A stretch of DNA of 64,000 nt from NCBI GenBank assembly GCA_949317995.1, contig OX439051.1:43031250-43095249 (forward strand). The letters run 5' to 3'. The notes under the pieces were generated by a model that worked only from the letters and a program-made list of their open reading frames with translations, did no database searches and was not told where the DNA came from. Shown here piece by piece: positions 1 through 64,000 of the stretch. This stretch comes from Acholoe squamosa. Its lineage: Eukaryota > Annelida > Polychaeta > Phyllodocida > Polynoidae. How positions within the stretch are numbered: the first letter of the stretch is position 1; each line of letters opens with the position of its first letter. A program made the position numbers and the translations under genes.

Positions 1-889
1 TGCTTGGGGTGTCCCTGGGGGCGCACCCCTCCACCTGTGCTAGTTGTATGGCTTCATTCAGAATGTCGCCCCTAGGAGGTGTGGAGGGTGATACTAGTCT
101 CAGGTCAGGAGTCTCCATGTCTGTCACGAGCTGCTCAGCAGTGTGTTGGCAACAGACACCCGTTGTTACTTAAGTAGCTCCCTGGGGTCAAGCCCTCAGG
201 CATGGGGTGAAGTGGATTCAGCCAATTAGAATGGTGATGAGACACAATTAGGGCGTGATCAAACAGTAGGCCCTTCTGTGATTGACAGGTCATTGTTAGT
301 GTCCCCCATGCGGCATGTCGATTAATAGACACCTACTTAGCTCATGGCGTGGGGACGCCTTCACTTGTCACCAGATGTCCTTATTGGGACACTGTGATAT
401 TATCTGTCTTAAGAAACCGACATATGTCAGACGCTGCCACCTGGTGGCAGGTCACGTCGCGTCCCCTTCTTGGGGCAACTGAGCTGCTCATGGTTCCCCA
501 TGTGTTGCTCAGGCGCGCGCATGGCCAGTGTGCTCTCGTTGAGACGTCCATCTCTAACAAGAGACCTGGTTCAAGTGACGATAACCTCACCGTACCTGAC
601 CTGTCTCTCTAAGCTGACCCACAAGGTTGGTGGTCGATGACGGATAACTTCTGGTAATAATATGCTGACATATCTGATTGCTATCCAAATACCACTGATC
701 ATCTCGCTATATTCCTGTACTATAATAGACCTGTGATAAGCCAGACACTCCATACTGAACCTATACTGAGGATGCAGGTCCCTTAGTCGCTAGGGGACAT
801 CATTGCTTGATCTGGTACCCTGCGATATAAGCACTGATTACAGCCAGCATGATTACCAGGTGTTATGCATGTCAGTATAGGAGCTGGTC
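1..889. other. Unassigned sequence, no gene seen
   Basis: Only short ORFs without recognisable domains occur here, and no splice-framed exon chain is visible. The GC content is somewhat higher around 430-560. I cannot assign it to a repeat family. Confidence 0.5.
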
Positions 890-1057
890 AGTGCCTCAAG
901 GTTCATATTCCTTGGTATTGTATTGTCACCATGATGCACCAATTTGATACTGGCGAGTAACTCATCAACTCTGCATTGGCGCATCATGCTGACCTTATGC
1001 TAGGGTCTTCGTGGTGCATGAATACAGTGTTGAATTACTCCTCAGAGATATGTTCAT
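890..1057. repeat. MITE family A, left part, cut by the LTR element
   Basis: The segment shares 'catgatgcaccaat', 'actgg(c/t)gagt' and 'gcatcatgc' blocks with the intact copy at 58665-58910. It stops at 'ttcat', directly before the 5' LTR. The remainder resumes at 17461 with 'gcatcatg'. Joined, the two edges match the 'ttcatgcatcatg' block seen in the copy near 20895, so the large LTR element sits inside this MITE. Confidence 0.7.
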
Positions 1058-1427
1058 TGTCAATGGACCATTCTGGGTATTATTATTATTATATTAAAAC
1101 CCAAGCTCTGCTCACGATCCATACTCAACAATGTCCTGCATTCCTCAACAGGAACCAGGATCCTTTAGTCACCACAAACACATCTCCTCCATGAGGCTCT
1201 GTGACATAATGTAGACGGATGTAATAACATTCCAATCATATCTACACCCACACAGCCCCGCTGGAGGATGTGGGGTCCACCTGTGATGCCATATTTGGAA
1301 TGAGAGAATATTTCACAATCTCCTCTCAATCCTCATCAATATGATTAACACACAGGTGGCAATCTCTCCCTATGACACGTGTCCCTATTTCATTGAGCCA
1401 CGTGTATAGAATATTTCACAACACTGC

Positions 1428-1470
1428 GAGCTGCTCAAGTCCTTCATATAAAAGGCAGCTTGAGCAGCTC
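1428..1470 (+). promoter_or_regulatory. LTR core promoter: TATA box in the loop of an inverted repeat
   Basis: TATAAAAG lies at 1447-1454. It is flanked by a perfect 12-base inverted repeat, GAGCTGCTCAAG at 1428-1439 and its reverse complement at 1459-1470. Transcription would be expected to start about 25-30 bases after the TATA box, which would define the U3/R border. The same arrangement occurs in the 3' LTR (TATA at 17224-17231). Two CACGTG boxes lie just upstream at about 1376 and 1399. Confidence 0.7.
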
Positions 1471-1611
1471 CCAATCATCTCTCCCAACTTACACCTTACA
1501 CCTATACCTAGAACCTACGACAGGTTGAGCTATAGGATCGGAGGCAGAGCTTAGATCTTGGCGAGTGTTATCATTGTTACCACCTTTATGAAACACTCAT
1601 GTCAGCTATGC

Positions 1612-1617
1612 AATAAA
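1612..1617 (+). terminator. Polyadenylation signal in the LTR
   Basis: AATAAA lies downstream of the TATA box and about 66 bases before the LTR end, as expected for the R region. The copy in the 3' LTR at 17389-17394 would be the functional one for the genomic RNA. Confidence 0.6.
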
Positions 1618-1683
1618 AGGATCAACTGAACTTCCCTGGATTCCGTGTACATTCACTTCACCACATGTAACCGTCCGTTGACA

Positions 1684-1735
1684 CGATGGTGGATGAACCC
1701 TCCAAGAATATCCCACTACCAACCTCTCATTAAAC
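1684..1735 (+). promoter_or_regulatory. Leader with candidate primer-binding site
   Basis: The sequence right after the 5' LTR contains TGGTGGATGAACCC from 1687, three bases past the LTR end. A PBS begins with TGG, the complement of the tRNA CCA tail. I cannot name the tRNA without matching it to a tRNA set. Confidence 0.4.
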
Positions 1736-2086
1736 ATGAGCAATAGTGAGACATCACCTAAGGAGCCAGCTTCAAAACAACGCACCTTTACATCACCTGG
1801 GCTAGACGCGCCCAACCAACCCACAAGTGATACTACACATCCCCTCCAGAGGCAAACTTCATCTCCAGACGCCCTGACATTGGATCCAGTTTTACCTATA
1901 GCACTGCAGGCCCACGTATTACAACCTCTGAAGTACCAGTGGACAATACTCAGAGCCATTTGTACCACGACCCACACCTGGAGGACAGAACACCAGAGCT
2001 TCAAGCCGCCCTCCAGGACATCACCCCCACACAACCTACAAGACCTAGGGCACCTGCATCTGCAGCACAAACTAACCCAGGTGTAA
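1736..2086 (+). pseudogene. gag: N-terminal gag ORF in another frame (broken gag start)
   Basis: This is the first ATG after the leader and opens 116 codons in frame 2, rich in Ser, Thr and Pro. The main gag frame (frame 1) is open from 1831 but has no ATG until about 2660, far inside the protein. The simplest reading is that gag begins at 1736 and a small indel somewhere between 1831 and about 1940 has shifted the frame in this copy. The alternatives are a programmed shift or a non-ATG start. I infer the link from overlap and composition only. Confidence 0.5.
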
Positions 2087-4524
2087 CTTCACATAAACTA
2101 CCAGTTTGTGAGGAGCCAGTGGTTGTGGAGACAGACTCTGACGCCTCCCTAGACGCTGATTACTGGAGAGACAGAATCGGATCAGCAGTTTCTAGGTGGA
2201 GAGCAGCCTATGAAAACGGTGTAGGCAGGGTTTCCAATAACGACTCTGGACACCCGGTAGGAGACAATCCAAACTTCTCACTCAACATTAATAGACTATT
2301 GGATGAGTGGCTTGACCCTACCGTTACCCAGCCAAACCAATACCAATCCACATCTGAAGAGGAGGACCTGTACCCCCCACCTGTATACACACCTACACAG
2401 CCACTTAGAACCAGGTCAGTGGACTCACCATCCAGACAAGGCTCTAGATTTAGAAGGAGGGCCCAATCAAGTTCACCTCTTAGAAGAAGAACCCCCACTG
2501 GTTACAGACTACTGAGAAGTGTGGACGGAGCTACAAGCAGATCTCATCTCGTAGCTACAACCCCGCTACTCAATAGAGGCAACAGGACGCCTTACAACTC
2601 ACCTCACCTTATCGGTTCACCTGAAGAAGATACTGAAGTAACCTTTCCCCGCCGACCCAATATGGCAATGTCCCGAGGCCAGCCCCCTCAGTATGACCAG
2701 GAGGACATGAGGAGAAGTCTTGTCAGGGACTGCACTAACGCTGTCAGTGAGTCTCTCTCTGAGCTATTAGCCAAACACGTGAGCACCCTATCCACTGAAA
2801 TTAAAAATCATGGACAAGAACACTCAGATCAGTTGGCTAGAGTACACCTCAGGTTAGATGACATGGAACGCTGGAAGGAGAATATGGAATGCAACACCGC
2901 CCACAACTTCAGGCAGGCAGAACAAGGCAATATGGAAGTCCTCAGAACATCCGAGGATTTCACATATCAAATGACTGACCAGCTAAGCAAAAACATGGAC
3001 TCAATGAGGCTTGACCTAATGAGGGCCATTCAAAGCCATTCCAACAGTGCCGACGCCACCAACCCCAACCAAACCGCCACCGGCGCCCAAGGCAATTCAG
3101 GGCATGCACAATCCACTCCTCCTTACCCCACGGCACCTGACTACAGCACCAGCCACAATGACATGACAGGAGCAGGGATGAGCCCACCACATGCCTTCAA
3201 AGACAACCAATACACAGCATCACACGCACTGCACCAATCCCCAACAGCTAGTGCACCAAACACCCACCAGGGGGCGACAACATCTTGTAACACAGCGCCT
3301 AATCCAAACCAACACGGTGGCCATGTGGTTAATGGTGTTTACAGTCCCCAAGGACAAACAAGCAACCACTCTGGACTACCATATCCTCCTAGGTATGATC
3401 ATATAGCACACTCCACACCGGTAGTGCACCAGGGAGGATACCATGGCGCTGAGTACACCAGATTTTCCCCTAGTAGAATGGACAGCGACAAGCTCACATC
3501 TGCCCAGTTAGGCTCATTCAACAAGCCTGAACCTTTTGATAAACCAACGCCCTACAGGTCTGCAGCAAAATTTCTGACTGAATTTAAGTTCTTCATAAGG
3601 AATGTGCATGCCAAGAGGCCTGACCTACATGCAACTTGCCTGTACACTTTTCTCAAAGGGAGGGCAGCTCAGTGGTTTTTCAGCAACATAATGGACAAAC
3701 CCATCATGCAAAACAATGACGCCGTCTATGAAGCTTTCTTGGCGAGATTTGGCACTCCCGACCTCAGTACCATCCTCAAGGGATACAGAGCCAGGAAACA
3801 AAAGCCAAATGAAACCACTGAAGACTACCTTGCAGACATGACCATGTTGTTGTCCAACAGCAGCCTGGACGAGGCTTCACAAGTGGACTACCTTGTAAAT
3901 GGCCTCAGACCCGAGCTGAAAAATGTTGTTGTAGCTAAGTCTCCCAAGACCTTGCTGGAAGCTGAACAATTAGCCATAAATCAAGAACTGAACCTCGAGG
4001 CCATAAAAATTGCTCAGAATAGCTCAGCAGAGTTATGTGCGGTAGGCTACAACAAGGATGACAACAGATCCAGAAAGGATAAATATCAGCGCGACCACAA
4101 GAAAGAAGACAGACTGCCCAGTAGTAACTACAACAAACAGTATGAAAATAAATTCAAAAACAGTTACAGAGGAAGGTCCAAGTCTTCAGACAGATCCAAT
4201 CCCAAGGACTACAGATCTAATTCCAAAAATAGATCCGACTATAAGTCCCCAGGAAGAGATAGGTCAAAAGACAGATCAGAACAAAGGTCAAGATCCTCCG
4301 ACAGCAACAAAAGTTTTGTCTTCATACCAGTTGCTGGACAGCCAAATAACAATAAAAATGTCTCCTTTATGGTCCCAGCTGACTTCACCATCCCAGACAA
4401 TTGGGTACAACAGTCATTGAAGAAATCCAGAGATCCAACTCCATGCAGGAACTACTCCAGAAGCCATTCAGGGTCTCAGTCTGAGGCCGACAATGACAGC
4501 CCCAATAACACACAAGATGAATAG
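1831..4524 (+). CDS. gag: Gag polyprotein, main frame
   Basis: Gag assembles the particle and binds the element RNA. From the first in-frame GTG at 1939 the frame encodes about 861 residues. Near residue 145 there is PPPVY, a PPxY-type late-budding motif. Residues about 250-360 are polar and helix-prone. Residues about 540-685 match the retrotransposon capsid (gag) domain, with 'GRAAQWFF' and 'DYLADM' patterns. Residues about 705-790 are rich in Arg, Ser, Lys and Asp. I see no CCHC zinc knuckle, so RNA binding probably uses the basic tail. The frame closes with TAG at 4522-4524. There is no ATG near the open-frame start, so the true N-terminus is uncertain. Confidence 0.8.
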   Translation, partial: YYTSPPEANFISRRPDIGSSFTYSTAGPRITTSEVPVDNTQSHLYHDPHLEDRTPELQAALQDITPTQPTRPRAPASAAQTNPGVTSHKLPVCEEPVVVETDSDASLDADYWRDRIGSAVSRWRAAYENGVGRVSNNDSGHPVGDNPNFSLNINRLLDEWLDPTVTQPNQYQSTSEEEDLYPPPVYTPTQPLRTRSVDSPSRQGSRFRRRAQSSSPLRRRTPTGYRLLRSVDGATSRSHLVATTPLLNRGNRTPYNSPHLIGSPEEDTEVTFPRRPNMAMSRGQPPQYDQEDMRRSLVRDCTNAVSESLSELLAKHVSTLSTEIKNHGQEHSDQLARVHLRLDDMERWKENMECNTAHNFRQAEQGNMEVLRTSEDFTYQMTDQLSKNMDSMRLDLMRAIQSHSNSADATNPNQTATGAQGNSGHAQSTPPYPTAPDYSTSHNDMTGAGMSPPHAFKDNQYTASHALHQSPTASAPNTHQGATTSCNTAPNPNQHGGHVVNGVYSPQGQTSNHSGLPYPPRYDHIAHSTPVVHQGGYHGAEYTRFSPSRMDSDKLTSAQLGSFNKPEPFDKPTPYRSAAKFLTEFKFFIRNVHAKRPDLHATCLYTFLKGRAAQWFFSNIMDKPIMQNNDAVYEAFLARFGTPDLSTILKGYRARKQKPNETTEDYLADMTMLLSNSSLDEASQVDYLVNGLRPELKNVVVAKSPKTLLEAEQLAINQELNLEAIKIAQNSSAELCAVGYNKDDNRSRKDKYQRDHKKEDRLPSSNYNKQYENKFKNSYRGRSKSSDRSNPKDYRSNSKNRSDYKSPGRDRSKDRSEQRSRSSDSNKSFVFIPVAGQPNNNKNVSFMVPADFTIPDNWVQQSLKKSRDPTPCRNYSRSHSGSQSEADNDSPNNTQDE

Positions 4525-4650
4525 GGATCAGGGGAAGGCACTCAAGCACCTAGTGACCCCGACCCCACCCGGACCACGACCATCAAATTATCCAAGGACA
4601 CTTCTCGAGATGCTGATGCAGAAATGAATTCAGTAGACTCCCAGTGATGA
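4522..4650 (+). promoter_or_regulatory. Gag-pol junction with suppressible-looking stops
   Basis: The gag TAG (4522-4524) is followed by a purine-rich GGATCAGGGG context. The same frame then stays open for 40 acidic codons to a double TGA at 4645-4650. The pol frame, +1 relative to gag, opens at 4637 and continues past this double stop. Expression of pol could therefore need TAG readthrough and a +1 shift at the TGA. Equally, this copy may carry a stop mutation and an indel. Confidence 0.35.
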
Positions 4651-7204
4651 CGAGGACGAGTATGAGGACCAGAGCCAGAGGACTTCAATCCTGAAACTGA
4701 GGATCAAATCCGAGCAGTATGGGCAGCAAGGTAAGGCCATTTACGTTGATACAGAATTAACCAAGGGTGCAGTTTCTGTAGACATAAATAACCACTTGTA
4801 TAGAGCTCTTGTTGACTCCGGCGCCTCACTTTCTTTTATTAGCCAAAAAATGGCCGACAAAATCGCGAACACTCCAAATTTCAGACACGGGAGACGCGCG
4901 CGACTGACAGTTTTATTGGCTGATAAAACCCCCATCCAAGTAAATCACTCCATGACTGTAACATTCCTCATTGGTGGCCATGAATTCAGATCCAGATTCC
5001 ATGTGGTACCTGAACTGAACCATCCCCTAATTTTAGGAGTAAACTTCATGACCAAATACAAAGCCAAAATTTCCTTTGGACCGACTCCCCCATCGCCCAA
5101 CTACATCAGGGCAAACAAAAATGTTGATATTCCACCAAACACTGAAGCCACTTTCAATGCGGTCGTGATGGGGAATAGCAACATTGTGGGAAAAACTGGA
5201 TTGACTGAGAACTCAGGTTCTACCCTACCGGTACTTATTAAGCACGCAATAGTTAAACCTAGATCAGACCTTAAAATAGTACCAGTAACAGTAGCTAACC
5301 CAAATGACTTCCCCATCAAGATAAAAAGACACATGAACCTCGGTGTACTTAGACTTTTCAACGTCAAAAAGGCTGTACCCATTGGTGCACTCAATAGCGC
5401 CCATTCACTCAACAGTGTAACAACAGAAAAGGACTTATTCCCAATCAATTGTGGAGAGGATCCCATGGACCAACTCCCCAAAGGGAATGAACCTTTGAAG
5501 TATAAAATCTGTGAAAAACTCTCTGAAATTCAAAGGCAACAGATCAAAAACATCGTTGAGGCCAATAGGCAAGCCTTTGTCCTAAATGAAAGCGCCATAG
5601 GTCTCAATGTAGAAAATGAGGTTAAACTGGAATTAAAACCAGACTTCAAACCCTGCAACAGACCGTCGTATAGGATGTCCCCTCACAAAGAAATTTTTCA
5701 AAGGGAACTCCTGAAAAAACATTTAGAACAGGGGATAATAGAAGAGTGTACCAAACCCTGTGAGTGGAACTCACCCGCCTTTTTAGTGCCGAAACCACAA
5801 GGTGACAGGTCAGTAGCCTCTGGTTGGAGAATTGTAGTTGACTACAGATGGGTAAATGAGAATTTAAAGACTTTCTCTTACTCATTCCCCAGAGCTGACG
5901 ACCTCATGCAGCAGATAGGCAGAACGGGCGCCAAATATTTTTCCAAATTGGATGTCTACAGCGCCTACCACCAGATTCCCCTAGCAGAAGAATTTAGGCC
6001 ACTTACCACTTTCTCTGCTAATGGCACGAGATACATGGCCAAAGTTCTCCCTATGGGACTCAAAACTTCAGGCCTATCTTTTATGAATGTAATGGAACAA
6101 CTCCTCATGAAATGCAAGTATAAAAATGCTGTAGCATATGTGGACGATGTGGCCATTTACAGCCCCACGTGGGAAAGGCACTTACAAGATCTGGACGAGG
6201 TTTTAAAACTTTTTATCAGAGGAAACATCAAACTGAAATCGGAAAAATGCGAATTTGGAACTACCAAAATGGAATTTTTGGGTTTCAATGTAGACCAGCA
6301 TGGTTTGTCACCATCCCCGGACAAAATAGGACCTGTCAAAACCTTCCTCCCACCTAAAAACATCCATGATCTTAGATGTTTCAATGGTATGGCGCAGTTT
6401 TACAAAAGGTTCATCAGAGGTTTTGCTCATGTCATGAAGCCCCTTTATGAGGCGACAAAAAGCACCTTTAAATGGACCATTGAGTGTCAGAGAGCCTTTG
6501 AAAAAATTAAAGCTGCTATCTGTACTGAAGCTGTGCTGAAATTCCCGGACTATAAGAGACCTTTTGTCATCTTCACCGACTCAAGCAACTACAGCTTAGG
6601 AGCTGTAATCACTCAGGTAGATGACTATGGTTTCTATAGACCGATTGAATTTGCAGGAAGAGGTTTGACACCTCAAGAGTCTAGGTATGGGATAACTGAT
6701 AAAGAACTGTTGGGAATAGTTTTTGCAGTCAAAAAGTTCCACCATTATGTGGATGGAACTCACTTCAAAGTATACTCGGACCACACCGCCCTGGTTTCCC
6801 TTTTCAACAAAAAGGAAAATATAACCAATGGAAGGTTAGCCAGGTGGGTCGACACAGTCATGTCCTACGACTTTGAAGTCAGGTACCTGCAAGGCAGAGC
6901 CAATATCGTGGCAGACTTTTTCTCCAGGAGGAAATATCCGCCCGGCTCTGATGACCCAATTCCAATCAGGTCTCAAGGTAAAATAATACTACCTCCTAAA
7001 TCAGTCAAATTCTCCGACATTACCATGACCAAAGTCTTCAAATCAAATGACCCAATTCCCAAAAATCCAGTCCTCATGGGACCACCTAGGTCCATACTAA
7101 AAGGAGGACAGATTTGGGGTAGCACTTCCAAGAAGCCAAAGGGTGTGATTGCCAAGAAAGGTAGCTCTGAGAGAGAAAAACTGTGCCCGAGCTGTGCATT
7201 TTAA
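4637..7204 (+). CDS. pol: Pol: protease, reverse transcriptase and RNase H
   Basis: This frame makes the enzymes that mature the particle and copy RNA into DNA. It has no ATG at its start, as expected for a fusion with gag; the TTG at 4796 is only a convenient reference. Counting from there, the aspartic protease motif DSGA is at residues 8-11. RT follows, with 'KLDVYSAYHQ' and the catalytic YVDD near 448-451. RNase H then follows, with 'IFTDSS' near 593, 'DKELLG' and 'VYSDH'. The last roughly 90 residues are a basic, Pro-rich linker. The frame closes with TAA just inside the overlap with the integrase frame. All catalytic motifs I can check are intact. Confidence 0.9.
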   Translation, partial: TPSDDEDEYEDQSQRTSILKLRIKSEQYGQQGKAIYVDTELTKGAVSVDINNHLYRALVDSGASLSFISQKMADKIANTPNFRHGRRARLTVLLADKTPIQVNHSMTVTFLIGGHEFRSRFHVVPELNHPLILGVNFMTKYKAKISFGPTPPSPNYIRANKNVDIPPNTEATFNAVVMGNSNIVGKTGLTENSGSTLPVLIKHAIVKPRSDLKIVPVTVANPNDFPIKIKRHMNLGVLRLFNVKKAVPIGALNSAHSLNSVTTEKDLFPINCGEDPMDQLPKGNEPLKYKICEKLSEIQRQQIKNIVEANRQAFVLNESAIGLNVENEVKLELKPDFKPCNRPSYRMSPHKEIFQRELLKKHLEQGIIEECTKPCEWNSPAFLVPKPQGDRSVASGWRIVVDYRWVNENLKTFSYSFPRADDLMQQIGRTGAKYFSKLDVYSAYHQIPLAEEFRPLTTFSANGTRYMAKVLPMGLKTSGLSFMNVMEQLLMKCKYKNAVAYVDDVAIYSPTWERHLQDLDEVLKLFIRGNIKLKSEKCEFGTTKMEFLGFNVDQHGLSPSPDKIGPVKTFLPPKNIHDLRCFNGMAQFYKRFIRGFAHVMKPLYEATKSTFKWTIECQRAFEKIKAAICTEAVLKFPDYKRPFVIFTDSSNYSLGAVITQVDDYGFYRPIEFAGRGLTPQESRYGITDKELLGIVFAVKKFHHYVDGTHFKVYSDHTALVSLFNKKENITNGRLARWVDTVMSYDFEVRYLQGRANIVADFFSRRKYPPGSDDPIPIRSQGKIILPPKSVKFSDITMTKVFKSNDPIPKNPVLMGPPRSILKGGQIWGSTSKKPKGVIAKKGSSEREKLCPSCAF

Positions 7205-8142
7205 CTCGATCTAAAGCCAAGTTACCAGACCTAGCCACACCCCCTCAGCCCAGCAAATCAACCAGAAGTAAACAGACCCGCCCCACTAAGGTCAAGGACA
7301 CCAAGACCAAAACAAGGGGCCGACCACCAAAATCTAGGTCACCCAGAGTATCAGTGAAATTAGCTAATACCAGAAGGGCTAAGCTATCACACAAAGTGCT
7401 ACCCATGGCTGAACGAGCGATAAGCCAGCTATGTAAACACCACTCCCTAACCCCATCCAGGGAGACACTGATACAGGCACAGCAGGAGGATGTTTTCTCA
7501 AACTCCATGCTGTCATACATCAATAAGGGTGAATTACCAGAGGACCCCAGCCTTAGCAAACAGATACTGCTAAACCATGACCAGTTCATGATTTTATACG
7601 AAGTTTTATTCAGGATCACCAAATCAACCTATGGAGACAGTTTAGAGCCTACACTACAAATAGTGATACCAGAAAAATGGGCAGAATCACTAATTGAGGC
7701 CACACACTGCTCACCATTAGGAGGACACCTTGGTCCCACTAAAACATATGCAGCAATCAGATCCAGGTATTATTGGCGTTCCATGTTCAAACATGTTTTC
7801 GACTACTGTGGCACTTGCCACACATGTCTCACAACAAAGAAAAGACCAAAACACCTGAGAACCCCAATGACCCTGAGAGACCCTGTCTTAACGGCCTACA
7901 CTCACCTTACCATGGACACCATCGGTCCTTTCACACCTGCTGTGGATGGATCCTCATTTATCCATGTTGTCACAGATCATGCTACCAGGCACATCACTGT
8001 TTGGGCCACAAAGGATAACACCAGCGCCGAAGTAGCGCTAGGATTTTTCCAAAGGGTTATTTGTGTTTTTGGAACCCCATCAGTCCTGAACACAGATAAC
8101 GCACAACAGTATGTGTCCCAAATATTTTACATCTTTTTGTGA
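7171..8142 (+). pseudogene. pol: Integrase N-terminal part, shifted frame
   Basis: Integrase inserts the DNA copy into the host genome. This frame lies -1 relative to the RT frame. It is open from 7171 and overlaps the RT frame by 34 bases. Its first coding choice is a GTG at 7183, so it has no proper start of its own. It begins with a basic linker carrying RGRPPK, an AT-hook-like motif. The zinc-binding HHCC follows (H..H in 'THCSPLGGHLG', C..C in 'CGTCHTC'), then two of the three catalytic acidic residues ('TMDTIGP' and 'NTDNAQQ'). The frame ends at TGA 8140-8142, before the third catalytic residue. Confidence 0.8.
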
Positions 8143-8956
8143 CAAATTCGGCATCAAACATGTGACAGGGAGTGCACATTGGTCAAAATCACAAGGTCTA
8201 TGTGAGCGTCAACATCAAACAATAGAATCTTCACTCAGAGCCTTTGTCTCCAAATCACAGAAACATTGGTCGACTTTCCTACAGGCTATAGCATTCAGTA
8301 TAAACAACACTGTATGCAGCATGCTAGGATACTCACCCAGTCTTTTAGTATTTGGAAAACAAACACATCTCCCAACTGAGTCCTCCCTCTCATTGGTCCA
8401 ACAAACTGAAGAGATCAAAGACAAGGAAAAATTGGTTACCGCCTTACTCAGTCTAAGAGATGACATCCAACTTAAGGCAGCCGAGAGCATGGTCAAATAC
8501 CATAAAAAGATGAAAGCCAGACATGACGCCACTGCTTCTCCATGCACCTACAACACAGGTCAGCTTGTGTATTTACACATACCTAACCTGTTGGTCAAAC
8601 AAACGAGCAAAAAGCTGCAGGCCACCTATAGTGGACCATATATCATAATGAAAATGACCTCACCAGTAACTGCAAAATTAAAAAGGCTACAGGATGGTAA
8701 AGTATTGAAAAAATCAATACATGTATCTAGATTAAGGAGACCAATCACCAAGGCTAGCGCCAAGGCTGTGATCAAAAGACTGCAGTCTGGGCCAGTTAAC
8801 ACCTTGTATGACCCTGATCTAGATTCCACCCACATTGGTGAACCAGAATCCCCTGCAGTCAAAAAGAAAAGAGGACGACCTGCAAAGAAAGGACTTGTCA
8901 CCTTTGCCCCTTCCCCAAAAAAGAAGACAAAGAAGAAGTCCACAAAAAAGAAGTAG
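8111..8956 (+). pseudogene. pol: Integrase C-terminal part, after a frame break
   Basis: This frame overlaps the preceding one and continues the integrase fold with 'GSAHWSKSQGLCERQHQ', which carries the catalytic Glu. A C-terminal beta-rich module follows ('YSGPYII...VSRLRRP'). The tail is very Lys-rich and includes RGRPAKK, a second AT-hook-like motif. The break lies between about 8128 and 8142, in a T-rich run, and separates the second Asp from the Glu. It would inactivate integrase unless bypassed. I see no chromodomain. Confidence 0.8.
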
Positions 8957-9897
8957 ATTTTCAGAAAACACACAATCCTTTTTTTTTTTTTTCTTCTTCT
9001 CTCTCCCCCCCCAAAAACACCCACCTTAACCCCCCCACATTCACACACACCTCTCCACCTTCACCTCCAACCGGTGGCAGTTTTGGCCATGTGTTATTTC
9101 ATGCAATGATGTTATTCCCCACAAATTTTCTTTTTCTCATCATTTATGTTTCTTTTTTTTATTTTTTTTTTATCATCCAAACCACATACCAATTACCTTT
9201 AACATCAAAATTTCTACACAAACCCCAAAAGGCCTTCTGGCTTACTTTTACTGATGGGACATTGTCAAGAATTTTATCTAGGGTTTGAGACTCAGACAGT
9301 CATATAATGATTGATTAAGGTTGGCACGCCACATAAATTACCCAAGGTCACAGCGTATTCTCGGTTCGTGGATCCTAATCTTAGGAACACGCATGCGCCG
9401 GTTTGTTACAAGCTCAGGGCTCCTCTATACCCTAAAGTATTACCAAATGACCACCTATTGTAGGAGAGCAGCACCTAGACATCCTGATCCGTGTTTATGC
9501 CTCTGTTTACCATCAGTACTGGAATGTTTGGTGAGACACTTAATCAAAATATTCAGCACAGCTCCCTGCTGTGTTATCACAACAGGAACAAGTGCACCCC
9601 GGCAGGCTGACTTATCTCAGCACCACAACCATCAACCCCCCTTTCATAACTACAATATTCAGATCATCCAATGATCATCCGCACCCCATAAAGGTCCATT
9701 AAATTTGCATATCACGATGATCAGGTGTATGCAAACCAACCAATAGCTAGGCCCCGTGCCACATATGGGTGAGACATACCTTATCGGGAGGCATGTAATG
9801 AGGAATTAGCCAACCTCATGAAGTGCTTATAAGCCTCACACCACCCCCACCTTAACCACTCTTATCAAATACACCAAACTCACCACATCCAGCCACT
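8957..9897 (+). other. Non-coding spacer after pol, with a candidate internal promoter
   Basis: Poly-T and poly-pyrimidine runs (8980-9010, 9150-9175) follow the pol stop. No domain-bearing ORF is visible. CTTATAAG at 9826-9833, about 65 bases before the ATG of the next gene, could be a TATA box for an internal promoter. Confidence 0.4.
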
Positions 9898-9959
9898 ATG
9901 GAGCAAGCATCCGGAGACCACAGGACCCAAGTGTCGGGACTGCCATGCAACAAGCCCAG
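9898..9959 (+). CDS. Accessory protein, exon 1 (predicted)
   Basis: ATG at 9898 opens 20 codons plus two bases and meets a good donor, CCCAG|GTAGGA. Read straight through, the frame would stop at once (TAG at 9961-9963), which favours splicing. Spliced to the acceptor at 10252, the reading frame continues exactly into the next ORF. A TATA-like box lies about 65 bases upstream. The alternative is that this is a short leader exon of an LTR-driven mRNA. Confidence 0.5.
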
Positions 9960-10252
9960 GTAGGATCGGTCTTATGTGTCCATTAGTAGCGTCATCAATC
10001 GTTCTAGCATGACTATGATGGAATCTACCATCATGTTGCCCAGATACCCATTACATGCCAATGGTAGTGTGCGCCCAGAGCGCTTTGTAAAATGCAATAG
10101 TTGAATTTGCAGTCCTTTTCAAAACCATGTATGGCAGCCTGACCTTTCATTACCTTAGTTATCAACCTCTTGACAAAACCCCCCATCAGCCCATTCATCT
10201 ATCTTAGTCAAACAACAAACCTATCAAACCTTTTTCTTATTATTCACAACAG

Positions 10253-10736
10253 CCTTAGAGCCCCAGAAGTTAGACATGGAGCCAACTCAGGGTGGACCAT
10301 CCACAGTCTTTTAGGCCCAAACGGCATCAAAAGTAAGGCCATGGATCTGTTCGAGATCAGAATAACTATCATGGAGCACAAAGACATGATCAAACGTATA
10401 TCCAGCGAAGACTTCGGTGTATACCTAAACAACAAAACAGTTCAAAAAGAGCTCACCTTACAAGACCCAATTGTATTATCGGCCACCAAGGCCATGATAT
10501 TCGACCTATGCAAAGATTTCCCCACAGTCCCATTGTGGGACAGATTCAGTGAGGAAACATCAAGCTATATAGCACTCCTATGTGCCAGAACTCTGATTAC
10601 CTCAGAGAAACCACTTAAAGAGCTACCAAGATATGAAACAGGTATTGGCAGATACAATGTCATAATCCAATCAACAAATCTTCAGACCCAGCTGGCAGCG
10701 TTTGAGATGGCTAGATACTCCCACTTACACAGTTAA
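10253..10736 (+). CDS. Accessory protein, exon 2 (predicted)
   Basis: The acceptor ttattattcacaacag| has a pyrimidine-rich tract. The exon joins exon 1 in phase and runs 161 further codons to TAA at 10734-10736, giving a protein of about 181 residues. It has no signal peptide or membrane segment and no motif I recognise; the composition is mixed, with many Leu, Ile, Thr and Glu. It lies between pol and env, where complex retroviruses keep regulatory genes such as vif or tat, but nothing shows a shared function. The open frame extends upstream of 10253, but that part would be intron. Confidence 0.5.
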
Positions 10737-11146
10737 AAGCTATCAGCCCTGAATTGACCCATTTCTCCCCCCCCTACACATGTACAACATTAATAATCAA
10801 TTACTTTCCTTCAATTCTTTTTTTTTCTCTCTTCTCACTAGAATTTTTTTTTTCTTTACATGACTAAGATGGAGACATCCTTGCTAGTTAAGATATCAGC
10901 CTAGCACCCTGATAACCTTTTAAATAACACGCCCCAAAGCGCCACATTCACACCGCACACAACCAAGCGACCCCCCCCATATGTATAGGACACCCACCGC
11001 CCAATCTACACAAACATACCTCACACAAAGCCAACTCCCCAACCCAAAACCCTTAAAAAAAAATGACCCATCTCACCCCGGACAACAGTCCTATCTCAGT
11101 CTCATATAATCCTTTTTCTCATAAGCTTATCTAAATTTCTATTTTT
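10737..11146 (+). other. Spacer between accessory gene and env-like gene
   Basis: AT- and pyrimidine-rich, with T runs near 10818 and 10845 and no supported ORF. It ends in a good splice acceptor, 'ctaaatttctatttttag' with AG at 11147-11148, two bases before the env-like ATG. A spliced subgenomic env mRNA would use it. Confidence 0.5.
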
Positions 11147-11149
11147 AGG

Positions 11150-11329
11150 ATGGCAGCCTGCTTGGCAGCACTCTTCCTAATTATGTGCGCCCAGACCCAA
11201 CAGTCAGGAGCACAGGATTTTGTAACCAAAGAAGAGACCATCTTCAGGCCAAACTATGGTGTTCTATTCACTAAAATACCCCAGAAAATGATCTCAGGAT
11301 ATATGGATTACCCATTAGTTTTCGCTTAA
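11150..11329 (+). pseudogene. env: Env-like protein, signal-peptide segment, ended by an in-frame stop
   Basis: ATG at 11150 follows a splice acceptor by one base. The first 20 residues form a clear signal peptide ('AACLAALFLIMCAQT'), which would direct the product to the secretory pathway. The frame stops at TAA 11327-11329, but the very same frame is open again from 11330 to 11773. The TAA therefore looks like a nonsense mutation in this copy, not a natural end. Confidence 0.65.
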
Positions 11330-11773
11330 GACCTATCCTTCAATCAATCCTTGCAGCGACCGGACAAATTAACCTCCCTAGTCAGCAAAAATGCCCCAAA
11401 TTTTATCTTGGAAACCACCCAAACTTTAGACCTAATTTTGGCAAATCTCTACCAAAAATCTCAAAAATCTTTAGCCCTGTTAATAAAATTTTTGGAACAT
11501 CCCCAAACGAGAACACCCAGAGGCGCCCCAGGACAGATCGTAGGCGATATTTTAAGAGCATCAATTGGCTTGAGCACGCAACCTGAAGTAGACTTGTTGA
11601 ATTCCGAAATGTCCGACTTAGAGAAAACCCTAGCTACTAAAATGCATGTGGTAGAATTAGCCACACATTTTCTCTTGAACATTTCTGAATTTAATTATCA
11701 ATCTCTGAGCACCTTCTCCAGCATGCAAAATAACACGGATGACGCCTTGGCCCTGCTCAGTTCCAACTCTTGA
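11330..11773 (+). pseudogene. env: Env-like protein, helical N-terminal ectodomain segment
   Basis: This segment continues the frame of the signal-peptide segment after its stop. It is rich in Leu, Asn and Ser, with heptad-like spacing ('TLDLILANLYQ', 'SLALLIKFL') typical of coiled coils in class I fusion glycoproteins. It has NxS/T sites such as NIS and NNT. It ends at TGA 11771-11773, where the next frame (11770 onward) takes over with no spacer. An indel close to 11765 probably separates them. The family call rests on the next segment. Confidence 0.55.
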
Positions 11774-13863
11774 GTAAGAATGTATCAAATATCTTATTCA
11801 ACCTGGAACAACAGAGCAGACAAGACACCTATCATTCGATGTTATTCACCGCTGCTAACTCTCAGATTGAAGTACTAATGAACCTGCAAAATGATTTAGA
11901 CATCCTTCTGGACTCACTAACCACTCTAACGGAAGGTGAGCTACCTCCAAAATTAATTCCCCATAAAGTTATGGAAGATGGACTTAATAATCTATCAAGC
12001 TCCTTGTATGAAGCCAATAAGGGTATCACTATTCTTAATGTACCCACCGGTTTCTATTACAAAAGGAGAGTGCACGTGCACTGGCAGAACCAAAACAAAC
12101 TTTACATCACAGTGCCTATACCCATAGGACTGGGAGACAACATCTACTCCATATATAGAGCGGAGGCCTTCCCAGTCCCATTTGACACCACCAATGTAAA
12201 CACTACTGGGTTTACACAGATACAGCCTTTGCCTAATTATATAGCTATGTCTGTGTCCCAGTCACACTACATTGAACTGGACCACTCCGACTTAGATCTT
12301 TGTGACGTAGATGTTTTTATAACATGCAACCTGCCCCTGCCCATGTTATCTCCTAGGTACCCCACCTGCAGCTTATCCCTATTTTTAGATCTACCTGACG
12401 CTGTACATAACACCTGCAATTTTCGAGCACACATGACAGCACCAATTCCCAACATTGCTAAACCCATCTCCCAAAGCTCCTACATGCTGATCACTAGTTT
12501 TTCACCTTCAATAATGCAATGCTCAAACTCAGGCCAAATCGAGATCAAAAATGCAGCCTACTCTATTATTTCAGTGCCATGCCTCTGTTCTCTTAAAAAC
12601 AGAGGCACGATAATGATTAATTCCGATCTATCCTGCGCCCAAAACTTTACTCTAGAACCCATTGCCAAAGTGCCTGTCAATTTACCACTATGGCGGCATT
12701 TTGGTAACCCGCCAAACAACATATCAGGAGTAACCATAGCAACCACCCCGACCCACCTAGACCTACCAAATTTTCAGCGCCTAAAGCGCCTTCACAACCA
12801 AAAATTTCTACCCCTATTTAAGGACATTTTGAACCTAAAAGGCGCTGCCACCAAAATTCATGATAAGTCATCCATCCTGAGCACCAACTCACTCATACAT
12901 CTAGGATATCACCTGGAGTTTTCCCCTTGGTTACACCTGTTGTCGCCAACCATTGCAATCTTGTGCTGCCTGGTCACGTGTCGTGTACACATGCGCGTGG
13001 CATACTTAGCCCAATTAGTGACCATTCACAGTCGAACAACGATGGCTGACGCAGCATCTTGGAACAAGCTTAAAGAAATGATTAAGAACACCAACCAAAA
13101 TTGGCCTACGCGGACCACACCCCAGGAGATCACTACACCTGACTGGATTCAGATGCCAGGAAGGTATGATTCCATGATTGCCTTCCTAGGCATCATCCTC
13201 AGCTTGCTATTCATCAAAGCGGCGGGGAGACGCTGTCTTAGGCATTGGCCCTACGGCAGACAGGACCCCGCCCCCGGCACCCCAAGATTCGTGCTGAAGA
13301 TACACTCTGGAGGGCACACATATGCCTTTCCAGTGGGACTAATGGTGTATGGAAGGAACCTCTGGCCAGCATCCATCTTGGCACCCAAACTAGCACCACC
13401 CAGGTTAACTTTCCCCCTAGCCCGTCATCTTGATGCGCATTGGAAGTCAGACGTCGGAATGATCATTGGTGGAAGACTGAGGACGGTGAGGCTGGAGAGA
13501 TACCCCAGTTGCCCTTTGCTCTGGCGCATCCCCCTCACAATCATCCTCAGATCCAGACCCCACACGGTCACCCTGGCGATTGTACAGGAAAACCAGCCTG
13601 ACTTCCAACTCACACCAAGTGAATATGAACTATCAGCCAGCTACAAACCAGTGCCACCTTTGACACGGAGAAAAGACCTACTCAGGCGGGGAGCCCCTAA
13701 GGCCTCCACCAGTGGGACAACTCTAGCAGAGATGGCCCTGCTACAACTCAGGGAAACCCAGCCACCTAAGGACCTATACTTATTCGACCCTACACTGGCT
13801 GAGAGGGCCATTGACACCATGGATGGTAGGTTTTTAAATTTTAAAACCATTAGTTTCGGCTGA
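11770..13863 (+). pseudogene. env: Env-like glycoprotein, main segment (F-like type)
   Basis: The frame encodes 697 residues, opening with a coiled-coil-like stretch. A Cys-rich ectodomain follows, with 'LYITVPIPIG', 'AEAFPVPF' and 'LPNYIAMS' patterns. These resemble the envelope shared by errantiviruses and baculovirus F proteins. Hydrophobic segments lie near residues 387-405 ('LSPTIAILCCLV') and 468-486 ('MIAFLGIILSLLFIKAAG'). About 210 residues follow the second one as a long basic, Pro-rich tail, unusual for an env cytoplasmic tail. I see no obvious furin site. Two breaks upstream mean that this copy cannot express a full-length protein. The role in membrane fusion is inferred from family resemblance. 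Confidence 0.6.
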
Positions 13864-15172
13864 TGTGGGGATCGTTGAGAACGCTCAGCATCCTCAGCGA
13901 CCTCCACCGGCCACCCCCGAGGTTCCTCCCATAATGGACTCTCCCCAGCGCCCACAAGCCCGGTGACAACACTGGACGGTACCACCACCCTTATGTGGGG
14001 ATGGCAGGTGCTGAACAGCGCTACATAGCAGACCGGATAGCCCTGAGACGCTGATGTGGGGATCCCCTTCCTATCCGGCAAATCCCCGAGACCCCCCCAA
14101 GGACCCCCTATAGGGCCCCATCCCGACCTAAATACATAAAACCATGCCCACAAATCGCAATATCCCGCCATTGTTTCACCTTGCACATCACTAGATCTTA
14201 TCAATGATGACGCAAGACCTTTCCACAACCATAGACGCAGTCACAACGTCTGCACAAAATTTTCGCGCCAGTCGCGACCCGGCGTCGCCATTTTTAAAGA
14301 GCTTCGTGATATGCAAATATCCATTAAGTTTCGGTCACATGATCGTTCTGACTTGATACATAGACTGAAAACAACAACATCAACACGTGCAAACAACCTA
14401 GCTTCATGATAAAAAGGATTACTCACGTCTCTTCTAAAACCCGTTCACTGCCGGCACCTGAGGCGCCAGCAGTAGGTAGGTGACCTGATGTATCCTACAA
14501 AAACAAATCCAAAATTGAAATTACCAAAAAGCCCGAAACAAATTTCGCAATTCAAAATTTTCCAAAATAAATTCACACGCCCACTTATTCAAAATTACTA
14601 ACGTCCCGTCCACGTTGATGAATACTGTAATCAACAGCGCACGACCATCCGGAAAATGGAGAACGCCTTGGACGATCTCCATCTTGCGTAACTACTGATA
14701 AGATAGCCGGCACCCATATCTTATATAGGGCCAAGGCTAAAGGCATCAAAACTCAAAATTTATTTCAAATCCGCGACCCCCCACCCTCAAAATTCAAATA
14801 GCATACCGTATGCCGGAATGCCAAAACTCAAACCTTCTTCGAGACCTTTCGACCACCTTCATGAAATTTTAGGCCACGATTCGAAATATTTTTCAGGATT
14901 TTTATCTGAATAATCAGGTTCAGCACGGTGAAGCGACAGCTCGGTACTGCCACCCAGTGTGATACAAATTAACCAACTAAGCTTGCTTAGTTACACTTAC
15001 CGCGTTCTGTTCTTACAATCAAATTGAGCTCTGTCAAGATTAATATTATGTGTCGAACAGCAGAAATTTATAGCACTTATTGGTTATCCTGTATTGACAA
15101 GGCCACCAGCTGACCAAGCAGGATCTTACACCTCTGTTAATGGTTTGTTTTTCACGGCTCTCTTCCCTACAG
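13864..15172 (+). other. Post-env region without a supported ORF
   Basis: ATGTGGGGAT occurs three times (13863-13872, 13993-14002, 14054-14063), matching the motif right before the 3' LTR (16800-16809). The rest is AC-rich, with a TATA-like 'tcttatataggg' near 14721 and a direct TCTTAT repeat. A splice acceptor 'ctcttccctacag' ends at 15172. The antisense ORF at 13641-14228 looks like a shadow of env. Confidence 0.45.
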
Positions 15173-15387
15173 ACCCCTCCTCTGGAGACCTGGCAGCCCC
15201 ACCATCCGTCGGCCCTCCAGCCCTGGAGACAGAAGAGCCGGGGCAATCATCATCAAGGAAGGCGACAGGAGGAAGAGGCAGGAGGGAAGAGGTCAGGCAA
15301 AATCCAACCCCACCAGCCGCGGACCCCGAGCCCCAGCAGCAACTTCCACCAGCCAGTGGAGGGAGCCAGCTAGAAAGCCCCATCTAA
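15173..15387 (+). CDS. Candidate 3' accessory exon, Pro/Arg-rich
   Basis: After a good acceptor, two frames are open. One gives a Pro- and Gln-rich product ending at 15387; the other, ending at 15373, gives a product with 'GRRQEEEAGGKRSGK'. Either could be a second exon of a small spliced protein. I do not recognise it, and low-complexity composition alone could keep both frames open. Confidence 0.25.
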
Positions 15388-15402
15388 CACCCAGGGGAAC
15401 CT

Positions 15403-15702
15403 ATGTGTCGGCAGCCTGCAGGCCTGGCACACCCAGGCCCCCAACCTACAGGCACAACAACAACTATTGCTGCCACATCAATGGGCAGGTATCCGCTGCC
15501 AAACTTTGCATACCTTGTTACCATTAACCAAATGGGTTCCTGTGCCCTTGTGCTTATGACAACAAACCTAGGCCAAGCGGTAACAGACAGAGATCCCCGC
15601 CGAGAACCATGTGGAAACCCATGCCAGCTCGACCCACCCCTACCACAGAGACAGATACCACCTCAGAGGACAGATCAGATGTGGCCACAGCTGGTGACTT
15701 AG
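15403..15702 (+). CDS. Candidate small ORF, 99 codons
   Basis: The ORF starts at an ATG and is rich in Pro, Thr and Gln. It has no recognisable domain. It overlaps the following ORF in another frame, so at most one of the two is likely to be coding. Confidence 0.2.
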   Translation: MCRQPAGLAHPGPQPTGTTTTIAATSMGRYPLPNFAYLVTINQMGSCALVLMTTNLGQAVTDRDPRREPCGNPCQLDPPLPQRQIPPQRTDQMWPQLVT

Positions 15703-15872
15703 CATCAGTATACTTAGACTTTTCCGACATTACCATCTCAAAATTCAGACCCATCAGATCCAGGACCCATCGTAAGGCTGAAGGCAGGTTCAAGAATTTC
15801 AACATCAAAGAACATCAGAACCTACCTCCAAACAGCATTCACCCCAATCGACATTTCAGAACACACAAATAG
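15609..15872 (+). CDS. Candidate small ORF with FSDIT motif
   Basis: ATG-started, 87 codons, basic at the C-terminus. It contains 'FSDITISK', similar to 'FSDITMTK' in the linker after RNase H near 7011-7037. The underlying DNA shares 'tccgacattaccat' at both sites. It could be a duplicated pol-linker piece or an independent basic protein. Confidence 0.3.
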   Translation: MWKPMPARPTPTTETDTTSEDRSDVATAGDLASVYLDFSDITISKFRPIRSRTHRKAEGRFKNFNIKEHQNLPPNSIHPNRHFRTHK

Positions 15873-16795
15873 ACATTTCACAGACTCAATTTTTGTACTA
15901 CCTAGCCTTGAAGACACATTTATAAACAACCCCCCACGCCTATACGTATTACTTGTTCTCTGAGAATGTAAAATCTTTTTTTTCCCTCAGCATGTCAAAT
16001 CTTTTTCACTGGATTCTTTAAAAAGCCTGTTTTTCTTTAGGCCAATGTATATATTAACTTAAGATTCTTTTCCTTCGATGAACATTATGAGACTAAGACC
16101 AAAATGGCCTTCTGGTTTACCTCTAGGCGCTATAAAGTTCATCACCTTCACCATTGTTTTACTTTCAAGCTCAACTATGACATGTATTTATGAGTTTTAG
16201 TCAAATTAGTTACCCATAATCAACAGGTTGTATACATAACATTTTTGTATATTTTCATGAGAATTACCATGTTCTAGTCAACAGTAAAACTAAATACTAC
16301 CTTGACTCATACCGTATACCCGACTGTGCAGCAGACCCTACACAACCTCAGCTATGAGCCTTGGTAATGTGGAGCCAAAGACTCATCACCCTTGTGTTGA
16401 TTGTTGACCCCACAATACCAAGAATCACCAAACTTGGTTAATTTTCATCTGGATATACTTCATTGCGTATTATTGCATAAAACCAACATGTTATCAAATC
16501 AGAAAATTTTTTTTTTCCCACGATAACATACCGGTACATTTATATTTTAAGCATTGTACATATCCTGGCATTTAGAACCTGTATATATATACATTAAGTC
16601 ACTTGATCCACACAAAAACTTTATTTTTGTAATTCCATAAAGGAACCTTTGTTTATACTGCATATAATGTCAAACCCATCAGGTTTTTCACAAAACCCAG
16701 TATTTGCATAATAACACCCATAATCGTCAATGGACTTGGCAGAGCCTCATCTTTTCTACTTATTTTTCTCCCTTTACACTCGTGCAGAGACGAGT
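15873..16795 (+). other. AT-rich 3' untranslated region of the large element
   Basis: No ORF with features. Long T runs (15977, 16508) and many ATAT stretches. It contains one phrase, 'ccaaaatggccttctggttta', reminiscent of 'caaaaggccttctggctta' near 9227, which may be a repeated internal segment. Confidence 0.5.
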
Positions 16796-16810
16796 AGGAA
16801 TGTGGGGATT
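16796..16810 (+). promoter_or_regulatory. Polypurine-tract region before the 3' LTR
   Basis: The bases right before the LTR are AGGAATGTGGGGATT, mostly purine and G-rich. This is the expected place for the plus-strand primer. Confidence 0.55.
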
Positions 16811-17460
16811 TGTCAATGGACCATTCTGGGTATTATTATTATTTTTCATATTTACTAATTTCTTCGCCATATAAAACCCAAGCTCTGCTCACGATCCATA
16901 CTCAACAATGTCCTGCATTCCTCAACAGGAACCAGGATCCTTTAGTCACCACAAACACATCTCCTCCATGAGGCTCTGTGACATAATGTAGACGGATGTA
17001 ATAACATTCCAATCATATCTACACCCACACAGCCCCGCTGGAGGATGTGGGGTCCACCTGTGATGCCATATTTGGAATGAGAGAATATTTCACAATCTCC
17101 TCTCAATCCTCATCAATATGATTAACACACAGGTGGCAATCTCTCCCTATGACACATGTCCCTATTTCATTGAGCCACGTGTATAGAATATTTCACAACA
17201 CTGCGAGCTGCTCAAGTCCTTCATATAAAAGGCAGCTTGAGCAGCTCCCAATCATCTCTCCCAACTTACACCTTACACCTATACCTAGAACCTACGACAG
17301 GTTGAGCTATAGGATCGGAGGCAGAGCTTAGATCTTGGTGAGTGTTATCATTGTTACCACCTTTATGAAACACTCATGTCAGCTATGCAATAAAAGGATC
17401 AACTGAACTTCCCTGGATTCCGTGTACATTCACTTCACCACATGTAACCGTCCGTTGACA
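16811..17460 (+). repeat. 3' LTR of the large element
   Basis: 650 bases, TGTCAATGG...GTTGACA. It keeps a 24-base stretch ending in a TATAAAA-like 'catataaaaccc' that the 5' LTR lacks. It carries the same TATA-in-hairpin (17224-17231) and AATAAA (17389-17394). Confidence 0.95.
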
Positions 17461-17685
17461 GCATCATGCCCATTGGTCTGCAAGGTGCACCAATGTTGAA
17501 TCTGATCATCAGCACTTCACTGAAGCATCACGATGACTATTCAGGAGTATATCAATCCCGTAGAGATGACATGATGCTTGAATGCAGCCCGGAAATTTTA
17601 TTGCCAGGGCTACATTCATGCATCATGACAACAAAAGGGCATGGTACGCTAAGGCATTATGCGCCATTTAAGTGGCCATCTGTGG
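17461..17685. repeat. MITE family A, right part
   Basis: It resumes with 'gcatcatgcccattggtc' and contains the family core 'catgatgc(t/a)tgaatg(c/t)agccc' and 'gggctacattcatgcatcatg'. It fades out near 'taagtggcc' at about 17680. Confidence 0.7.
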
Positions 17686-18868
17686 CATCAACAGCACCAA
17701 TAGATGGTTTAGACATCAAAGGCAGCATGGGGAGATAGAGGAAGAATGGAAGATGGGGAAGGGACATGGGGGTGGTGTGGGGGAGGGAGGGGCATGTGTG
17801 TGTGTGTGGGGGGGGTGGGGGGTAGTGGTAGAGACAGGTGAGTTATGAAGCAGGAGCAGGTAAAAACCATGTCATAAGGATGTAGGAGAGGTATTGCTAA
17901 TGGTCACTACTCCTAGGGAGAAGGAGGGGTTTGAAGAAGATTATGGTGGGTGTGGCTGGGATAAATCATTTGTACCTCACTTGTAAGGTACACTCTGCCT
18001 TTGATAGAATCCTATATTAAGGGTGCACCTGCCGGCTACTAAAGATGTGTTTAAATGCAAATGGAGACATCAAACAAAGTCCCCAAATAAGCCTGATCCT
18101 GTATGGCATCAATGTGATGGCAGTATATTGCAAAACACATCAAACAAGCATCCAGATACAATGTAACCATTCATGGTGAAGCCATCTTCCTGTTTTACGG
18201 ACAGAGGTACAGGGGGAGGCACTGGCTCTTTATTGGTAGGTAACAAGTGCGAAACTGCAGACCCCCCTTTTTGGCCACTTGACAATCCCCTCTAAAGCAA
18301 CTTGAAATTTACAGGACCTATTTCCAAGAAGTCAGATGGCAGCCCCACTTTTTGGGCCCCTCCTCCATCTGAGATTAAATTCTTTTGTATTGATATTCAG
18401 CAATTGTAGAGCCTTTGAATAATTAAAGCAAAATGTGTAGGTTTGCGCTAAATTTGATTGACATGCCCCCTAATTCCCCATACCACATGCCGATAGCCAT
18501 AGCTACTCAGGGTCAGTATCACGGTTGGGGCCAAAACCAAGGCTAAGTGCCCCCCCCCCCCGGACAGAAGTAGGGGGGAGAGTGATGCAGGATGATGGCG
18601 GGGAGGGGTGCAGGATGATGGTAGGGAGGGGTGCAGGATGATGGTGGGGAGGGGTTTGCACCTAAGCACACATCTTACTACTTGAGAGAATGGCCACATC
18701 AAAAGGCACTTCCTCAGATGATTGTTAGATCAATAAGTTATTGGGGCATGGACAAAGGCATAAGGTGAATTATAGATGATTGCTAAATATAGCAGTAAAA
18801 CTACCAGACGACAACAGTGTTTGTTTGTTTTATACTGACCTTCTAGTTCTTTAAGGTCTGCATAGTAC
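17686..18868. other. Unassigned; G-rich simple repeats
   Basis: G-rich stretches (17750-17830) and a roughly 23-bp repeat, 'gatgatggtggggaggggtg', in three imperfect copies at 18590-18660. No exon or domain-bearing ORF seen. Confidence 0.5.
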
Positions 18869-19233
18869 ATTAAAGTGGCATAGTCCGATGATTGGGGCTG
18901 AAAAAATCAATCCCCTCAAAAATCGATCTTCATGCTCACATAGGTCATACTTACTTTGCTGCATATTTAATTCACTCTAATTCCCCATAATTTAGCTATT
19001 ATTTGAAGAAATCATTTTGTGCTACCTTTGGAGTTTGGTGTACATGCTATAATTCCACCCATAGGCTATTCACTGTATACATACATCTAAGCATATTGTA
19101 ACCCTATTTTAGCTTGATTGGGCTATGAAAAACATTTTATGGTCGACTATCCCCTAAATAATGTTTTTAGATTGTTTGGAACCATGTTAGTGGAATTTGA
19201 AATATGTAGAAAATCGGACTATGCCGCTTTAAT
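18869..19233. repeat. 365-bp inverted-repeat element (MITE)
   Basis: The ends are 'attaaagtggcatagtccga' (18869) and its near-perfect reverse complement 'tcggactatgccgctttaat' (to 19233). The interior is AT-rich and codes for nothing, as expected of a non-autonomous DNA transposon. Confidence 0.75.
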
Positions 19234-20789
<1,556 letters not shown>

Positions 20790-20920
20790 CTCATAAGGGC
20801 CGCGTAATGGTGCACCGTGCATTAATGCATCATGCACTATGCCAATTGGTCATCATGATGTGTGAATGCAGCCCTGGGAATCAACTCAACAGGGCTTCAT
20901 TCATGCATCATGAAATCTGT
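20790..20920. repeat. MITE family A copy
   Basis: Contains 'gcattaatgcatcatgc', 'ccaattggtcatcatgatg', 'gaatgcagccctgg' and 'gcttcattcatgcatcatg'. Confidence 0.65.
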
Positions 20921-21956
20921 CAACTCTAAATAGTCAATACTCGTACTCCCCTGAATGGTTGAAATAATAGTTATCTCACTGGGAAGTTGTTTCAGAAGCC
21001 AAAGGTAGCAAAATATTCATTAAATGTGTATTTCTTAAAACTAAATTGCGAACACTGTGATACTTTAACACACTCATGCCTAATGTTCCTAAAATATGGC
21101 AGAAATATTTTCTGTGTATTTGGTCTATTTTTGACAAATACACTGGTTGTCATGGCAGCTATAGTACTGAAAATAGTGATTTTGCATGGATTTGGTTGCC
21201 ATGGTAACCAGACAGAAATGGTACCATGTGACCATGTGGGTCGTTCTATTTTCAGAATTTGAAAATGTAAAAAAATAGCTACATTATGCACTTTATCTTG
21301 ATTGATAAAGGGGTTCCTGAAATATGCATGCTTGAAGTTTAATCAAATCATCATTTTATTGAGAATATGAATGCTATGTTATCCAAGCTGTATCTCCCTT
21401 ATCATGATAGATATGGACAATTAGGATTCCAGGATTTTATACCCTTGTGTCCAGTTTAGACTACCACCATTTCACTTCTAGTAGGAATGTCAACATGATT
21501 CAAACAGTTTTTGAAAGGTTATGACACCCCCACAGCCCCAAATTAGTGTAAAACACTACAGACCTGAAGGTGTTAACCATTCTTATTTCAGTCGTGTCAT
21601 AAAAAGAAATACAATAGGATATACCGATGCACTCTTACAAACACCTATTAATGTTAGTCTACCACCACTCTTAAAACTGTAATCACCTCTTGGTATGACT
21701 GGCTGTGGACATTACCAACACAGCAAGTCATGCATTGGGAGAACAATGGTGAAGTCATTACATGGGAAATATGCACAAATACTTTCTTAGAATATGTCAC
21801 TTCTGGAGTGCGATTGGAGACCCTCTGATCTACCATTTCAGGAAATAGCTTCCAGGCATAGGTGCTGTACCTGCCATTGTTTTGGGAGTGTATATCCAAG
21901 CAAGTTACCGACCAGGACTTCGCACATGTATATCATGAAGACAAAAGGTGGTGGTG
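20921..21956. other. Unassigned sequence
   Basis: Short overlapping ORFs on both strands, no motif. 'gttgccatggtaac' palindromes near 21190. No supported feature. Confidence 0.4.
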
Positions 21957-22139
21957 GTGCATTAAAGCATCATGCCCATTGGTCGTAATGATGCATGAAT
22001 GCAGCCCTGCTAAGGAATTTTCCAGGGTCGGTATGATGCATCAATGGAGTGCTAACCAGCAGACTCACCAACACTTCATTGGTGCATCATTACGACCAAT
22101 GGGCATGATGCACTCCTGCATCAGTAGCCCTTAAAGGGT
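21957..22139. repeat. MITE family A copy
   Basis: Reads 'gcattaaagcatcatgccc ... tgcatgaatgcagccctg ... gcatcattacgacc' and ends with 'gcccttaaagggttgaa', the conserved family terminus. Confidence 0.7.
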
Positions 22140-23220
22140 TGAACTACTGCCTGTCACTATAAGGTTTCCCCTGTCTGTGCGGCTTCCTGTTTTGGTCCTT
22201 AATTCAAACTTAATCTGAGAAAGTAGTCTATTTCTGTCATCTTCAACGCCAACTTTTGGAGTCAGTAAAGAAATATGAGTCAATGAGTGCCAAAGGAGAA
22301 TATTCTCACATTTAAATCAAAGTTCATGAAAATAGGAGTCTGGACGTAAATTTCACGACGTGTGTGGCATTAGTTTTACCATGTTTAAATTTATTTATAT
22401 TTCAAACCAGTGTGCTGAGAATGTGACCGTCTCTCATCATTTTTGAAGTCAAAATCTCCCAATTTAGATATTTCAAGAATTGAATAATGTCACAGACTCT
22501 AAATCGAGTTTATTTATGAATGACTAACCCCATTGATAAACAACACTGTCAGAAAATCGTTGCTAAAGCCTGGAAACTTTTCCACGACCTCATATGTTAA
22601 AATTCCTCTAACCCTATAAGTTGTGTAAAGGGGCGTCAAAGAGCCCTAGGGGTTGAGTAGGCCCTATATTCTGTCCAACAGTGATTCAACATTGGCACGT
22701 CATTGATCAACATTGATAGGCCGGTTGTCAACGTTGATTCGCTGTTCATTTGTGAGAGCTCGCATATAAGTTGCGCATCACATACGAGGCACACCCTCAA
22801 CTTATGCCTAACACATAAGCCCCACGTAGGCCTGGCCTAACGTTATATTTTGGGGAGTTTTGTACCATGGTATATTTGGTATAATATCATCTTGTATTAG
22901 ATGCACCCCTAACTTTGGCTGAATCTTTAAGACACACTAGAAGCCCATTTTCACATATAAAACCAACCCTTATATGGAGAGCATTACAGTAATCGCCAGC
23001 TGAATTAGAATCTCTTTCACAGTTTTGCTGTAACTCTTGATTGGCCGTTAATAACGGAGGCAAACCCACAACTCTCTTTTCTTTACAGGAAGGCAAAAGA
23101 GAATACCTGGACTAAGCCGCTGCAGGTATCTAATTGAAGCAAAGCACGCATACATTTTAACTGTGAGAACGGTGTCAGGTTCCCCTTGCACACATCCTGC
23201 TATACCGCTATAGTTGAGCC
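22140..23220. other. Upstream region of the Shisa-like gene
   Basis: No gene seen. A pyrimidine-rich 'ctcttttctttacag' at 23075-23089 could be an acceptor for a 5'-UTR exon. 22680-22745 has repeated 'caacgttgat' palindromes. Confidence 0.35.
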
Positions 23221-23308
23221 ATGGGCCTCCCTGGGTGTGTGAGGAGGGTGACGTATGGAGGATGTACGTGGTTCTTGTGGACGCTACTTGCTGTACTACC
23301 TGACTCTG
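23221..23308 (+). CDS. Shisa/STMC6-like single-pass membrane protein, exon 1
   Basis: This is the first coding exon of a four-exon gene (23221-36301) for a 204-residue protein. ATG follows 'ttgagcc'. Residues 15-29 form a hydrophobic signal peptide ('CTWFLWTLLAVL'). The donor TCTG|GTGAGT ends the exon in phase 1. Exon 2 supplies six cysteines (34, 51, 62, 63, 67, 68) spaced C-x16-CP-x9-CC-x3-CC, and an NGS glycosylation site at 42. This pattern, followed at once by one membrane span (74-99), matches the STMC6 superfamily (Shisa, WBP1/VOPP1, CYYR1 and relatives). Those proteins act in ER or endosomal trafficking and receptor control. The exact member and function cannot be told. All three splice phases fit and the frame stays open throughout, which is strong internal support. 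Confidence 0.8.
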
Positions 23309-23459
23309 GTGAGTATACATGATGGCTTTCACAATTTCTCTTATCTATTTATTCATCTTTCTATTTATTTAATTTGTTGTATCAATTTATTACTTCTTAC
23401 CTTACAACCGAATAAGAGGGATTAAGCAAACTAATACATGAGGTGGAACAAAACATTTT

Positions 23460-23504
23460 ACCACAATCTCCCGTGTATAAGGCGCGTCTTATACGCAAAC
23501 AGAT
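23460..23504. repeat. MITE family B, left part, cut by the Mag-like element
   Basis: 'accacaatctcccgtgtata' is the family B terminus. The copy is interrupted at 'cagat' and resumes at 28777. Confidence 0.75.
23500..23504. repeat. Target-site duplication, left
   Basis: CAGAT, repeated at 28777-28781 right after the 3' LTR; a 5-base duplication is typical of Ty3/Gypsy integration. Confidence 0.9.
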
Positions 23505-23665
23505 TGTAGTATCGTTATCCGGTAGTCACGGCGGGAAAAGCAAATCATAAATATATACCGAGACACCAGAAGTGACCCACATGCCGCAACACCACGTTTT
23601 TCAGAACAACTTCTCAATGTAAAAACTACCAAAATAAAGCCATCAACCAACCATCAAATGTTACA
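23505..23665 (+). repeat. 5' LTR of the Mag-like element
   Basis: TGTAGTATCG...ATGTTACA, 161 bases. AATAAA at 23633-23638. 'aaatatatacc' near 23550 may be the TATA box. Confidence 0.95.
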
Positions 23666-23666
23666 T

Positions 23667-23680
23667 TGGCAACGAGGAAA
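23667..23680 (+). promoter_or_regulatory. Candidate primer-binding site
   Basis: TGGCAACGAGG begins two bases after the LTR end. The matching tRNA is not identified. Confidence 0.5.
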
Positions 23681-23963
23681 TAGGAATGACACTGACAATT
23701 GTAGGTACAGCCCCACAGACCTGAAAATATCACCATTCTAGTGAAAATCACCTTGGGAAGTTGAATGACCTAGATCTGTCCCAAACCAATAGTGTCACTG
23801 TTGTAGCAATCATCTGCTAGTCACCCAAGACATCTGTCAGTCACCCTAAACTGTGGAACAACTTGTTGTAGTGCACATATTGACTCACTATTGCTATACC
23901 AGCATAACCTATACCAGGTAGAACAGTTGATATATACCCAGTGCATACCCACCACAAGTCACC

Positions 23964-24923
23964 ATGGCAATGGCCTTAGCAAATACCATGTCCCTGTTCC
24001 CCCAGTTTGACCTAACTGACAGAGCTTCCATTGCACCACGCTGGAAGAAGTACATCAAAAGGTTTGAGATCCGAGCCAAATCCCTTAAAATCGATGACCC
24101 TGAGGCTAAATTAAATCTGTTACTAGACTATGCAGGAGAAGCAGTCTCTGATGAATTTAAACTTATCACAGTTGCCCCGGCAGTACCAAATGCCAATAAT
24201 CAGGACCTTTATACGCGTTCACTCAAGGGGCTCAATGATCACTTCTCACCCCAAGTAGATATTGAGTTTGAATGGTACAACTTTGTAGAAGCCGTTCAGG
24301 ATAAGGACGAAACCCTTGACGTTTATGTTGCCCGACTGAAGCATCTAGCGCTAACCTGCGATTTTCATGACAAAGATGCTGAAATCAAATCACAGATTAT
24401 CCGTAAAGGGAAGTCATCAAAACTTCGAACCTGGTCACTTGCACAAACCCGCACCTTGAAAGACGTTATCGATCATGGTACGGCGATGGAACGCTCGATC
24501 CGTCAGTCCAAAACCATCGAGAAAGAGACCGTCAATAAACTGTCATCTGCTAAACCACAAATTCAAGGTCAAGGTCAAGGTCACGGTGATGGTAACCGTT
24601 GTGGTAGGCGTGATGACCGCAACCACAACAGCAACCAGCGAAGTAACCAGAAAAAGTCAACGTCTGACAAGCCACCGAACAACGAGTGCGGACTCTGTGG
24701 AGGTCCATACCCGCATGAAGGGGGCCGTGAAAATTGCCCTGCCTTCAGTTCGACCTGCCATAACTGCGGTATCATCGGACATTTTGCAAAAAAGTGTGGC
24801 AAGAGAGACCAACCATCTCAGCGAGGTCGCAGCTCCCACCGAGGACGTGTACGACCGGTTCACAATGTAGAGGAAGCTGCCGGTTTCACCCAGCAAGAAC
24901 CGGTGAGCAACCTGACATGGTGA
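23964..24923 (+). CDS. gag: Gag of the Mag-like element
   Basis: 319 residues from a good ATG (caccATGG) about 300 bases after the LTR. Residues 1-170 are the capsid-type gag domain ('FVEAVQDKDETLDVYVARLKH'-like helices). A basic Gln/Gly-rich linker follows. Two Cys clusters come next: 'CGLCGGPYPHEGGRENC', then a classic CCHC knuckle 'CHNCGIIGHFAKKC' near residues 264-277, which binds RNA. The frame ends in TGA at 24921-24923, but continues open in the same frame into pol. Confidence 0.92.
   Translation: MAMALANTMSLFPQFDLTDRASIAPRWKKYIKRFEIRAKSLKIDDPEAKLNLLLDYAGEAVSDEFKLITVAPAVPNANNQDLYTRSLKGLNDHFSPQVDIEFEWYNFVEAVQDKDETLDVYVARLKHLALTCDFHDKDAEIKSQIIRKGKSSKLRTWSLAQTRTLKDVIDHGTAMERSIRQSKTIEKETVNKLSSAKPQIQGQGQGHGDGNRCGRRDDRNHNSNQRSNQKKSTSDKPPNNECGLCGGPYPHEGGRENCPAFSSTCHNCGIIGHFAKKCGKRDQPSQRGRSSHRGRVRPVHNVEEAAGFTQQEPVSNLTW
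24921..24923 (+). promoter_or_regulatory. In-frame TGA between gag and pol
   Basis: Gag and pol share frame 3. No other stop lies between 23964 and 28061. The 75 bases after the TGA encode an acidic linker before the first pol ATG at 24999. It is either a readthrough site, like gammaretroviral gag-pol, or a point mutation, for example from CGA, TGG or TGC. Confidence 0.5.
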
Positions 24924-24998
24924 GATGAACTCAACGCTGAGGAAGACCATTATGTATTCTCACTTACTACACCTGTCAGCACCATACAGCCAATATTC

Positions 24999-27900
24999 AT
25001 GGTGAATATCAATGATGTACCGGTTAAGATGCTTGCAGATACCGGTGCACCCGTGAATATTATCAGTGAAAATACGTTCAATCAGATATCCCCACCAGTA
25101 CCACTACTGAAAGCAGACACCAAGCTGTACCCATACGGACCAAATGCTAAAGCCTCACCACTCATCGGCATGTTTAAAGCCACCTTATCAAGCGATTATG
25201 CTAAGCATAGCACGAAAGTATATGTTACCAATGGACATGATCGCGCACTGTTATCTCGGTCATCGTCCGAAGCTCTGCAGCTTATCACCATACGTCATGA
25301 AGCTGTAGTTGCTGACCTAAAACCTGGATCTAATGTGAATCAAGTCCTGGAGAAATATAAAGACTGTTTCTCAGGTCTTGGTAAGCTGAAAGACTTCCAA
25401 GTGAAAATATATATCGACGACTATGTTCAACCATCACAACAGAAACACCGTCGCATACCATGGCACCTCAGGGAGAAAGTCGAGGCTGAGCTTCAGCGCC
25501 TCGAAGAACTTGATATTATCGAGCATGTAGAAGGAGATACACCATGGGTTTCACCAATCGTAGCTGCTCCGAAACCCAAGGATCCAGATGCCGTCAGACT
25601 TTGTGTTGATATGAGAGAGGCGAACCAGGCTATCCTCAGAGAACGACACCTGACACCGACCATTGACGATCTGATCCATGACCTCAATGGTGCATCTGTG
25701 TTCTCAAAGCTTGATCTAAACCAGGGTTACCACCAACTTGAACTTGCACCTGAATCTCGGTATGTCACCACGTTCACCACCCACCTTGGTTTACGCAGAT
25801 ATAAGCGCCTGAACTTCAGCATATCATCAGCAGCTGAAGTGTTTCAGAACACTATCCAAAATGCACTGGCAGGACTACCAGGTGTCCGCAACATGTCGGA
25901 TGACATCATCGTCTATGGGAAAGACCAAGCTACCCATGATCAGAACCTGGAAAGACTGCTAGAGCGCATTCGTGACCGCAGATTGATGCTCAACCGGAAG
26001 AAATGCGAGTTCAGCAAATCTTCTCTCGAGTTCTTCGGCTATCGCTTCTCAGAAAAGGGGATGGAAGTAGACCCAAAGAAAGCTGAGTCCATCGAGAAAA
26101 TCGACCCTCCGAAGACTCCAGGCGAAGTACGAAGTTTGCTAGGCATGAGCAACTACTGCTCAAAGTTCATACCTGATTATGCCACGTTAACCGAACCATT
26201 ACGTCGCCTTACCAAGAAAAATGCTGAGTGGATATGGACTGCCAAACACACTTCAGCACTTGAGAAACTCAAAGCATATCTGATGTCATCACCTGTACTG
26301 GCATACTTTGACCCATCCAAAGAGACAACCATCTTTGTCGACGCCAGCCCTGTAGGACTTGGTGCGATCCTCACCCAGAAGCACCAAGATGGCTACAAGA
26401 TTATAACCTATGCCAGCAAAGCACTATCACCAGTAGAACAGCGTTACAGCCAGCTTGAACGTGAAGCACTCGCAGTAGTGTGGGCCTGCGAACACTTCCA
26501 TCTGTATGTGTTCGGCGCACCACTTCAAGTTGTCACCGACCACAAACCACTACTTGGGATATATGGGAAGCCCAAATCTAAACCATCTGCCAGAGTAGAG
26601 CGCTGGGCTCTCCGACTCATCCCATATGACATGACACTGATATATCGCTCTGGTAAAACCAACCCAGCAGACTACATGTCACGACACCCAGAGGAAACCA
26701 CCTCATCCAGATCAACCGATGTGGCTGAGGAATACATACACTTCCTCGCACGCGAAGCCAGACCTGTGGCTATACCAATGGATGAGCTGATTACCAAGAG
26801 TCATGATGATATCACACTTACACAAGTGAGACTTGCCATCCAAACCAACAAGTGGGATGATGCAAACATGAATCCACTTTTCAAGTCCTACATCAATATC
26901 AAAGATGAACAGAGTGTGACGGATGATGCTATCGTGCTAAGAGGTACTAGAATTTGCATCCCGGAATCACTTCAGAGACATACCATCAACCTTGCCCACC
27001 AAGGCCACCAAGGCATCACCAAGACCAAAGGTCTACTTAGAGAAAAAGTGTGGTTCCCAAACATTGACCATCAGGTTGAAACTGTGATAACCGACTGTTT
27101 TGCCTGTCAAGTTAAAAATACCCAAACCACCAGAGAACCTCTGGAAATGACTAAACTGTCTAGACCTGGTGAACAGATGAGCATAGACTTTGCGGATATT
27201 GGTAACAACCAGTACCTAATGGTTGTAATTGACGACTTCACTCGCTATCCTGAAGTAGAAGTTATCACCAGCCTGACTGCAGCCACAGTCATACCTCGAT
27301 TTGACTGTATCACTGCGAGATGGGGTACACCAGAGACTCTGAAATCTGACAATGGTCCACCTTTCCAAAGCAAAGATTTTGCAGAATATGCTGCAGAGGA
27401 AGGATTTAAGCACCACCGCGTAACCCCTCTATGGCCGGAAGCAAACGGCGAAGTTGAGCGTTTCATGAGGACCATAAAAGGTTCAATCAACACTGCGAGA
27501 TTGGAAGGTAAAAACTGGAAGCGTGAGATGTATGCGTTCCTGCGAAATTATCGTGCCACCCCACATTCATCCACCAAAGTGCCACCTGCAAAGGCAATGA
27601 TAGGACGCAACATCCGCACAAAGATCACCCAAATGCCGGAGATACCATCTAATGAGTTAAATGACACTACCCGCAAAAATGATGCGGAAGCAAAGGACAA
27701 AATGAAAGCCTACGCTGACACTAAGAGGTGCACGAAGGAATCAACCCTTAAAATTGGTGACAGTGTGATTGTCAAGAAAAAAGGATTCAAAACTGCCTTT
27801 GACCCCAGACCATATGTAGTCACTGAGATCAAAGGAAGCCAGGTTAAAGCCAAGCGCGGAAATGAAATTATCACACGAAATTCATCTTTCTTTAAGAGAG

Positions 27901-28061
27901 CTACCACACCTCTCGATATCCCGGAGCAAGATGAAAACTATGACTATGACAATGATGAGCCTGAGCAACACATAGCCCAAGAGCCAGCCGGAATAGCCCA
28001 AGCACCAGTGCCACATTCACCACCGGAGATACGACCGGTTAGAGACAGGCATCCCCCTTGA
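24999..28061 (+). CDS. pol: Pol of the Mag-like element
   Basis: 1,020 residues. The protease motif ADTGAP lies at residues 13-18. RT follows with 'SKLDLNQGYHQ' and catalytic 'MSDD' near 298-301. This lineage often has Ser where YVDD has Val, so it is probably active. RNase H has 'IFVDASPVGLGA' near 446 and 'VVTDHKPL'. Integrase has HHCC ('AHQGHQG...CFAC') near 665-705, then Asp near 729 ('SIDFAD'), Asp near 783 ('KSDNGP') and Glu near 818 ('NGEVERF'). The acidic, Pro-rich tail ends at TGA 28059-28061. No frame break and no chromodomain. Translation probably starts in gag, with the ATG at 24999 as an alternative. Confidence 0.95.
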   Translation: MVNINDVPVKMLADTGAPVNIISENTFNQISPPVPLLKADTKLYPYGPNAKASPLIGMFKATLSSDYAKHSTKVYVTNGHDRALLSRSSSEALQLITIRHEAVVADLKPGSNVNQVLEKYKDCFSGLGKLKDFQVKIYIDDYVQPSQQKHRRIPWHLREKVEAELQRLEELDIIEHVEGDTPWVSPIVAAPKPKDPDAVRLCVDMREANQAILRERHLTPTIDDLIHDLNGASVFSKLDLNQGYHQLELAPESRYVTTFTTHLGLRRYKRLNFSISSAAEVFQNTIQNALAGLPGVRNMSDDIIVYGKDQATHDQNLERLLERIRDRRLMLNRKKCEFSKSSLEFFGYRFSEKGMEVDPKKAESIEKIDPPKTPGEVRSLLGMSNYCSKFIPDYATLTEPLRRLTKKNAEWIWTAKHTSALEKLKAYLMSSPVLAYFDPSKETTIFVDASPVGLGAILTQKHQDGYKIITYASKALSPVEQRYSQLEREALAVVWACEHFHLYVFGAPLQVVTDHKPLLGIYGKPKSKPSARVERWALRLIPYDMTLIYRSGKTNPADYMSRHPEETTSSRSTDVAEEYIHFLAREARPVAIPMDELITKSHDDITLTQVRLAIQTNKWDDANMNPLFKSYINIKDEQSVTDDAIVLRGTRICIPESLQRHTINLAHQGHQGITKTKGLLREKVWFPNIDHQVETVITDCFACQVKNTQTTREPLEMTKLSRPGEQMSIDFADIGNNQYLMVVIDDFTRYPEVEVITSLTAATVIPRFDCITARWGTPETLKSDNGPPFQSKDFAEYAAEEGFKHHRVTPLWPEANGEVERFMRTIKGSINTARLEGKNWKREMYAFLRNYRATPHSSTKVPPAKAMIGRNIRTKITQMPEIPSNELNDTTRKNDAEAKDKMKAYADTKRCTKESTLKIGDSVIVKKKGFKTAFDPRPYVVTEIKGSQVKAKRGNEIITRNSSFFKRATTPLDIPEQDENYDYDNDEPEQHIAQEPAGIAQAPVPHSPPEIRPVRDRHPP

Positions 28062-28083
28062 TACTTAGCGGAAAACTATGTGC

Positions 28084-28247
28084 TTAAAGGGGGGCTGGCA
28101 TGGAAAATTAACAACATGGGTACCGATTCAAACAGCGATCATAAAATCACGGGAACCAGCGGAAAAATCGCGATGCCCTGATTGGTCAGGGGGTGATAAC
28201 GTGACTTTTTAATGCGGGCATGCATTACCATGCCAAGGCCCCTTTAA
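28084..28247. repeat. MITE family C, inside the Mag-like element
   Basis: 164 bases with TIRs 'ttaaaggggggctggcatg' and 'catgcc(a)aggcccctttaa'. The copy at 36363-36526 has the same length and differs at seven positions. TTAA at both ends suggests a TTAA or TA target. Confidence 0.85.
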
Positions 28248-28599
28248 CTAAAAGTGTGAAAAACAGTGTGGCATAGACCTAATGTGAAGGTCTATGATTA
28301 TGGATATAGTCATTTGGTGTTTATCCAGAAGTTATCATTCAAGTAGAATAAGGTTATACAAACTGGTATAAGAGTGACTCTTGACTCAAAGTATTGATCT
28401 GAGGTTAATGCATATAAGCTGGTCATATAATCAGAAAAGACTCAAAGACTCAAATCATGATCCAAGGTTTATTTCAACCATTTACCAAAGATTTTAAGGT
28501 TTAAGTCATAGTTCAAAGTATATCATATATCTTATCATACATATACTTCAAGGTTTATCATCTAGCTAAAAGGTTTATCATTTATCACTATCATTCTAA

Positions 28600-28615
28600 C
28601 TAAGGTTGGGAGGAG
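28600..28615 (+). promoter_or_regulatory. Polypurine tract of the Mag-like element
   Basis: AAGGTTGGGAGGAG lies directly before the 3' LTR. It is G/A-rich, as needed for plus-strand priming. Confidence 0.75.
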
Positions 28616-28776
28616 TGTAGTATCGTTATCCGGTAGTCACGGTGGGAAAAGCAAATCATAAATATATACCGAGACACCAGAAGTGACCCACATGCCGCAA
28701 CACCACGTTTTTCAGAACAACTTCTCAATGTAAAAACTACCAAAATAAAGCCATCAACCAACCATCAAATGTTACA
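28616..28776 (+). repeat. 3' LTR of the Mag-like element
   Basis: TGTAGTATCG...ATGTTACA, 161 bases, followed by the target duplication CAGAT (28777-28781). Confidence 0.95.
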
Positions 28777-28852
28777 CAGATCGTGGATGGGTCTTATACA
28801 TGGGAGGCAAGCTGCCTTGAGTTGGGGGTGCGCCTTATACGCGGGTTTTTCC
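28777..28852. repeat. MITE family B, right part
   Basis: Continues with 'gtcttatacatgggagg' and ends 'gcgccttatacgcgggttt', the complement of the left terminus at 23460. Confidence 0.7.
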
Positions 28853-28869
28853 GATATGTCAATTGGGAT

Positions 28870-29899
28870 CAGGTTGATTGATTGATTTGAATTTAAACCT
28901 CACCTATGTGCCCCAAGGACACATCGAGGGTGAGAGGTCCCATGGCGAAAAACCCAGACCCATATACTAAAGGGAGTTGGGGGACAATAAAAAAAAAAAC
29001 ATAAAAAAACAACAACACAGCAACAGTATCTCGGTTAGGTATAGCATGAACAAGGTGTAACATGTTATTGGGTGATCCTACCTGTGTCACCAAACCAAGA
29101 GACAAGACAACCACCCAGAGCATCATAGTGCGATCTGGTGTGTCCACTCCTAGGGGGGCACATACGAGAAATCGAAAGCGAAATGTTGGCCTGCATTTGG
29201 TAAAGGGTACAAGGCCTGGTCCCATTGTAGGAAATGGGGAGGGAGGCGTATATGAGATCAGCCAGGCACCCTTGTCCATAGGCGGTGCGATACAGCACAC
29301 CCTGCCGTGGCAGGCCATAGTCGGCACCGTAAATAGCACCTTGCCTGGGTGGGAAGGGACCGGGGTGAAGGAGGGGAGGATCGAGGGGAAGTGAGGGGGT
29401 GACCTGGTTGAGTGGTATGGTGATCATCTCAGCAGGAGGTGGGGAGGGCAGGGGGTTGGAGGGGAGTTGAAGGGGGTAGGGTCTAATGTCTGGGGAGGAT
29501 GTGATGCATTTTCATCAGGGACTTCCCATATGCATTGAAGCCAGTGCCATCACAGCCTATGTCACCCCTGAAGTCATCCTTTACCGTGTGTATGATTGGT
29601 CTGGAACCCGATTCCAACAGAACACTCCTGAAACTAGGCTGGCTTCGCCACCGCTCCATGAGGATGTCCTCAAGGAGCAAGCATCTCGTGGGAAAGTCCA
29701 TTAGACTATAGGGGATCTTACCTTTGGATTTGGGAGTGGAAGCCATGAGCACTTTGTGGCCAATTTCCCCTACCCTCATGCATTTCTCATAGTGGTAGGC
29801 ATGTTCAGCAGTGCAGAACCATCTGTAACCCCAGATAAGGGGAGCAGATAGAACATGGATAGGATGTGTCCACATCCAGCCACATTCAGAGGCGGAGGG
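28870..29899 (-). mobile_element. Reverse-strand retroelement-like remnant carrying a NADAR domain
   Basis: Read on the minus strand, the block ends with 'aaattcaaatcaatcaatca' (28870-28895), a short tandem tail typical of LINE 3' ends. A Pro-rich region (29065-29470) precedes that tail, with two partly open frames. Upstream of that lies the NADAR ORF. The 5' side stops at the foldback element near 29900. No reverse transcriptase is present, so the element class is inferred from the tail only. Confidence 0.4.
29483..29875 (-). pseudogene. NADAR (YbiA-like) domain protein, partial
   Basis: The 130-residue minus-strand ORF matches the NADAR fold from its start: 'LSAPLIWGYRWFCTAEHAYH', then 'EDILMERWRSQPSFRSVL', 'ESGSRPIIHTVKDDF' and 'GTGFNAYGKSLM'. 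NADAR proteins of the YbiA type are N-glycosidases acting on riboflavin-pathway intermediates, or are predicted to act on NAD/ADP-ribose compounds. The conserved Glu of the (S/T)xEH motif and the Asn before the last helix are present. The usual Trp of 'D-x-(F/Y)-W-G' is Arg here ('DDFRGD'). The N-terminal 'LSNF' region is shortened, and the neighbouring frame seems to hold the missing piece, so the copy is probably decayed. The match is by eye; no host-gene exon structure is visible. Confidence 0.65.
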
Positions 29900-29901
29900 G
29901 G

Positions 29902-30168
29902 GATGGGTATGATGCTGATCATATGTTTTTTTTTTAATGCCACAAATGAGGTGTGACCAGAAGTAGAACTTATCTCTAATATTGTATCATCAGTTCTTTT
30001 GATTTCTTTTCCTACATTCATGCACATGCTGTAACATTGATAGAATGAATGAATGTAGGAAAAGCAATCAAAAGAACTGATGATACAATGTGAGAGATAA
30101 GTTCTACTTCTGGTCACACCTCATTTGTGGCATTCAAAAAAATATATGATCAGCATCATACCCAACCT
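29902..30168. repeat. Foldback (long inverted repeat) element
   Basis: Arms of about 115 bases: 'gatgggtatgatgctgatca' at 29902 is mirrored by 'tgatcagcatcatacccaac' near 30148-30168. The arms run inward through 'gccacaaatgaggtgtgacc' and 'aagttctacttctggtcaca', leaving a loop of about 30 bases near 30020-30047. Non-coding. Confidence 0.85.
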
Positions 30169-30175
30169 GATCAAC

Positions 30176-30625
30176 CGGGAGGCGTGGCGCAGCTGGTAGC
30201 GCATCTGCTCAGGGGCTGTAAGGTTGTGAGTTCAGTTCCCAGCCCGGTCGGGGCACAGTGGTGGCTCCAAACGTCGCCGTAAGGTGTTGTTTGAGTTCCT
30301 CCCTGCTCTGGCTAGGCTGTGTTGGAAAGTCTCTCAGCAGTCATGGCAGACAAATGACTTAAAACAGGTCTGTCCATCTCTCACTATGCCTATGTAGTGA
30401 CGGATGTTAAAGAACCATTGCCTCGGTAAATGTGTAGGGGCTTGCTTTCTACATTCCCATAGATTTGATCACCATCATCCCCCCTCCCCATTAGATGAGG
30501 GTCCGGGCACAACGTCACAAGGGTAATCTCACTTCAGTGTAGATACAACCCGCGGGACGTCTCACCCTTGAGTGTCTGCCGTAAGGAAGGCACAAGGTGA
30601 GATAAAATTCGAACAACAACAACGT
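30176..30625 (+). mobile_element. tRNA-derived SINE
   Basis: It starts 'gggaggcgtggcgcagctgg'. An A-box-like TGGCGCAGCTGG (30185-30196) and a B-box-like AGTTCAGTTCC (30229-30239) are spaced as in a tRNA head. About 370 bases of unrelated body follow, ending in (AAC)n near 30612-30624. No SINE family name can be assigned by eye. Confidence 0.7.
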
Positions 30626-30694
30626 GATCTCAACCCTACTTAAGGCTACCCCCAACTACAAGGAGACCCTTGTAGGCAGGCAATGCACAAGGTG

Positions 30695-30860
30695 TGCCTT
30701 GTAGGCGGACCAGACCTCCTGAGTTGGGGGTGCGCCTTATACACGGGTTTTTCAAAATACCAATTCAGGGGAGATAGGTCTGCCTTCTATGTGAACCGGC
30801 CTTCCCTGAGTTGGGGGTGCACCTTCTACGTGGGCTGCACCTTCTACCTGAGAGATTTTG
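30695..30860. repeat. MITE family B-related fragments
   Basis: Repeated 'gagttgggggtgc(a/g)cctt' and 'gcgccttatacacgggttttt' blocks, two or three in a row; no complete pair of ends. Confidence 0.5.
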
Positions 30861-31158
30861 GTATTCAAGGTCCACAAGAAAAGCAATGTGCACCCACTCA
30901 AAAAAGGCAACGACATAAAAAGCAAGACTTCAGTCTAACTTATTTCCACCTGAAACCCAATGAGTGCCTTCTCCAAATCGACATAATATGTCTATACTTT
31001 TACTGTGCTTAAGCCTGAAAAAGTGCATTTACAGTAGTAATAAAGTTACTAGCAAAAGGATAATACATTTTTATTGGCATAAAATGATGCATTTATAAGA
31101 GCAATGTGTTTATCTATAAGCATAAACAACCATGGCATATATTTTTCTTAATTTTCAG

Positions 31159-31288
31159 GTAGCCCAGCGTGTATAGAGTACGAGGAGGTGGTGAATGGTA
31201 GCGGACACAGACTGAGGACGTGCCCCCTGGACCACCCCCCGTCCTACGTCTACTGCTGTGTAGATACCTGCTGTGAAGAACCACACCT
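31159..31288 (+). CDS. Shisa/STMC6-like protein, exon 2 (Cys-rich domain)
   Basis: The acceptor 'ttcttaattttcag' and the donor CACCT|GTACGT bound 130 bases, residues 30-72. The exon carries all six conserved Cys, 'RTCPLDH' and 'YVYCCVDTCCEE', plus the NGS sequon. It enters in phase 1 and leaves in phase 2. Confidence 0.82.
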
Positions 31289-32114
31289 GTACGTTACCAT
31301 AGCAACCACATTGTCTTTGGAGCCTACTTAGTATTATATAATAAGCAGTTATATACGTTACCATAGCAATTATTACACTCACATTATGTACACATGGATA
31401 CATGGTCATTACCCTTATCTGCAACACCCATAGAGCACACACATACATGTTTGTTACCATAGCAACCAGATTATGTCTAGTACACTGGTATAAGACGCAT
31501 CAGGCATAGCAATTAGAGGTTTAGAGGCACCTGATGGGTCCCCGTGCCCCATGTAGATTTTAACAAATCACCATGCCTCCATGTCGATTTTAAGAAAAAT
31601 AGGCTTTATGTCCCATTGTCCATTTAAAAAAAAAAGGTTTATATCCCAGACAATTTAAGAAAATATCCATGTCCCATGTCACTAAGCAGAAAAAGGGCCC
31701 ACTTCGTCATAGGTTTAAAGGGTCTAGAGCTATAACTTATCACTGGTGTATCTAAGTTACCATCCCAGCAGGTGTAGTTAAATTATGACAGTTAAGGCTA
31801 TAGTCAGTAGAAGGTGAGGGGGACATGTAGCTGTCTCTACTGGTGCTGACATTTCAGCTGTTTTGTTTTTTTTACTGAGTTTGCTTGACTTTCTCCTCAT
31901 GGCACCTCACCTTGATCTGTGCATTTTGATTTGTGCCTGGAGGCCTAGATACGTTAGCCTTTCTAAAGGTCCTTCTCTGTGTCACCTCTAGTCGTTCTGT
32001 ACCCTGGGCTATGTCTGACCATTTGGTTTAGCACACATCATCTCAGCCACTTTTGCCAATGCCCTGCCAATGTTGGTATTCGGTCGTCAAATTGCCAATG
32101 GTCCCCCGCAATGG

Positions 32115-32400
32115 GCAGTTTTGGGTATACAGCTGTCCATCTGTCTGTTGGACTGGATCTGTCTGCCTCTGTCTTCCTGGTCTGTCTGCGTATTTCTCTG
32201 TTTGTCTCTGTCTGTCTGTCTTTGTCTTTGTCTGTCTCTGTCTGTCTGTCTCTCAGTCTGTCTGTTTGTCTGTCTCTCAGTTTGGCTGTCTATCTGTCTG
32301 TCTTTGTCTACCTATCTCTGTCTGTCTCTTCTTCTGTCTTTGTCTGTCTCCCTGTCTCTCCGTCTCTCTATTATTGTCTCTATCTCTCTCTTTCTCTCTG
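32115..32400. repeat. (CTGT)/(CTCT)-rich microsatellite
   Basis: Irregular 'ctgtctgt', 'tctctgt' and 'ttgtct' repeats over about 285 bases. It opens three frames of Leu/Ser/Cys repeats that are artefacts. Confidence 0.9.
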
Positions 32401-32640
32401 GACCCATATCTTCCCACAATTGCCGGACAATCCTACTGTGAAGATATATATAGCATAGCCCCCAGGTCGGCGTCTGGTAAGTGATAGCATCTTTTTATCC
32501 TGCAAAAGTGGAGGGGTGAATGGAGTGGGGATTGATAACAGACAAGTTTGATTTTACTTGATTGATACTCCTCTCGTGTAGGATGTACTTATCACAACTC
32601 CTGACTACTCCAGGTCCCCTTCACTGGTCCCCGCCCCTTA

Positions 32641-32790
32641 AACCCTACAGGGGTTGAATGATGCACTAATGCTGAGCTGGGAGTCACCAGCCCTGCATTG
32701 GTGCATCATGCAAACCCTTGTAAAGGTCTTGATTATGCATAAATGTAGACCTGGTGAGTTTCTTGCCAGGCCTTCATTCCTATATCATAC
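32641..32790. repeat. MITE family A copy
   Basis: 'ggttgaatgatgcactaatg ... gcattggtgcatcatgc ... aaatgtagacctgg'. Divergent and probably truncated. Confidence 0.5.
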
Positions 32791-32970
32791 AAACCAAAGA
32801 GTTTAAGCACTTTGACGCCCTTAATGGTCTAACGGCAGCCTCAGGGAAGGTCTACTATAACTATGGGCACCTTCCCGGCTAGCACAACTTGTGCAAATTA
32901 TGTCATTTTTACGTGAAAACTCATCCAATTTACGTATGAAAGATGTCATTTGGATGAATTGTGCCAGTAG
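32787..32970 (+). repeat. Dispersed direct repeat, copy 1
   Basis: From 'atatcatacaaaccaaagag' through 'aaagatgtcatttggatg'. Copy 2 at 34320-34502 is nearly identical. Confidence 0.85.
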
Positions 32971-33112
32971 GGTTGGCTAAGGTTGGTTCAAGGTCACCTG
33001 CTGACATTGACCCAAGGACAGTGTTAGATACTGTATTCCGCTTTACTCGAATAGAAACCCCACCTGGGGCATGTGTACTGGAACTTAGCAGACATGCTTC
33101 ACTCTCTTGTGT

Positions 33113-33248
33113 TTATCAAATAAACACAGTGTTCATTAAATGATAACTGTGCTCATTAAATGAACACTGTATTTATCAAATAAACACAGTATTAATCAAA
33201 TAAACACTATGTTTATTAAATAAACACTGTGTTTATTTAATGAACACC
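33113..33248. repeat. 20-bp tandem repeat with alternating variants
   Basis: Units of about 20 bases, '(t)ttatcaaataaacacagt' and '(t)tcattaaatgaacactgt', about seven copies, each partly self-complementary (tttatt/aataaa). Confidence 0.8.
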
Positions 33249-34319
33249 AGAAAGTAGAAACACCATATAGGTACATATACTTAGAACTGGAAATAGGGTA
33301 GAGATGGTGCTCCCCTTTCCCACACTGGTGCTAAGCTTTAGATCAAGGCTTTAGATTAGCCTTATTTATGAGGTGTATTCTTGGGTCCTGTGAGAGGTAG
33401 CCCTGTTAGTATCCTAGTGTTCTGCTGCCTACCTCTACTTTTTCCATCACAATACAATGCAGCCAGTACCAGAGACTATAGTTAGTATCTAGCTGACATT
33501 TACACACCTAGAAACTTGTAATACTCAGAGACCATCGCGCGCTATCCTCAATACCGTATTACCTAGTATAATCATTTGAGCACAGGTACAAAAATATCTT
33601 CAAAATCATGAAATCGCCTTTAATTACCTGAGATTACTGTATGGGCGTTGCAATGATGTACAGACCTTTTTCATGGCTTTCAAAAGAATATACATGGATC
33701 ATGATAAGATTTATGTCAGCATTTGACTTCTTATATCATTTTGCGCAGCAAATAAGCAAAGGGTTTTGCCTGATATAGCCTAGCAATAATCCTTGTACAT
33801 TAGAGAGCACTGATAGTATCCTTGGTGCTAAGCTCATGAATTCCATATCAGAATTTCAGGTATAGAAAGGTGAGAGCTGACCGGCCACTAGCATAGCTTT
33901 GATGTTTGATAGCCTTGTCTGTTTGGCCCTAATAGCTCCTGGTAAGAGAAAACACACCCACCTGCCCCGCACACCGGAAATAATCAGCCCCCTATACAGC
34001 GGCAAGCTGCCAATTAGATGGGTGTGTCTACATACACACTGATAGGCAGAGAGCCAGAGATCGGAAAAAGCCCCACGTTATAGTTGGGTGTACTAATGAT
34101 ACCTTTGTCATTGTCTACCAAGATGCCCAATTATTCCTAAGGGTGGGATGGTCAATGTCTACATGCAATGTGAGTAGTATAGGGAAAGTGATATTCTTGT
34201 CTGGTGAATCTATTCCTATGATTAATTGGTCTATATAGAACAATGCACTGACGTAGGAAATGGAGGTCCCTTGACAGGTGTATGGAATGCATGTATGGCA
34301 CTAGCACCCACAGGACAAC

Positions 34320-34502
34320 ATATCATACAAACCAAAGAGTTTTAAGCACTTTGAAGCCCTTAATGGTCTAACAGCAGCCTCAGGGAAGGTCTACTATAAC
34401 CATGGGCACCTTCCTGGCTAGCACAACTTGTGCAAATTATGTCATTTTTACATGAAAACTCATCCAATTTACGTATGAAAGATGTCATTTGGATGGGTTG
34501 TG
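34320..34502 (+). repeat. Dispersed direct repeat, copy 2
   Basis: Matches 32787-32970 with only a handful of differences (for example gacgcc/gaagcc, acgtga/acatga). Same orientation, 1.5 kb apart. Confidence 0.85.
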
Positions 34503-34620
34503 CTAGTTAATACAAAGTCAGAGAACTAACAATGTGTATATTGAATATCCACACAAAAAGTGTTTCCATCTTTCTTCCTTCTTCCTTCAATAACTTATCA
34601 ATATGTTAGGTGCATTTTAT

Positions 34621-34901
34621 TACCGTAATCTCCCACGTATAAGGCGCACCTCGCATATAAGATGCACCTAGATTTGAAGAATATTGTCAAAAGAATCAAA
34701 TAACTTTGGTTCTACTGTATGGATTTTCAAAAAGCTATGTGTAGCTAAAGCCCCCGCACCCCCTTGAAACCCCCTCTGTCATTTTTTGAGTTAAGGGGAG
34801 TGTAACATATCAAAAGAAAGCTCTTGGTGTCCCCCTTGCTGATCCAGGAAGTACTAAAACCTCGCCTATAAGACGCGCCTTATACACGGGAGATTTCGGT
34901 A
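34621..34901. repeat. MITE family B copy, complete
   Basis: TIRs 'taccgtaatctcccacgtat' and 'atacacgggagatttcggta'; 281 bases; internal 'ggcgcacctcgcatataaga'. Confidence 0.85.
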
Positions 34902-35445
34902 AATGTTATATGAGTACAATTGCAAAAGACTTTCTAAGTCAAAGGTCATTGAAAATCACCATTATTTTGACATCCATAGACTATTCTATGATGTGCACCT
35001 ACCAGAATAATCCTCATACAAACTGCACTGCCACCTGGTGTGAAAAAAACTACTAACCCTTAGACAAAACTACTAACCTTGGCAAGGTTACTTATATTTT
35101 ACTAATTTTCTCTCTTGACTTAGTCAAGCTAGCTTGTCTGAATAGGTTAGTGAATGTTACCAAGCACCTAGCCATTGTTAGTAAAATATTAGTCCTGTGT
35201 TAGTCACATGTGCTAAATATGAGGTAAGTTACGTGTTTTGACTAACTTAAATTAGATTCATTTTTTTCAGTGCAATTTGCATGAGTGCCGCTGTTACACC
35301 TAGTGGTAGCAGGATAATGCTACAAGATTCAACATACAAAAAGCGCACAATACCTAACTGCATTGTGGTACTCTAGATCTTAATTGTTTGGACCCTTTAT
35401 CTATCATGACACAGTAGACTAATATATACAACATTTCTCCTGCAG

Positions 35446-35585
35446 TGCCATCCTGTTGACGTCCATTATAGGCGGAGTGGTTATCAGTATTATCGGTGTG
35501 GGCCTTATCGCCATGTGTATCATCGACATGCATCGTATGACATGTCAGGACAACCACGACCTGGAGTCACCTCTAATCAGTGATG
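35446..35585 (+). CDS. Shisa/STMC6-like protein, exon 3 (membrane span)
   Basis: 140 bases, acceptor 'atttctcctgcag', donor GATG|GTAAGT, residues 73-119. Residues 74-99 form one hydrophobic span rich in Ile, Val and Gly, followed by 'DMHRM', so the C-terminal tail should be cytoplasmic. The exon enters in phase 2 and leaves in phase 1. Confidence 0.82.
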
Positions 35586-36044
35586 GTAAGTAAGTCAACA
35601 CCATAAACAGCTATTTGGGACCACTCAGAATTTTAATGCACCCTGGCTTGAGTCTGATCTGATTAGGTATGGATGCAGTTCTGTTGAACCACTCACCAAT
35701 GCTGCATTTATCCATAATGCCAGCCATTGGTATGATCATTCCAGGCAATAGATGAAAGAATATAGCTGAATTGTTTCTGCAGACGTCTGGCAGTTTCCAT
35801 GCCCATCCTTGTTTGGCAATTACCAGAAAAAAAAAACAACTTCCCTTTAAAAGCTTCATATTCACAGTGTTTAAAAAAAAGGAGAAGAAGGTATCTATAT
35901 GAATGTTTCCATGGTCAGTCATCGCTATAACTTAATGGTAACAGGTACTCTCAGGCCCAAAGTCATTTCAGAACTGGTCATTTCAGACCCAGGTCAATCC
36001 ATGTCAGACCCCATGCATTCCATACATCTTACCTTTTGTTTCAG

Positions 36045-36301
36045 AGGAGGATGATTTCGTGGATGATGCCAAGCCACCCTCTGGTGGTAAATGGTGCAGG
36101 CACAAAGTAATGGGGGCATCCCCTGGTGAGAAGTGTCCGCGACGGTCATGTGATGAAACAGCAGACGACAGCTGTGACGGCGTGACGTCAGCAGCATTAG
36201 AGTCAGGCATGACGTGTCACACAGAAGTCACGACCATCGCGGGGTCACCCATGGACAACATGGCCATGACGGATGAGGAGGAGGAAGATGGTCGCATATA
36301 A
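36045..36301 (+). CDS. Shisa/STMC6-like protein, exon 4 (cytoplasmic tail, stop)
   Basis: The acceptor 'accttttgtttcag' is followed by 257 coding bases to TAA at 36299-36301, residues 120-204. The tail is acidic at both ends ('EEDDF' at the start, 'DEEEEDGRI' at the end) with a basic, Cys-containing middle. No PPxY motif is visible, unlike the WBP1 and Shisa branches. The 459-base intron 3 contains nothing recognisable. Confidence 0.8.
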
Positions 36302-36362
36302 CCATAATATTTCAAGATGGCAGCACATGAAACACTGGCTACTGCACTGTAAAAAATAACTG

Positions 36363-36526
36363 TTAAAGGGGGGCTGGCATGGAAAATTAACAACATGGGT
36401 ACCGATTCAAACAGCGATAATAAAATCGCGGGAACCAGCAGAAAAATCGCGATGCCCTGATTGGTCAAGGGGTGATCACGTGACTTTTTAATGCTGGCAT
36501 GCATTACCATGCCAGGGCCCCTTTAA
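36363..36526. repeat. MITE family C in the 3' UTR of the Shisa-like gene
   Basis: 164 bases, TIR 'ttaaaggggggctggcatg', sister of 28084-28247 (seven differences). Confidence 0.88.
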
Positions 36527-36542
36527 ATCTACCAGGGATCCT

Positions 36543-36548
36543 AATAAA
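36543..36548 (+). terminator. Candidate polyadenylation signal of the Shisa-like gene
   Basis: AATAAA 242 bases past the stop codon and 17 past the MITE. It is the first such hexamer in the 3' region that I noticed. Confidence 0.5.
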
Positions 36549-38689
36549 ACTGACCACCGTAATTTTATTACAAGAAGTTTAAACAAGAAGCCCCAGGTGG
36601 CAGCACGGTGGTACACATATATATACAAGGAATCTCTGTGAAAATAACAAGGATTCTGCCATTATTTCAACAACATTTTTTTGTGTCTCATTCCTGTGCA
36701 TCGTTTTGACCAGAACAAGTGGTTCCGTCTCCATGCACATGACACACTTTGCTGATTCCTGCAAAAGTAAGGCTGGGCTGTTAGAGATGACTGGAAAACA
36801 TATCATCATGTAATCATGCTATAACCCACTACAAGTCATAAAGGATAATCACAAAGACTACACCGCACCGCGTTTTTCTAGTCTCATCATTAAGAGTAAG
36901 ACTGAATAGATTGATGAGAATTTCACTGGTTGGAGACCTTATGACTAGTGTGCAGGTGACCAATATTCAGAACCAGCAGCCTGGTAGGCACAGAACATTG
37001 GATCAACGTTGGAAAAACGTTAATCAACCATGTTCAACGTTATTTCAACGTTGATTCAACATTTTGTGCCTGCTGTGAGTGTGCTGGTTACTTGCAAACC
37101 TGGAGGTCCAGACTGAAAAAAGAGACTTCAGTCCATTCTGGACTTAGTGTGAATTCCTGTCAACATGGCTGACAAAAATGACAGACATGCACAGGCCATA
37201 AATAGAGACCATTGGCTAACGAGGTCCACTTGGTGGTCAAATTCCAAGGATTTTTCATTGAGAGCTTGTTGCTGGTGACTGCAAATGTCAGGACTAAATC
37301 CAGCAGTGAACTTGTTTCTGAAGATCTCGGGCCTGTCATCAGCGAAAAACCATTTAAGTGGGTGACATCAAAAAGGGGTCCAAGATGTCAGGCATCTATT
37401 GACTATGTAGTACCATTGCATTATGAAGAAAGCATAACATTATACAGAAAACATAATATACTTGTCTGATAACTTAACAATGAGGTTCTCAATCTCAGTT
37501 GAAGTTCCAGTGACATTGGACATTGGCAAAGAGTAATGGGTTTGTATTGTAAGCCTATGTAATAGACTATTAAAAACAACATGTGCTTATAAACACCAAA
37601 ATATGTTTCACACATGCCTACAGAGTGGAAGACTAGACGTCTCATGACCAGAACATATTCCCAAAGATTATGCTAGTCTGAGTTATGAAGTCATTCTAAA
37701 TGCCTTGAGTAGGAAAACTATGGAACATTAATGCCTCTAGGCCCTATGGCCAAGTTCTGTGTAACAGCAATTGATCCCCCCCCCCTATCCAACAGACAGA
37801 TGTTGAGGTTAGAGTGTATCCTTGAACCTCGAGCCTCTCTCTCCCGAGACCAGGTGAACACCACGAGGTATAGGAGAAAGGTACCAGATTGTTTTTTTCC
37901 TATGTGTAGCTTGAACTTACTCTTTACATCTTAGCCAAGATTGGGAACGTACTGGGGGAGGCAAGAGGTTGAATGCCCTACATTTTAACTAACTGTTATG
38001 GGCCTGTTGGCACAGTCTATGAGAGATGGACAAGCCTCAGAGCAATCTAGTCATTGTCTTATGTAACATATGCTGAAAATAATGCAAGCAATAGTAACAT
38101 TTTTCCAGAGTAATTGTCTACTATTTAACATGTTCAAGGCACAGTAAATAGTTTGGAACAATTTGTTTTCCATTTATGGAAGTATCATTGATATGGCATT
38201 ACATCATCATGTTTTAGCATTCCATTTCCCACATATTTGGGTTATAGATACTTTGGCGCATATACGAAGCAAGTTTATTCAAGATCAATTCTCAGCACCG
38301 GGGTAGGTAAAATACATTTTAACAATAAATTGTGTGCAGCACTTATAGTGTACATTTCTAGTTGTTTTGTGGGCGATCATGGAGACATCAGGGTAGCATG
38401 TCAAGTACTGCACGAACATTGTACAAAAGATTAATTAAACATCATTGTTACTGGGCCCATACATCATATCATTGAATTGTAGGTACCACATCTCTTCCTT
38501 TGATTTTAGTTCGTGCCATTTGATGTATGGCATGGTAATATATTCTCATAATAGATATATCTAATATATTTATTAATTTGACACAACTAATTGTCACAGA
38601 AAGTGAATAAACATGAGTTAGGCCCATTGTAATTTCTTGCTCTATAGTTTATTTCATTGGATCATTCACCTGTCCACTTGGCGTGAAAA
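36549..38689. other. Unassigned sequence downstream of the gene
   Basis: No supported gene. 36990-37075 is a small palindromic block with repeated 'caacgtt' and 'attcaac' words. ORFs such as 37212-37469 lack any motif. Confidence 0.45.
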
Positions 38690-39000
38690 CTTTAACGTTA
38701 AAATAACGTTTTTATTTGGTTTCTTAATTTGCCAAACTTTTTTTCAGCGTTAAAATAACGTCAAAACATGTACTAAAACAACGTGTTTTTTTTACATTCT
38801 TGTAAAAATGTTTTCATTTTAGGTTAAAAAAGGTTTGACGCTAAAGAAATGTAAATCAAAAACGTTTTTATTTGGTTGAATATTGGTTGAAAAATCTAAT
38901 ATTTTACAACGTAAAAATTAAGTTTTAAAAAACGTTTTTACCCAAACCAAATAAAAATGTTTGCAAATGTTGAAAAAACATTGTTTTTTTTTGTGCAAAT
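38690..39000. repeat. Foldback-like AT-rich element
   Basis: 'aacgtttttatttggtt' near 38706 is mirrored by 'aaccaaataaaaatgtt' near 38945-38962, and 'acgttaaaataacg' palindromes recur between. Non-coding. Confidence 0.6.
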
Positions 39001-39942
39001 TGATTGTGGACTTGTCTCACTCTAACTACACACAGCAAAGGTGCCCATTTCTAACAGAGATTTAGGTATAATTATCTGGCTAGTTGATTATCGCTTATTA
39101 TCAAGTAAATTGTACAATCTAATGCCGTAAAATCCACTCTTCAATATTTCGCTCCGTTTTATCACTCTGAATACTACCACAGGCAGACAAAATTGTTCTT
39201 TTTGTGGTTTTGGGGCACTGATGCCATCTCCTAAGGACACAGGCCTAGTGTTTCCTTGTCTTCCCACTAGATGCCAGTATTGTATCTCAATGACTATTGT
39301 GGCAAACTAAATGATCACCTATGATACCAGAGTTTAATTTGATACCACAGTTTCAGAATTCGATACAGGCTTTTCCAACTTAATTTGTTTTTCTTATGTG
39401 ATATCAGAGTTCTTTTTCCAAAGATATTGCAATATCAGTCTGATATTATGATATGTTCATCTTCCCCTTATTTTGTCCATCTTATACATAGAAAACAAAC
39501 ATCTGTATTGATTTTCATCTGTCAACTTTTGTTATTTGTAAACTCCTTGATCGGGACGAAACATGACGTTATCTGTGTTATAATAGGTTGACGTAACAAT
39601 TAAAATGACACAAACCATTATTTCTATGTACTACTAGACTGCAAAAAGGTTGTGGTGTGGCTTAAACCTGAGTGTGGCTTATAAGTTGGTTTAGGTCAGA
39701 CCAAAATTTGAAGGTTTAGAATTGCTCAATAGAGTTAAATACACTCCCTTTAAACTACATCCATTGTTAAAAGCCACAGCTAATATGCAGGAGTTTGTGG
39801 TAGTCACAAATCTATAAGAATAGTGTCAGGATGCGATATGGCTATTGATGACTGGTTATTGGAGGTTGGTATCGGTAGTGCATAGAACTGCCAAATTAAT
39901 ACCATTTTCTATGAACTATGCCAGCAAAATCTGCTACTACAA
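39001..39942. other. Unassigned sequence
   Basis: A short family-B-like trace near 39640-39700 ('gtgtggcttataag'). Nothing else recognised. Confidence 0.4.
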
Positions 39943-40740
39943 AGCTTCTCACACCCTGACACCGACTCCCATCTCTATGTATTACTAGCCTCTCACACCC
40001 AGACACCAACCCCCATCTCTATGTACTACTAGCTTCTCACACCCTGACACCAACCCCCATCTCTATGTACTACTAGCTTCTCACACCCTGACACCAACCA
40101 CCATCTCTATGTACTACTAGCTTCCCACACCCAGACACCAACCCCCATCTCTATGTACTACTACCGTAATACCTCGCGTATAAGGCGCGCCTTATACGCG
40201 AGGATGGACCCCTAGTGCGCCTTATAGAAGCACCAAAAGTCAGGGGATGTTTTCCTCTAAAATTTACCCAACATTTTCTCATCCCTATAGAGTAGTAGAA
40301 TCGGGTGGGGAAGGTCCAAGATACCCATAGGTCTTCGAATTTTGAGAATCCATTGATAAGAACAAAAGTTATATCAATTTTAATATTTTCTATCACATCC
40401 CGAAAGTCTGGGTGCGCCTAATATGCGAGGTGCGCCTTATATGCGGGGTATTACGGTAGCTTCTCACACCCTGACACCAACCCACATCTCTATGTACTAC
40501 TAGCTTCTCACACACTGACACCAACCCCCATCTCTATGTACTACTAGCTTCTCACACCCTGACATCAACCCCCATCTCTATGTACTACTAGCTTCTCACA
40601 CCCTGACACCAACCCCCATCTCTATGTACTACTAGCTTCTCACACCGGGACAGCAAACACTATTTTTATGTACTACTAGCTCCTTAGAGGCTGCCAGCAG
40701 CTTTTCACACCCTGTCCCCAGCCCAACTTCTGTGTGCTAC
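39943..40740. repeat. 44-bp minisatellite, split by a MITE
   Basis: The unit 'agcttctcacaccctgacac ... ctctatgtactact' is 44 bases. About five units lie left (39943-40161) and six right (40459-40740) of the inserted family B MITE. Outer units are more diverged. Confidence 0.93.
40162..40458. repeat. MITE family B copy inside the minisatellite
   Basis: 'taccgtaatacctcgcgtat ... atgcggggtattacggta'. Neighbouring units read 'gtactactagcttctc' where this copy reads gtactac-TA-element-TA-gcttctc, which shows a TA target duplication. Confidence 0.93.
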
Positions 40741-43083
40741 CGTTCTGACATTTTTTATAAGGCGATCCCACATATAAGACGCGCCTTGTGTTCAATGCAG
40801 ACCTGTAAGGCTCATCCGGGGATGTTTTGGCCAGCTCATGTCAAAATCAATGTATTTTACCCTGCCCTTAAGAAGCACCCACACTTTGGCTGGGTCCTAT
40901 GAGGGGCTTAGGGTATGTTTCACATATGTAAGCAGCGTCTGAGAGAGTAATCATGTTTTAACAAGGGGGCAGGCAAAACTTTTTGAACCCCTTGATGAGG
41001 TAGGAGGCAAAGTTACTTTACCTGCATTCATATATGTTAAATAAAAAATGGTGCATTCCGGCATGACTTTTGGTCTCTTCAGGGGTGGTGGTCAAACATT
41101 TTCTGGTCGCCCGTGCCAACACCTACCCCTCCGTTTTACTAAAAAAAATTACTCCCTTAATTATTAACATTGACATTTCTGTTTCTATTTTTCCATGTAG
41201 CAAGTTCTTCTCGTCTGTATAGGTTCATTGCTTTTACTTTTCTAATTATCATAGCTAAATTGAATGTCTGATCTCAATAGGATCAACCATACGCTTATTT
41301 TAGTTCAATGTTCCTGGTCAAAATCGACCATTTCAATTGGCCAACGATACAAAAAGAATCATGAAAAATATGAAAAGCCCACAATAAAGAGCTTTGCTCT
41401 ATTTCTCCATGAACTCTGTAGCTCTAAGAACAAGTAGGCCTAGTTGATTATTTTAGCACCAGATGGCAGCAGCATGTGCTTCCACATTCTATTCCCAAAC
41501 TATGAGAAAGGGAGGATGTGAAAGACGTACTCCGACAACAGAGCATCATGAATTTTCAGACGGCTGATTTTATTTTTCATTGTAGCCTTAGGGGGCCTAT
41601 ATTCCCATGCGGAAACATCTTACCATGCGCATTGAATTAATTAAATAGGATTAATTAAACATTGAATCACTGTTTATATAATTATAATTATATTGAAGAC
41701 TTTTCAGAGATAGCATAAAGAAGTACACGTTGTTGATAATAAGAAATCTCCATGATTCTACTAGGCGTAGGCCTAATGTAGTTTGGCCTGGGGAGGGGGG
41801 AGGGGCTAGATGTATAAACTTTTAAAAGAAATACCAGAGTACATCAGGTAGGCATTCTAACGTTTTACCCTATGCCATGGGGATATAGAGGCCAACACAA
41901 GCTTTGTCCAACTCTCGCTGGTTTCTTTTTATTTTTCGATAAAGGGAAAGAGGATTATTGAAGAAATTTATGGCTTACGGGGAAAAATTCTTGTTGAGAA
42001 AGGGCTTTGTTGTCAAATATATGCACGGGAAACACAGGGTGAAACATTTTGTACTCCCCCTTTGAGGGCTCAGAAATAGTGCATGTACACACCACCATTG
42101 CCCCCTGCTCCCTTGCAGAAAATATGAAAAACAAGGTGTCTAGTTATTGTCACCTCCTATTTTCTATAAAAATCTAATATGATTAGGCTAATCTGCAATA
42201 TGCATATAAAGTTTGATTATCTAGCCAAATGTCTATTTGCATTAATGTATTTATTCATTTAATAAGATTTCTATCTATTCCTCTATTTGATGGTCAGGTA
42301 TCTTCTGTGAAGTTTTTTTTCAATACACTTATGCCTACCGGGGGTATCTTTTTCCCTAACAATTAAGGGACAAAGTGTATGTCCTTCTGTTTGTAATTAA
42401 GGTAGATGTTCTGTTAATATCATGGGGATTGTATATGATTGAAATTTAAAAAGCTTTGTGAACCCCTCTCCAAGTAGCAGTATGTTATGCCTACAGCGTC
42501 CAAAAATAGGACAGTTCTATAATAAGCCTATAGCAACCGACTTTGACACGACGCACCTGAATCCCTATGGCAATCAACTAAGATGAGTATATTGACCTAG
42601 TAACATAGTAAGAACTAAAACACAACAGATGACCACCACTTGAATGGCACTATGTTTTAAGCCTACAGCGTCCAAAAATAGGACAGTTTCTATGATAAAC
42701 CTATAGCGACCGACCTGGATGCGATGTGCCTGACTCTTATAGCAGTCAACTAAGCTGAGTCAAACAGTCATTACTTTTATTTTTTCTCATTATCATTATA
42801 ATTTTATAAGAAACACATAATACTTGCAGACAAATGTGTCTACAATGTCACACCAGGAAAGCGATGCACTTACAAAATCTTGTTTGTATTTCATTTACAA
42901 ACCTAGAGCGTGCTCCAACACCCTCCCCTTTCTATGATTGCCAAATTGCTAGCATCAGTTATTAGCACAGCGGTCATTTTCACACTAGGTACCATTTCAT
43001 ATCACCGCATCTATTTTTCACATACTTATATGAACGTACAGAATGGTATTATTAAATGAAATTAAATTTGTAAGAGGCCTAAA
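40741..43083. other. Mostly unassigned, repeat fragments
   Basis: A family B fragment at 40742-40795. A family-E-like fragment at 40940-41160. No gene seen. Confidence 0.4.
42481..42765 (+). repeat. Diverged tandem duplication, period about 175
   Basis: 'gcctacagcgtccaaaaata' followed by 'ggacagtt', 'cctatag', 'cgacc(g)' and 'caactaag' occurs at 42481-42590 and again at 42651-42760. Confidence 0.7.
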
Positions 43084-43632
43084 ATGTTTTGTACTAATAC
43101 AAGATCGCTGTATGGAAAGCACACTGATGTCTTTAGATTAATATCTTTCTCTGATATGACAGGTATCGTCGAGTCATGGTTAAAGCCATCTATAAACGAT
43201 CAATACATAAGGTTGGATAGATTCCCCAGTCATGAAAAAAAAAATGCTGGGGGCCTTATGCTTTATCTAAAAGATCATTATATTGCTGTACCTGATTTAA
43301 CAAGATCTTTTATTGAAGATCAATATGAAATACTTTGTGTTGATGTAGAAATTGGTGTAATTAGGTACAAAGTATTTGTGTGTTACAGACCCCCTGATTG
43401 TAAAGAAAAAGATGCAATAAATACAAAGCTTAGCAAACTCCTTAAGGAAGTGTCTAAAAACAGAAAACTCATCATTATGGGAGACTTTAATGTCAACCTA
43501 CGGAGTAAAAAGAATGTGGAAGACTCAACTGTAGATGAATTTTGTACCGGTAATAAACTGTTTCAATTAATTGATACCTTACAACAATTTAAAACTGCCA
43601 TCAAAAAGAACTATCCAGATTGTTTTGTATGA
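43084..43632 (+). pseudogene. LINE endonuclease (APE-type) fragment
   Basis: The 182-residue frame has 'NTRSLYGK' near the start, 'ESWL' near residue 28 with the catalytic Glu, 'VFVCYRPP', and 'IIMGDFNVNL' with catalytic Asp and Asn. This is the order of apurinic-type endonucleases in non-LTR retrotransposons, which nick the target DNA. It lacks the C-terminal SDH motif and any reverse transcriptase and ends at TGA 43630. The ATG at 43084 need not be the original start. It is a truncated or internally deleted copy. Confidence 0.8.
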
Positions 43633-43912
43633 TTTTGTGAACTATTAAGCGAGTATCTCATAATCATCTCATCACTCTGGCTGCTACGAAAATTGTATTA
43701 TATGAAACAGTTTTTCCTTATACTTTTTTTTCTCATATGCTGACTATTATAATGTACATGAAAACAAAACTCCGCTGACTGTTATTGATTGTATTATACT
43801 TATCAAATGTAACATGGTAGGGGGCTTGGTTTAATTACAACAAAACGTTGGCGCCAAGTTAAAAATTGCACTTACTCTGTAAAGTAAATTTTTCCCAATA
43901 AACAACTTGAAA
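43633..43912 (+). other. Probable 3' end of the LINE fragment with poly(A)
   Basis: A non-coding stretch ending 'cccaataaacaacttg' plus A-run at 43901-43918. A polyadenylation signal directly before an A-run marks a retroposed 3' end. If it belongs to the same insertion, most of the LINE has been lost between EN and tail. Confidence 0.5.
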
Positions 43913-44257
43913 AAAAAAATATATATAACCATGGGTGCAAGAAATAAGGGATGCTCTGACAGCCCCTGTAGCCTTTGTAGGACCTAACACATGGTAGAAG
44001 TTGACTATAAATTTTTGAATATGAAAATAATTTCTAGTACAGTAGTTAACTATATTACTGACATCGTAAGCTTTAATTTGATACCAAACATACCCATTAA
44101 GACCATTAGGCATTACGGTAATGATTACCAAAAACAGCCAAAAACAGGACCTCCATATATATATATTTAGCACTGGGGATTTCCTCGCCATGGAGGGGGG
44201 AGGGGCGGGCACATGGTCGGGTGGGTGTGGGGGTACTGTTTGCAAACAAGCTAGATT

Positions 44258-44265
44258 TGACGTCA
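44258..44265 (+). promoter_or_regulatory. CRE-like site TGACGTCA
   Basis: A perfect palindromic CREB/ATF consensus about 260 bases upstream of the candidate first exon at 44527, in a locally CpG-richer stretch. Confidence 0.35.
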
Positions 44266-44526
44266 CGAATAAATTAGCGCCCCGTCACCTGACTGGCTGT
44301 TCTAGGTATCACACGTCCTCCCTCAAATGTTACCAATCCTACCCCAAATTTCATCATTTTTCATTCATGATCACAAATGAGAAACTATTGAACCAATGAA
44401 AACAAGTTTATCTATTTAGTGTCTCAAAATATAGAGGCAGACATTGCGTTAGTGTCTCAAAATCCCGAGTATTATCCCAGCTGTTCCGTCAATTGCTCGC
44501 CGATAAACATCGTGGTGTTTTCAGAA

Positions 44527-44594
44527 ATGGCGACTGGGGTTGGTCTTCTTTGCGTCTACAACCCGGGGGATGTTTGTATTCGCCCAATGGCATG
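44527..44594 (+). CDS. Candidate first coding exon of an unknown gene
   Basis: ATG starts 22 codons plus two bases ('MATGVGLLCVYNPG...') and meets a strong donor, CATG|GTAAGT. The CpG-containing context fits a promoter-proximal exon. A pyrimidine-rich acceptor at 45116-45135 ('ataaatttctttgcag') would join in phase, but the product beyond is unconvincing. I could not find the rest of the gene. Confidence 0.3.
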
Positions 44595-45257
44595 GTAAGT
44601 TGGTCCTACTTCATCCTAAATCTTTGTTCTTCTAGGTGTTGATATATCTGATATCATGCCCTGGTTGTGTAAAGGTCAGAAACTACGGATTTTGATGGGA
44701 ATACCCACAGCAAGTGGTTGACAGTTGTTTTTAGACGAGGGCACGTCATGTGTCAAGCCCCAACACTGCAAAGACTCCCAGACATTTGTGGTATGAAAAC
44801 AAGAATTTCTCATATTTCTTTGGCCTCTTTAAGTCAGCAGAAGGCCCCATTAAACTAGGAAGATCATCCTCTATCCATGTTTAAGCTGTATCGATTAGTA
44901 ATTGGATTGAGGTACGTTAATTGATTTTGACAATGCCTGTCAGTTTTAGTCAGTCTCCGGTCAGTCTACTGAGTCTGACTCTGAGTGAATTGAATGGCCA
45001 ATGGCAATGGCCTGAAATTGAATGGGTGTTCTCTGTTGACCTCAATTTGAGCAGTGCCATGATCTACACTGACTGTTGTCTATGTGTTTTGAGACTAGAC
45101 CTACTTTTTTGTCCTCTCCATAAATTTCTTTGCAGGTGGTTTTGTCAAAAAAAAAAAGAAGTGAAAACATGCATTGAATACATCTACTCTGTATCATTGA
45201 CATTGTATCATGAATATAACAACACCCCATGCCCATGGACCATGCATAGCTCTCAAT

Positions 45258-45484
45258 AGCTAGGGATCCACTGCTGCGAATTTCTTACGACTTGCACTCG
45301 TGCATGTGTCCGCGCAGAGCACTCGCAAATATCACATTATTTTGATTTTTGCGAGTGTCGTCGCACGTCGCTCGGACGTCGCATGACATTTCTCAGAGCA
45401 GCAGATCCACTGCAGGAATGTTTTCTGCGAGGGCACACGCACGAGTACAATTCGCAACAAACTCGCGGCAGTGGATCCCTAGCT
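45258..45484. repeat. MITE family F, 227 bases, perfect 16-base TIRs
   Basis: AGCTAGGGATCCACTG and its exact reverse complement bound the element. The interior has repeated 'tcgcag/ctcgca' words. A diverged relative is at 47395-47738. Confidence 0.85.
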
Positions 45485-45538
45485 AATGCGTGCGTGGGTC
45501 TCACGCATTTGGGGCTAATCTCACTCTCTCTCTCAATT

Positions 45539-45539
<1 letters not shown>

Positions 45540-45586
<47 letters not shown>
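45540..45586. repeat. (TA)n microsatellite
   Basis: About 46 bases of TA repeats. Confidence 0.97.
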
Positions 45587-45776
45587 AATTGTCTTTATTT
45601 TTTCAAAATTTTCTTAGGGGCATGCCCCCCAAACCCCCCAGATTTACCTAAATTGTGACTGTCATTTCCCCTAACGTTTGGAAATTTTTGGGCGCCCCGG
45701 CAAAGTCTCACTCTTTGGCTTCATCAAAACTTGAGAGCTCTGCCCATGGGCCATGTGTCTTTTATGTGAAAGTATT

Positions 45777-45911
45777 TATAAAGGGGGGCTAGCACGGCAA
45801 CTTTCAACATGGGCACCCACCAAAAGAACGTGCACAAATCCGCGGGACCCAGCGAGTAAAAACGTGACATTCTTACGTGGGTACGTCTTATCTGTGCTAG
45901 CCACCCTTTAA
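45777..45911. repeat. MITE family C copy, diverged
   Basis: 'ataaaggggggctagcacgg ... gtgctagccaccctttaa', same ends as 28084 but a shortened interior. Confidence 0.75.
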
Positions 45912-46441
45912 TTGCTGACATGAATACCCTGGTACACCAGACTAGTTAGCCTTAGGGAGAGTGGCTCCGATCTGATCGGGGACATCAAACTTGTTTTTTT
46001 ATTGTCAGACTTGATCGGAAGTCCACGCAGACGCTCCTGATCATCTGGATCGGCCGATCGAGCCTTGCCCATCTGTGGTCGCCTTAAGGTGAAATGGAGA
46101 AAAAAATAAGATAGGTCTACATAAACATAGTCAGGCTAGCTTTTGCGCAAATTGCCATGGTAACCAGGTAGTGATTTTTGCATAGTGAGGCCTGATCAGC
46201 ACATGAATACATATCAGGACCCCTTCACCCCATAAACTTCCACTGAATTTATGTTTTGAACAAAAAATATTCTGGGACTATTGAAACACTCCTAGCGGTA
46301 CTCATCATTCTGATACCAAATAACATTGGGTTTGGCCCCTCTTTCCCTTTCCTTGGGGCCAAATTCCTCAAAATAACTAAGTTCAGAAGGGACTATTTGG
46401 CCAGTAAACCAAGAAGTGGTTCGATTTAGGGTGGTGACACC

Positions 46442-46604
46442 TTTAAGGGGGCCTAGCATGCAAATTCACGCCCGCATTAAAGAGTTAAGTGACCATTCCT
46501 TGACCAATCAGGTCATCATAAATTTTCTGATGGGTCCCGCAAATTTATCAACTATCTTCGATCCGGTACCCATGTTGAAGTTTGCCAAACTAGCCCCCCT
46601 TTAA
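46442..46604. repeat. MITE family C copy, reverse orientation
   Basis: 'tttaagggggcctagcatg ... actagcccccctttaa'; the interior matches the family in reverse ('gaccaatcagg', 'tacccatgttg'). Confidence 0.8.
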
Positions 46605-46715
46605 GGCAAATTCCATGCCATATACCTACCGGTACTTGAATTGTAGGGGGGGCAGGGAAAAGGTGATGGATTTCAGGCTTCAGCTAAAATTTTGACTTTC
46701 ACTTGTCATATTGCG

Positions 46716-46985
46716 CTTAGGGAGTGATCATTTTTTAACAACAGGGGGGGGGGCTGGTGCGTTTGACCCCCCCCCCCATAAGGGACAAAAATCGCGCGCA
46801 AACGTCCCCTTTTAGCCTATAGTAACACGCAGGGTTTTCCACTGAAAACAGGTGAAATTATTTTGACCCCCCCATCAGAGGTGTTGAAAAAATTCTGACC
46901 CCCCCGGTCAAGGGGTTGAAAAAATTCTGACCCCCCCCTCAAACCCACCAGCCCCCCTGTTGTTAAAAAATGATCACTCCCTTAA
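46716..46985. repeat. MITE family E
   Basis: Long TIRs of about 35 bases: 'cttagggagtgatcattttt' and its complement 'aaaaatgatcactcccttaag', running on into G and C runs. The interior repeats 'ttctgacccccc'. Confidence 0.85.
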
Positions 46986-47003
46986 GCCTAAGAGAAAAAA
47001 AAG

Positions 47004-47354
47004 TTGTGTTCAGGTATCCCGACCGACCCTAATTTTTTGGCCCGACCCTAATTTTTTAAAATTTATTTTTTTTTAGAAATTTTTGGTAAATTTGACCCAA
47101 AATAAAAGAAAAATGTAAAAAAATTACAGTATATAGGCATGTTTGGTATCAAATTAAAGCCCATGGCCTCACAAATGCCACTAACATAAACCGTCATTTT
47201 TTTAAGTTTTTTTTTTTTTAATTTGGTCAATAAAAGATAAAACATGATTTGGTTAATATGTTTTTTACAGTTTTCGTGGTTCCAGGAACTTTAAAAAAAA
47301 AAAGAAGTCCGACCTACCTACCCTAATTTTTTTGAGCATGTTACCTGAACACAA
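47004..47354. repeat. MITE family D
   Basis: Ends 'ttgtgttcaggtatcc' and 'gttacctgaacacaa', with subterminal 'gaccctaattttttgg' and 'ctaccctaatttttttg' repeats. Very A/T-homopolymer-rich. A fragment recurs at 57403-57486. Confidence 0.75.
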
Positions 47355-48777
47355 GAATATTTTTTAGGCCTTATATATGTGCTGTCACAGAAAATGTTCC
47401 AGCAGTGGATCACCTGGTACGAGAATGTTCATGTGTGAGCGGTGTGCAACAGGATTCACGAAAAAAACAAACAACTTTCGATATCTGCAACTTCTCTTGC
47501 ACATTTTGTCAAAAGTATGGGATCCACTGCTGCAAATATCCAAAGATCTTGATTTCTGTGAATATTGTCACAAGCCGCTTGGATGTCGCATGTACTTTGT
47601 CACAGCAGCAGGTCCACTGCTGGAACGTTTTCTGTGAGAACACAAGCACGAGGGAAAGTCGCAAGTAATTTGCAGTGTGGATCTGCTGCTATACAATGGT
47701 ATCCAAAGGGATTGTCGCTGTAGTGGATCCCGGGCATAAGGCTTGGCCTATTGGAATACTGATTGGGGGGTGGGGGTGCTGGGATGGGTTGAGATTGCAG
47801 ATCTAGCATGAAGCAGACTAAAGATGGGCCGATCTCATTAAGATGACTGCAGACGAGTCCAACTTGATTGGAAACTAGGGAATCTGTCTGTGTTGACAAG
47901 AGACATCTCAGCAATTGAGTCTGTACGATCAAGACAATATCAAACGCAACTGATCTATTTTTTTTTTGGATGCGCACTGATCATCTAGAGTTAAACTAAA
48001 TCAGTCAGTTAATATTGAAAAATCAGTACTTCTTGGCTACCTCTTGAACAGTAAGGTGTTTACTCAGATGGATCTCAGCTGTGAGAGTATCATACATGTT
48101 TGATCCTTCTTATCTACTGGATCAGATCACACCAGTCCTTACAGACTGAATATGTCCATCTACTGCCACCATGGCAAAAGCTCTCAGCTGTTCGCAGACG
48201 GGCCCAACTGGTAGGATTGAGGATCTCTGCAAGTATGTCCGATCGAGTCTGACAATATCAAACATGTTTGATGTCCCTGATCGGATCTGCCACTTGTCTT
48301 TAACTACCGATTGAATTTGCTCCATCTGCGGTTGCTTTTAGGGTTCCCCTATTGTACCTATACATGGGTAAAATTCGACAAGCGTGACACAGGGTGTTAA
48401 ATGGCACGGCACTTTTAAAATCCGACGGACACGGGAGCTGGCAGCAGATTGCATTAGATAAAAATCAACACAGCGACACAGCAGCATCGGTGAAATCTGA
48501 CACTGTGACACCCATGTAATGGCACACTATTTTCTCTTGATGTGATGATCAAATCATGCCTGTCTGTCGGTAGGTTTACCAGACTCAATCATTGATAGAC
48601 CTGAAATATAGAATGTATATACTAAATACTGGTACAGGTACCCAATAGATATACTAAGTACCGTTACCTGTATGAACATTCTACCCATTACTTACTGATT
48701 GACATCACAGTATTGGGTACACTCTCATCATGCCATTGTTTAACCTTTATATATTTGACAGGCATGGCCTGGATTAC
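47355..48777. other. Unassigned; diverged family F relative at 47395-47738
   Basis: 47395 'cagcagtggatcac' and 47725 'gtagtggatcccgg' are family-F-like ends. Between 47740 and 48350, words such as 'gatctc', 'cagacgggcccaac' and 'gatcggat' repeat loosely. No gene seen. Confidence 0.4.
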
Positions 48778-48940
48778 CCTTGAACCCTTTAAGGGCAGCT
48801 ATTAAATAATGCCGGGATGCATCATGCCTATTGGTCATCATGCTGCACCAGTGAAGTGCTGACATGTCTGCTCGCGGGTATTTTATTGGTGCATCATGCT
48901 TGACCCTATGGCAGTGTACGACCCCAAAGGCTTTGATGGC
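48778..48940. repeat. MITE family A copy, left portion
   Basis: Begins at 'gaaccctttaagggcagcta', the family terminus, and continues 'gcatcatgcctattggtcat' and 'gcaccagtgaagtgctgaca'. The core that follows is tandemly amplified. Confidence 0.75.
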
Positions 48941-49317
48941 ATGATGCATGAATGTAGCCCTGGCAAGTTAACCACCAGAGCTACACTCAGGCAGGGTTTG
49001 ACTGCATGATGCATGAATGTAGCCCTGGCAAGTTAACCACCAGAGCTACACTCAGGCAGGGTTTGACTGCATGATGCATGAATGTAGCCCTGGCAAGTTA
49101 ACCACCAGAGCTACACTCAGGCAGGGTTTGACTGCATGATGCATGAATGTAGCCCTGGCAAGTTAACCACCAGAGCTACACTCAGGCAGGGTTTGACTGC
49201 ATGATGCATGAATGTAGCCCTGGCAAGTTAACCACCAGAGCTACACTCAGGCAGGGTTTGACTGCATGATGCATGAATGTAGCCCTGGCAAGTTAACCAC
49301 CAGAGCTACACTCAGGT
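48941..49317. repeat. 65-bp tandem array derived from the MITE family A core
   Basis: The unit begins 'atgatgcatgaatgtagccc'; starts at 48941, 49006, 49071, 49136, 49201 and 49266. Five full copies and one partial read identically. Confidence 0.97.
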
Positions 49318-49474
49318 ATGATGCCAGACAATGAACATGATACATTATCTGTATTCTAAGGGTTGAGGGCCACATGCACGGACACGACACCTTGGTTACA
49401 TGTTCCTTTATGGTTGGTCACTAATGCCAACCCTTGCTTCAACCCTGTAGGTCTGCCATGATTAAGAATGAAGC

Positions 49475-49595
49475 GCTGTCATCTGACGCTGTCATCTGAC
49501 GCTGTCATCTGACGCTGTCATCTGACGCTGTCATCTGACGCTGTCATCTGACGCTGTCATCTGACGCTGTCATCTGACGCTGTCATCTGACGCTA
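49475..49595. repeat. 13-bp minisatellite, nine copies
   Basis: The unit 'gctgtcatctgac' is repeated without change. Confidence 0.97.
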
Positions 49596-49970
49596 TAGGC
49601 GATTTAAGCGCTCTGCAGCATTTAAAGGGTAACATGATGCTATACATGATAAATGAGACTAACCTGGAAAGGTATAACATGTAAGCTGTAGGTTAACTTG
49701 GAGCATGGAAACTACCTATCAGTATCCCGGTATACACCATTAGAACCTCAATGAATACTTAGGGTCTTTTCATGGAGCATCACTTATAGATGAACTGATG
49801 GTGAGCTTTTAAAGCCCACACCTGGTGGACAGGACTGTAAAGGTCCCAACGAGCCGAGCAGGGAATCACATATATGAATGGGATAAGACCAGAATGTGGC
49901 ATATATTTGAGAGGTTCTTTATATATGAGAATTTAAGAAGATATTTTTCTGCTGGCACATTGCCGTAAAT

Positions 49971-50352
49971 TCCCTCATATAAGCTGCACCCTTTGTGGAT
50001 AAGCTATAAGCTACATAGGCTATAAGACCACTGTTTCCTGTCCAGAGGGCTGGATTTATCAGACCCTTGAGGGATGGAGGGACTTTTTTTTTAGGAAAAT
50101 ATTTTTATTTGTCAAGAACATAAGGGGGGACGTCATGAAATTGCCATCATGTTTTAAGATTTAGTGATTGGAAACCTAGATTCTGATGCTGATAGATGAA
50201 AAAAAAAAAAAAATTCAGAACTCAGGAAAAATATTTCTCATTCTCACAAAAGAAAAACACCAGGCCTCTGCACAGAAAACAAACATATTTTAAAGGGTGG
50301 CCTAAGCAACAATAAGCATCTGGTTCTCGTATAAGCTGCGGCATTTACAGTA
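49971..50352. repeat. Family-B-like element with a nested repeat
   Basis: Ends 'tgccgtaaattccctcatat' and 'ctcgtataagctgcggcatt'. The interior 50036-50300 resembles 55855-56245 ('cctgtccagagg', 'taagggtggcct'). Confidence 0.6.
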
Positions 50353-50446
50353 GCATCGTAATACACAAATGTATCTGATAGGTGTACTAAAAGTTGATAA
50401 AGTCACTCAGAAATATTTCCAGTCTATAATATGCACCTAGGCTATG

Positions 50447-50683
50447 TACCGTAAACTCCCGCGTATAAGACGCGCTGCGCATATAAGACGCACCCCAAAC
50501 TCAGCACATGCATTTTCACGTATAAGACGCACATTTTTAGGCTGAAATTTGTAAGATTAGTACATTTCTATAGTAAAATTACCCCTCGTATAAGACGCAC
50601 CCCAAACTTGAAAAAATCCTATAAGACCCCCCAGGCATTTGTTTGGCGTAGAGGACGCGCCTTATACGCGGGAGTTTACGGTA
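50447..50683. repeat. MITE family B copy, complete
   Basis: 'taccgtaaactcccgcgtat ... atacgcgggagtttacggta', near-perfect 20-base TIRs; internal 'cgtataagacgcac' repeats. Confidence 0.9.
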
Positions 50684-50848
50684 GTCTATAAAGTCCTTGA
50701 GATTTCTGTTGACAAAGCCATAGAATGTGTATGTAAAATCCTCTGATGTAACAAAATATGTAAAATATTAGGAAAAACATTTGAGGGATTAAGGATGGAG
50801 TGTGTTAGTAGGGGGCTTGTCATGTGATGGGATTAAACACAGGTTTAA

Positions 50849-51041
50849 GCCTTTCAGGGCCGATGATACATGACTGCATGATGCCCATATTAAGTACATA
50901 CCGGGGCACATGTATGTTGCCCTCCCGAGAAACTCATCAGAGCTATATTATTGCATCATCCCTGCGGGATTCAAACATTCCTGTATTATTGGCATCTGCA
51001 TAATGTGCTCCTTCATTAGTGGCCCCTAAAGGGTCAAGCCT
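50849..51041. repeat. MITE family A copy
   Basis: 'ctttcagggccgatgataca ... tgcatgatgcccat ... agtggcccctaaagggtcaa'. Confidence 0.6.
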
Positions 51042-51168
51042 GCCCTAAATCACCTGATACAAGTCAGTCCATAACGACTACAGTGGTTTTATTTACATAT
51101 ACACCCCCCCCCCCCACACACACACACTTTGCCTTCTTCCAGCTGCACATAACACACCCAAGGTGTTG

Positions 51169-51620
51169 GCCCTGTGCCCACATACCGGAGGTAGCAGTGT
51201 ATACCGGTGTGTGTACGTAGTACTAGTGGACATGGTACTGAGGCGCCCTGTGCCCACATACCTGAGGTAGCAGTGTATACCGGTGTGTGTACGTAGTACT
51301 AGTGGACATGGTACTGAGGCGCCCTGTGCCCACATACCTGAGGTAGCAGTGTATACCTGTGTGTGTACGTAGTACTAGTGGACATGGTACTGAGGCGCCC
51401 TGTGCCCACATACCTGAGGTAGCAGTGTATACCGGTGTGTGTACGTAGTACTAGTGGACATGGTACTGAGGCGCCCTGTGCCCACATACCTGAGGTAGCA
51501 GTGTATACCGGTGTGTGTACGTAGTACTAGTGGACATGGTACTGAGGCGCCCTGTGCCCACATACCTGAGGTAGCAGTGTATACCGGTGTGTGTACGTAG
51601 TACTAGTGGACATGGTACTT
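51169..51620. repeat. 76-bp minisatellite, six copies
   Basis: 'gccctgtgcccacatac' recurs at 51169, 51245, 51321, 51397, 51473 and 51549. Copies differ by one or two bases. Open frames on the minus strand across it are by-products. Confidence 0.97.
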
Positions 51621-52719
51621 CCTCAGTACGGTATGGCAGGGTTCATGATTGTCAGCGTCCTGTGAAGGTATGTATTGTGATCTATTTCCTTCTACTGTAG
51701 TATCTTCTCGCTTACTGGGTATGCATGTAACTAAGCCCAGGTGGGCCTCACATGATGTTCCTAAAGTCAAGGTGAGCATCGGTGTGTTTAATACACAGGT
51801 CCACCTTATAGGCGAGGCACTACAACAATTGGTATTTTAGGTGTTTCAGTTGTCCGAAATAGTATTTAAGTTCTGTGTTTCACCTGTTTCACAGAGTATG
51901 CATGTAAACTGCCGGTAAACTAGTGGATAACGGTTCTTTGGAAAATTAAAATAATGTGTTAGTATTGTTCAGATCGGGTGATACCAATAGCTCACGAGCC
52001 TAATGGACACGTGCACATTGATGTGGTAGAGTGTTAATAAGGAGTCTTAGACTGATTAACCACTTAGATCCCACTCCTCCGAACCCAAACGTTAACCCAC
52101 CCCCCCAAAAAAAACACACCAAAAAAACACCAAAAAACAACATCAACAAAAAACAAAACAACAACAAAAACAACACAAAACAAACCTAACACACACACAC
52201 ACACACCCATTAAGCCTTTTAGGCCGCTCGATGAGGGCTCAAATTGTGAAGTTTGATTCCCATCAAAGTAGGTACTTACCTATTTTTCAAAACTTCATCC
52301 CTTGGATTTTATCTATTGAGCATTGGAAAGAGCTAAGGCCATTTAATTATGATAACTTGGATTACGGATTTTTTCACCTATCTGTAAGGTCGGGCATCGG
52401 TAAAAAAAGAAAAAAAAGCTCACTGACCCCCCTATCTGACAACCAAATATACCCAACGCCGGGAGGCAAAAAAAAAAAAAAAGTGGCATGGAAAATTTTT
52501 GGACATCAAACAAAGGAATAAAGAGAAATTTCGAACACTGGAATACAAAAAAACGGAAGGTTGTGCAATAACTACATCGATCTCTTTTCCAACTTTACTT
52601 TTTTTGTGTCAAATAGTGCAAAATTCCCGTCGGGGATAAGGAAAAAAAAAAAAAAAAAATTATTTTTTGGCAATTTGCTAAAATTTACGTCGCCGGATCC
52701 GTAGTCCAAGTTATTAGAA
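51621..52719. other. Unassigned; A-rich tracts
   Basis: 'aaaacaacaacaaaa' runs at 52105-52185 and several A runs at 52400-52660. No supported gene. Confidence 0.4.
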
Positions 52720-53130
52720 TAAAACGGCCTAATGAAAAGAAGCGGATTTGTCTTTTAAATGAAGTCTTTATGTCAATTTAAAGGGAAATTATGACTGGTT
52801 AAAGATGTCAAATCGAACCCATAATTCTGCCATAGTTAAGATTTTAAATAGGATCCAGTTTTGTGATCAAGCAAGTTGAAGACAGGAGAATTTTTAATGA
52901 TTTTCTTTTTTGAGATGCAAGGTTATGGCCAAGATTATGGATATTGATGCATTTTATATCAGTATAATAATTCAAAATTGTTTATTTAGACTCAAAGTCG
53001 GCGAGAATCACCGCAGAATTGTTTGGTCCTTTCTGAGAGCTTTGACTGGTCATAATTTCCCTTTAAATTGACGTAAAGACTTCATTCAAAAAGAAAATCC
53101 CCTTCTTTTTATCATACCTATCTATTGCAC
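52720..53130. repeat. Foldback element
   Basis: Left arm 'gaagtctttatgtcaattta' (about 52760) is the reverse complement of right arm 'taaattgacgtaaagacttc' (about 53063-53085); the arms extend through 'aagggaaattatgac' and 'gtcataatttccctt'. Loop about 240 bases. Confidence 0.75.
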
Positions 53131-53728
53131 AATAGGATAGATTATTGGAAAACAGGGAACTCCCTAACATTGGGAAGCTGGAGCAAGTCTCTGAGTGAAC
53201 CACAGGTCACAATTTTGGGGCTGTCTGTCAAACATCCGGGGGCCCTATAGAAAAAATAAATCCAAATATTTTCTGGACCATTTTTAACCAGAGAATGCAT
53301 GCAAACCATTCTTTTTTTATGTGCTATGCCATCTTCATATTATGAAGAGCTTTTAAAGTTTTGTTTCAACTTAGGTGTGGAGAATGGTTTTGTATTCTGT
53401 TCCTGATCTTAAATTAAAAATATGATTCCAATAGATCTTTTCAAGTCGTTTAAAATGGTACCTTGGTTGTCCTGATAACTCCTATGAATATCTTCAAAAT
53501 CAATTTGGAAAGACAAGTGAGGTTACAGCTGTGCATGATCACAACGTTCACACCTGCACAGGGTAGAGCCACGCACAGCATATATGTCAGTGCCTAATGA
53601 AAGGGAAGTGCAATATCTTAGGTTCCTGCCATTATTACACAAAAAGATGCCGGACTGAGAGATCTACTGGTTCATGGTCTAAACTGAGAACCAAAGACTT
53701 ATGCCTGTAAAGTGGCGGCCTTGCTTTC
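53131..53728. other. Unassigned sequence
   Basis: Nothing recognisable. Confidence 0.4.
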
Positions 53729-53895
53729 CAGTGGCGGATCCAGGATTTTGAAAAGGAGGGGGCGCGGCCCAAAAGGAGGGGACGCACCCCCTATTTTTGG
53801 ACAAATTTTGGGGTCCAAAATATGTAGTTAAACTTTTAAGTACTGGGCAAAAGGGGGGGGGGGTGCCCCCGAGCCCCCCTCTAAATCCGCCACTG
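53729..53895. repeat. hAT-like MITE, 167 bases
   Basis: TIR 'cagtggcggatccagg' and 'aaatccgccactg'. The G-rich interior 'ggaggggg(c/a)gc' recurs in the copy at 63500-63667. CTTTC flanks both sides. Confidence 0.75.
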
Positions 53896-54847
53896 CTTTC
53901 TGCCGGGTTTATTGAGTCTGCAACATGAGAGATTGTATAACTTTGACCTCTGGAATATATTGTCACCCGGGAGAATGGCTAAATAGATCACTTGCGTCAC
54001 AGGCATGGCAACAGGAATGTCTACTAGTGTAACTAGGGGTTCAGCAGATGGTGATGTGGGCTGCCAATATTTGGTATATTCCAAATTTGATTGATTGGGA
54101 ACATTTTGCACAAATCACTTTTAGGTACAATAAATATATCAGGAAGCTATTTCCTTGACAAACAGTTTTCAATATGTATTATTCAAGTTCCTGAGTCTAG
54201 GTGGGTGGAGACAGTTTTGGCTGATGGAAACCGGCAGAGATATCAGATCCTCAAAGGTTTATCCATTTTCAGAGGTTCAGGGTCCCTTCAAATTTAGACT
54301 TCAGTGCAGTTTCATATGTTGAGATATCCTTCCACTTAAAAAGTGTTTTAAGTGCCCTTAAATTTTCTGAGGTTGGACCAACGCCCAACTGACACCTCTG
54401 AACCGGAAGATTGATAGTATGGTTGGACCACAGGACGAATGGGATAGGTGTGTATATGGCATGAAACCTCCAGGGGAAAGATTAGGTGTTGATATCTGAT
54501 TATTAGTTGAATTATTCAAGTCCCAATATGCAGGTCCCCAGGTTATGGGTAGTTTTCCCAGTCAAGTCCCCAGTTACCCCCAAAACACACACACAGCTTC
54601 CCACATACTGCACCCAGTAAAGATCGTCAGCTGTGGTTATTTTTGCCCTGTTTCTGTGGCATGACGCGAAGCAGACGACATTTTCCTGTTCTCTAAAGAC
54701 AACCTCTGTCATGGTGGAACCCCAGTCCCCATACCAGCCACCAACTGGTGCTGCAAGCAGCGCTCTCATCTACCACCTCCCACGCATACCTCACCACCTC
54801 CCTGCACTCCATCTCTGGGTTTCATAGGACAACTTCCTTGGTGATAA
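53896..54847. other. Unassigned; one reverse ORF noted
   Basis: The minus-strand ORF at 54512-54769 has a non-repetitive composition and starts at ATG, but shows no recognised domain and no convincing splice frame. Confidence 0.3.
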
Positions 54848-55250
54848 TACCGTAGAGCCATGCGTATAAGCTGTGTCTGCGCATAAGCCGCACCCTGATT
54901 TCAGGTCTGAAATGGTGCTCATTCCTTCATTTAGTCTATACAAGTAAAATCTTGTGTATAAGCCACTACCAGAGTTTCTCGTAATGCGATAAGCAGCATC
55001 AGAGGCCTGAAATTGTGTATAAGCCGGAGCTTATACATAAGGTTTTACGGTACCATAAACCTCACCGATAAGCCACGCTTTATACTTGAAACAGAGCTGT
55101 AGGCTCCTACAGAAGCTATACGGGTGAACGGTATGCATGAGAAGAATGAACAATAAGAAAGCTGTGAAAAAATACATCTTTCTTATATGGTCTTGCTGAA
55201 GTCATGGTGCGCCTTGTACAGAAGGTGTGGCTTATACAACAGTTGTATGG
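54848..55250. repeat. Two adjacent family-B-like elements
   Basis: 54848-55052 runs 'taccgtagagccatgcgtat ... cataaggttttacggta'. The next (to about 55250) has 'ccgataagccacgctttata' and 'gtgtggcttatacaac'. 'gcataagccgcacc' words link them to 59584. Confidence 0.7.
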
Positions 55251-55517
55251 TGGGAATAGTGTCTGGTGGGAAAGACCATCATGTCACTGATCTCTGGGGA
55301 TTTAGCGGTGCATGCATGGGAACGTTCAACAATTATGTCACTGGCATTTAGGAATTTTTCAGGACCCACCCACCCCCTTGTCACTGTTTTTGTATGGAAC
55401 ATATAGAGTAACCCAAAGACCCCCACCCCCACCCCCTAAGCACTGACGTAATTGTTGAACGTTCTCCATGATTTGCCAGAAACCAGCTCTGAGGTAGGAG
55501 GCAAACTCTTGGGAAAT

Positions 55518-55796
55518 ACTGTAATACCCGCGTATAAGGCGCACCCCGCGTACTAGGCGCACCCAGACTTTAAGGATCCTCTAGAAAAATTCTAAATAAC
55601 TTCTGTTCTAATCAATGTATTTTCGAGATTCGAAAATCTATGACCACCTGAGACGTCCCTCAATGGCCTACAACCACTCTTGATTTTATTGGAGACCTTG
55701 GGAAGATTTTGCCCTCATTCTTTTCTCCTCCTTTAAGGCACTCTAGGGGCTTATCCTCGCATATAAGACTCGCCTTATACGCAAGATATAACGGTA
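55518..55796. repeat. MITE family B copy
   Basis: 'tactgtaatacccgcgtata ... cgccttatacgcaagatata' and terminal 'acggta'. Confidence 0.85.
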
Positions 55797-55854
55797 CATA
55801 TATATGTGTGTGGCAGCCTTCACATGACACTGAGGCCACCCTTAAAAATATGTT

Positions 55855-56245
55855 AGTTGCCTGTCCAGAGGCCTGGTGGACTTTTTTGTGAGAATGGGAA
55901 AATATTTTCCTGAGTTTTGAAAAAAAAAGAAATTTTTATCTATCAGCACAATAATCTAGGTTTCTAAATCTTGGAACTTGATGGCAAATTCATGCCATCC
56001 CCGCTTACGATGTTCATGACAAATACAAATATTTTCCTAAAAAAAAATTCCCCTCCCCCACTCATGGGTTCAGGGATGAAAGTCTTCAGGGAATTCCCTG
56101 ATTTCAGGGATTTTGAAGTTCCAAGGCCCTGTACATTCATATATAAACCCAGGTTTTTGGGGCGAATATTGGACCATTTCAGGGATTTCCGTGCTCTATG
56201 ACTTTCATCCCTGTGGGTCTGAAACGGACCTATTTTTAAGGGTGG
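55855..56245. repeat. Dispersed repeat with a nested second repeat
   Basis: The outer part shares 'cctgtccagagg' and 'taagggtggcct' with 50036-50300. The inner part 56070-56215 ('cagggatgaaagtcttcagg ... gactttcatccctg') has inverted ends and recurs partly at 61819-61910. Confidence 0.6.
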
Positions 56246-57184
56246 CCTGATGGGTATCAGTGGTTTCTCCTCGGTTTGCCCTATGGATCATTGGATGTGG
56301 GGGTGTGATTGAGGTGGGTACGAAGATATCAGGGATGGGGGTGGGAATGTAAGGTTGACTGGGGTTAGATATCCCCTATTGTACCAGATAAAGCTCATCA
56401 TGCAGTTTTACAGCTAGAGATGAGGTAAGTGGTCTTTGGTCAGACATGGTGGGAGGATAGTCAAGATACCGCTAGGTACAGAGATATGGAGAACAAGATG
56501 AAAGAGATATTCTATTGTTGTCTGGAGAGAATTAGAAATGGGGGAGGTTGGATTTGGGACAATCATTGAAAAAGGTTGATGGAAAATAAATCGGAAGGAA
56601 AACCATTCACTGCTGAGGGGTAATATATCGTATATAAGGTACTGGTATTAGTCCCATGTAAAACATCCAAGGCTTCCGCTGCCTAGTCACACTATGTCTA
56701 AGTTAACCGATCCGCTACTGTGGTCGGAAATAACATAATGGTAAACTAGTATTTAATGTAGTGCCCCGTATAAGCATAGAACCTTAGGATATGTGCCCAC
56801 GTTGAATTATAATAAGCGATGGGGCCATGGTATTCCTGAGTTCTATAGGTGTACTTTGAAATGTTGTCAGACTTAAATAAGCGCCGGTCTTGTGTAATAA
56901 ACGGTGTGGAAGTGGCCGGGAAAGTATATTAGATGAAATAAGCACTCAGGCGCTCTTAAAGGCAACTACGGTAGTCATTAATGGTGATAGAGACCTACAA
57001 ATATCCATTTACTGCGGCCATAGGTTTCCCTGTAAGGTATTGGCTGTTAGCCTGGTTTCTACATACGGTATATGAGACTACGACGTAGCATGGTGTTTAC
57101 ACTGTCCCTCTACTGTGTGTGGGTTAGAAGTACAGGAAGGTGACAACTAACATTAACCTCCTATCATTGTCACCACTACAAGCG
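56246..57184. other. Unassigned sequence
   Basis: No supported gene or repeat. Confidence 0.4.
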
Positions 57185-57522
57185 CCGTAAATACATGGGT
57201 GCTCTATGCTAATTGGGCGTCATGATGTGATAAGTGCTGGTGAGTGTTTCATATCGGCACACCTGTCCTCCCTCCAGAATCAACCCCATAGGGTTGGCAT
57301 GATGCAAGAATGCAGACCAGCTGCAAATTTCTTTGCCTACGAGAAACAAATTAATGCACTGCATCGTAAAAAAAATTCCAGTATCCCCATAAGTGTCAAA
57401 AATTCTTATTTCCCCCCCCTAAAAGACCCATAGAGAAATTAGGGTAGGGCCAAAAAATTAGGGTAGCTAGTGTTACCTGAACACCACATTTAATGCACTA
57501 TCGGCCCTTAAAGGGTTTTCAA
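57185..57522. repeat. MITE family A copy with a family D fragment inside
   Basis: 'gccgtaaatacatgggtgct ... ggcatgatgcaagaatgcag', interrupted near 57403-57486 by 'attagggtagggcc ... gttacctgaaca', then 'gcccttaaagggtt'. Confidence 0.6.
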
Positions 57523-58177
57523 GACTGGATGGAGGAGGTAGGGGTTGGTTAGGCCTAACTTAGGGTTTCAGTATCAAAGCTGAAGGAAATATCGCTAATA
57601 ATGTCAGTTATCTGATGCTGCATAGAGTATGAATGTTTTCTGCCCACTCAGATTCGGTAGGTTTCGGTAGGTGTGCATTCATACCTTGTGACAAATAATG
57701 CGCATTCAAAGTATTAAGCTCTTGTTGTGATTGAACCCGCCCCCCAAAAAGCAAAAAAACAACAACAAAACAAACAAAAACAAACTTTAATGTCCAAAAC
57801 TACACAACGACACTAGATATTTAACGGTTTATCTCTTATATTTATGGAAATGTAAATTGCAATACTCAGCAAACTTCAGGTTACATATATACCCCCCAAC
57901 CGCCAGTGTTGACAATGAGGCCTTACACAAATAATTTAAGTACTGGGATTACAAATAACTAGAGCTGTGGGCGTGGAAATTGAAATCAGAATAAACCTAC
58001 AGAAACGCTCCTCATGTTTTGTAAGCCTTTACTCTACTTTAAATTTTAAAGTAATAAACACAAGAGACAATGATAAAGTGAAATAACAATACACAGTGAA
58101 TCCTATTGTCATATATATCTATTACAGGATGGGTTAAGTAAGGGGTAGGGGAGACCACTTCAGTGTGCAACATTTAC
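57523..58177. other. Unassigned sequence
   Basis: Nothing recognisable. Confidence 0.4.
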
Positions 58178-58462
58178 TACCGTAATGCCCTGCGTATAAG
58201 GTGTTCCCCACGTATAAGACGCACCCAGACGTTATGGATCTGCTAGAAGAATTGAGAATGAAATAACTTATGTTCTACTCAATGGATTTTCGAAATTCAA
58301 AAACCTATAGGTAGCTAAGACATTCTCCAGTAGGTTAAAACCATTTTGGAATATATTGGGAGCTTTGGGGAGATTTTGCGCTCAACTTTTTCTCATCCCT
58401 TACAGTGCACCAGGAGCCTATCCTCACATACAAGACGCGCCTTATATGCGAGTATTTCGGTA
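58178..58462. repeat. MITE family B copy
   Basis: 'taccgtaatgccctgcgtat ... cgccttatatgcgagtattt' and terminal 'cggta'. Confidence 0.85.
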
Positions 58463-58664
58463 GTAATGGGAGTACTTTTAGGTCATGAGAACATATTTTT
58501 TTTTAATATAACGGTAATTGTAGTTAAGTAGAATGGAACCAATACAGGGGCAATAATGCACCTGCATGCAATATACATGAACCATTTCCTCATAAACCAT
58601 AATACTGCAAAAAGGGAAACCCCCTCATCCCCATCCCTACCCTATGTAGTCACTTCAAGCCATT

Positions 58665-58910
58665 AAGAACCAAATGATGCCTCAAGCTTTGTTTCACCAT
58701 TCTTGGTTGTCATGATGCACCAATACAGTACTGGTGAGTCCACCTGCTCCACTGCATTGGGGCATGATCCCATCCCTCCAGACGTGTATCAATCCCGTAG
58801 GGTCGGCATGATGCATGAATGTAGCCCTGGTGAGTTACTCACCAGGGCTACATTAATGCATCATGCCGACCAATGGACGTGAATGCTCTATACATCCTTT
58901 AAATGGTTAA
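58665..58910. repeat. MITE family A copy, fullest example
   Basis: The core is a palindrome, 'gcatgatgcatgaatgtagc' against 'gggctacattaatgcatcat', with a short loop; it ends 'catcctttaaatggttaa'. Confidence 0.75.
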
Positions 58911-58995
58911 CTTGAAACCGCCCGTACCCCCTCTGATGGGGGGAGAGGGAACCTCGGGGAGCAGCTCGCGGCGTGACGCAGTCATTGATTTGTAC

Positions 58996-59003
58996 TATAA
59001 ATA
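58996..59003 (+). promoter_or_regulatory. TATA-like box in a CpG-rich stretch
   Basis: TATAAATA within a locally GC/CpG-rich segment (58920-59110). It could drive a plus-strand transcript, but no coding exon follows. Confidence 0.25.
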
Positions 59004-59031
59004 ACTCAGCACCGTGCGGCGAGCAGCTCAC

Positions 59032-59079
59032 CTTGACAACAAGCCGACAGGATGGCGCCACACAGACAGACGCCGCCAT
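59032..59079 (-). CDS. Candidate first exon, reverse strand
   Basis: Minus-strand ATG at 59079 opens exactly 16 codons (MAASVCVAPSCRLVVK) to a donor AAG|GTGAGC. The CpG-rich setting and the hydrophobic, basic start suit a mitochondrial or secretory leader. The following exons were not found. Confidence 0.25.
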
Positions 59080-59149
59080 AACCCCCGACCCCACCTCCTA
59101 CAACGGTAGGACGGGGTATGCGGTGGTTGGGGGGTTAAAACTCTCAAAA

Positions 59150-59350
59150 TCCTGATTGTGCTTGTATGCACCATGCTCTTTTATTGTCGTGGTGATTGAA
59201 TGTACTCCTTAGGAGTAACTCACGAGTGACTCCTTCATACATCATGTCAACTTCATGAGGTGGAGACGGCCTGAAGATGTCGGCATGATGCACCAATCGT
59301 CTACTTACCTGTAACCAGAACTGCATCATGCTGGCCAAGGGGGTATAAAA
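59150..59350. repeat. MITE family A copy, diverged
   Basis: 'gcaccatgctcttttattgt', 'ttcatacatcatgtcaac', 'ggcatgatgcaccaatc' and 'gcatcatgctggcc'. Confidence 0.5.
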
Positions 59351-59583
59351 CGCAGGGTACAGGGGGCAAAGGGTTACACAATGAGATTGTGCACACTATG
59401 ATCAGTATAAGTTAAGATCATATACACAGGTATGATAGTTATAGTAGGACAAACCAGTATTGTATACGCTATTTATAGCAAAGGTTGTACATGTATTAGA
59501 AAGTGGGTGGGTGTGGGGGGGGGGGAGGGGTTCGCATGTGACAGGAATTAAGATAGGACGGATGGTATACACACAAATATTAA

Positions 59584-59766
59584 TACCCGTAAATTCTCTC
59601 GTACAAGCCGCGGCTTATACCAGAACCCATATCAAAATGAGGCTTATAGAATCAGCCCAAAGTCAGGGTGCGGCTTATATGAGGTTTTTTTTACACCATA
59701 AAAAAGTACTATATGTGGCTTATAGCCTTCTCTCCAACTCAGGGTGCGGCTTATACGAGGGAGAGT
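59584..59766. repeat. Family-B-like element
   Basis: 'tacccgtaaattctctcgta ... gtgcggcttatacgaggga'; internal 'cagggtgcggcttata' twice. Confidence 0.65.
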
Positions 59767-61367
59767 CAGAGGCAGTTGTGGTGTTACGGCACACTTCCAA
59801 CATCTAGGTGCGCTTCACCAACAAGGTTCAATAGATTGACCTAATAGAAGTCAACATGAAATAAGTTTTCTCTTCTCCTTTAAACTAGGCAAAACTATGC
59901 ATAGGTGAGCAATATACCATTCTTAAAAGAACTCTCATACATGTAGGGTACTAAACACGTGGACCTTATCTGTAACAGTCACCGAGACACAGGAAGTAAT
60001 TCCAGGACAGCACAGAGCTGTATTTTAGTCACCTCGTCTCAACTCTCTCAAGGCACGAGCAGCACAGCTAATAACATCACATCCCACCTTTAATTACCAA
60101 ACACTGCATTTTCTTTAATGTCCCTAGATAAGTGAATCACTGTCACACTGAGACATTGTGTCATCTCTTAATATTAAAATGCTAGAATCATAACAAAATG
60201 CAGTGTTAGACTAGGTGAGGATCATAGTACACGATGTAGACGTCAGGTCGTCAAAGTGAGATACATTGTTGGCGTATTGTGCTGAAGCCAGTGTTGACTG
60301 TATGTGGAAATAGACAGGTGAACTCTTTGATATACATACTGGTACCTCCTCACCTGTACCTCATATATTGCCATAATGGACTTTTATAGTTACTTCACTC
60401 ACCTTCAGACATGCCACTTTTTCATACTGGTTTACCAGGAATTCCTTGTTTATGGTAGAAATTTTTGTATTGGATTATGTTAATTACCTGGCAATAGGTG
60501 TTCAAAGTCGGAACTCTTCCTGTTCTTCGTTGGCCAGGGAGTGGCATCTCAGCAGCTTACATTAAATGTTATACAATAACTAAGATAGATAAAACAGAAC
60601 AGATTTATGGGTGTTCAAAAAATCGAGAGAAATGTTAGCTTCTTGAAAACAACAAATCATGCATGTAGATATTGAAGGAGGTTGTCTCCACTAAATAGAG
60701 TTTCGAGATTTGAGATTTTGTTACATAAATCTTTATTTGCACAGTGCACTATTTACAGGATGAAGTAGACAGGTCAGATTTCCATGATTTATCATTGAGA
60801 CATGAATACATTGGAGACTATCTGGCAGACTGTTGACAGATGTTGTCCCATTCAGCCGTCACTCACGACATGTAAAATGACCCACATTGCCCATGGAGCG
60901 CCAGAGTTCCTCAGTAAATTAAAACAGGGTTAAGATGTGATTTATTAACTGTCGCAGACACATGGCTGAATGGTTCCCGCCATGTCTGGGGGTGAGTCAG
61001 CGTCCCGTACCTTGGCGACATAGGGGTAACCATGGCGGCGCCATCCCTGGGTACTAACCTTGTTACCATGGAGACGGTGACATGTGAGGGGATTCCCCTG
61101 AGCAGCAGTCAGGAACCCCCCCCCCATCCTTGTAACCCCCATGAACCTTACAGGCTTTTTACACTCTCCTTATTCCCAACCACCCACCCCATCCCCTCAC
61201 ACATCCTCTCAGCCCCAGGCAGTCTCCTCACTCTTTAGACCCAAATGGTTGTGCACACTTGAATTGAGTACTAAAAATACTTATGAAAGTTATCATTACC
61301 CTTCACCCCCGTTATTGCATCTCCAGCCTTTACCGTTGTACTTCACCCAACCTTGAATGCACACACC
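59767..61367. other. Unassigned sequence
   Basis: No supported gene; see the rejected list for a reverse-strand terminal-exon idea at 60945-61097. Confidence 0.35.
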
Positions 61368-61505
61368 CCTAACCCGGTAAGGGCCGCTAATGCATTACTG
61401 CATCATGCCCAGTGGTCGTCATGATGTGACATGAATGAAGTGCTTGCGAGCCTGCTTGCCAGCACTTCATTGGCGCATCAATGTATTAGCGCTTTTTAAA
61501 GTGCT
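61368..61505. repeat. MITE family A copy
   Basis: 'taacccggtaagggccgcta ... gcatcatgcccagtggtcgt ... ttcattggcgcatcaat'. Confidence 0.6.
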
Positions 61506-63068
61506 AAGGCCTTCATCAAAACACCAAAGGCACATCCCATGCAATAAAGCAGGGACCTGCAAGGCTCTGTAGGCCAAACAACTAAAGATAAATGGCAGAC
61601 CACATTTCCGAAAGGTCTAGACCTCCTCTCTCTACCTGATAACATGAATGCATGGTATTATGGAATTATGAGACCATAAAAGGGCAGTGTTAACATGGTC
61701 ACTTTCAGCAATTTCTTAAATTTGTCCATTGCTGTCCTCACTATAAGTTTTAAGGGTTTGCTATGGAGGGCTCTTGCAAAATCGCCATGGTAGATACATA
61801 AGAAAGTCCTGCACCTTACAGGGATGGAAGTCTTCAGGGATTTCCCTGATTTCAGGGATTTTCAATTCCCAAAGCCCTATACTTTCCTATACAAAATCAA
61901 AATTTAGATGGGTTTAGAATGATCACTCAAAAAAACTAAGCATTCCAAATGATGGTTAAAATGTGAGAGCCCACCAAAGTAGGGGTGTCACACAGTCCCC
62001 CCATAGAATGTAGGCTATTTAGCTGCTCCCCTCAGTGTAGCAGTGTGGTGTTTTACAAAAAGAGCCTCCTCTTCCATAGGCCCTAGAAGCCAAATGGATA
62101 TTAAGATACAGAAATGGCAGACCCCATCTGAAAAGGGTCTGAGTTCCCTTGTCCCAAACTATAGGACTGTTGTATGGGTTTCAGCCTTATGAGACCATAA
62201 ATGAGTTTGTTTCAGAGATTTGATTCCAGCAACTTCCACATTTTATCCCCTATTTGCCACCAGGTGGCCCCTCAGTCTGTATCATTGCATACCTTTGTTG
62301 ATTGTACAAAGAGAGTATTGTCCGTAGTATTCATGTTTCAGATTTGAAAGCAATCAGACTTGTAGTTAAAGTTCTATAGCTCATCATATTTTATAGTCTA
62401 ATATGCTTCTAAGACAAAGCTATTATTCACTGCATTTTAGTAATTTTGTCAATTTCATACAATCTAATATCGGATAACTGCTGTGTAAATAGGTGTAAAA
62501 AAAAAGTTGAGCATTCCTCCTGAGATATCATGTATGAAATCCTTTACACCTGACCTAAATATTTATCAACTTGTATAGGCTTGAAAATGGCAGAATGTTT
62601 ATCAACACAAGTTGTTAGTTTGGAATTATTGAATGATTTTGCAGGTTTGGAGGGTTCCTGGTCAAATTTAAATGCATGTGAATGTAGTTCAAATCAATTT
62701 CCTTCTAGTACCCATATCATAGAGTATGAGTACAATGTTTCCTGACATTATATCTATAATGTTTTTGCTGTATGAGCCTTCTGAAAATGCTCCAGTGGCT
62801 ATGAGCAAAAGGTGTCAACTTTAGGGCAAACCTTCACCCATGAAAACTGTCATCCTGTAACAAGTTCCCAATGGATCTTAACAGGACTTATACCATTGGA
62901 TTCCAACTTATCAGGCTTTCTAATGAATAGCGTTTCAACTACCTGTGTTAGGTTTTTGAAACATAGTTGGGGTACCTACTTTATGTGTTTGGGTTCCACG
63001 GGGAACTGTCACGGAATAGAAAAGTGGGAGTATGTAAAAAACTTTGGACACCCATTATGCCTCACTTT
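61506..63068. other. Unassigned; two loosely similar segments
   Basis: 61580-61740 and 62060-62240 share 'atggcagacc', 'gaaaggtct', 'atgagaccataaa' and 'cagcaa(t/c)tt', which suggests an old duplication. No gene. Confidence 0.4.
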
Positions 63069-63201
63069 GGGCACTTTCGCTTGCCCCGATCCGGTTAACC
63101 CGGTTGACTGGCTGTACCCATCGGGCATACACCACAGCTACACCCCGGATGTACCAGATCAAGTCACCTGGTTAACCAGGTTGGGTCGCGCGAAAGTGCC
63201 C
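63069..63201. repeat. Small palindromic element, 133 bases
   Basis: Perfect 12-base ends GGGCACTTTCGC and GCGAAAGTGCCC; inside, 'ggttaacccggtt' faces 'aaccaggttaaccagg'. Confidence 0.75.
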
Positions 63202-64000
63202 TTTAATTAGACAGGAACAGGAAATACTACTCACACTTCAAGCATAGGCTGCATTTTTCTAGTGTGAAACGTATACTTGAAGAGTGACAAGTTCAGGGTC
63301 ATTCTACTGGTTACCAGTGCCATGATATGGCGCTAGGTACGGGTGTAACCCTATGGCAGCCCAATAGCCCGGGGTGCTTAGCATGCTGGTGGTGTCACTG
63401 TGTGAGTGGGGTAGAAGTGGGGATGGGAAGTGAACAGTGGGGTCTACTTGTCTGGGATTACAGCTGAGTGGTCAGCTGTGTTAACGGTGCGGCAGTGACC
63501 AGTAGCATATCCAGGATTTTGAAAAGGAGGGGACGCGCCCTTAGTTTAGCCATTATTTGAGGCTAAATCCTAGGCTTAACTGAGCCAAATAAACTCTAAA
63601 TTACAGGGAAAAGGGAGGGGGCGCACGCCAACCCCCCCCCCCCAAAGCCTGTCTAGATCCACCACTGTGCAGGGCTTGGTATAAGGCAACTGATGAATTT
63701 AGAAAAATCAAAGCAAACAAAAAGAAATCAGCCAATACCCCGTTATAAACAGCTAGGGGAGAGGGATTGTATTCCCATTGCAATTTTGATTTTTAAAGAT
63801 CCCCCTCCAACTCCCCTCAAAAATACGATTTTGCTTTTCCTCCCGATCCCGCAACTGCTCATTCGAACACATCCTTATATTTCCAAAAAAATATAGCCAC
63901 CAATGGCAGACAATCCCACCCATATACTACTACCTAGCTATAAGTGGCCAGACTACATGACCTGATTCTGAGGCCTCTTTGTCTGTACTACTATATAACA
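63202..64000. other. Unassigned, except an hAT-like MITE
   Basis: Nothing else recognisable. Confidence 0.4.
63500..63667. repeat. hAT-like MITE, second copy
   Basis: 'cagtagcatatccaggattt ... agatccaccactg', sister of 53729-53895. Confidence 0.7.

What the first reader, a model, noticed from the sequence alone, without database searches (positions are those of the whole stretch)
1058..17460. A 16.4-kb env-carrying Gypsy element, an unusually large and complex retrovirus-like unit
Seen: LTRs, gag, PR-RT-RH-IN, a predicted spliced accessory gene, an F-like env and about 2.9 kb after env. Known: Gypsy/errantivirus elements are usually 5-9 kb with at most one extra gene. The gene layout recalls complex retroviruses more than errantiviruses, so this may be an undescribed lineage.
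Basis: partly seen in the sequence, partly recalled or inferred. Interest (0 to 1): 0.85.

Follow-up and report, generated by a model that had tools for sequence, protein, structure and literature searches.

The report
Five-gene retrovirus-like mobile element
This is a large, multi-copy retrovirus-like mobile element that carries, besides the usual particle, copying and envelope genes, two extra split genes kept by natural selection, an organisation best known from the complex retroviruses of vertebrates.

Summary
The 16,403-bp unit at 1058-17460 is a real Ty3/gypsy-type element and its size is genuine. Of 13 LTR pairs I matched, 9 span 15.2-16.7 kb. The nested-insertion refuter therefore fails. 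Nine of ten other copies have exact 4-bp target duplications.

Comparison with a sister subfamily about 9% diverged in DNA shows two additional two-exon genes. acc1 (9898-9959 + 10253-10736) has exon-2 pN/pS 0.18; acc2 (14656-14687 + 15173-15872) has exon-2 core pN/pS 0.08. Both short first exons are nearly invariant. acc2 has a conserved basic patch and Cys/His cluster.

RT is Ty3-like, not retroviral. Env is weakly but repeatedly baculovirus-F-like, with a conserved two-TM tail. The window copy's LTRs are nearly identical, yet pol, env and acc2 are interrupted. Placement against named errantiviruses, RNA evidence and accessory functions remain untested.

The parts
1058..1683 (+). 5' LTR (626 bp; 24 columns shorter than the 3' LTR)
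   Evidence: genome-wide LTR hits
1831..4524 (+). gag ORF, stop to stop; basic RS-rich C-terminus; Ty3_capsid match E 1.5e-5 below Pfam cut-off
4637..7204 (+). pol part 1: aspartic protease, RT, RNase H
7171..8956 (+). pol part 2: integrase (H2C2, rve, SH3-type end), split over two frames in this copy (7171-8142, 8090-8956)
9827..9833 (+). TATA-like box upstream of acc1; possible internal promoter (inferred)
   Evidence: same in 18 of 19 A and 8 of 8 B copies
9898..9959 (+). acc1 exon 1 with start codon; donor GT at 9960
   Evidence: 0.2% different between subfamilies against 9.7% upstream; GT in 20/20 A and 8/8 B
10253..10736 (+). acc1 exon 2 (acceptor AG 10251-10252), in phase with exon 1; 160 codons
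   Evidence: pN/pS 0.18, no stops and no indels in 8 B rows; 150 scored loci, 139 without stops; open in 15 of 21 rows
11150..13863 (+). env: exon starts 11149 after acceptor AG 11147-11148; in this copy interrupted by an in-frame stop at 11327-11329 and a frame change near 11750
11510..11521 (+). RxxR (furin-type) site followed by a Gly-containing, fusion-peptide-like stretch (reading of the motif is recalled knowledge)
12931..12987 (+). first hydrophobic (TM-like) segment of env
   Evidence: also in P0001
13159..13860 (+). second TM-like segment (13159-13215) and long tail of env, with a counterpart in P0001 (32% identical)
13863..14063 (+). three copies of ATGTGGGGAT (13863, 13993, 14054), the 10-mer that also forms the 3' polypurine tract core
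14656..14687 (+). acc2 exon 1 with start codon; donor GT 14688
   Evidence: 0.8% different between subfamilies against 14.8% just upstream; start codon 18/19 A, 6/8 B
15173..15872 (+). acc2 exon 2 (acceptor AG 15171-15172), frame 0; the in-frame stop at 15525-15527 is found in this copy and in none of 20 others
   Evidence: 15390-15869 pN/pS 0.08, 75% of differences at codon position 3, no indels in 8 B rows
16800..16809 (+). 3' polypurine-tract core next to the 3' LTR
16811..17460 (+). 3' LTR (650 bp)

Best explanation
An env-carrying Ty3/gypsy (Metaviridae-type) endogenous element of about 16.5 kb, present in many copies, with five genes: gag, pol, acc1, env, acc2. SHOWN: LTR structure and 4-bp target duplications, gag/pol domains, env under purifying selection, two extra genes whose predicted exons are under purifying selection, and nearly identical LTR pairs (recent insertion). 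INFERRED: the LTR promoter (or, for acc1, an internal TATA box) makes genomic RNA and spliced mRNAs for acc1, env and acc2; Gag-Pol particles reverse-transcribe and integrate; the F-type Env lets particles fuse with other cells, so the element can pass between cells or into the germ line; acc2 (basic patch plus Cys/His cluster) is a nuclear RNA- or DNA-binding regulator in the manner of retroviral transactivator/export proteins; acc1 has an unknown accessory role; repeated polypurine tracts help plus-strand synthesis of a long genome.
For: Other copies: post-env region in the 40 scored loci of 1087 candidates, 34 others full length at 92-98%; spacer in the 40 scored of 1542; 22 of the 40 listed env hits abut a listed post-env hit exactly; 9 of 13 LTR pairs 15.2-16.7 kb apart. 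TSD 4 bp exact in 9 of 10. LTR pairs differ at 0-4 of 649 sites (10 pairs). pN/pS between subfamilies: acc1 exon 2 0.18, acc2 core 0.08, env 0.13-0.65 by part; stretch just before the acc1 acceptor 1.17 with indels. Splice GT/AG of acc1 and acc2 in 20/20 A and 8/8 B. Env homologue P0001 36% over 86% with all 8 ectodomain Cys and both TM-like segments. RT nearest Ty3.
Against: No RNA or protein data: splice junctions rest on sequence comparison. Baculo_F matches are near the cut-off (22-28 against 24.1 bits), are lost when a full 911-aa env is scanned, and P0001 has no Pfam match. Structure models of env failed (pLDDT 29.5 and 35.3). acc1/acc2 have no match in Pfam, PHROGs or, below E 0.3, in PDB, so their roles are guesses. 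Within the window subfamily alone acc1 shows no clear coding signal (pN/pS 0.56-0.69). acc2's N-terminal part is weaker (0.49). Codon usage did not discriminate. Many copies are broken: among the rows examined env is open in 10 of 19 (11150-11740) and 10 of 21 (11776-13860), acc1 exon 2 in 15 of 21, acc2 exon 2 in 13 of 21. The start codon at 11150 is absent in 8 of 8 B copies, so the true env start is open. Two-letter splice sites are often conserved anyway (median dinucleotide identity 0.95-1.0).
Confidence: 0.82

Rival explanations
1. The 9-17 kb part is a nested insertion of another element, so the true element is an ordinary 8-9 kb errantivirus-like unit.
For: Only the size, and the fact that three LTR pairs (24.7-34.4 kb) do contain further sequence.
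Against: Same regions, same order, abutting env, in many independent insertions; a sister subfamily is colinear over about 7.9-13 kb and, at the places extrapolated from that, over the post-env region in 8 of 8 loci; no internal LTR or terminal inverted repeats seen; the strand skew of the element runs through it.
Confidence: 0.02
2. The extra stretches are long untranslated or regulatory DNA and their ORFs are chance.
For: Post-env ORF length is not unusual (31% of shuffles reach it) and acc1's is only mildly so (1.5%); codon usage inconclusive; much of both regions (for example 14.0-14.6 and 15.9-16.8 kb) does evolve like non-coding DNA.
Against: Between subfamilies differences fall at third codon positions (67% in acc1 exon 2, 75% in the acc2 core), with no indels and no stops in 8 rows, in one frame only.
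Confidence: 0.05
3. acc1 and acc2 are host genes captured by the element (transduced), used for host mimicry rather than as viral regulators.
For: They have introns, as host genes do, and no viral homologue was found.
Against: Their introns fit spliced viral mRNAs as well; all 150 listed genome hits of acc1 are 94-100% identical, but only the best candidates are scored, so a diverged host gene would be hidden.
Confidence: 0.15
4. The env tail after the first TM segment is a separate protein cleaved off or a fused sixth gene rather than a cytoplasmic tail.
For: It is about 290 residues with a second TM-like segment, unusual for F-type Env (recalled), and has a counterpart in P0001.
Against: No direct evidence; it stays in one frame with env in both.
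Confidence: 0.3

Closest known systems
Env-carrying gypsy elements / errantiviruses (gypsy, ZAM, springer and metazoan relatives)
   Same: Ty3-like pol; F-type Env related to baculovirus F and made from a spliced RNA in flies (passages of PMC12992720); 4-bp target duplications here
   Different: about 16.5 kb against the 5-9 kb the finding cites; two extra two-exon genes; long two-TM env tail; repeated polypurine-tract motifs
Complex retroviruses (lentiviruses, foamy viruses, deltaretroviruses; compared from memory)
   Same: Split accessory genes around and after env, possible internal promoter, a basic plus Cys/His-rich product
   Different: RT is Ty3-like, not retroviral; no sequence homology of accessory proteins found
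Plant Retand, a Gypsy lineage with a long internal region (PMC11963269, title and abstract start seen)
   Same: Gypsy element with long internal region between pol and 3' LTR
   Different: plant lineage; no animal F-type env in what I saw
Troyka (PMC12440569, abstract seen)
   Same: animal LTR element
   Different: Troyka has CG...CG ends and 3-bp duplications; here TG...CA and 4 bp

Membership tests
Ty3/gypsy (Metaviridae) | pol order PR-RT-RH-IN | tested here: met
Ty3/gypsy (Metaviridae) | RT nearest Ty3 | tested here: met
   Ty3 227 bits, caulimovirus-type 136, foamy-type 102, p80-type 84-88 (names other than Ty3 partly recalled); tree, with long-branch warnings for the outgroups
Ty3/gypsy (Metaviridae) | TG...CA LTR ends and 4-6 bp target duplication | tested here: met
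   9 of 10 other copies exact 4 bp; the window copy itself 3 of 4
Errantivirus / env-carrying gypsy | F-type Env | tested here: met
   weak: Baculo_F E 7e-6 in the window, 9e-6 and 7e-5 in two other copies, the latter below cut-off; none for P0001 or for the full 911-aa ORF
Errantivirus / env-carrying gypsy | RT inside the errantivirus clade | not tested
   no named errantivirus RT obtainable; clade of window plus five unnamed relatives only
Errantivirus / env-carrying gypsy | env made from a spliced RNA | tested here: inconclusive
   acceptor AG conserved 19/19 A and 8/8 B, no RNA
Retroviridae | RT nearest retroviruses | tested here: not met
Complex-retrovirus-like organisation (analogy, not kinship) | accessory genes from spliced RNAs, under selection | tested here: met
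   selection; splicing itself inferred, no RNA
Complex-retrovirus-like organisation (analogy, not kinship) | accessory protein regulates transcription or RNA export | not testable with these tools
   only a basic patch and Cys/His cluster
Troyka | CG...CG ends, 3-bp duplication | tested here: not met

The most novel reading that the evidence does not exclude
A lineage of 'complex' metaviruses in invertebrates that evolved, independently of Retroviridae, the full regulatory layout of complex retroviruses: two spliced accessory genes, one a Cys/His-plus-basic regulator, a possible internal promoter before acc1, and four identical polypurine tracts that start plus-strand DNA at several places along an unusually long genome.
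Probability: 0.3. Interest if true: 0.9.

Novelty: new variant of a known kind. Interest (0 to 1): 0.74.

Why it matters
Complex gene regulation is treated as a hallmark of some vertebrate retroviruses. Two selected, split accessory genes in a Ty3/gypsy-type, env-carrying element would show that the same solution arose outside Retroviridae, and a young, multi-copy family with natural subfamilies makes the question testable.

Tried and rejected
Rejected: nested insertion. Rejected: overlapping tat/rev-like start codons for acc2, because the ATG at 14618 is kept in only 10 of 19 copies and frame 1 of exon 2 has pN/pS 2.37 between subfamilies. Rejected: a canonical GT splice donor in the LTR; 14 of 20 other LTRs read GC there and 6 did not match the pattern. 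Rejected: ORF 9315-9671 as a gene. Not significant: RNA hairpin after the gag stop (z 0.42). Led nowhere: viral-contig scans with pol, env and the pol alignment, genome contigs, Rfam, tRNA search (the primer tRNA was not identified), the protein search with the acc1 ORF, structure models of env and its tail, PDB search with the env alignment. The ATGTGGGGAT count was made after I had seen the motif; with one mismatch allowed there is no excess (7 found, 7.0 expected).
Full report
What is there. The unit runs exactly from 1058 to 17460 (16,403 bp). The LTRs are 626 and 650 bp, TG...CA, with 2 substitutions and 24 gapped columns between them. Between them lie gag (weak Ty3_capsid match, below Pfam's cut-off), PR-RT-RNase H and integrase, a spacer, env and a further 2.9 kb. 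Against relatives with one long pol frame, pol in this copy changes frame between RNase H and integrase and again inside integrase (not checked in other copies of the family). Env has an in-frame stop at 11327-11329 and a frame change near 11750, while one of two other copies looked at has env in one open frame of 911 aa. acc2 has an in-frame stop at 15525-15527, absent from 20 other copies. By its LTRs this copy is young, yet defective; assembly errors are not excluded. It lacks an exact 4-bp target duplication (TCAT/GCAT), unlike 9 of 10 other copies (read by eye with the printed 3' edge shifted by one base), which fits recombination between copies but does not prove it.

Is the extra DNA part of the element? 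Yes. The host genome has 1,481,437,319 bases in 63 contigs, with the window at C17:43031250-43095249. The search scores only its best candidates, so the numbers that follow are floors on copy number, not hit rates. The post-env region was found in the 40 scored loci of 1087 candidates, as a single full-length match in 35 of them, 34 besides the window, at 92-98%. The pol-env spacer was found in the 40 scored loci of 1542 candidates, and the env piece in the 40 scored of 1597. By my reading of the lists, 22 of the 40 listed env hits end exactly where a listed post-env hit begins; for the other 18 no statement is possible, since each list shows only its best 40. From the 40 listed LTR loci I matched 13 pairs: 9 span 15.2-16.7 kb (window included), three 24.7-34.4 kb and one 6.6 kb. 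LTR pairs of ten other copies differ at 0-4 of 649 sites, so insertion is recent. Internal repeats show no nested LTR or terminal inverted repeats. The GC skew of the element (-0.10 to -0.57 by part) continues through the region, against a mean of -0.01 (s.d. 0.08, lowest -0.27) in 78 overlapping windows taken almost wholly outside the two gypsy elements.

Two hidden genes. A protein search with acc1 exon 2 listed 150 scored loci (of 1934 candidates) at 94-100% identity, 139 of them without stops by my count. Of ten places I picked from that list, nine belong to a sister subfamily (B) colinear with the window over about 7.9-13 kb, mostly at 90-92% identity; the tenth, L096, I fetched at wrong coordinates. 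B gave the power that copies of the window subfamily (A) alone did not have; there acc1 pN/pS was 0.56-0.69. Between the window and 8 B loci (L090-L098 without L096; the tandem locus L089 was left out), nucleotide difference is 9.7% just upstream of acc1, 0.2% in exon 1, 5.2% in the intron, 3.3% in exon 2 and 14.8% after it. Exon 2 has pN/pS 0.18 with 67% of differences at the third codon position and no stops or indels, while the open stretch just before the acceptor has pN/pS 1.17 and 8 indel events. For acc2 (8 of 8 loci, fetched at extrapolated places) the difference is 14.8% just upstream, 0.8% in exon 1 and 6.3% in the intron. In exon 2, frame 0, pN/pS is 0.49 at 15174-15386 and 0.08 at 15390-15869, with 75% third-position differences and no indels; the other two frames of the latter give 2.4 and 1.5. 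Within A the acc2 core (15528-15869) already showed 0.17. GT and AG of both introns are kept in 20/20 A and 8/8 B copies, and both junctions are in phase; acc1's start codon is kept in 19/19 and 8/8, acc2's in 18/19 and 6/8. Dinucleotides are often kept anyway, so the exon contrasts carry the argument.

What the products look like. acc2 exon 2 begins with a basic stretch (17 K/R in 72 codons; a run of four basic residues at 15267-15278 kept as K/R in all rows read). A Cys/His cluster follows: eight positions at 15453-15549 kept in 19-20 of 20 A and 8 of 8 B rows, while a ninth Cys of the window (15471) is in no other row. The last 59 codons are 98-100% identical. This recalls retroviral transactivators or export proteins; that comparison is from memory and is not a test. 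acc1 and acc2 have no match in Pfam or PHROGs and none below E 0.3 in solved structures, and acc1 had none in the large protein collection.

Env. The ORF from 11743 matches Baculo_F at E 7e-6; two other copies match at 9e-6 and, below the cut-off, 7e-5; 366-aa parts give 1-2e-6. A full 911-aa env scanned whole gave no match, apparently a filter effect. The one homologue found in the protein collection (7991 best candidates scored), P0001, has no Pfam match. P0001 is 36% identical over 86% of the query and shares all eight ectodomain cysteines, both TM-like segments and the long tail. An RxxR site lies at 11510-11521. Env is under purifying selection: 0.16-0.38 by part within the subfamily and 0.13-0.65 between subfamilies up to 12939, the tail not tested there. 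The start codon at 11150 is kept in 17 of 19 A but in 0 of 8 B copies, so Env may take its start codon from an upstream exon, as passages on fly elements describe (PMC12992720). Structure prediction failed.

RT placement. Ty3 is the nearest solved RT (227 bits, against 136 for a caulimovirus-type chain, 102 for a foamy-type chain and 84-88 for the next group; names other than Ty3 partly recalled). In a 60-row tree the window sits with five unnamed relatives (52-78% identical) in a clade with support 100/99, among Ty3-like RTs; the tool warned of long outgroup branches. No named errantivirus was in the tree, so membership of that group is untested.

Polypurine tracts. ATGTGGGGAT occurs four times in the 64 kb, all on this strand and all in this element: next to the 3' LTR and three times within about 200 bp of the env stop. 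The expectation is 0.30, and 0 of 100 shuffles reach four. The motif was chosen after it was seen, and with one mismatch allowed there is no excess. The three post-env copies are kept in 20, 17 and 20 of 20 A copies and in 8, 7 and 8 of 8 B copies (in one search the first was scored over nine of its ten bases), against a mean 10-mer identity of 0.71 nearby in A copies. Extra plus-strand primers are an inference.

Host. Unnamed. Of the genome notes listed (abstract starts only), the top shell Gibbula magus (1,470 Mb, 18 chromosomes, PMC10394393) is the closest in size and number; this is a hint, not an identification.

Literature. Eight paper searches (one search failed) listed no paper that, by title and abstract start, describes an animal gypsy element with two split accessory genes. 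Passages were seen of PMC13172572, PMC12992720, PMC8556966 and PMC6238403, the abstract of PMC12440569, otherwise search listings. The survey most likely to hold relatives (Chary and Hayashi 2025, eLife) was not held, so novelty against it is open.

Noticed in passing
window 23502-28776: A second gypsy element of about 5.3 kb with 164-bp LTRs (98.8% identical), gag with CCHC knuckle and an open 1045-aa pol; its RT groups far from the 16-kb element.
   Followed up: partly
L089 (C7:48390500-48400000): Sister-subfamily sequence in which a 3.34-kb internal segment (window 7787-11159, integrase to the env acceptor) is repeated in tandem at about 99.5% identity: at least two full units and part of a third, with no LTR between. 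A similar doubling seems present at C18:50667571-50675183.
   Followed up: no
window 1058-1683: The 5' LTR of this copy is 24 bp shorter than the 3' LTR and than the other listed full-length LTR hits (about 649 bp).
   Followed up: partly
window 4522-4640: gag stop is followed by an open stretch in the gag frame before pol starts in another frame; no significant fold. How pol is expressed is unclear.
   Followed up: partly
window 29486-29986 (-): ORF with a sub-threshold NADAR domain match (E 3.5e-5).
   Followed up: no
window 43066-43632: Endonuclease-like fragment, probably of a LINE-type element; matches just below Pfam's cut-off.
   Followed up: no
window 48928-49316 and 51169-51619: Tandem arrays with periods of about 65 and 76 bp, 95-99% alike.
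   Followed up: no
acc1 exon 1, window 9898-9959: Almost no change even at synonymous sites between subfamilies, more than protein constraint alone would ask for; perhaps an RNA signal.
   Followed up: no
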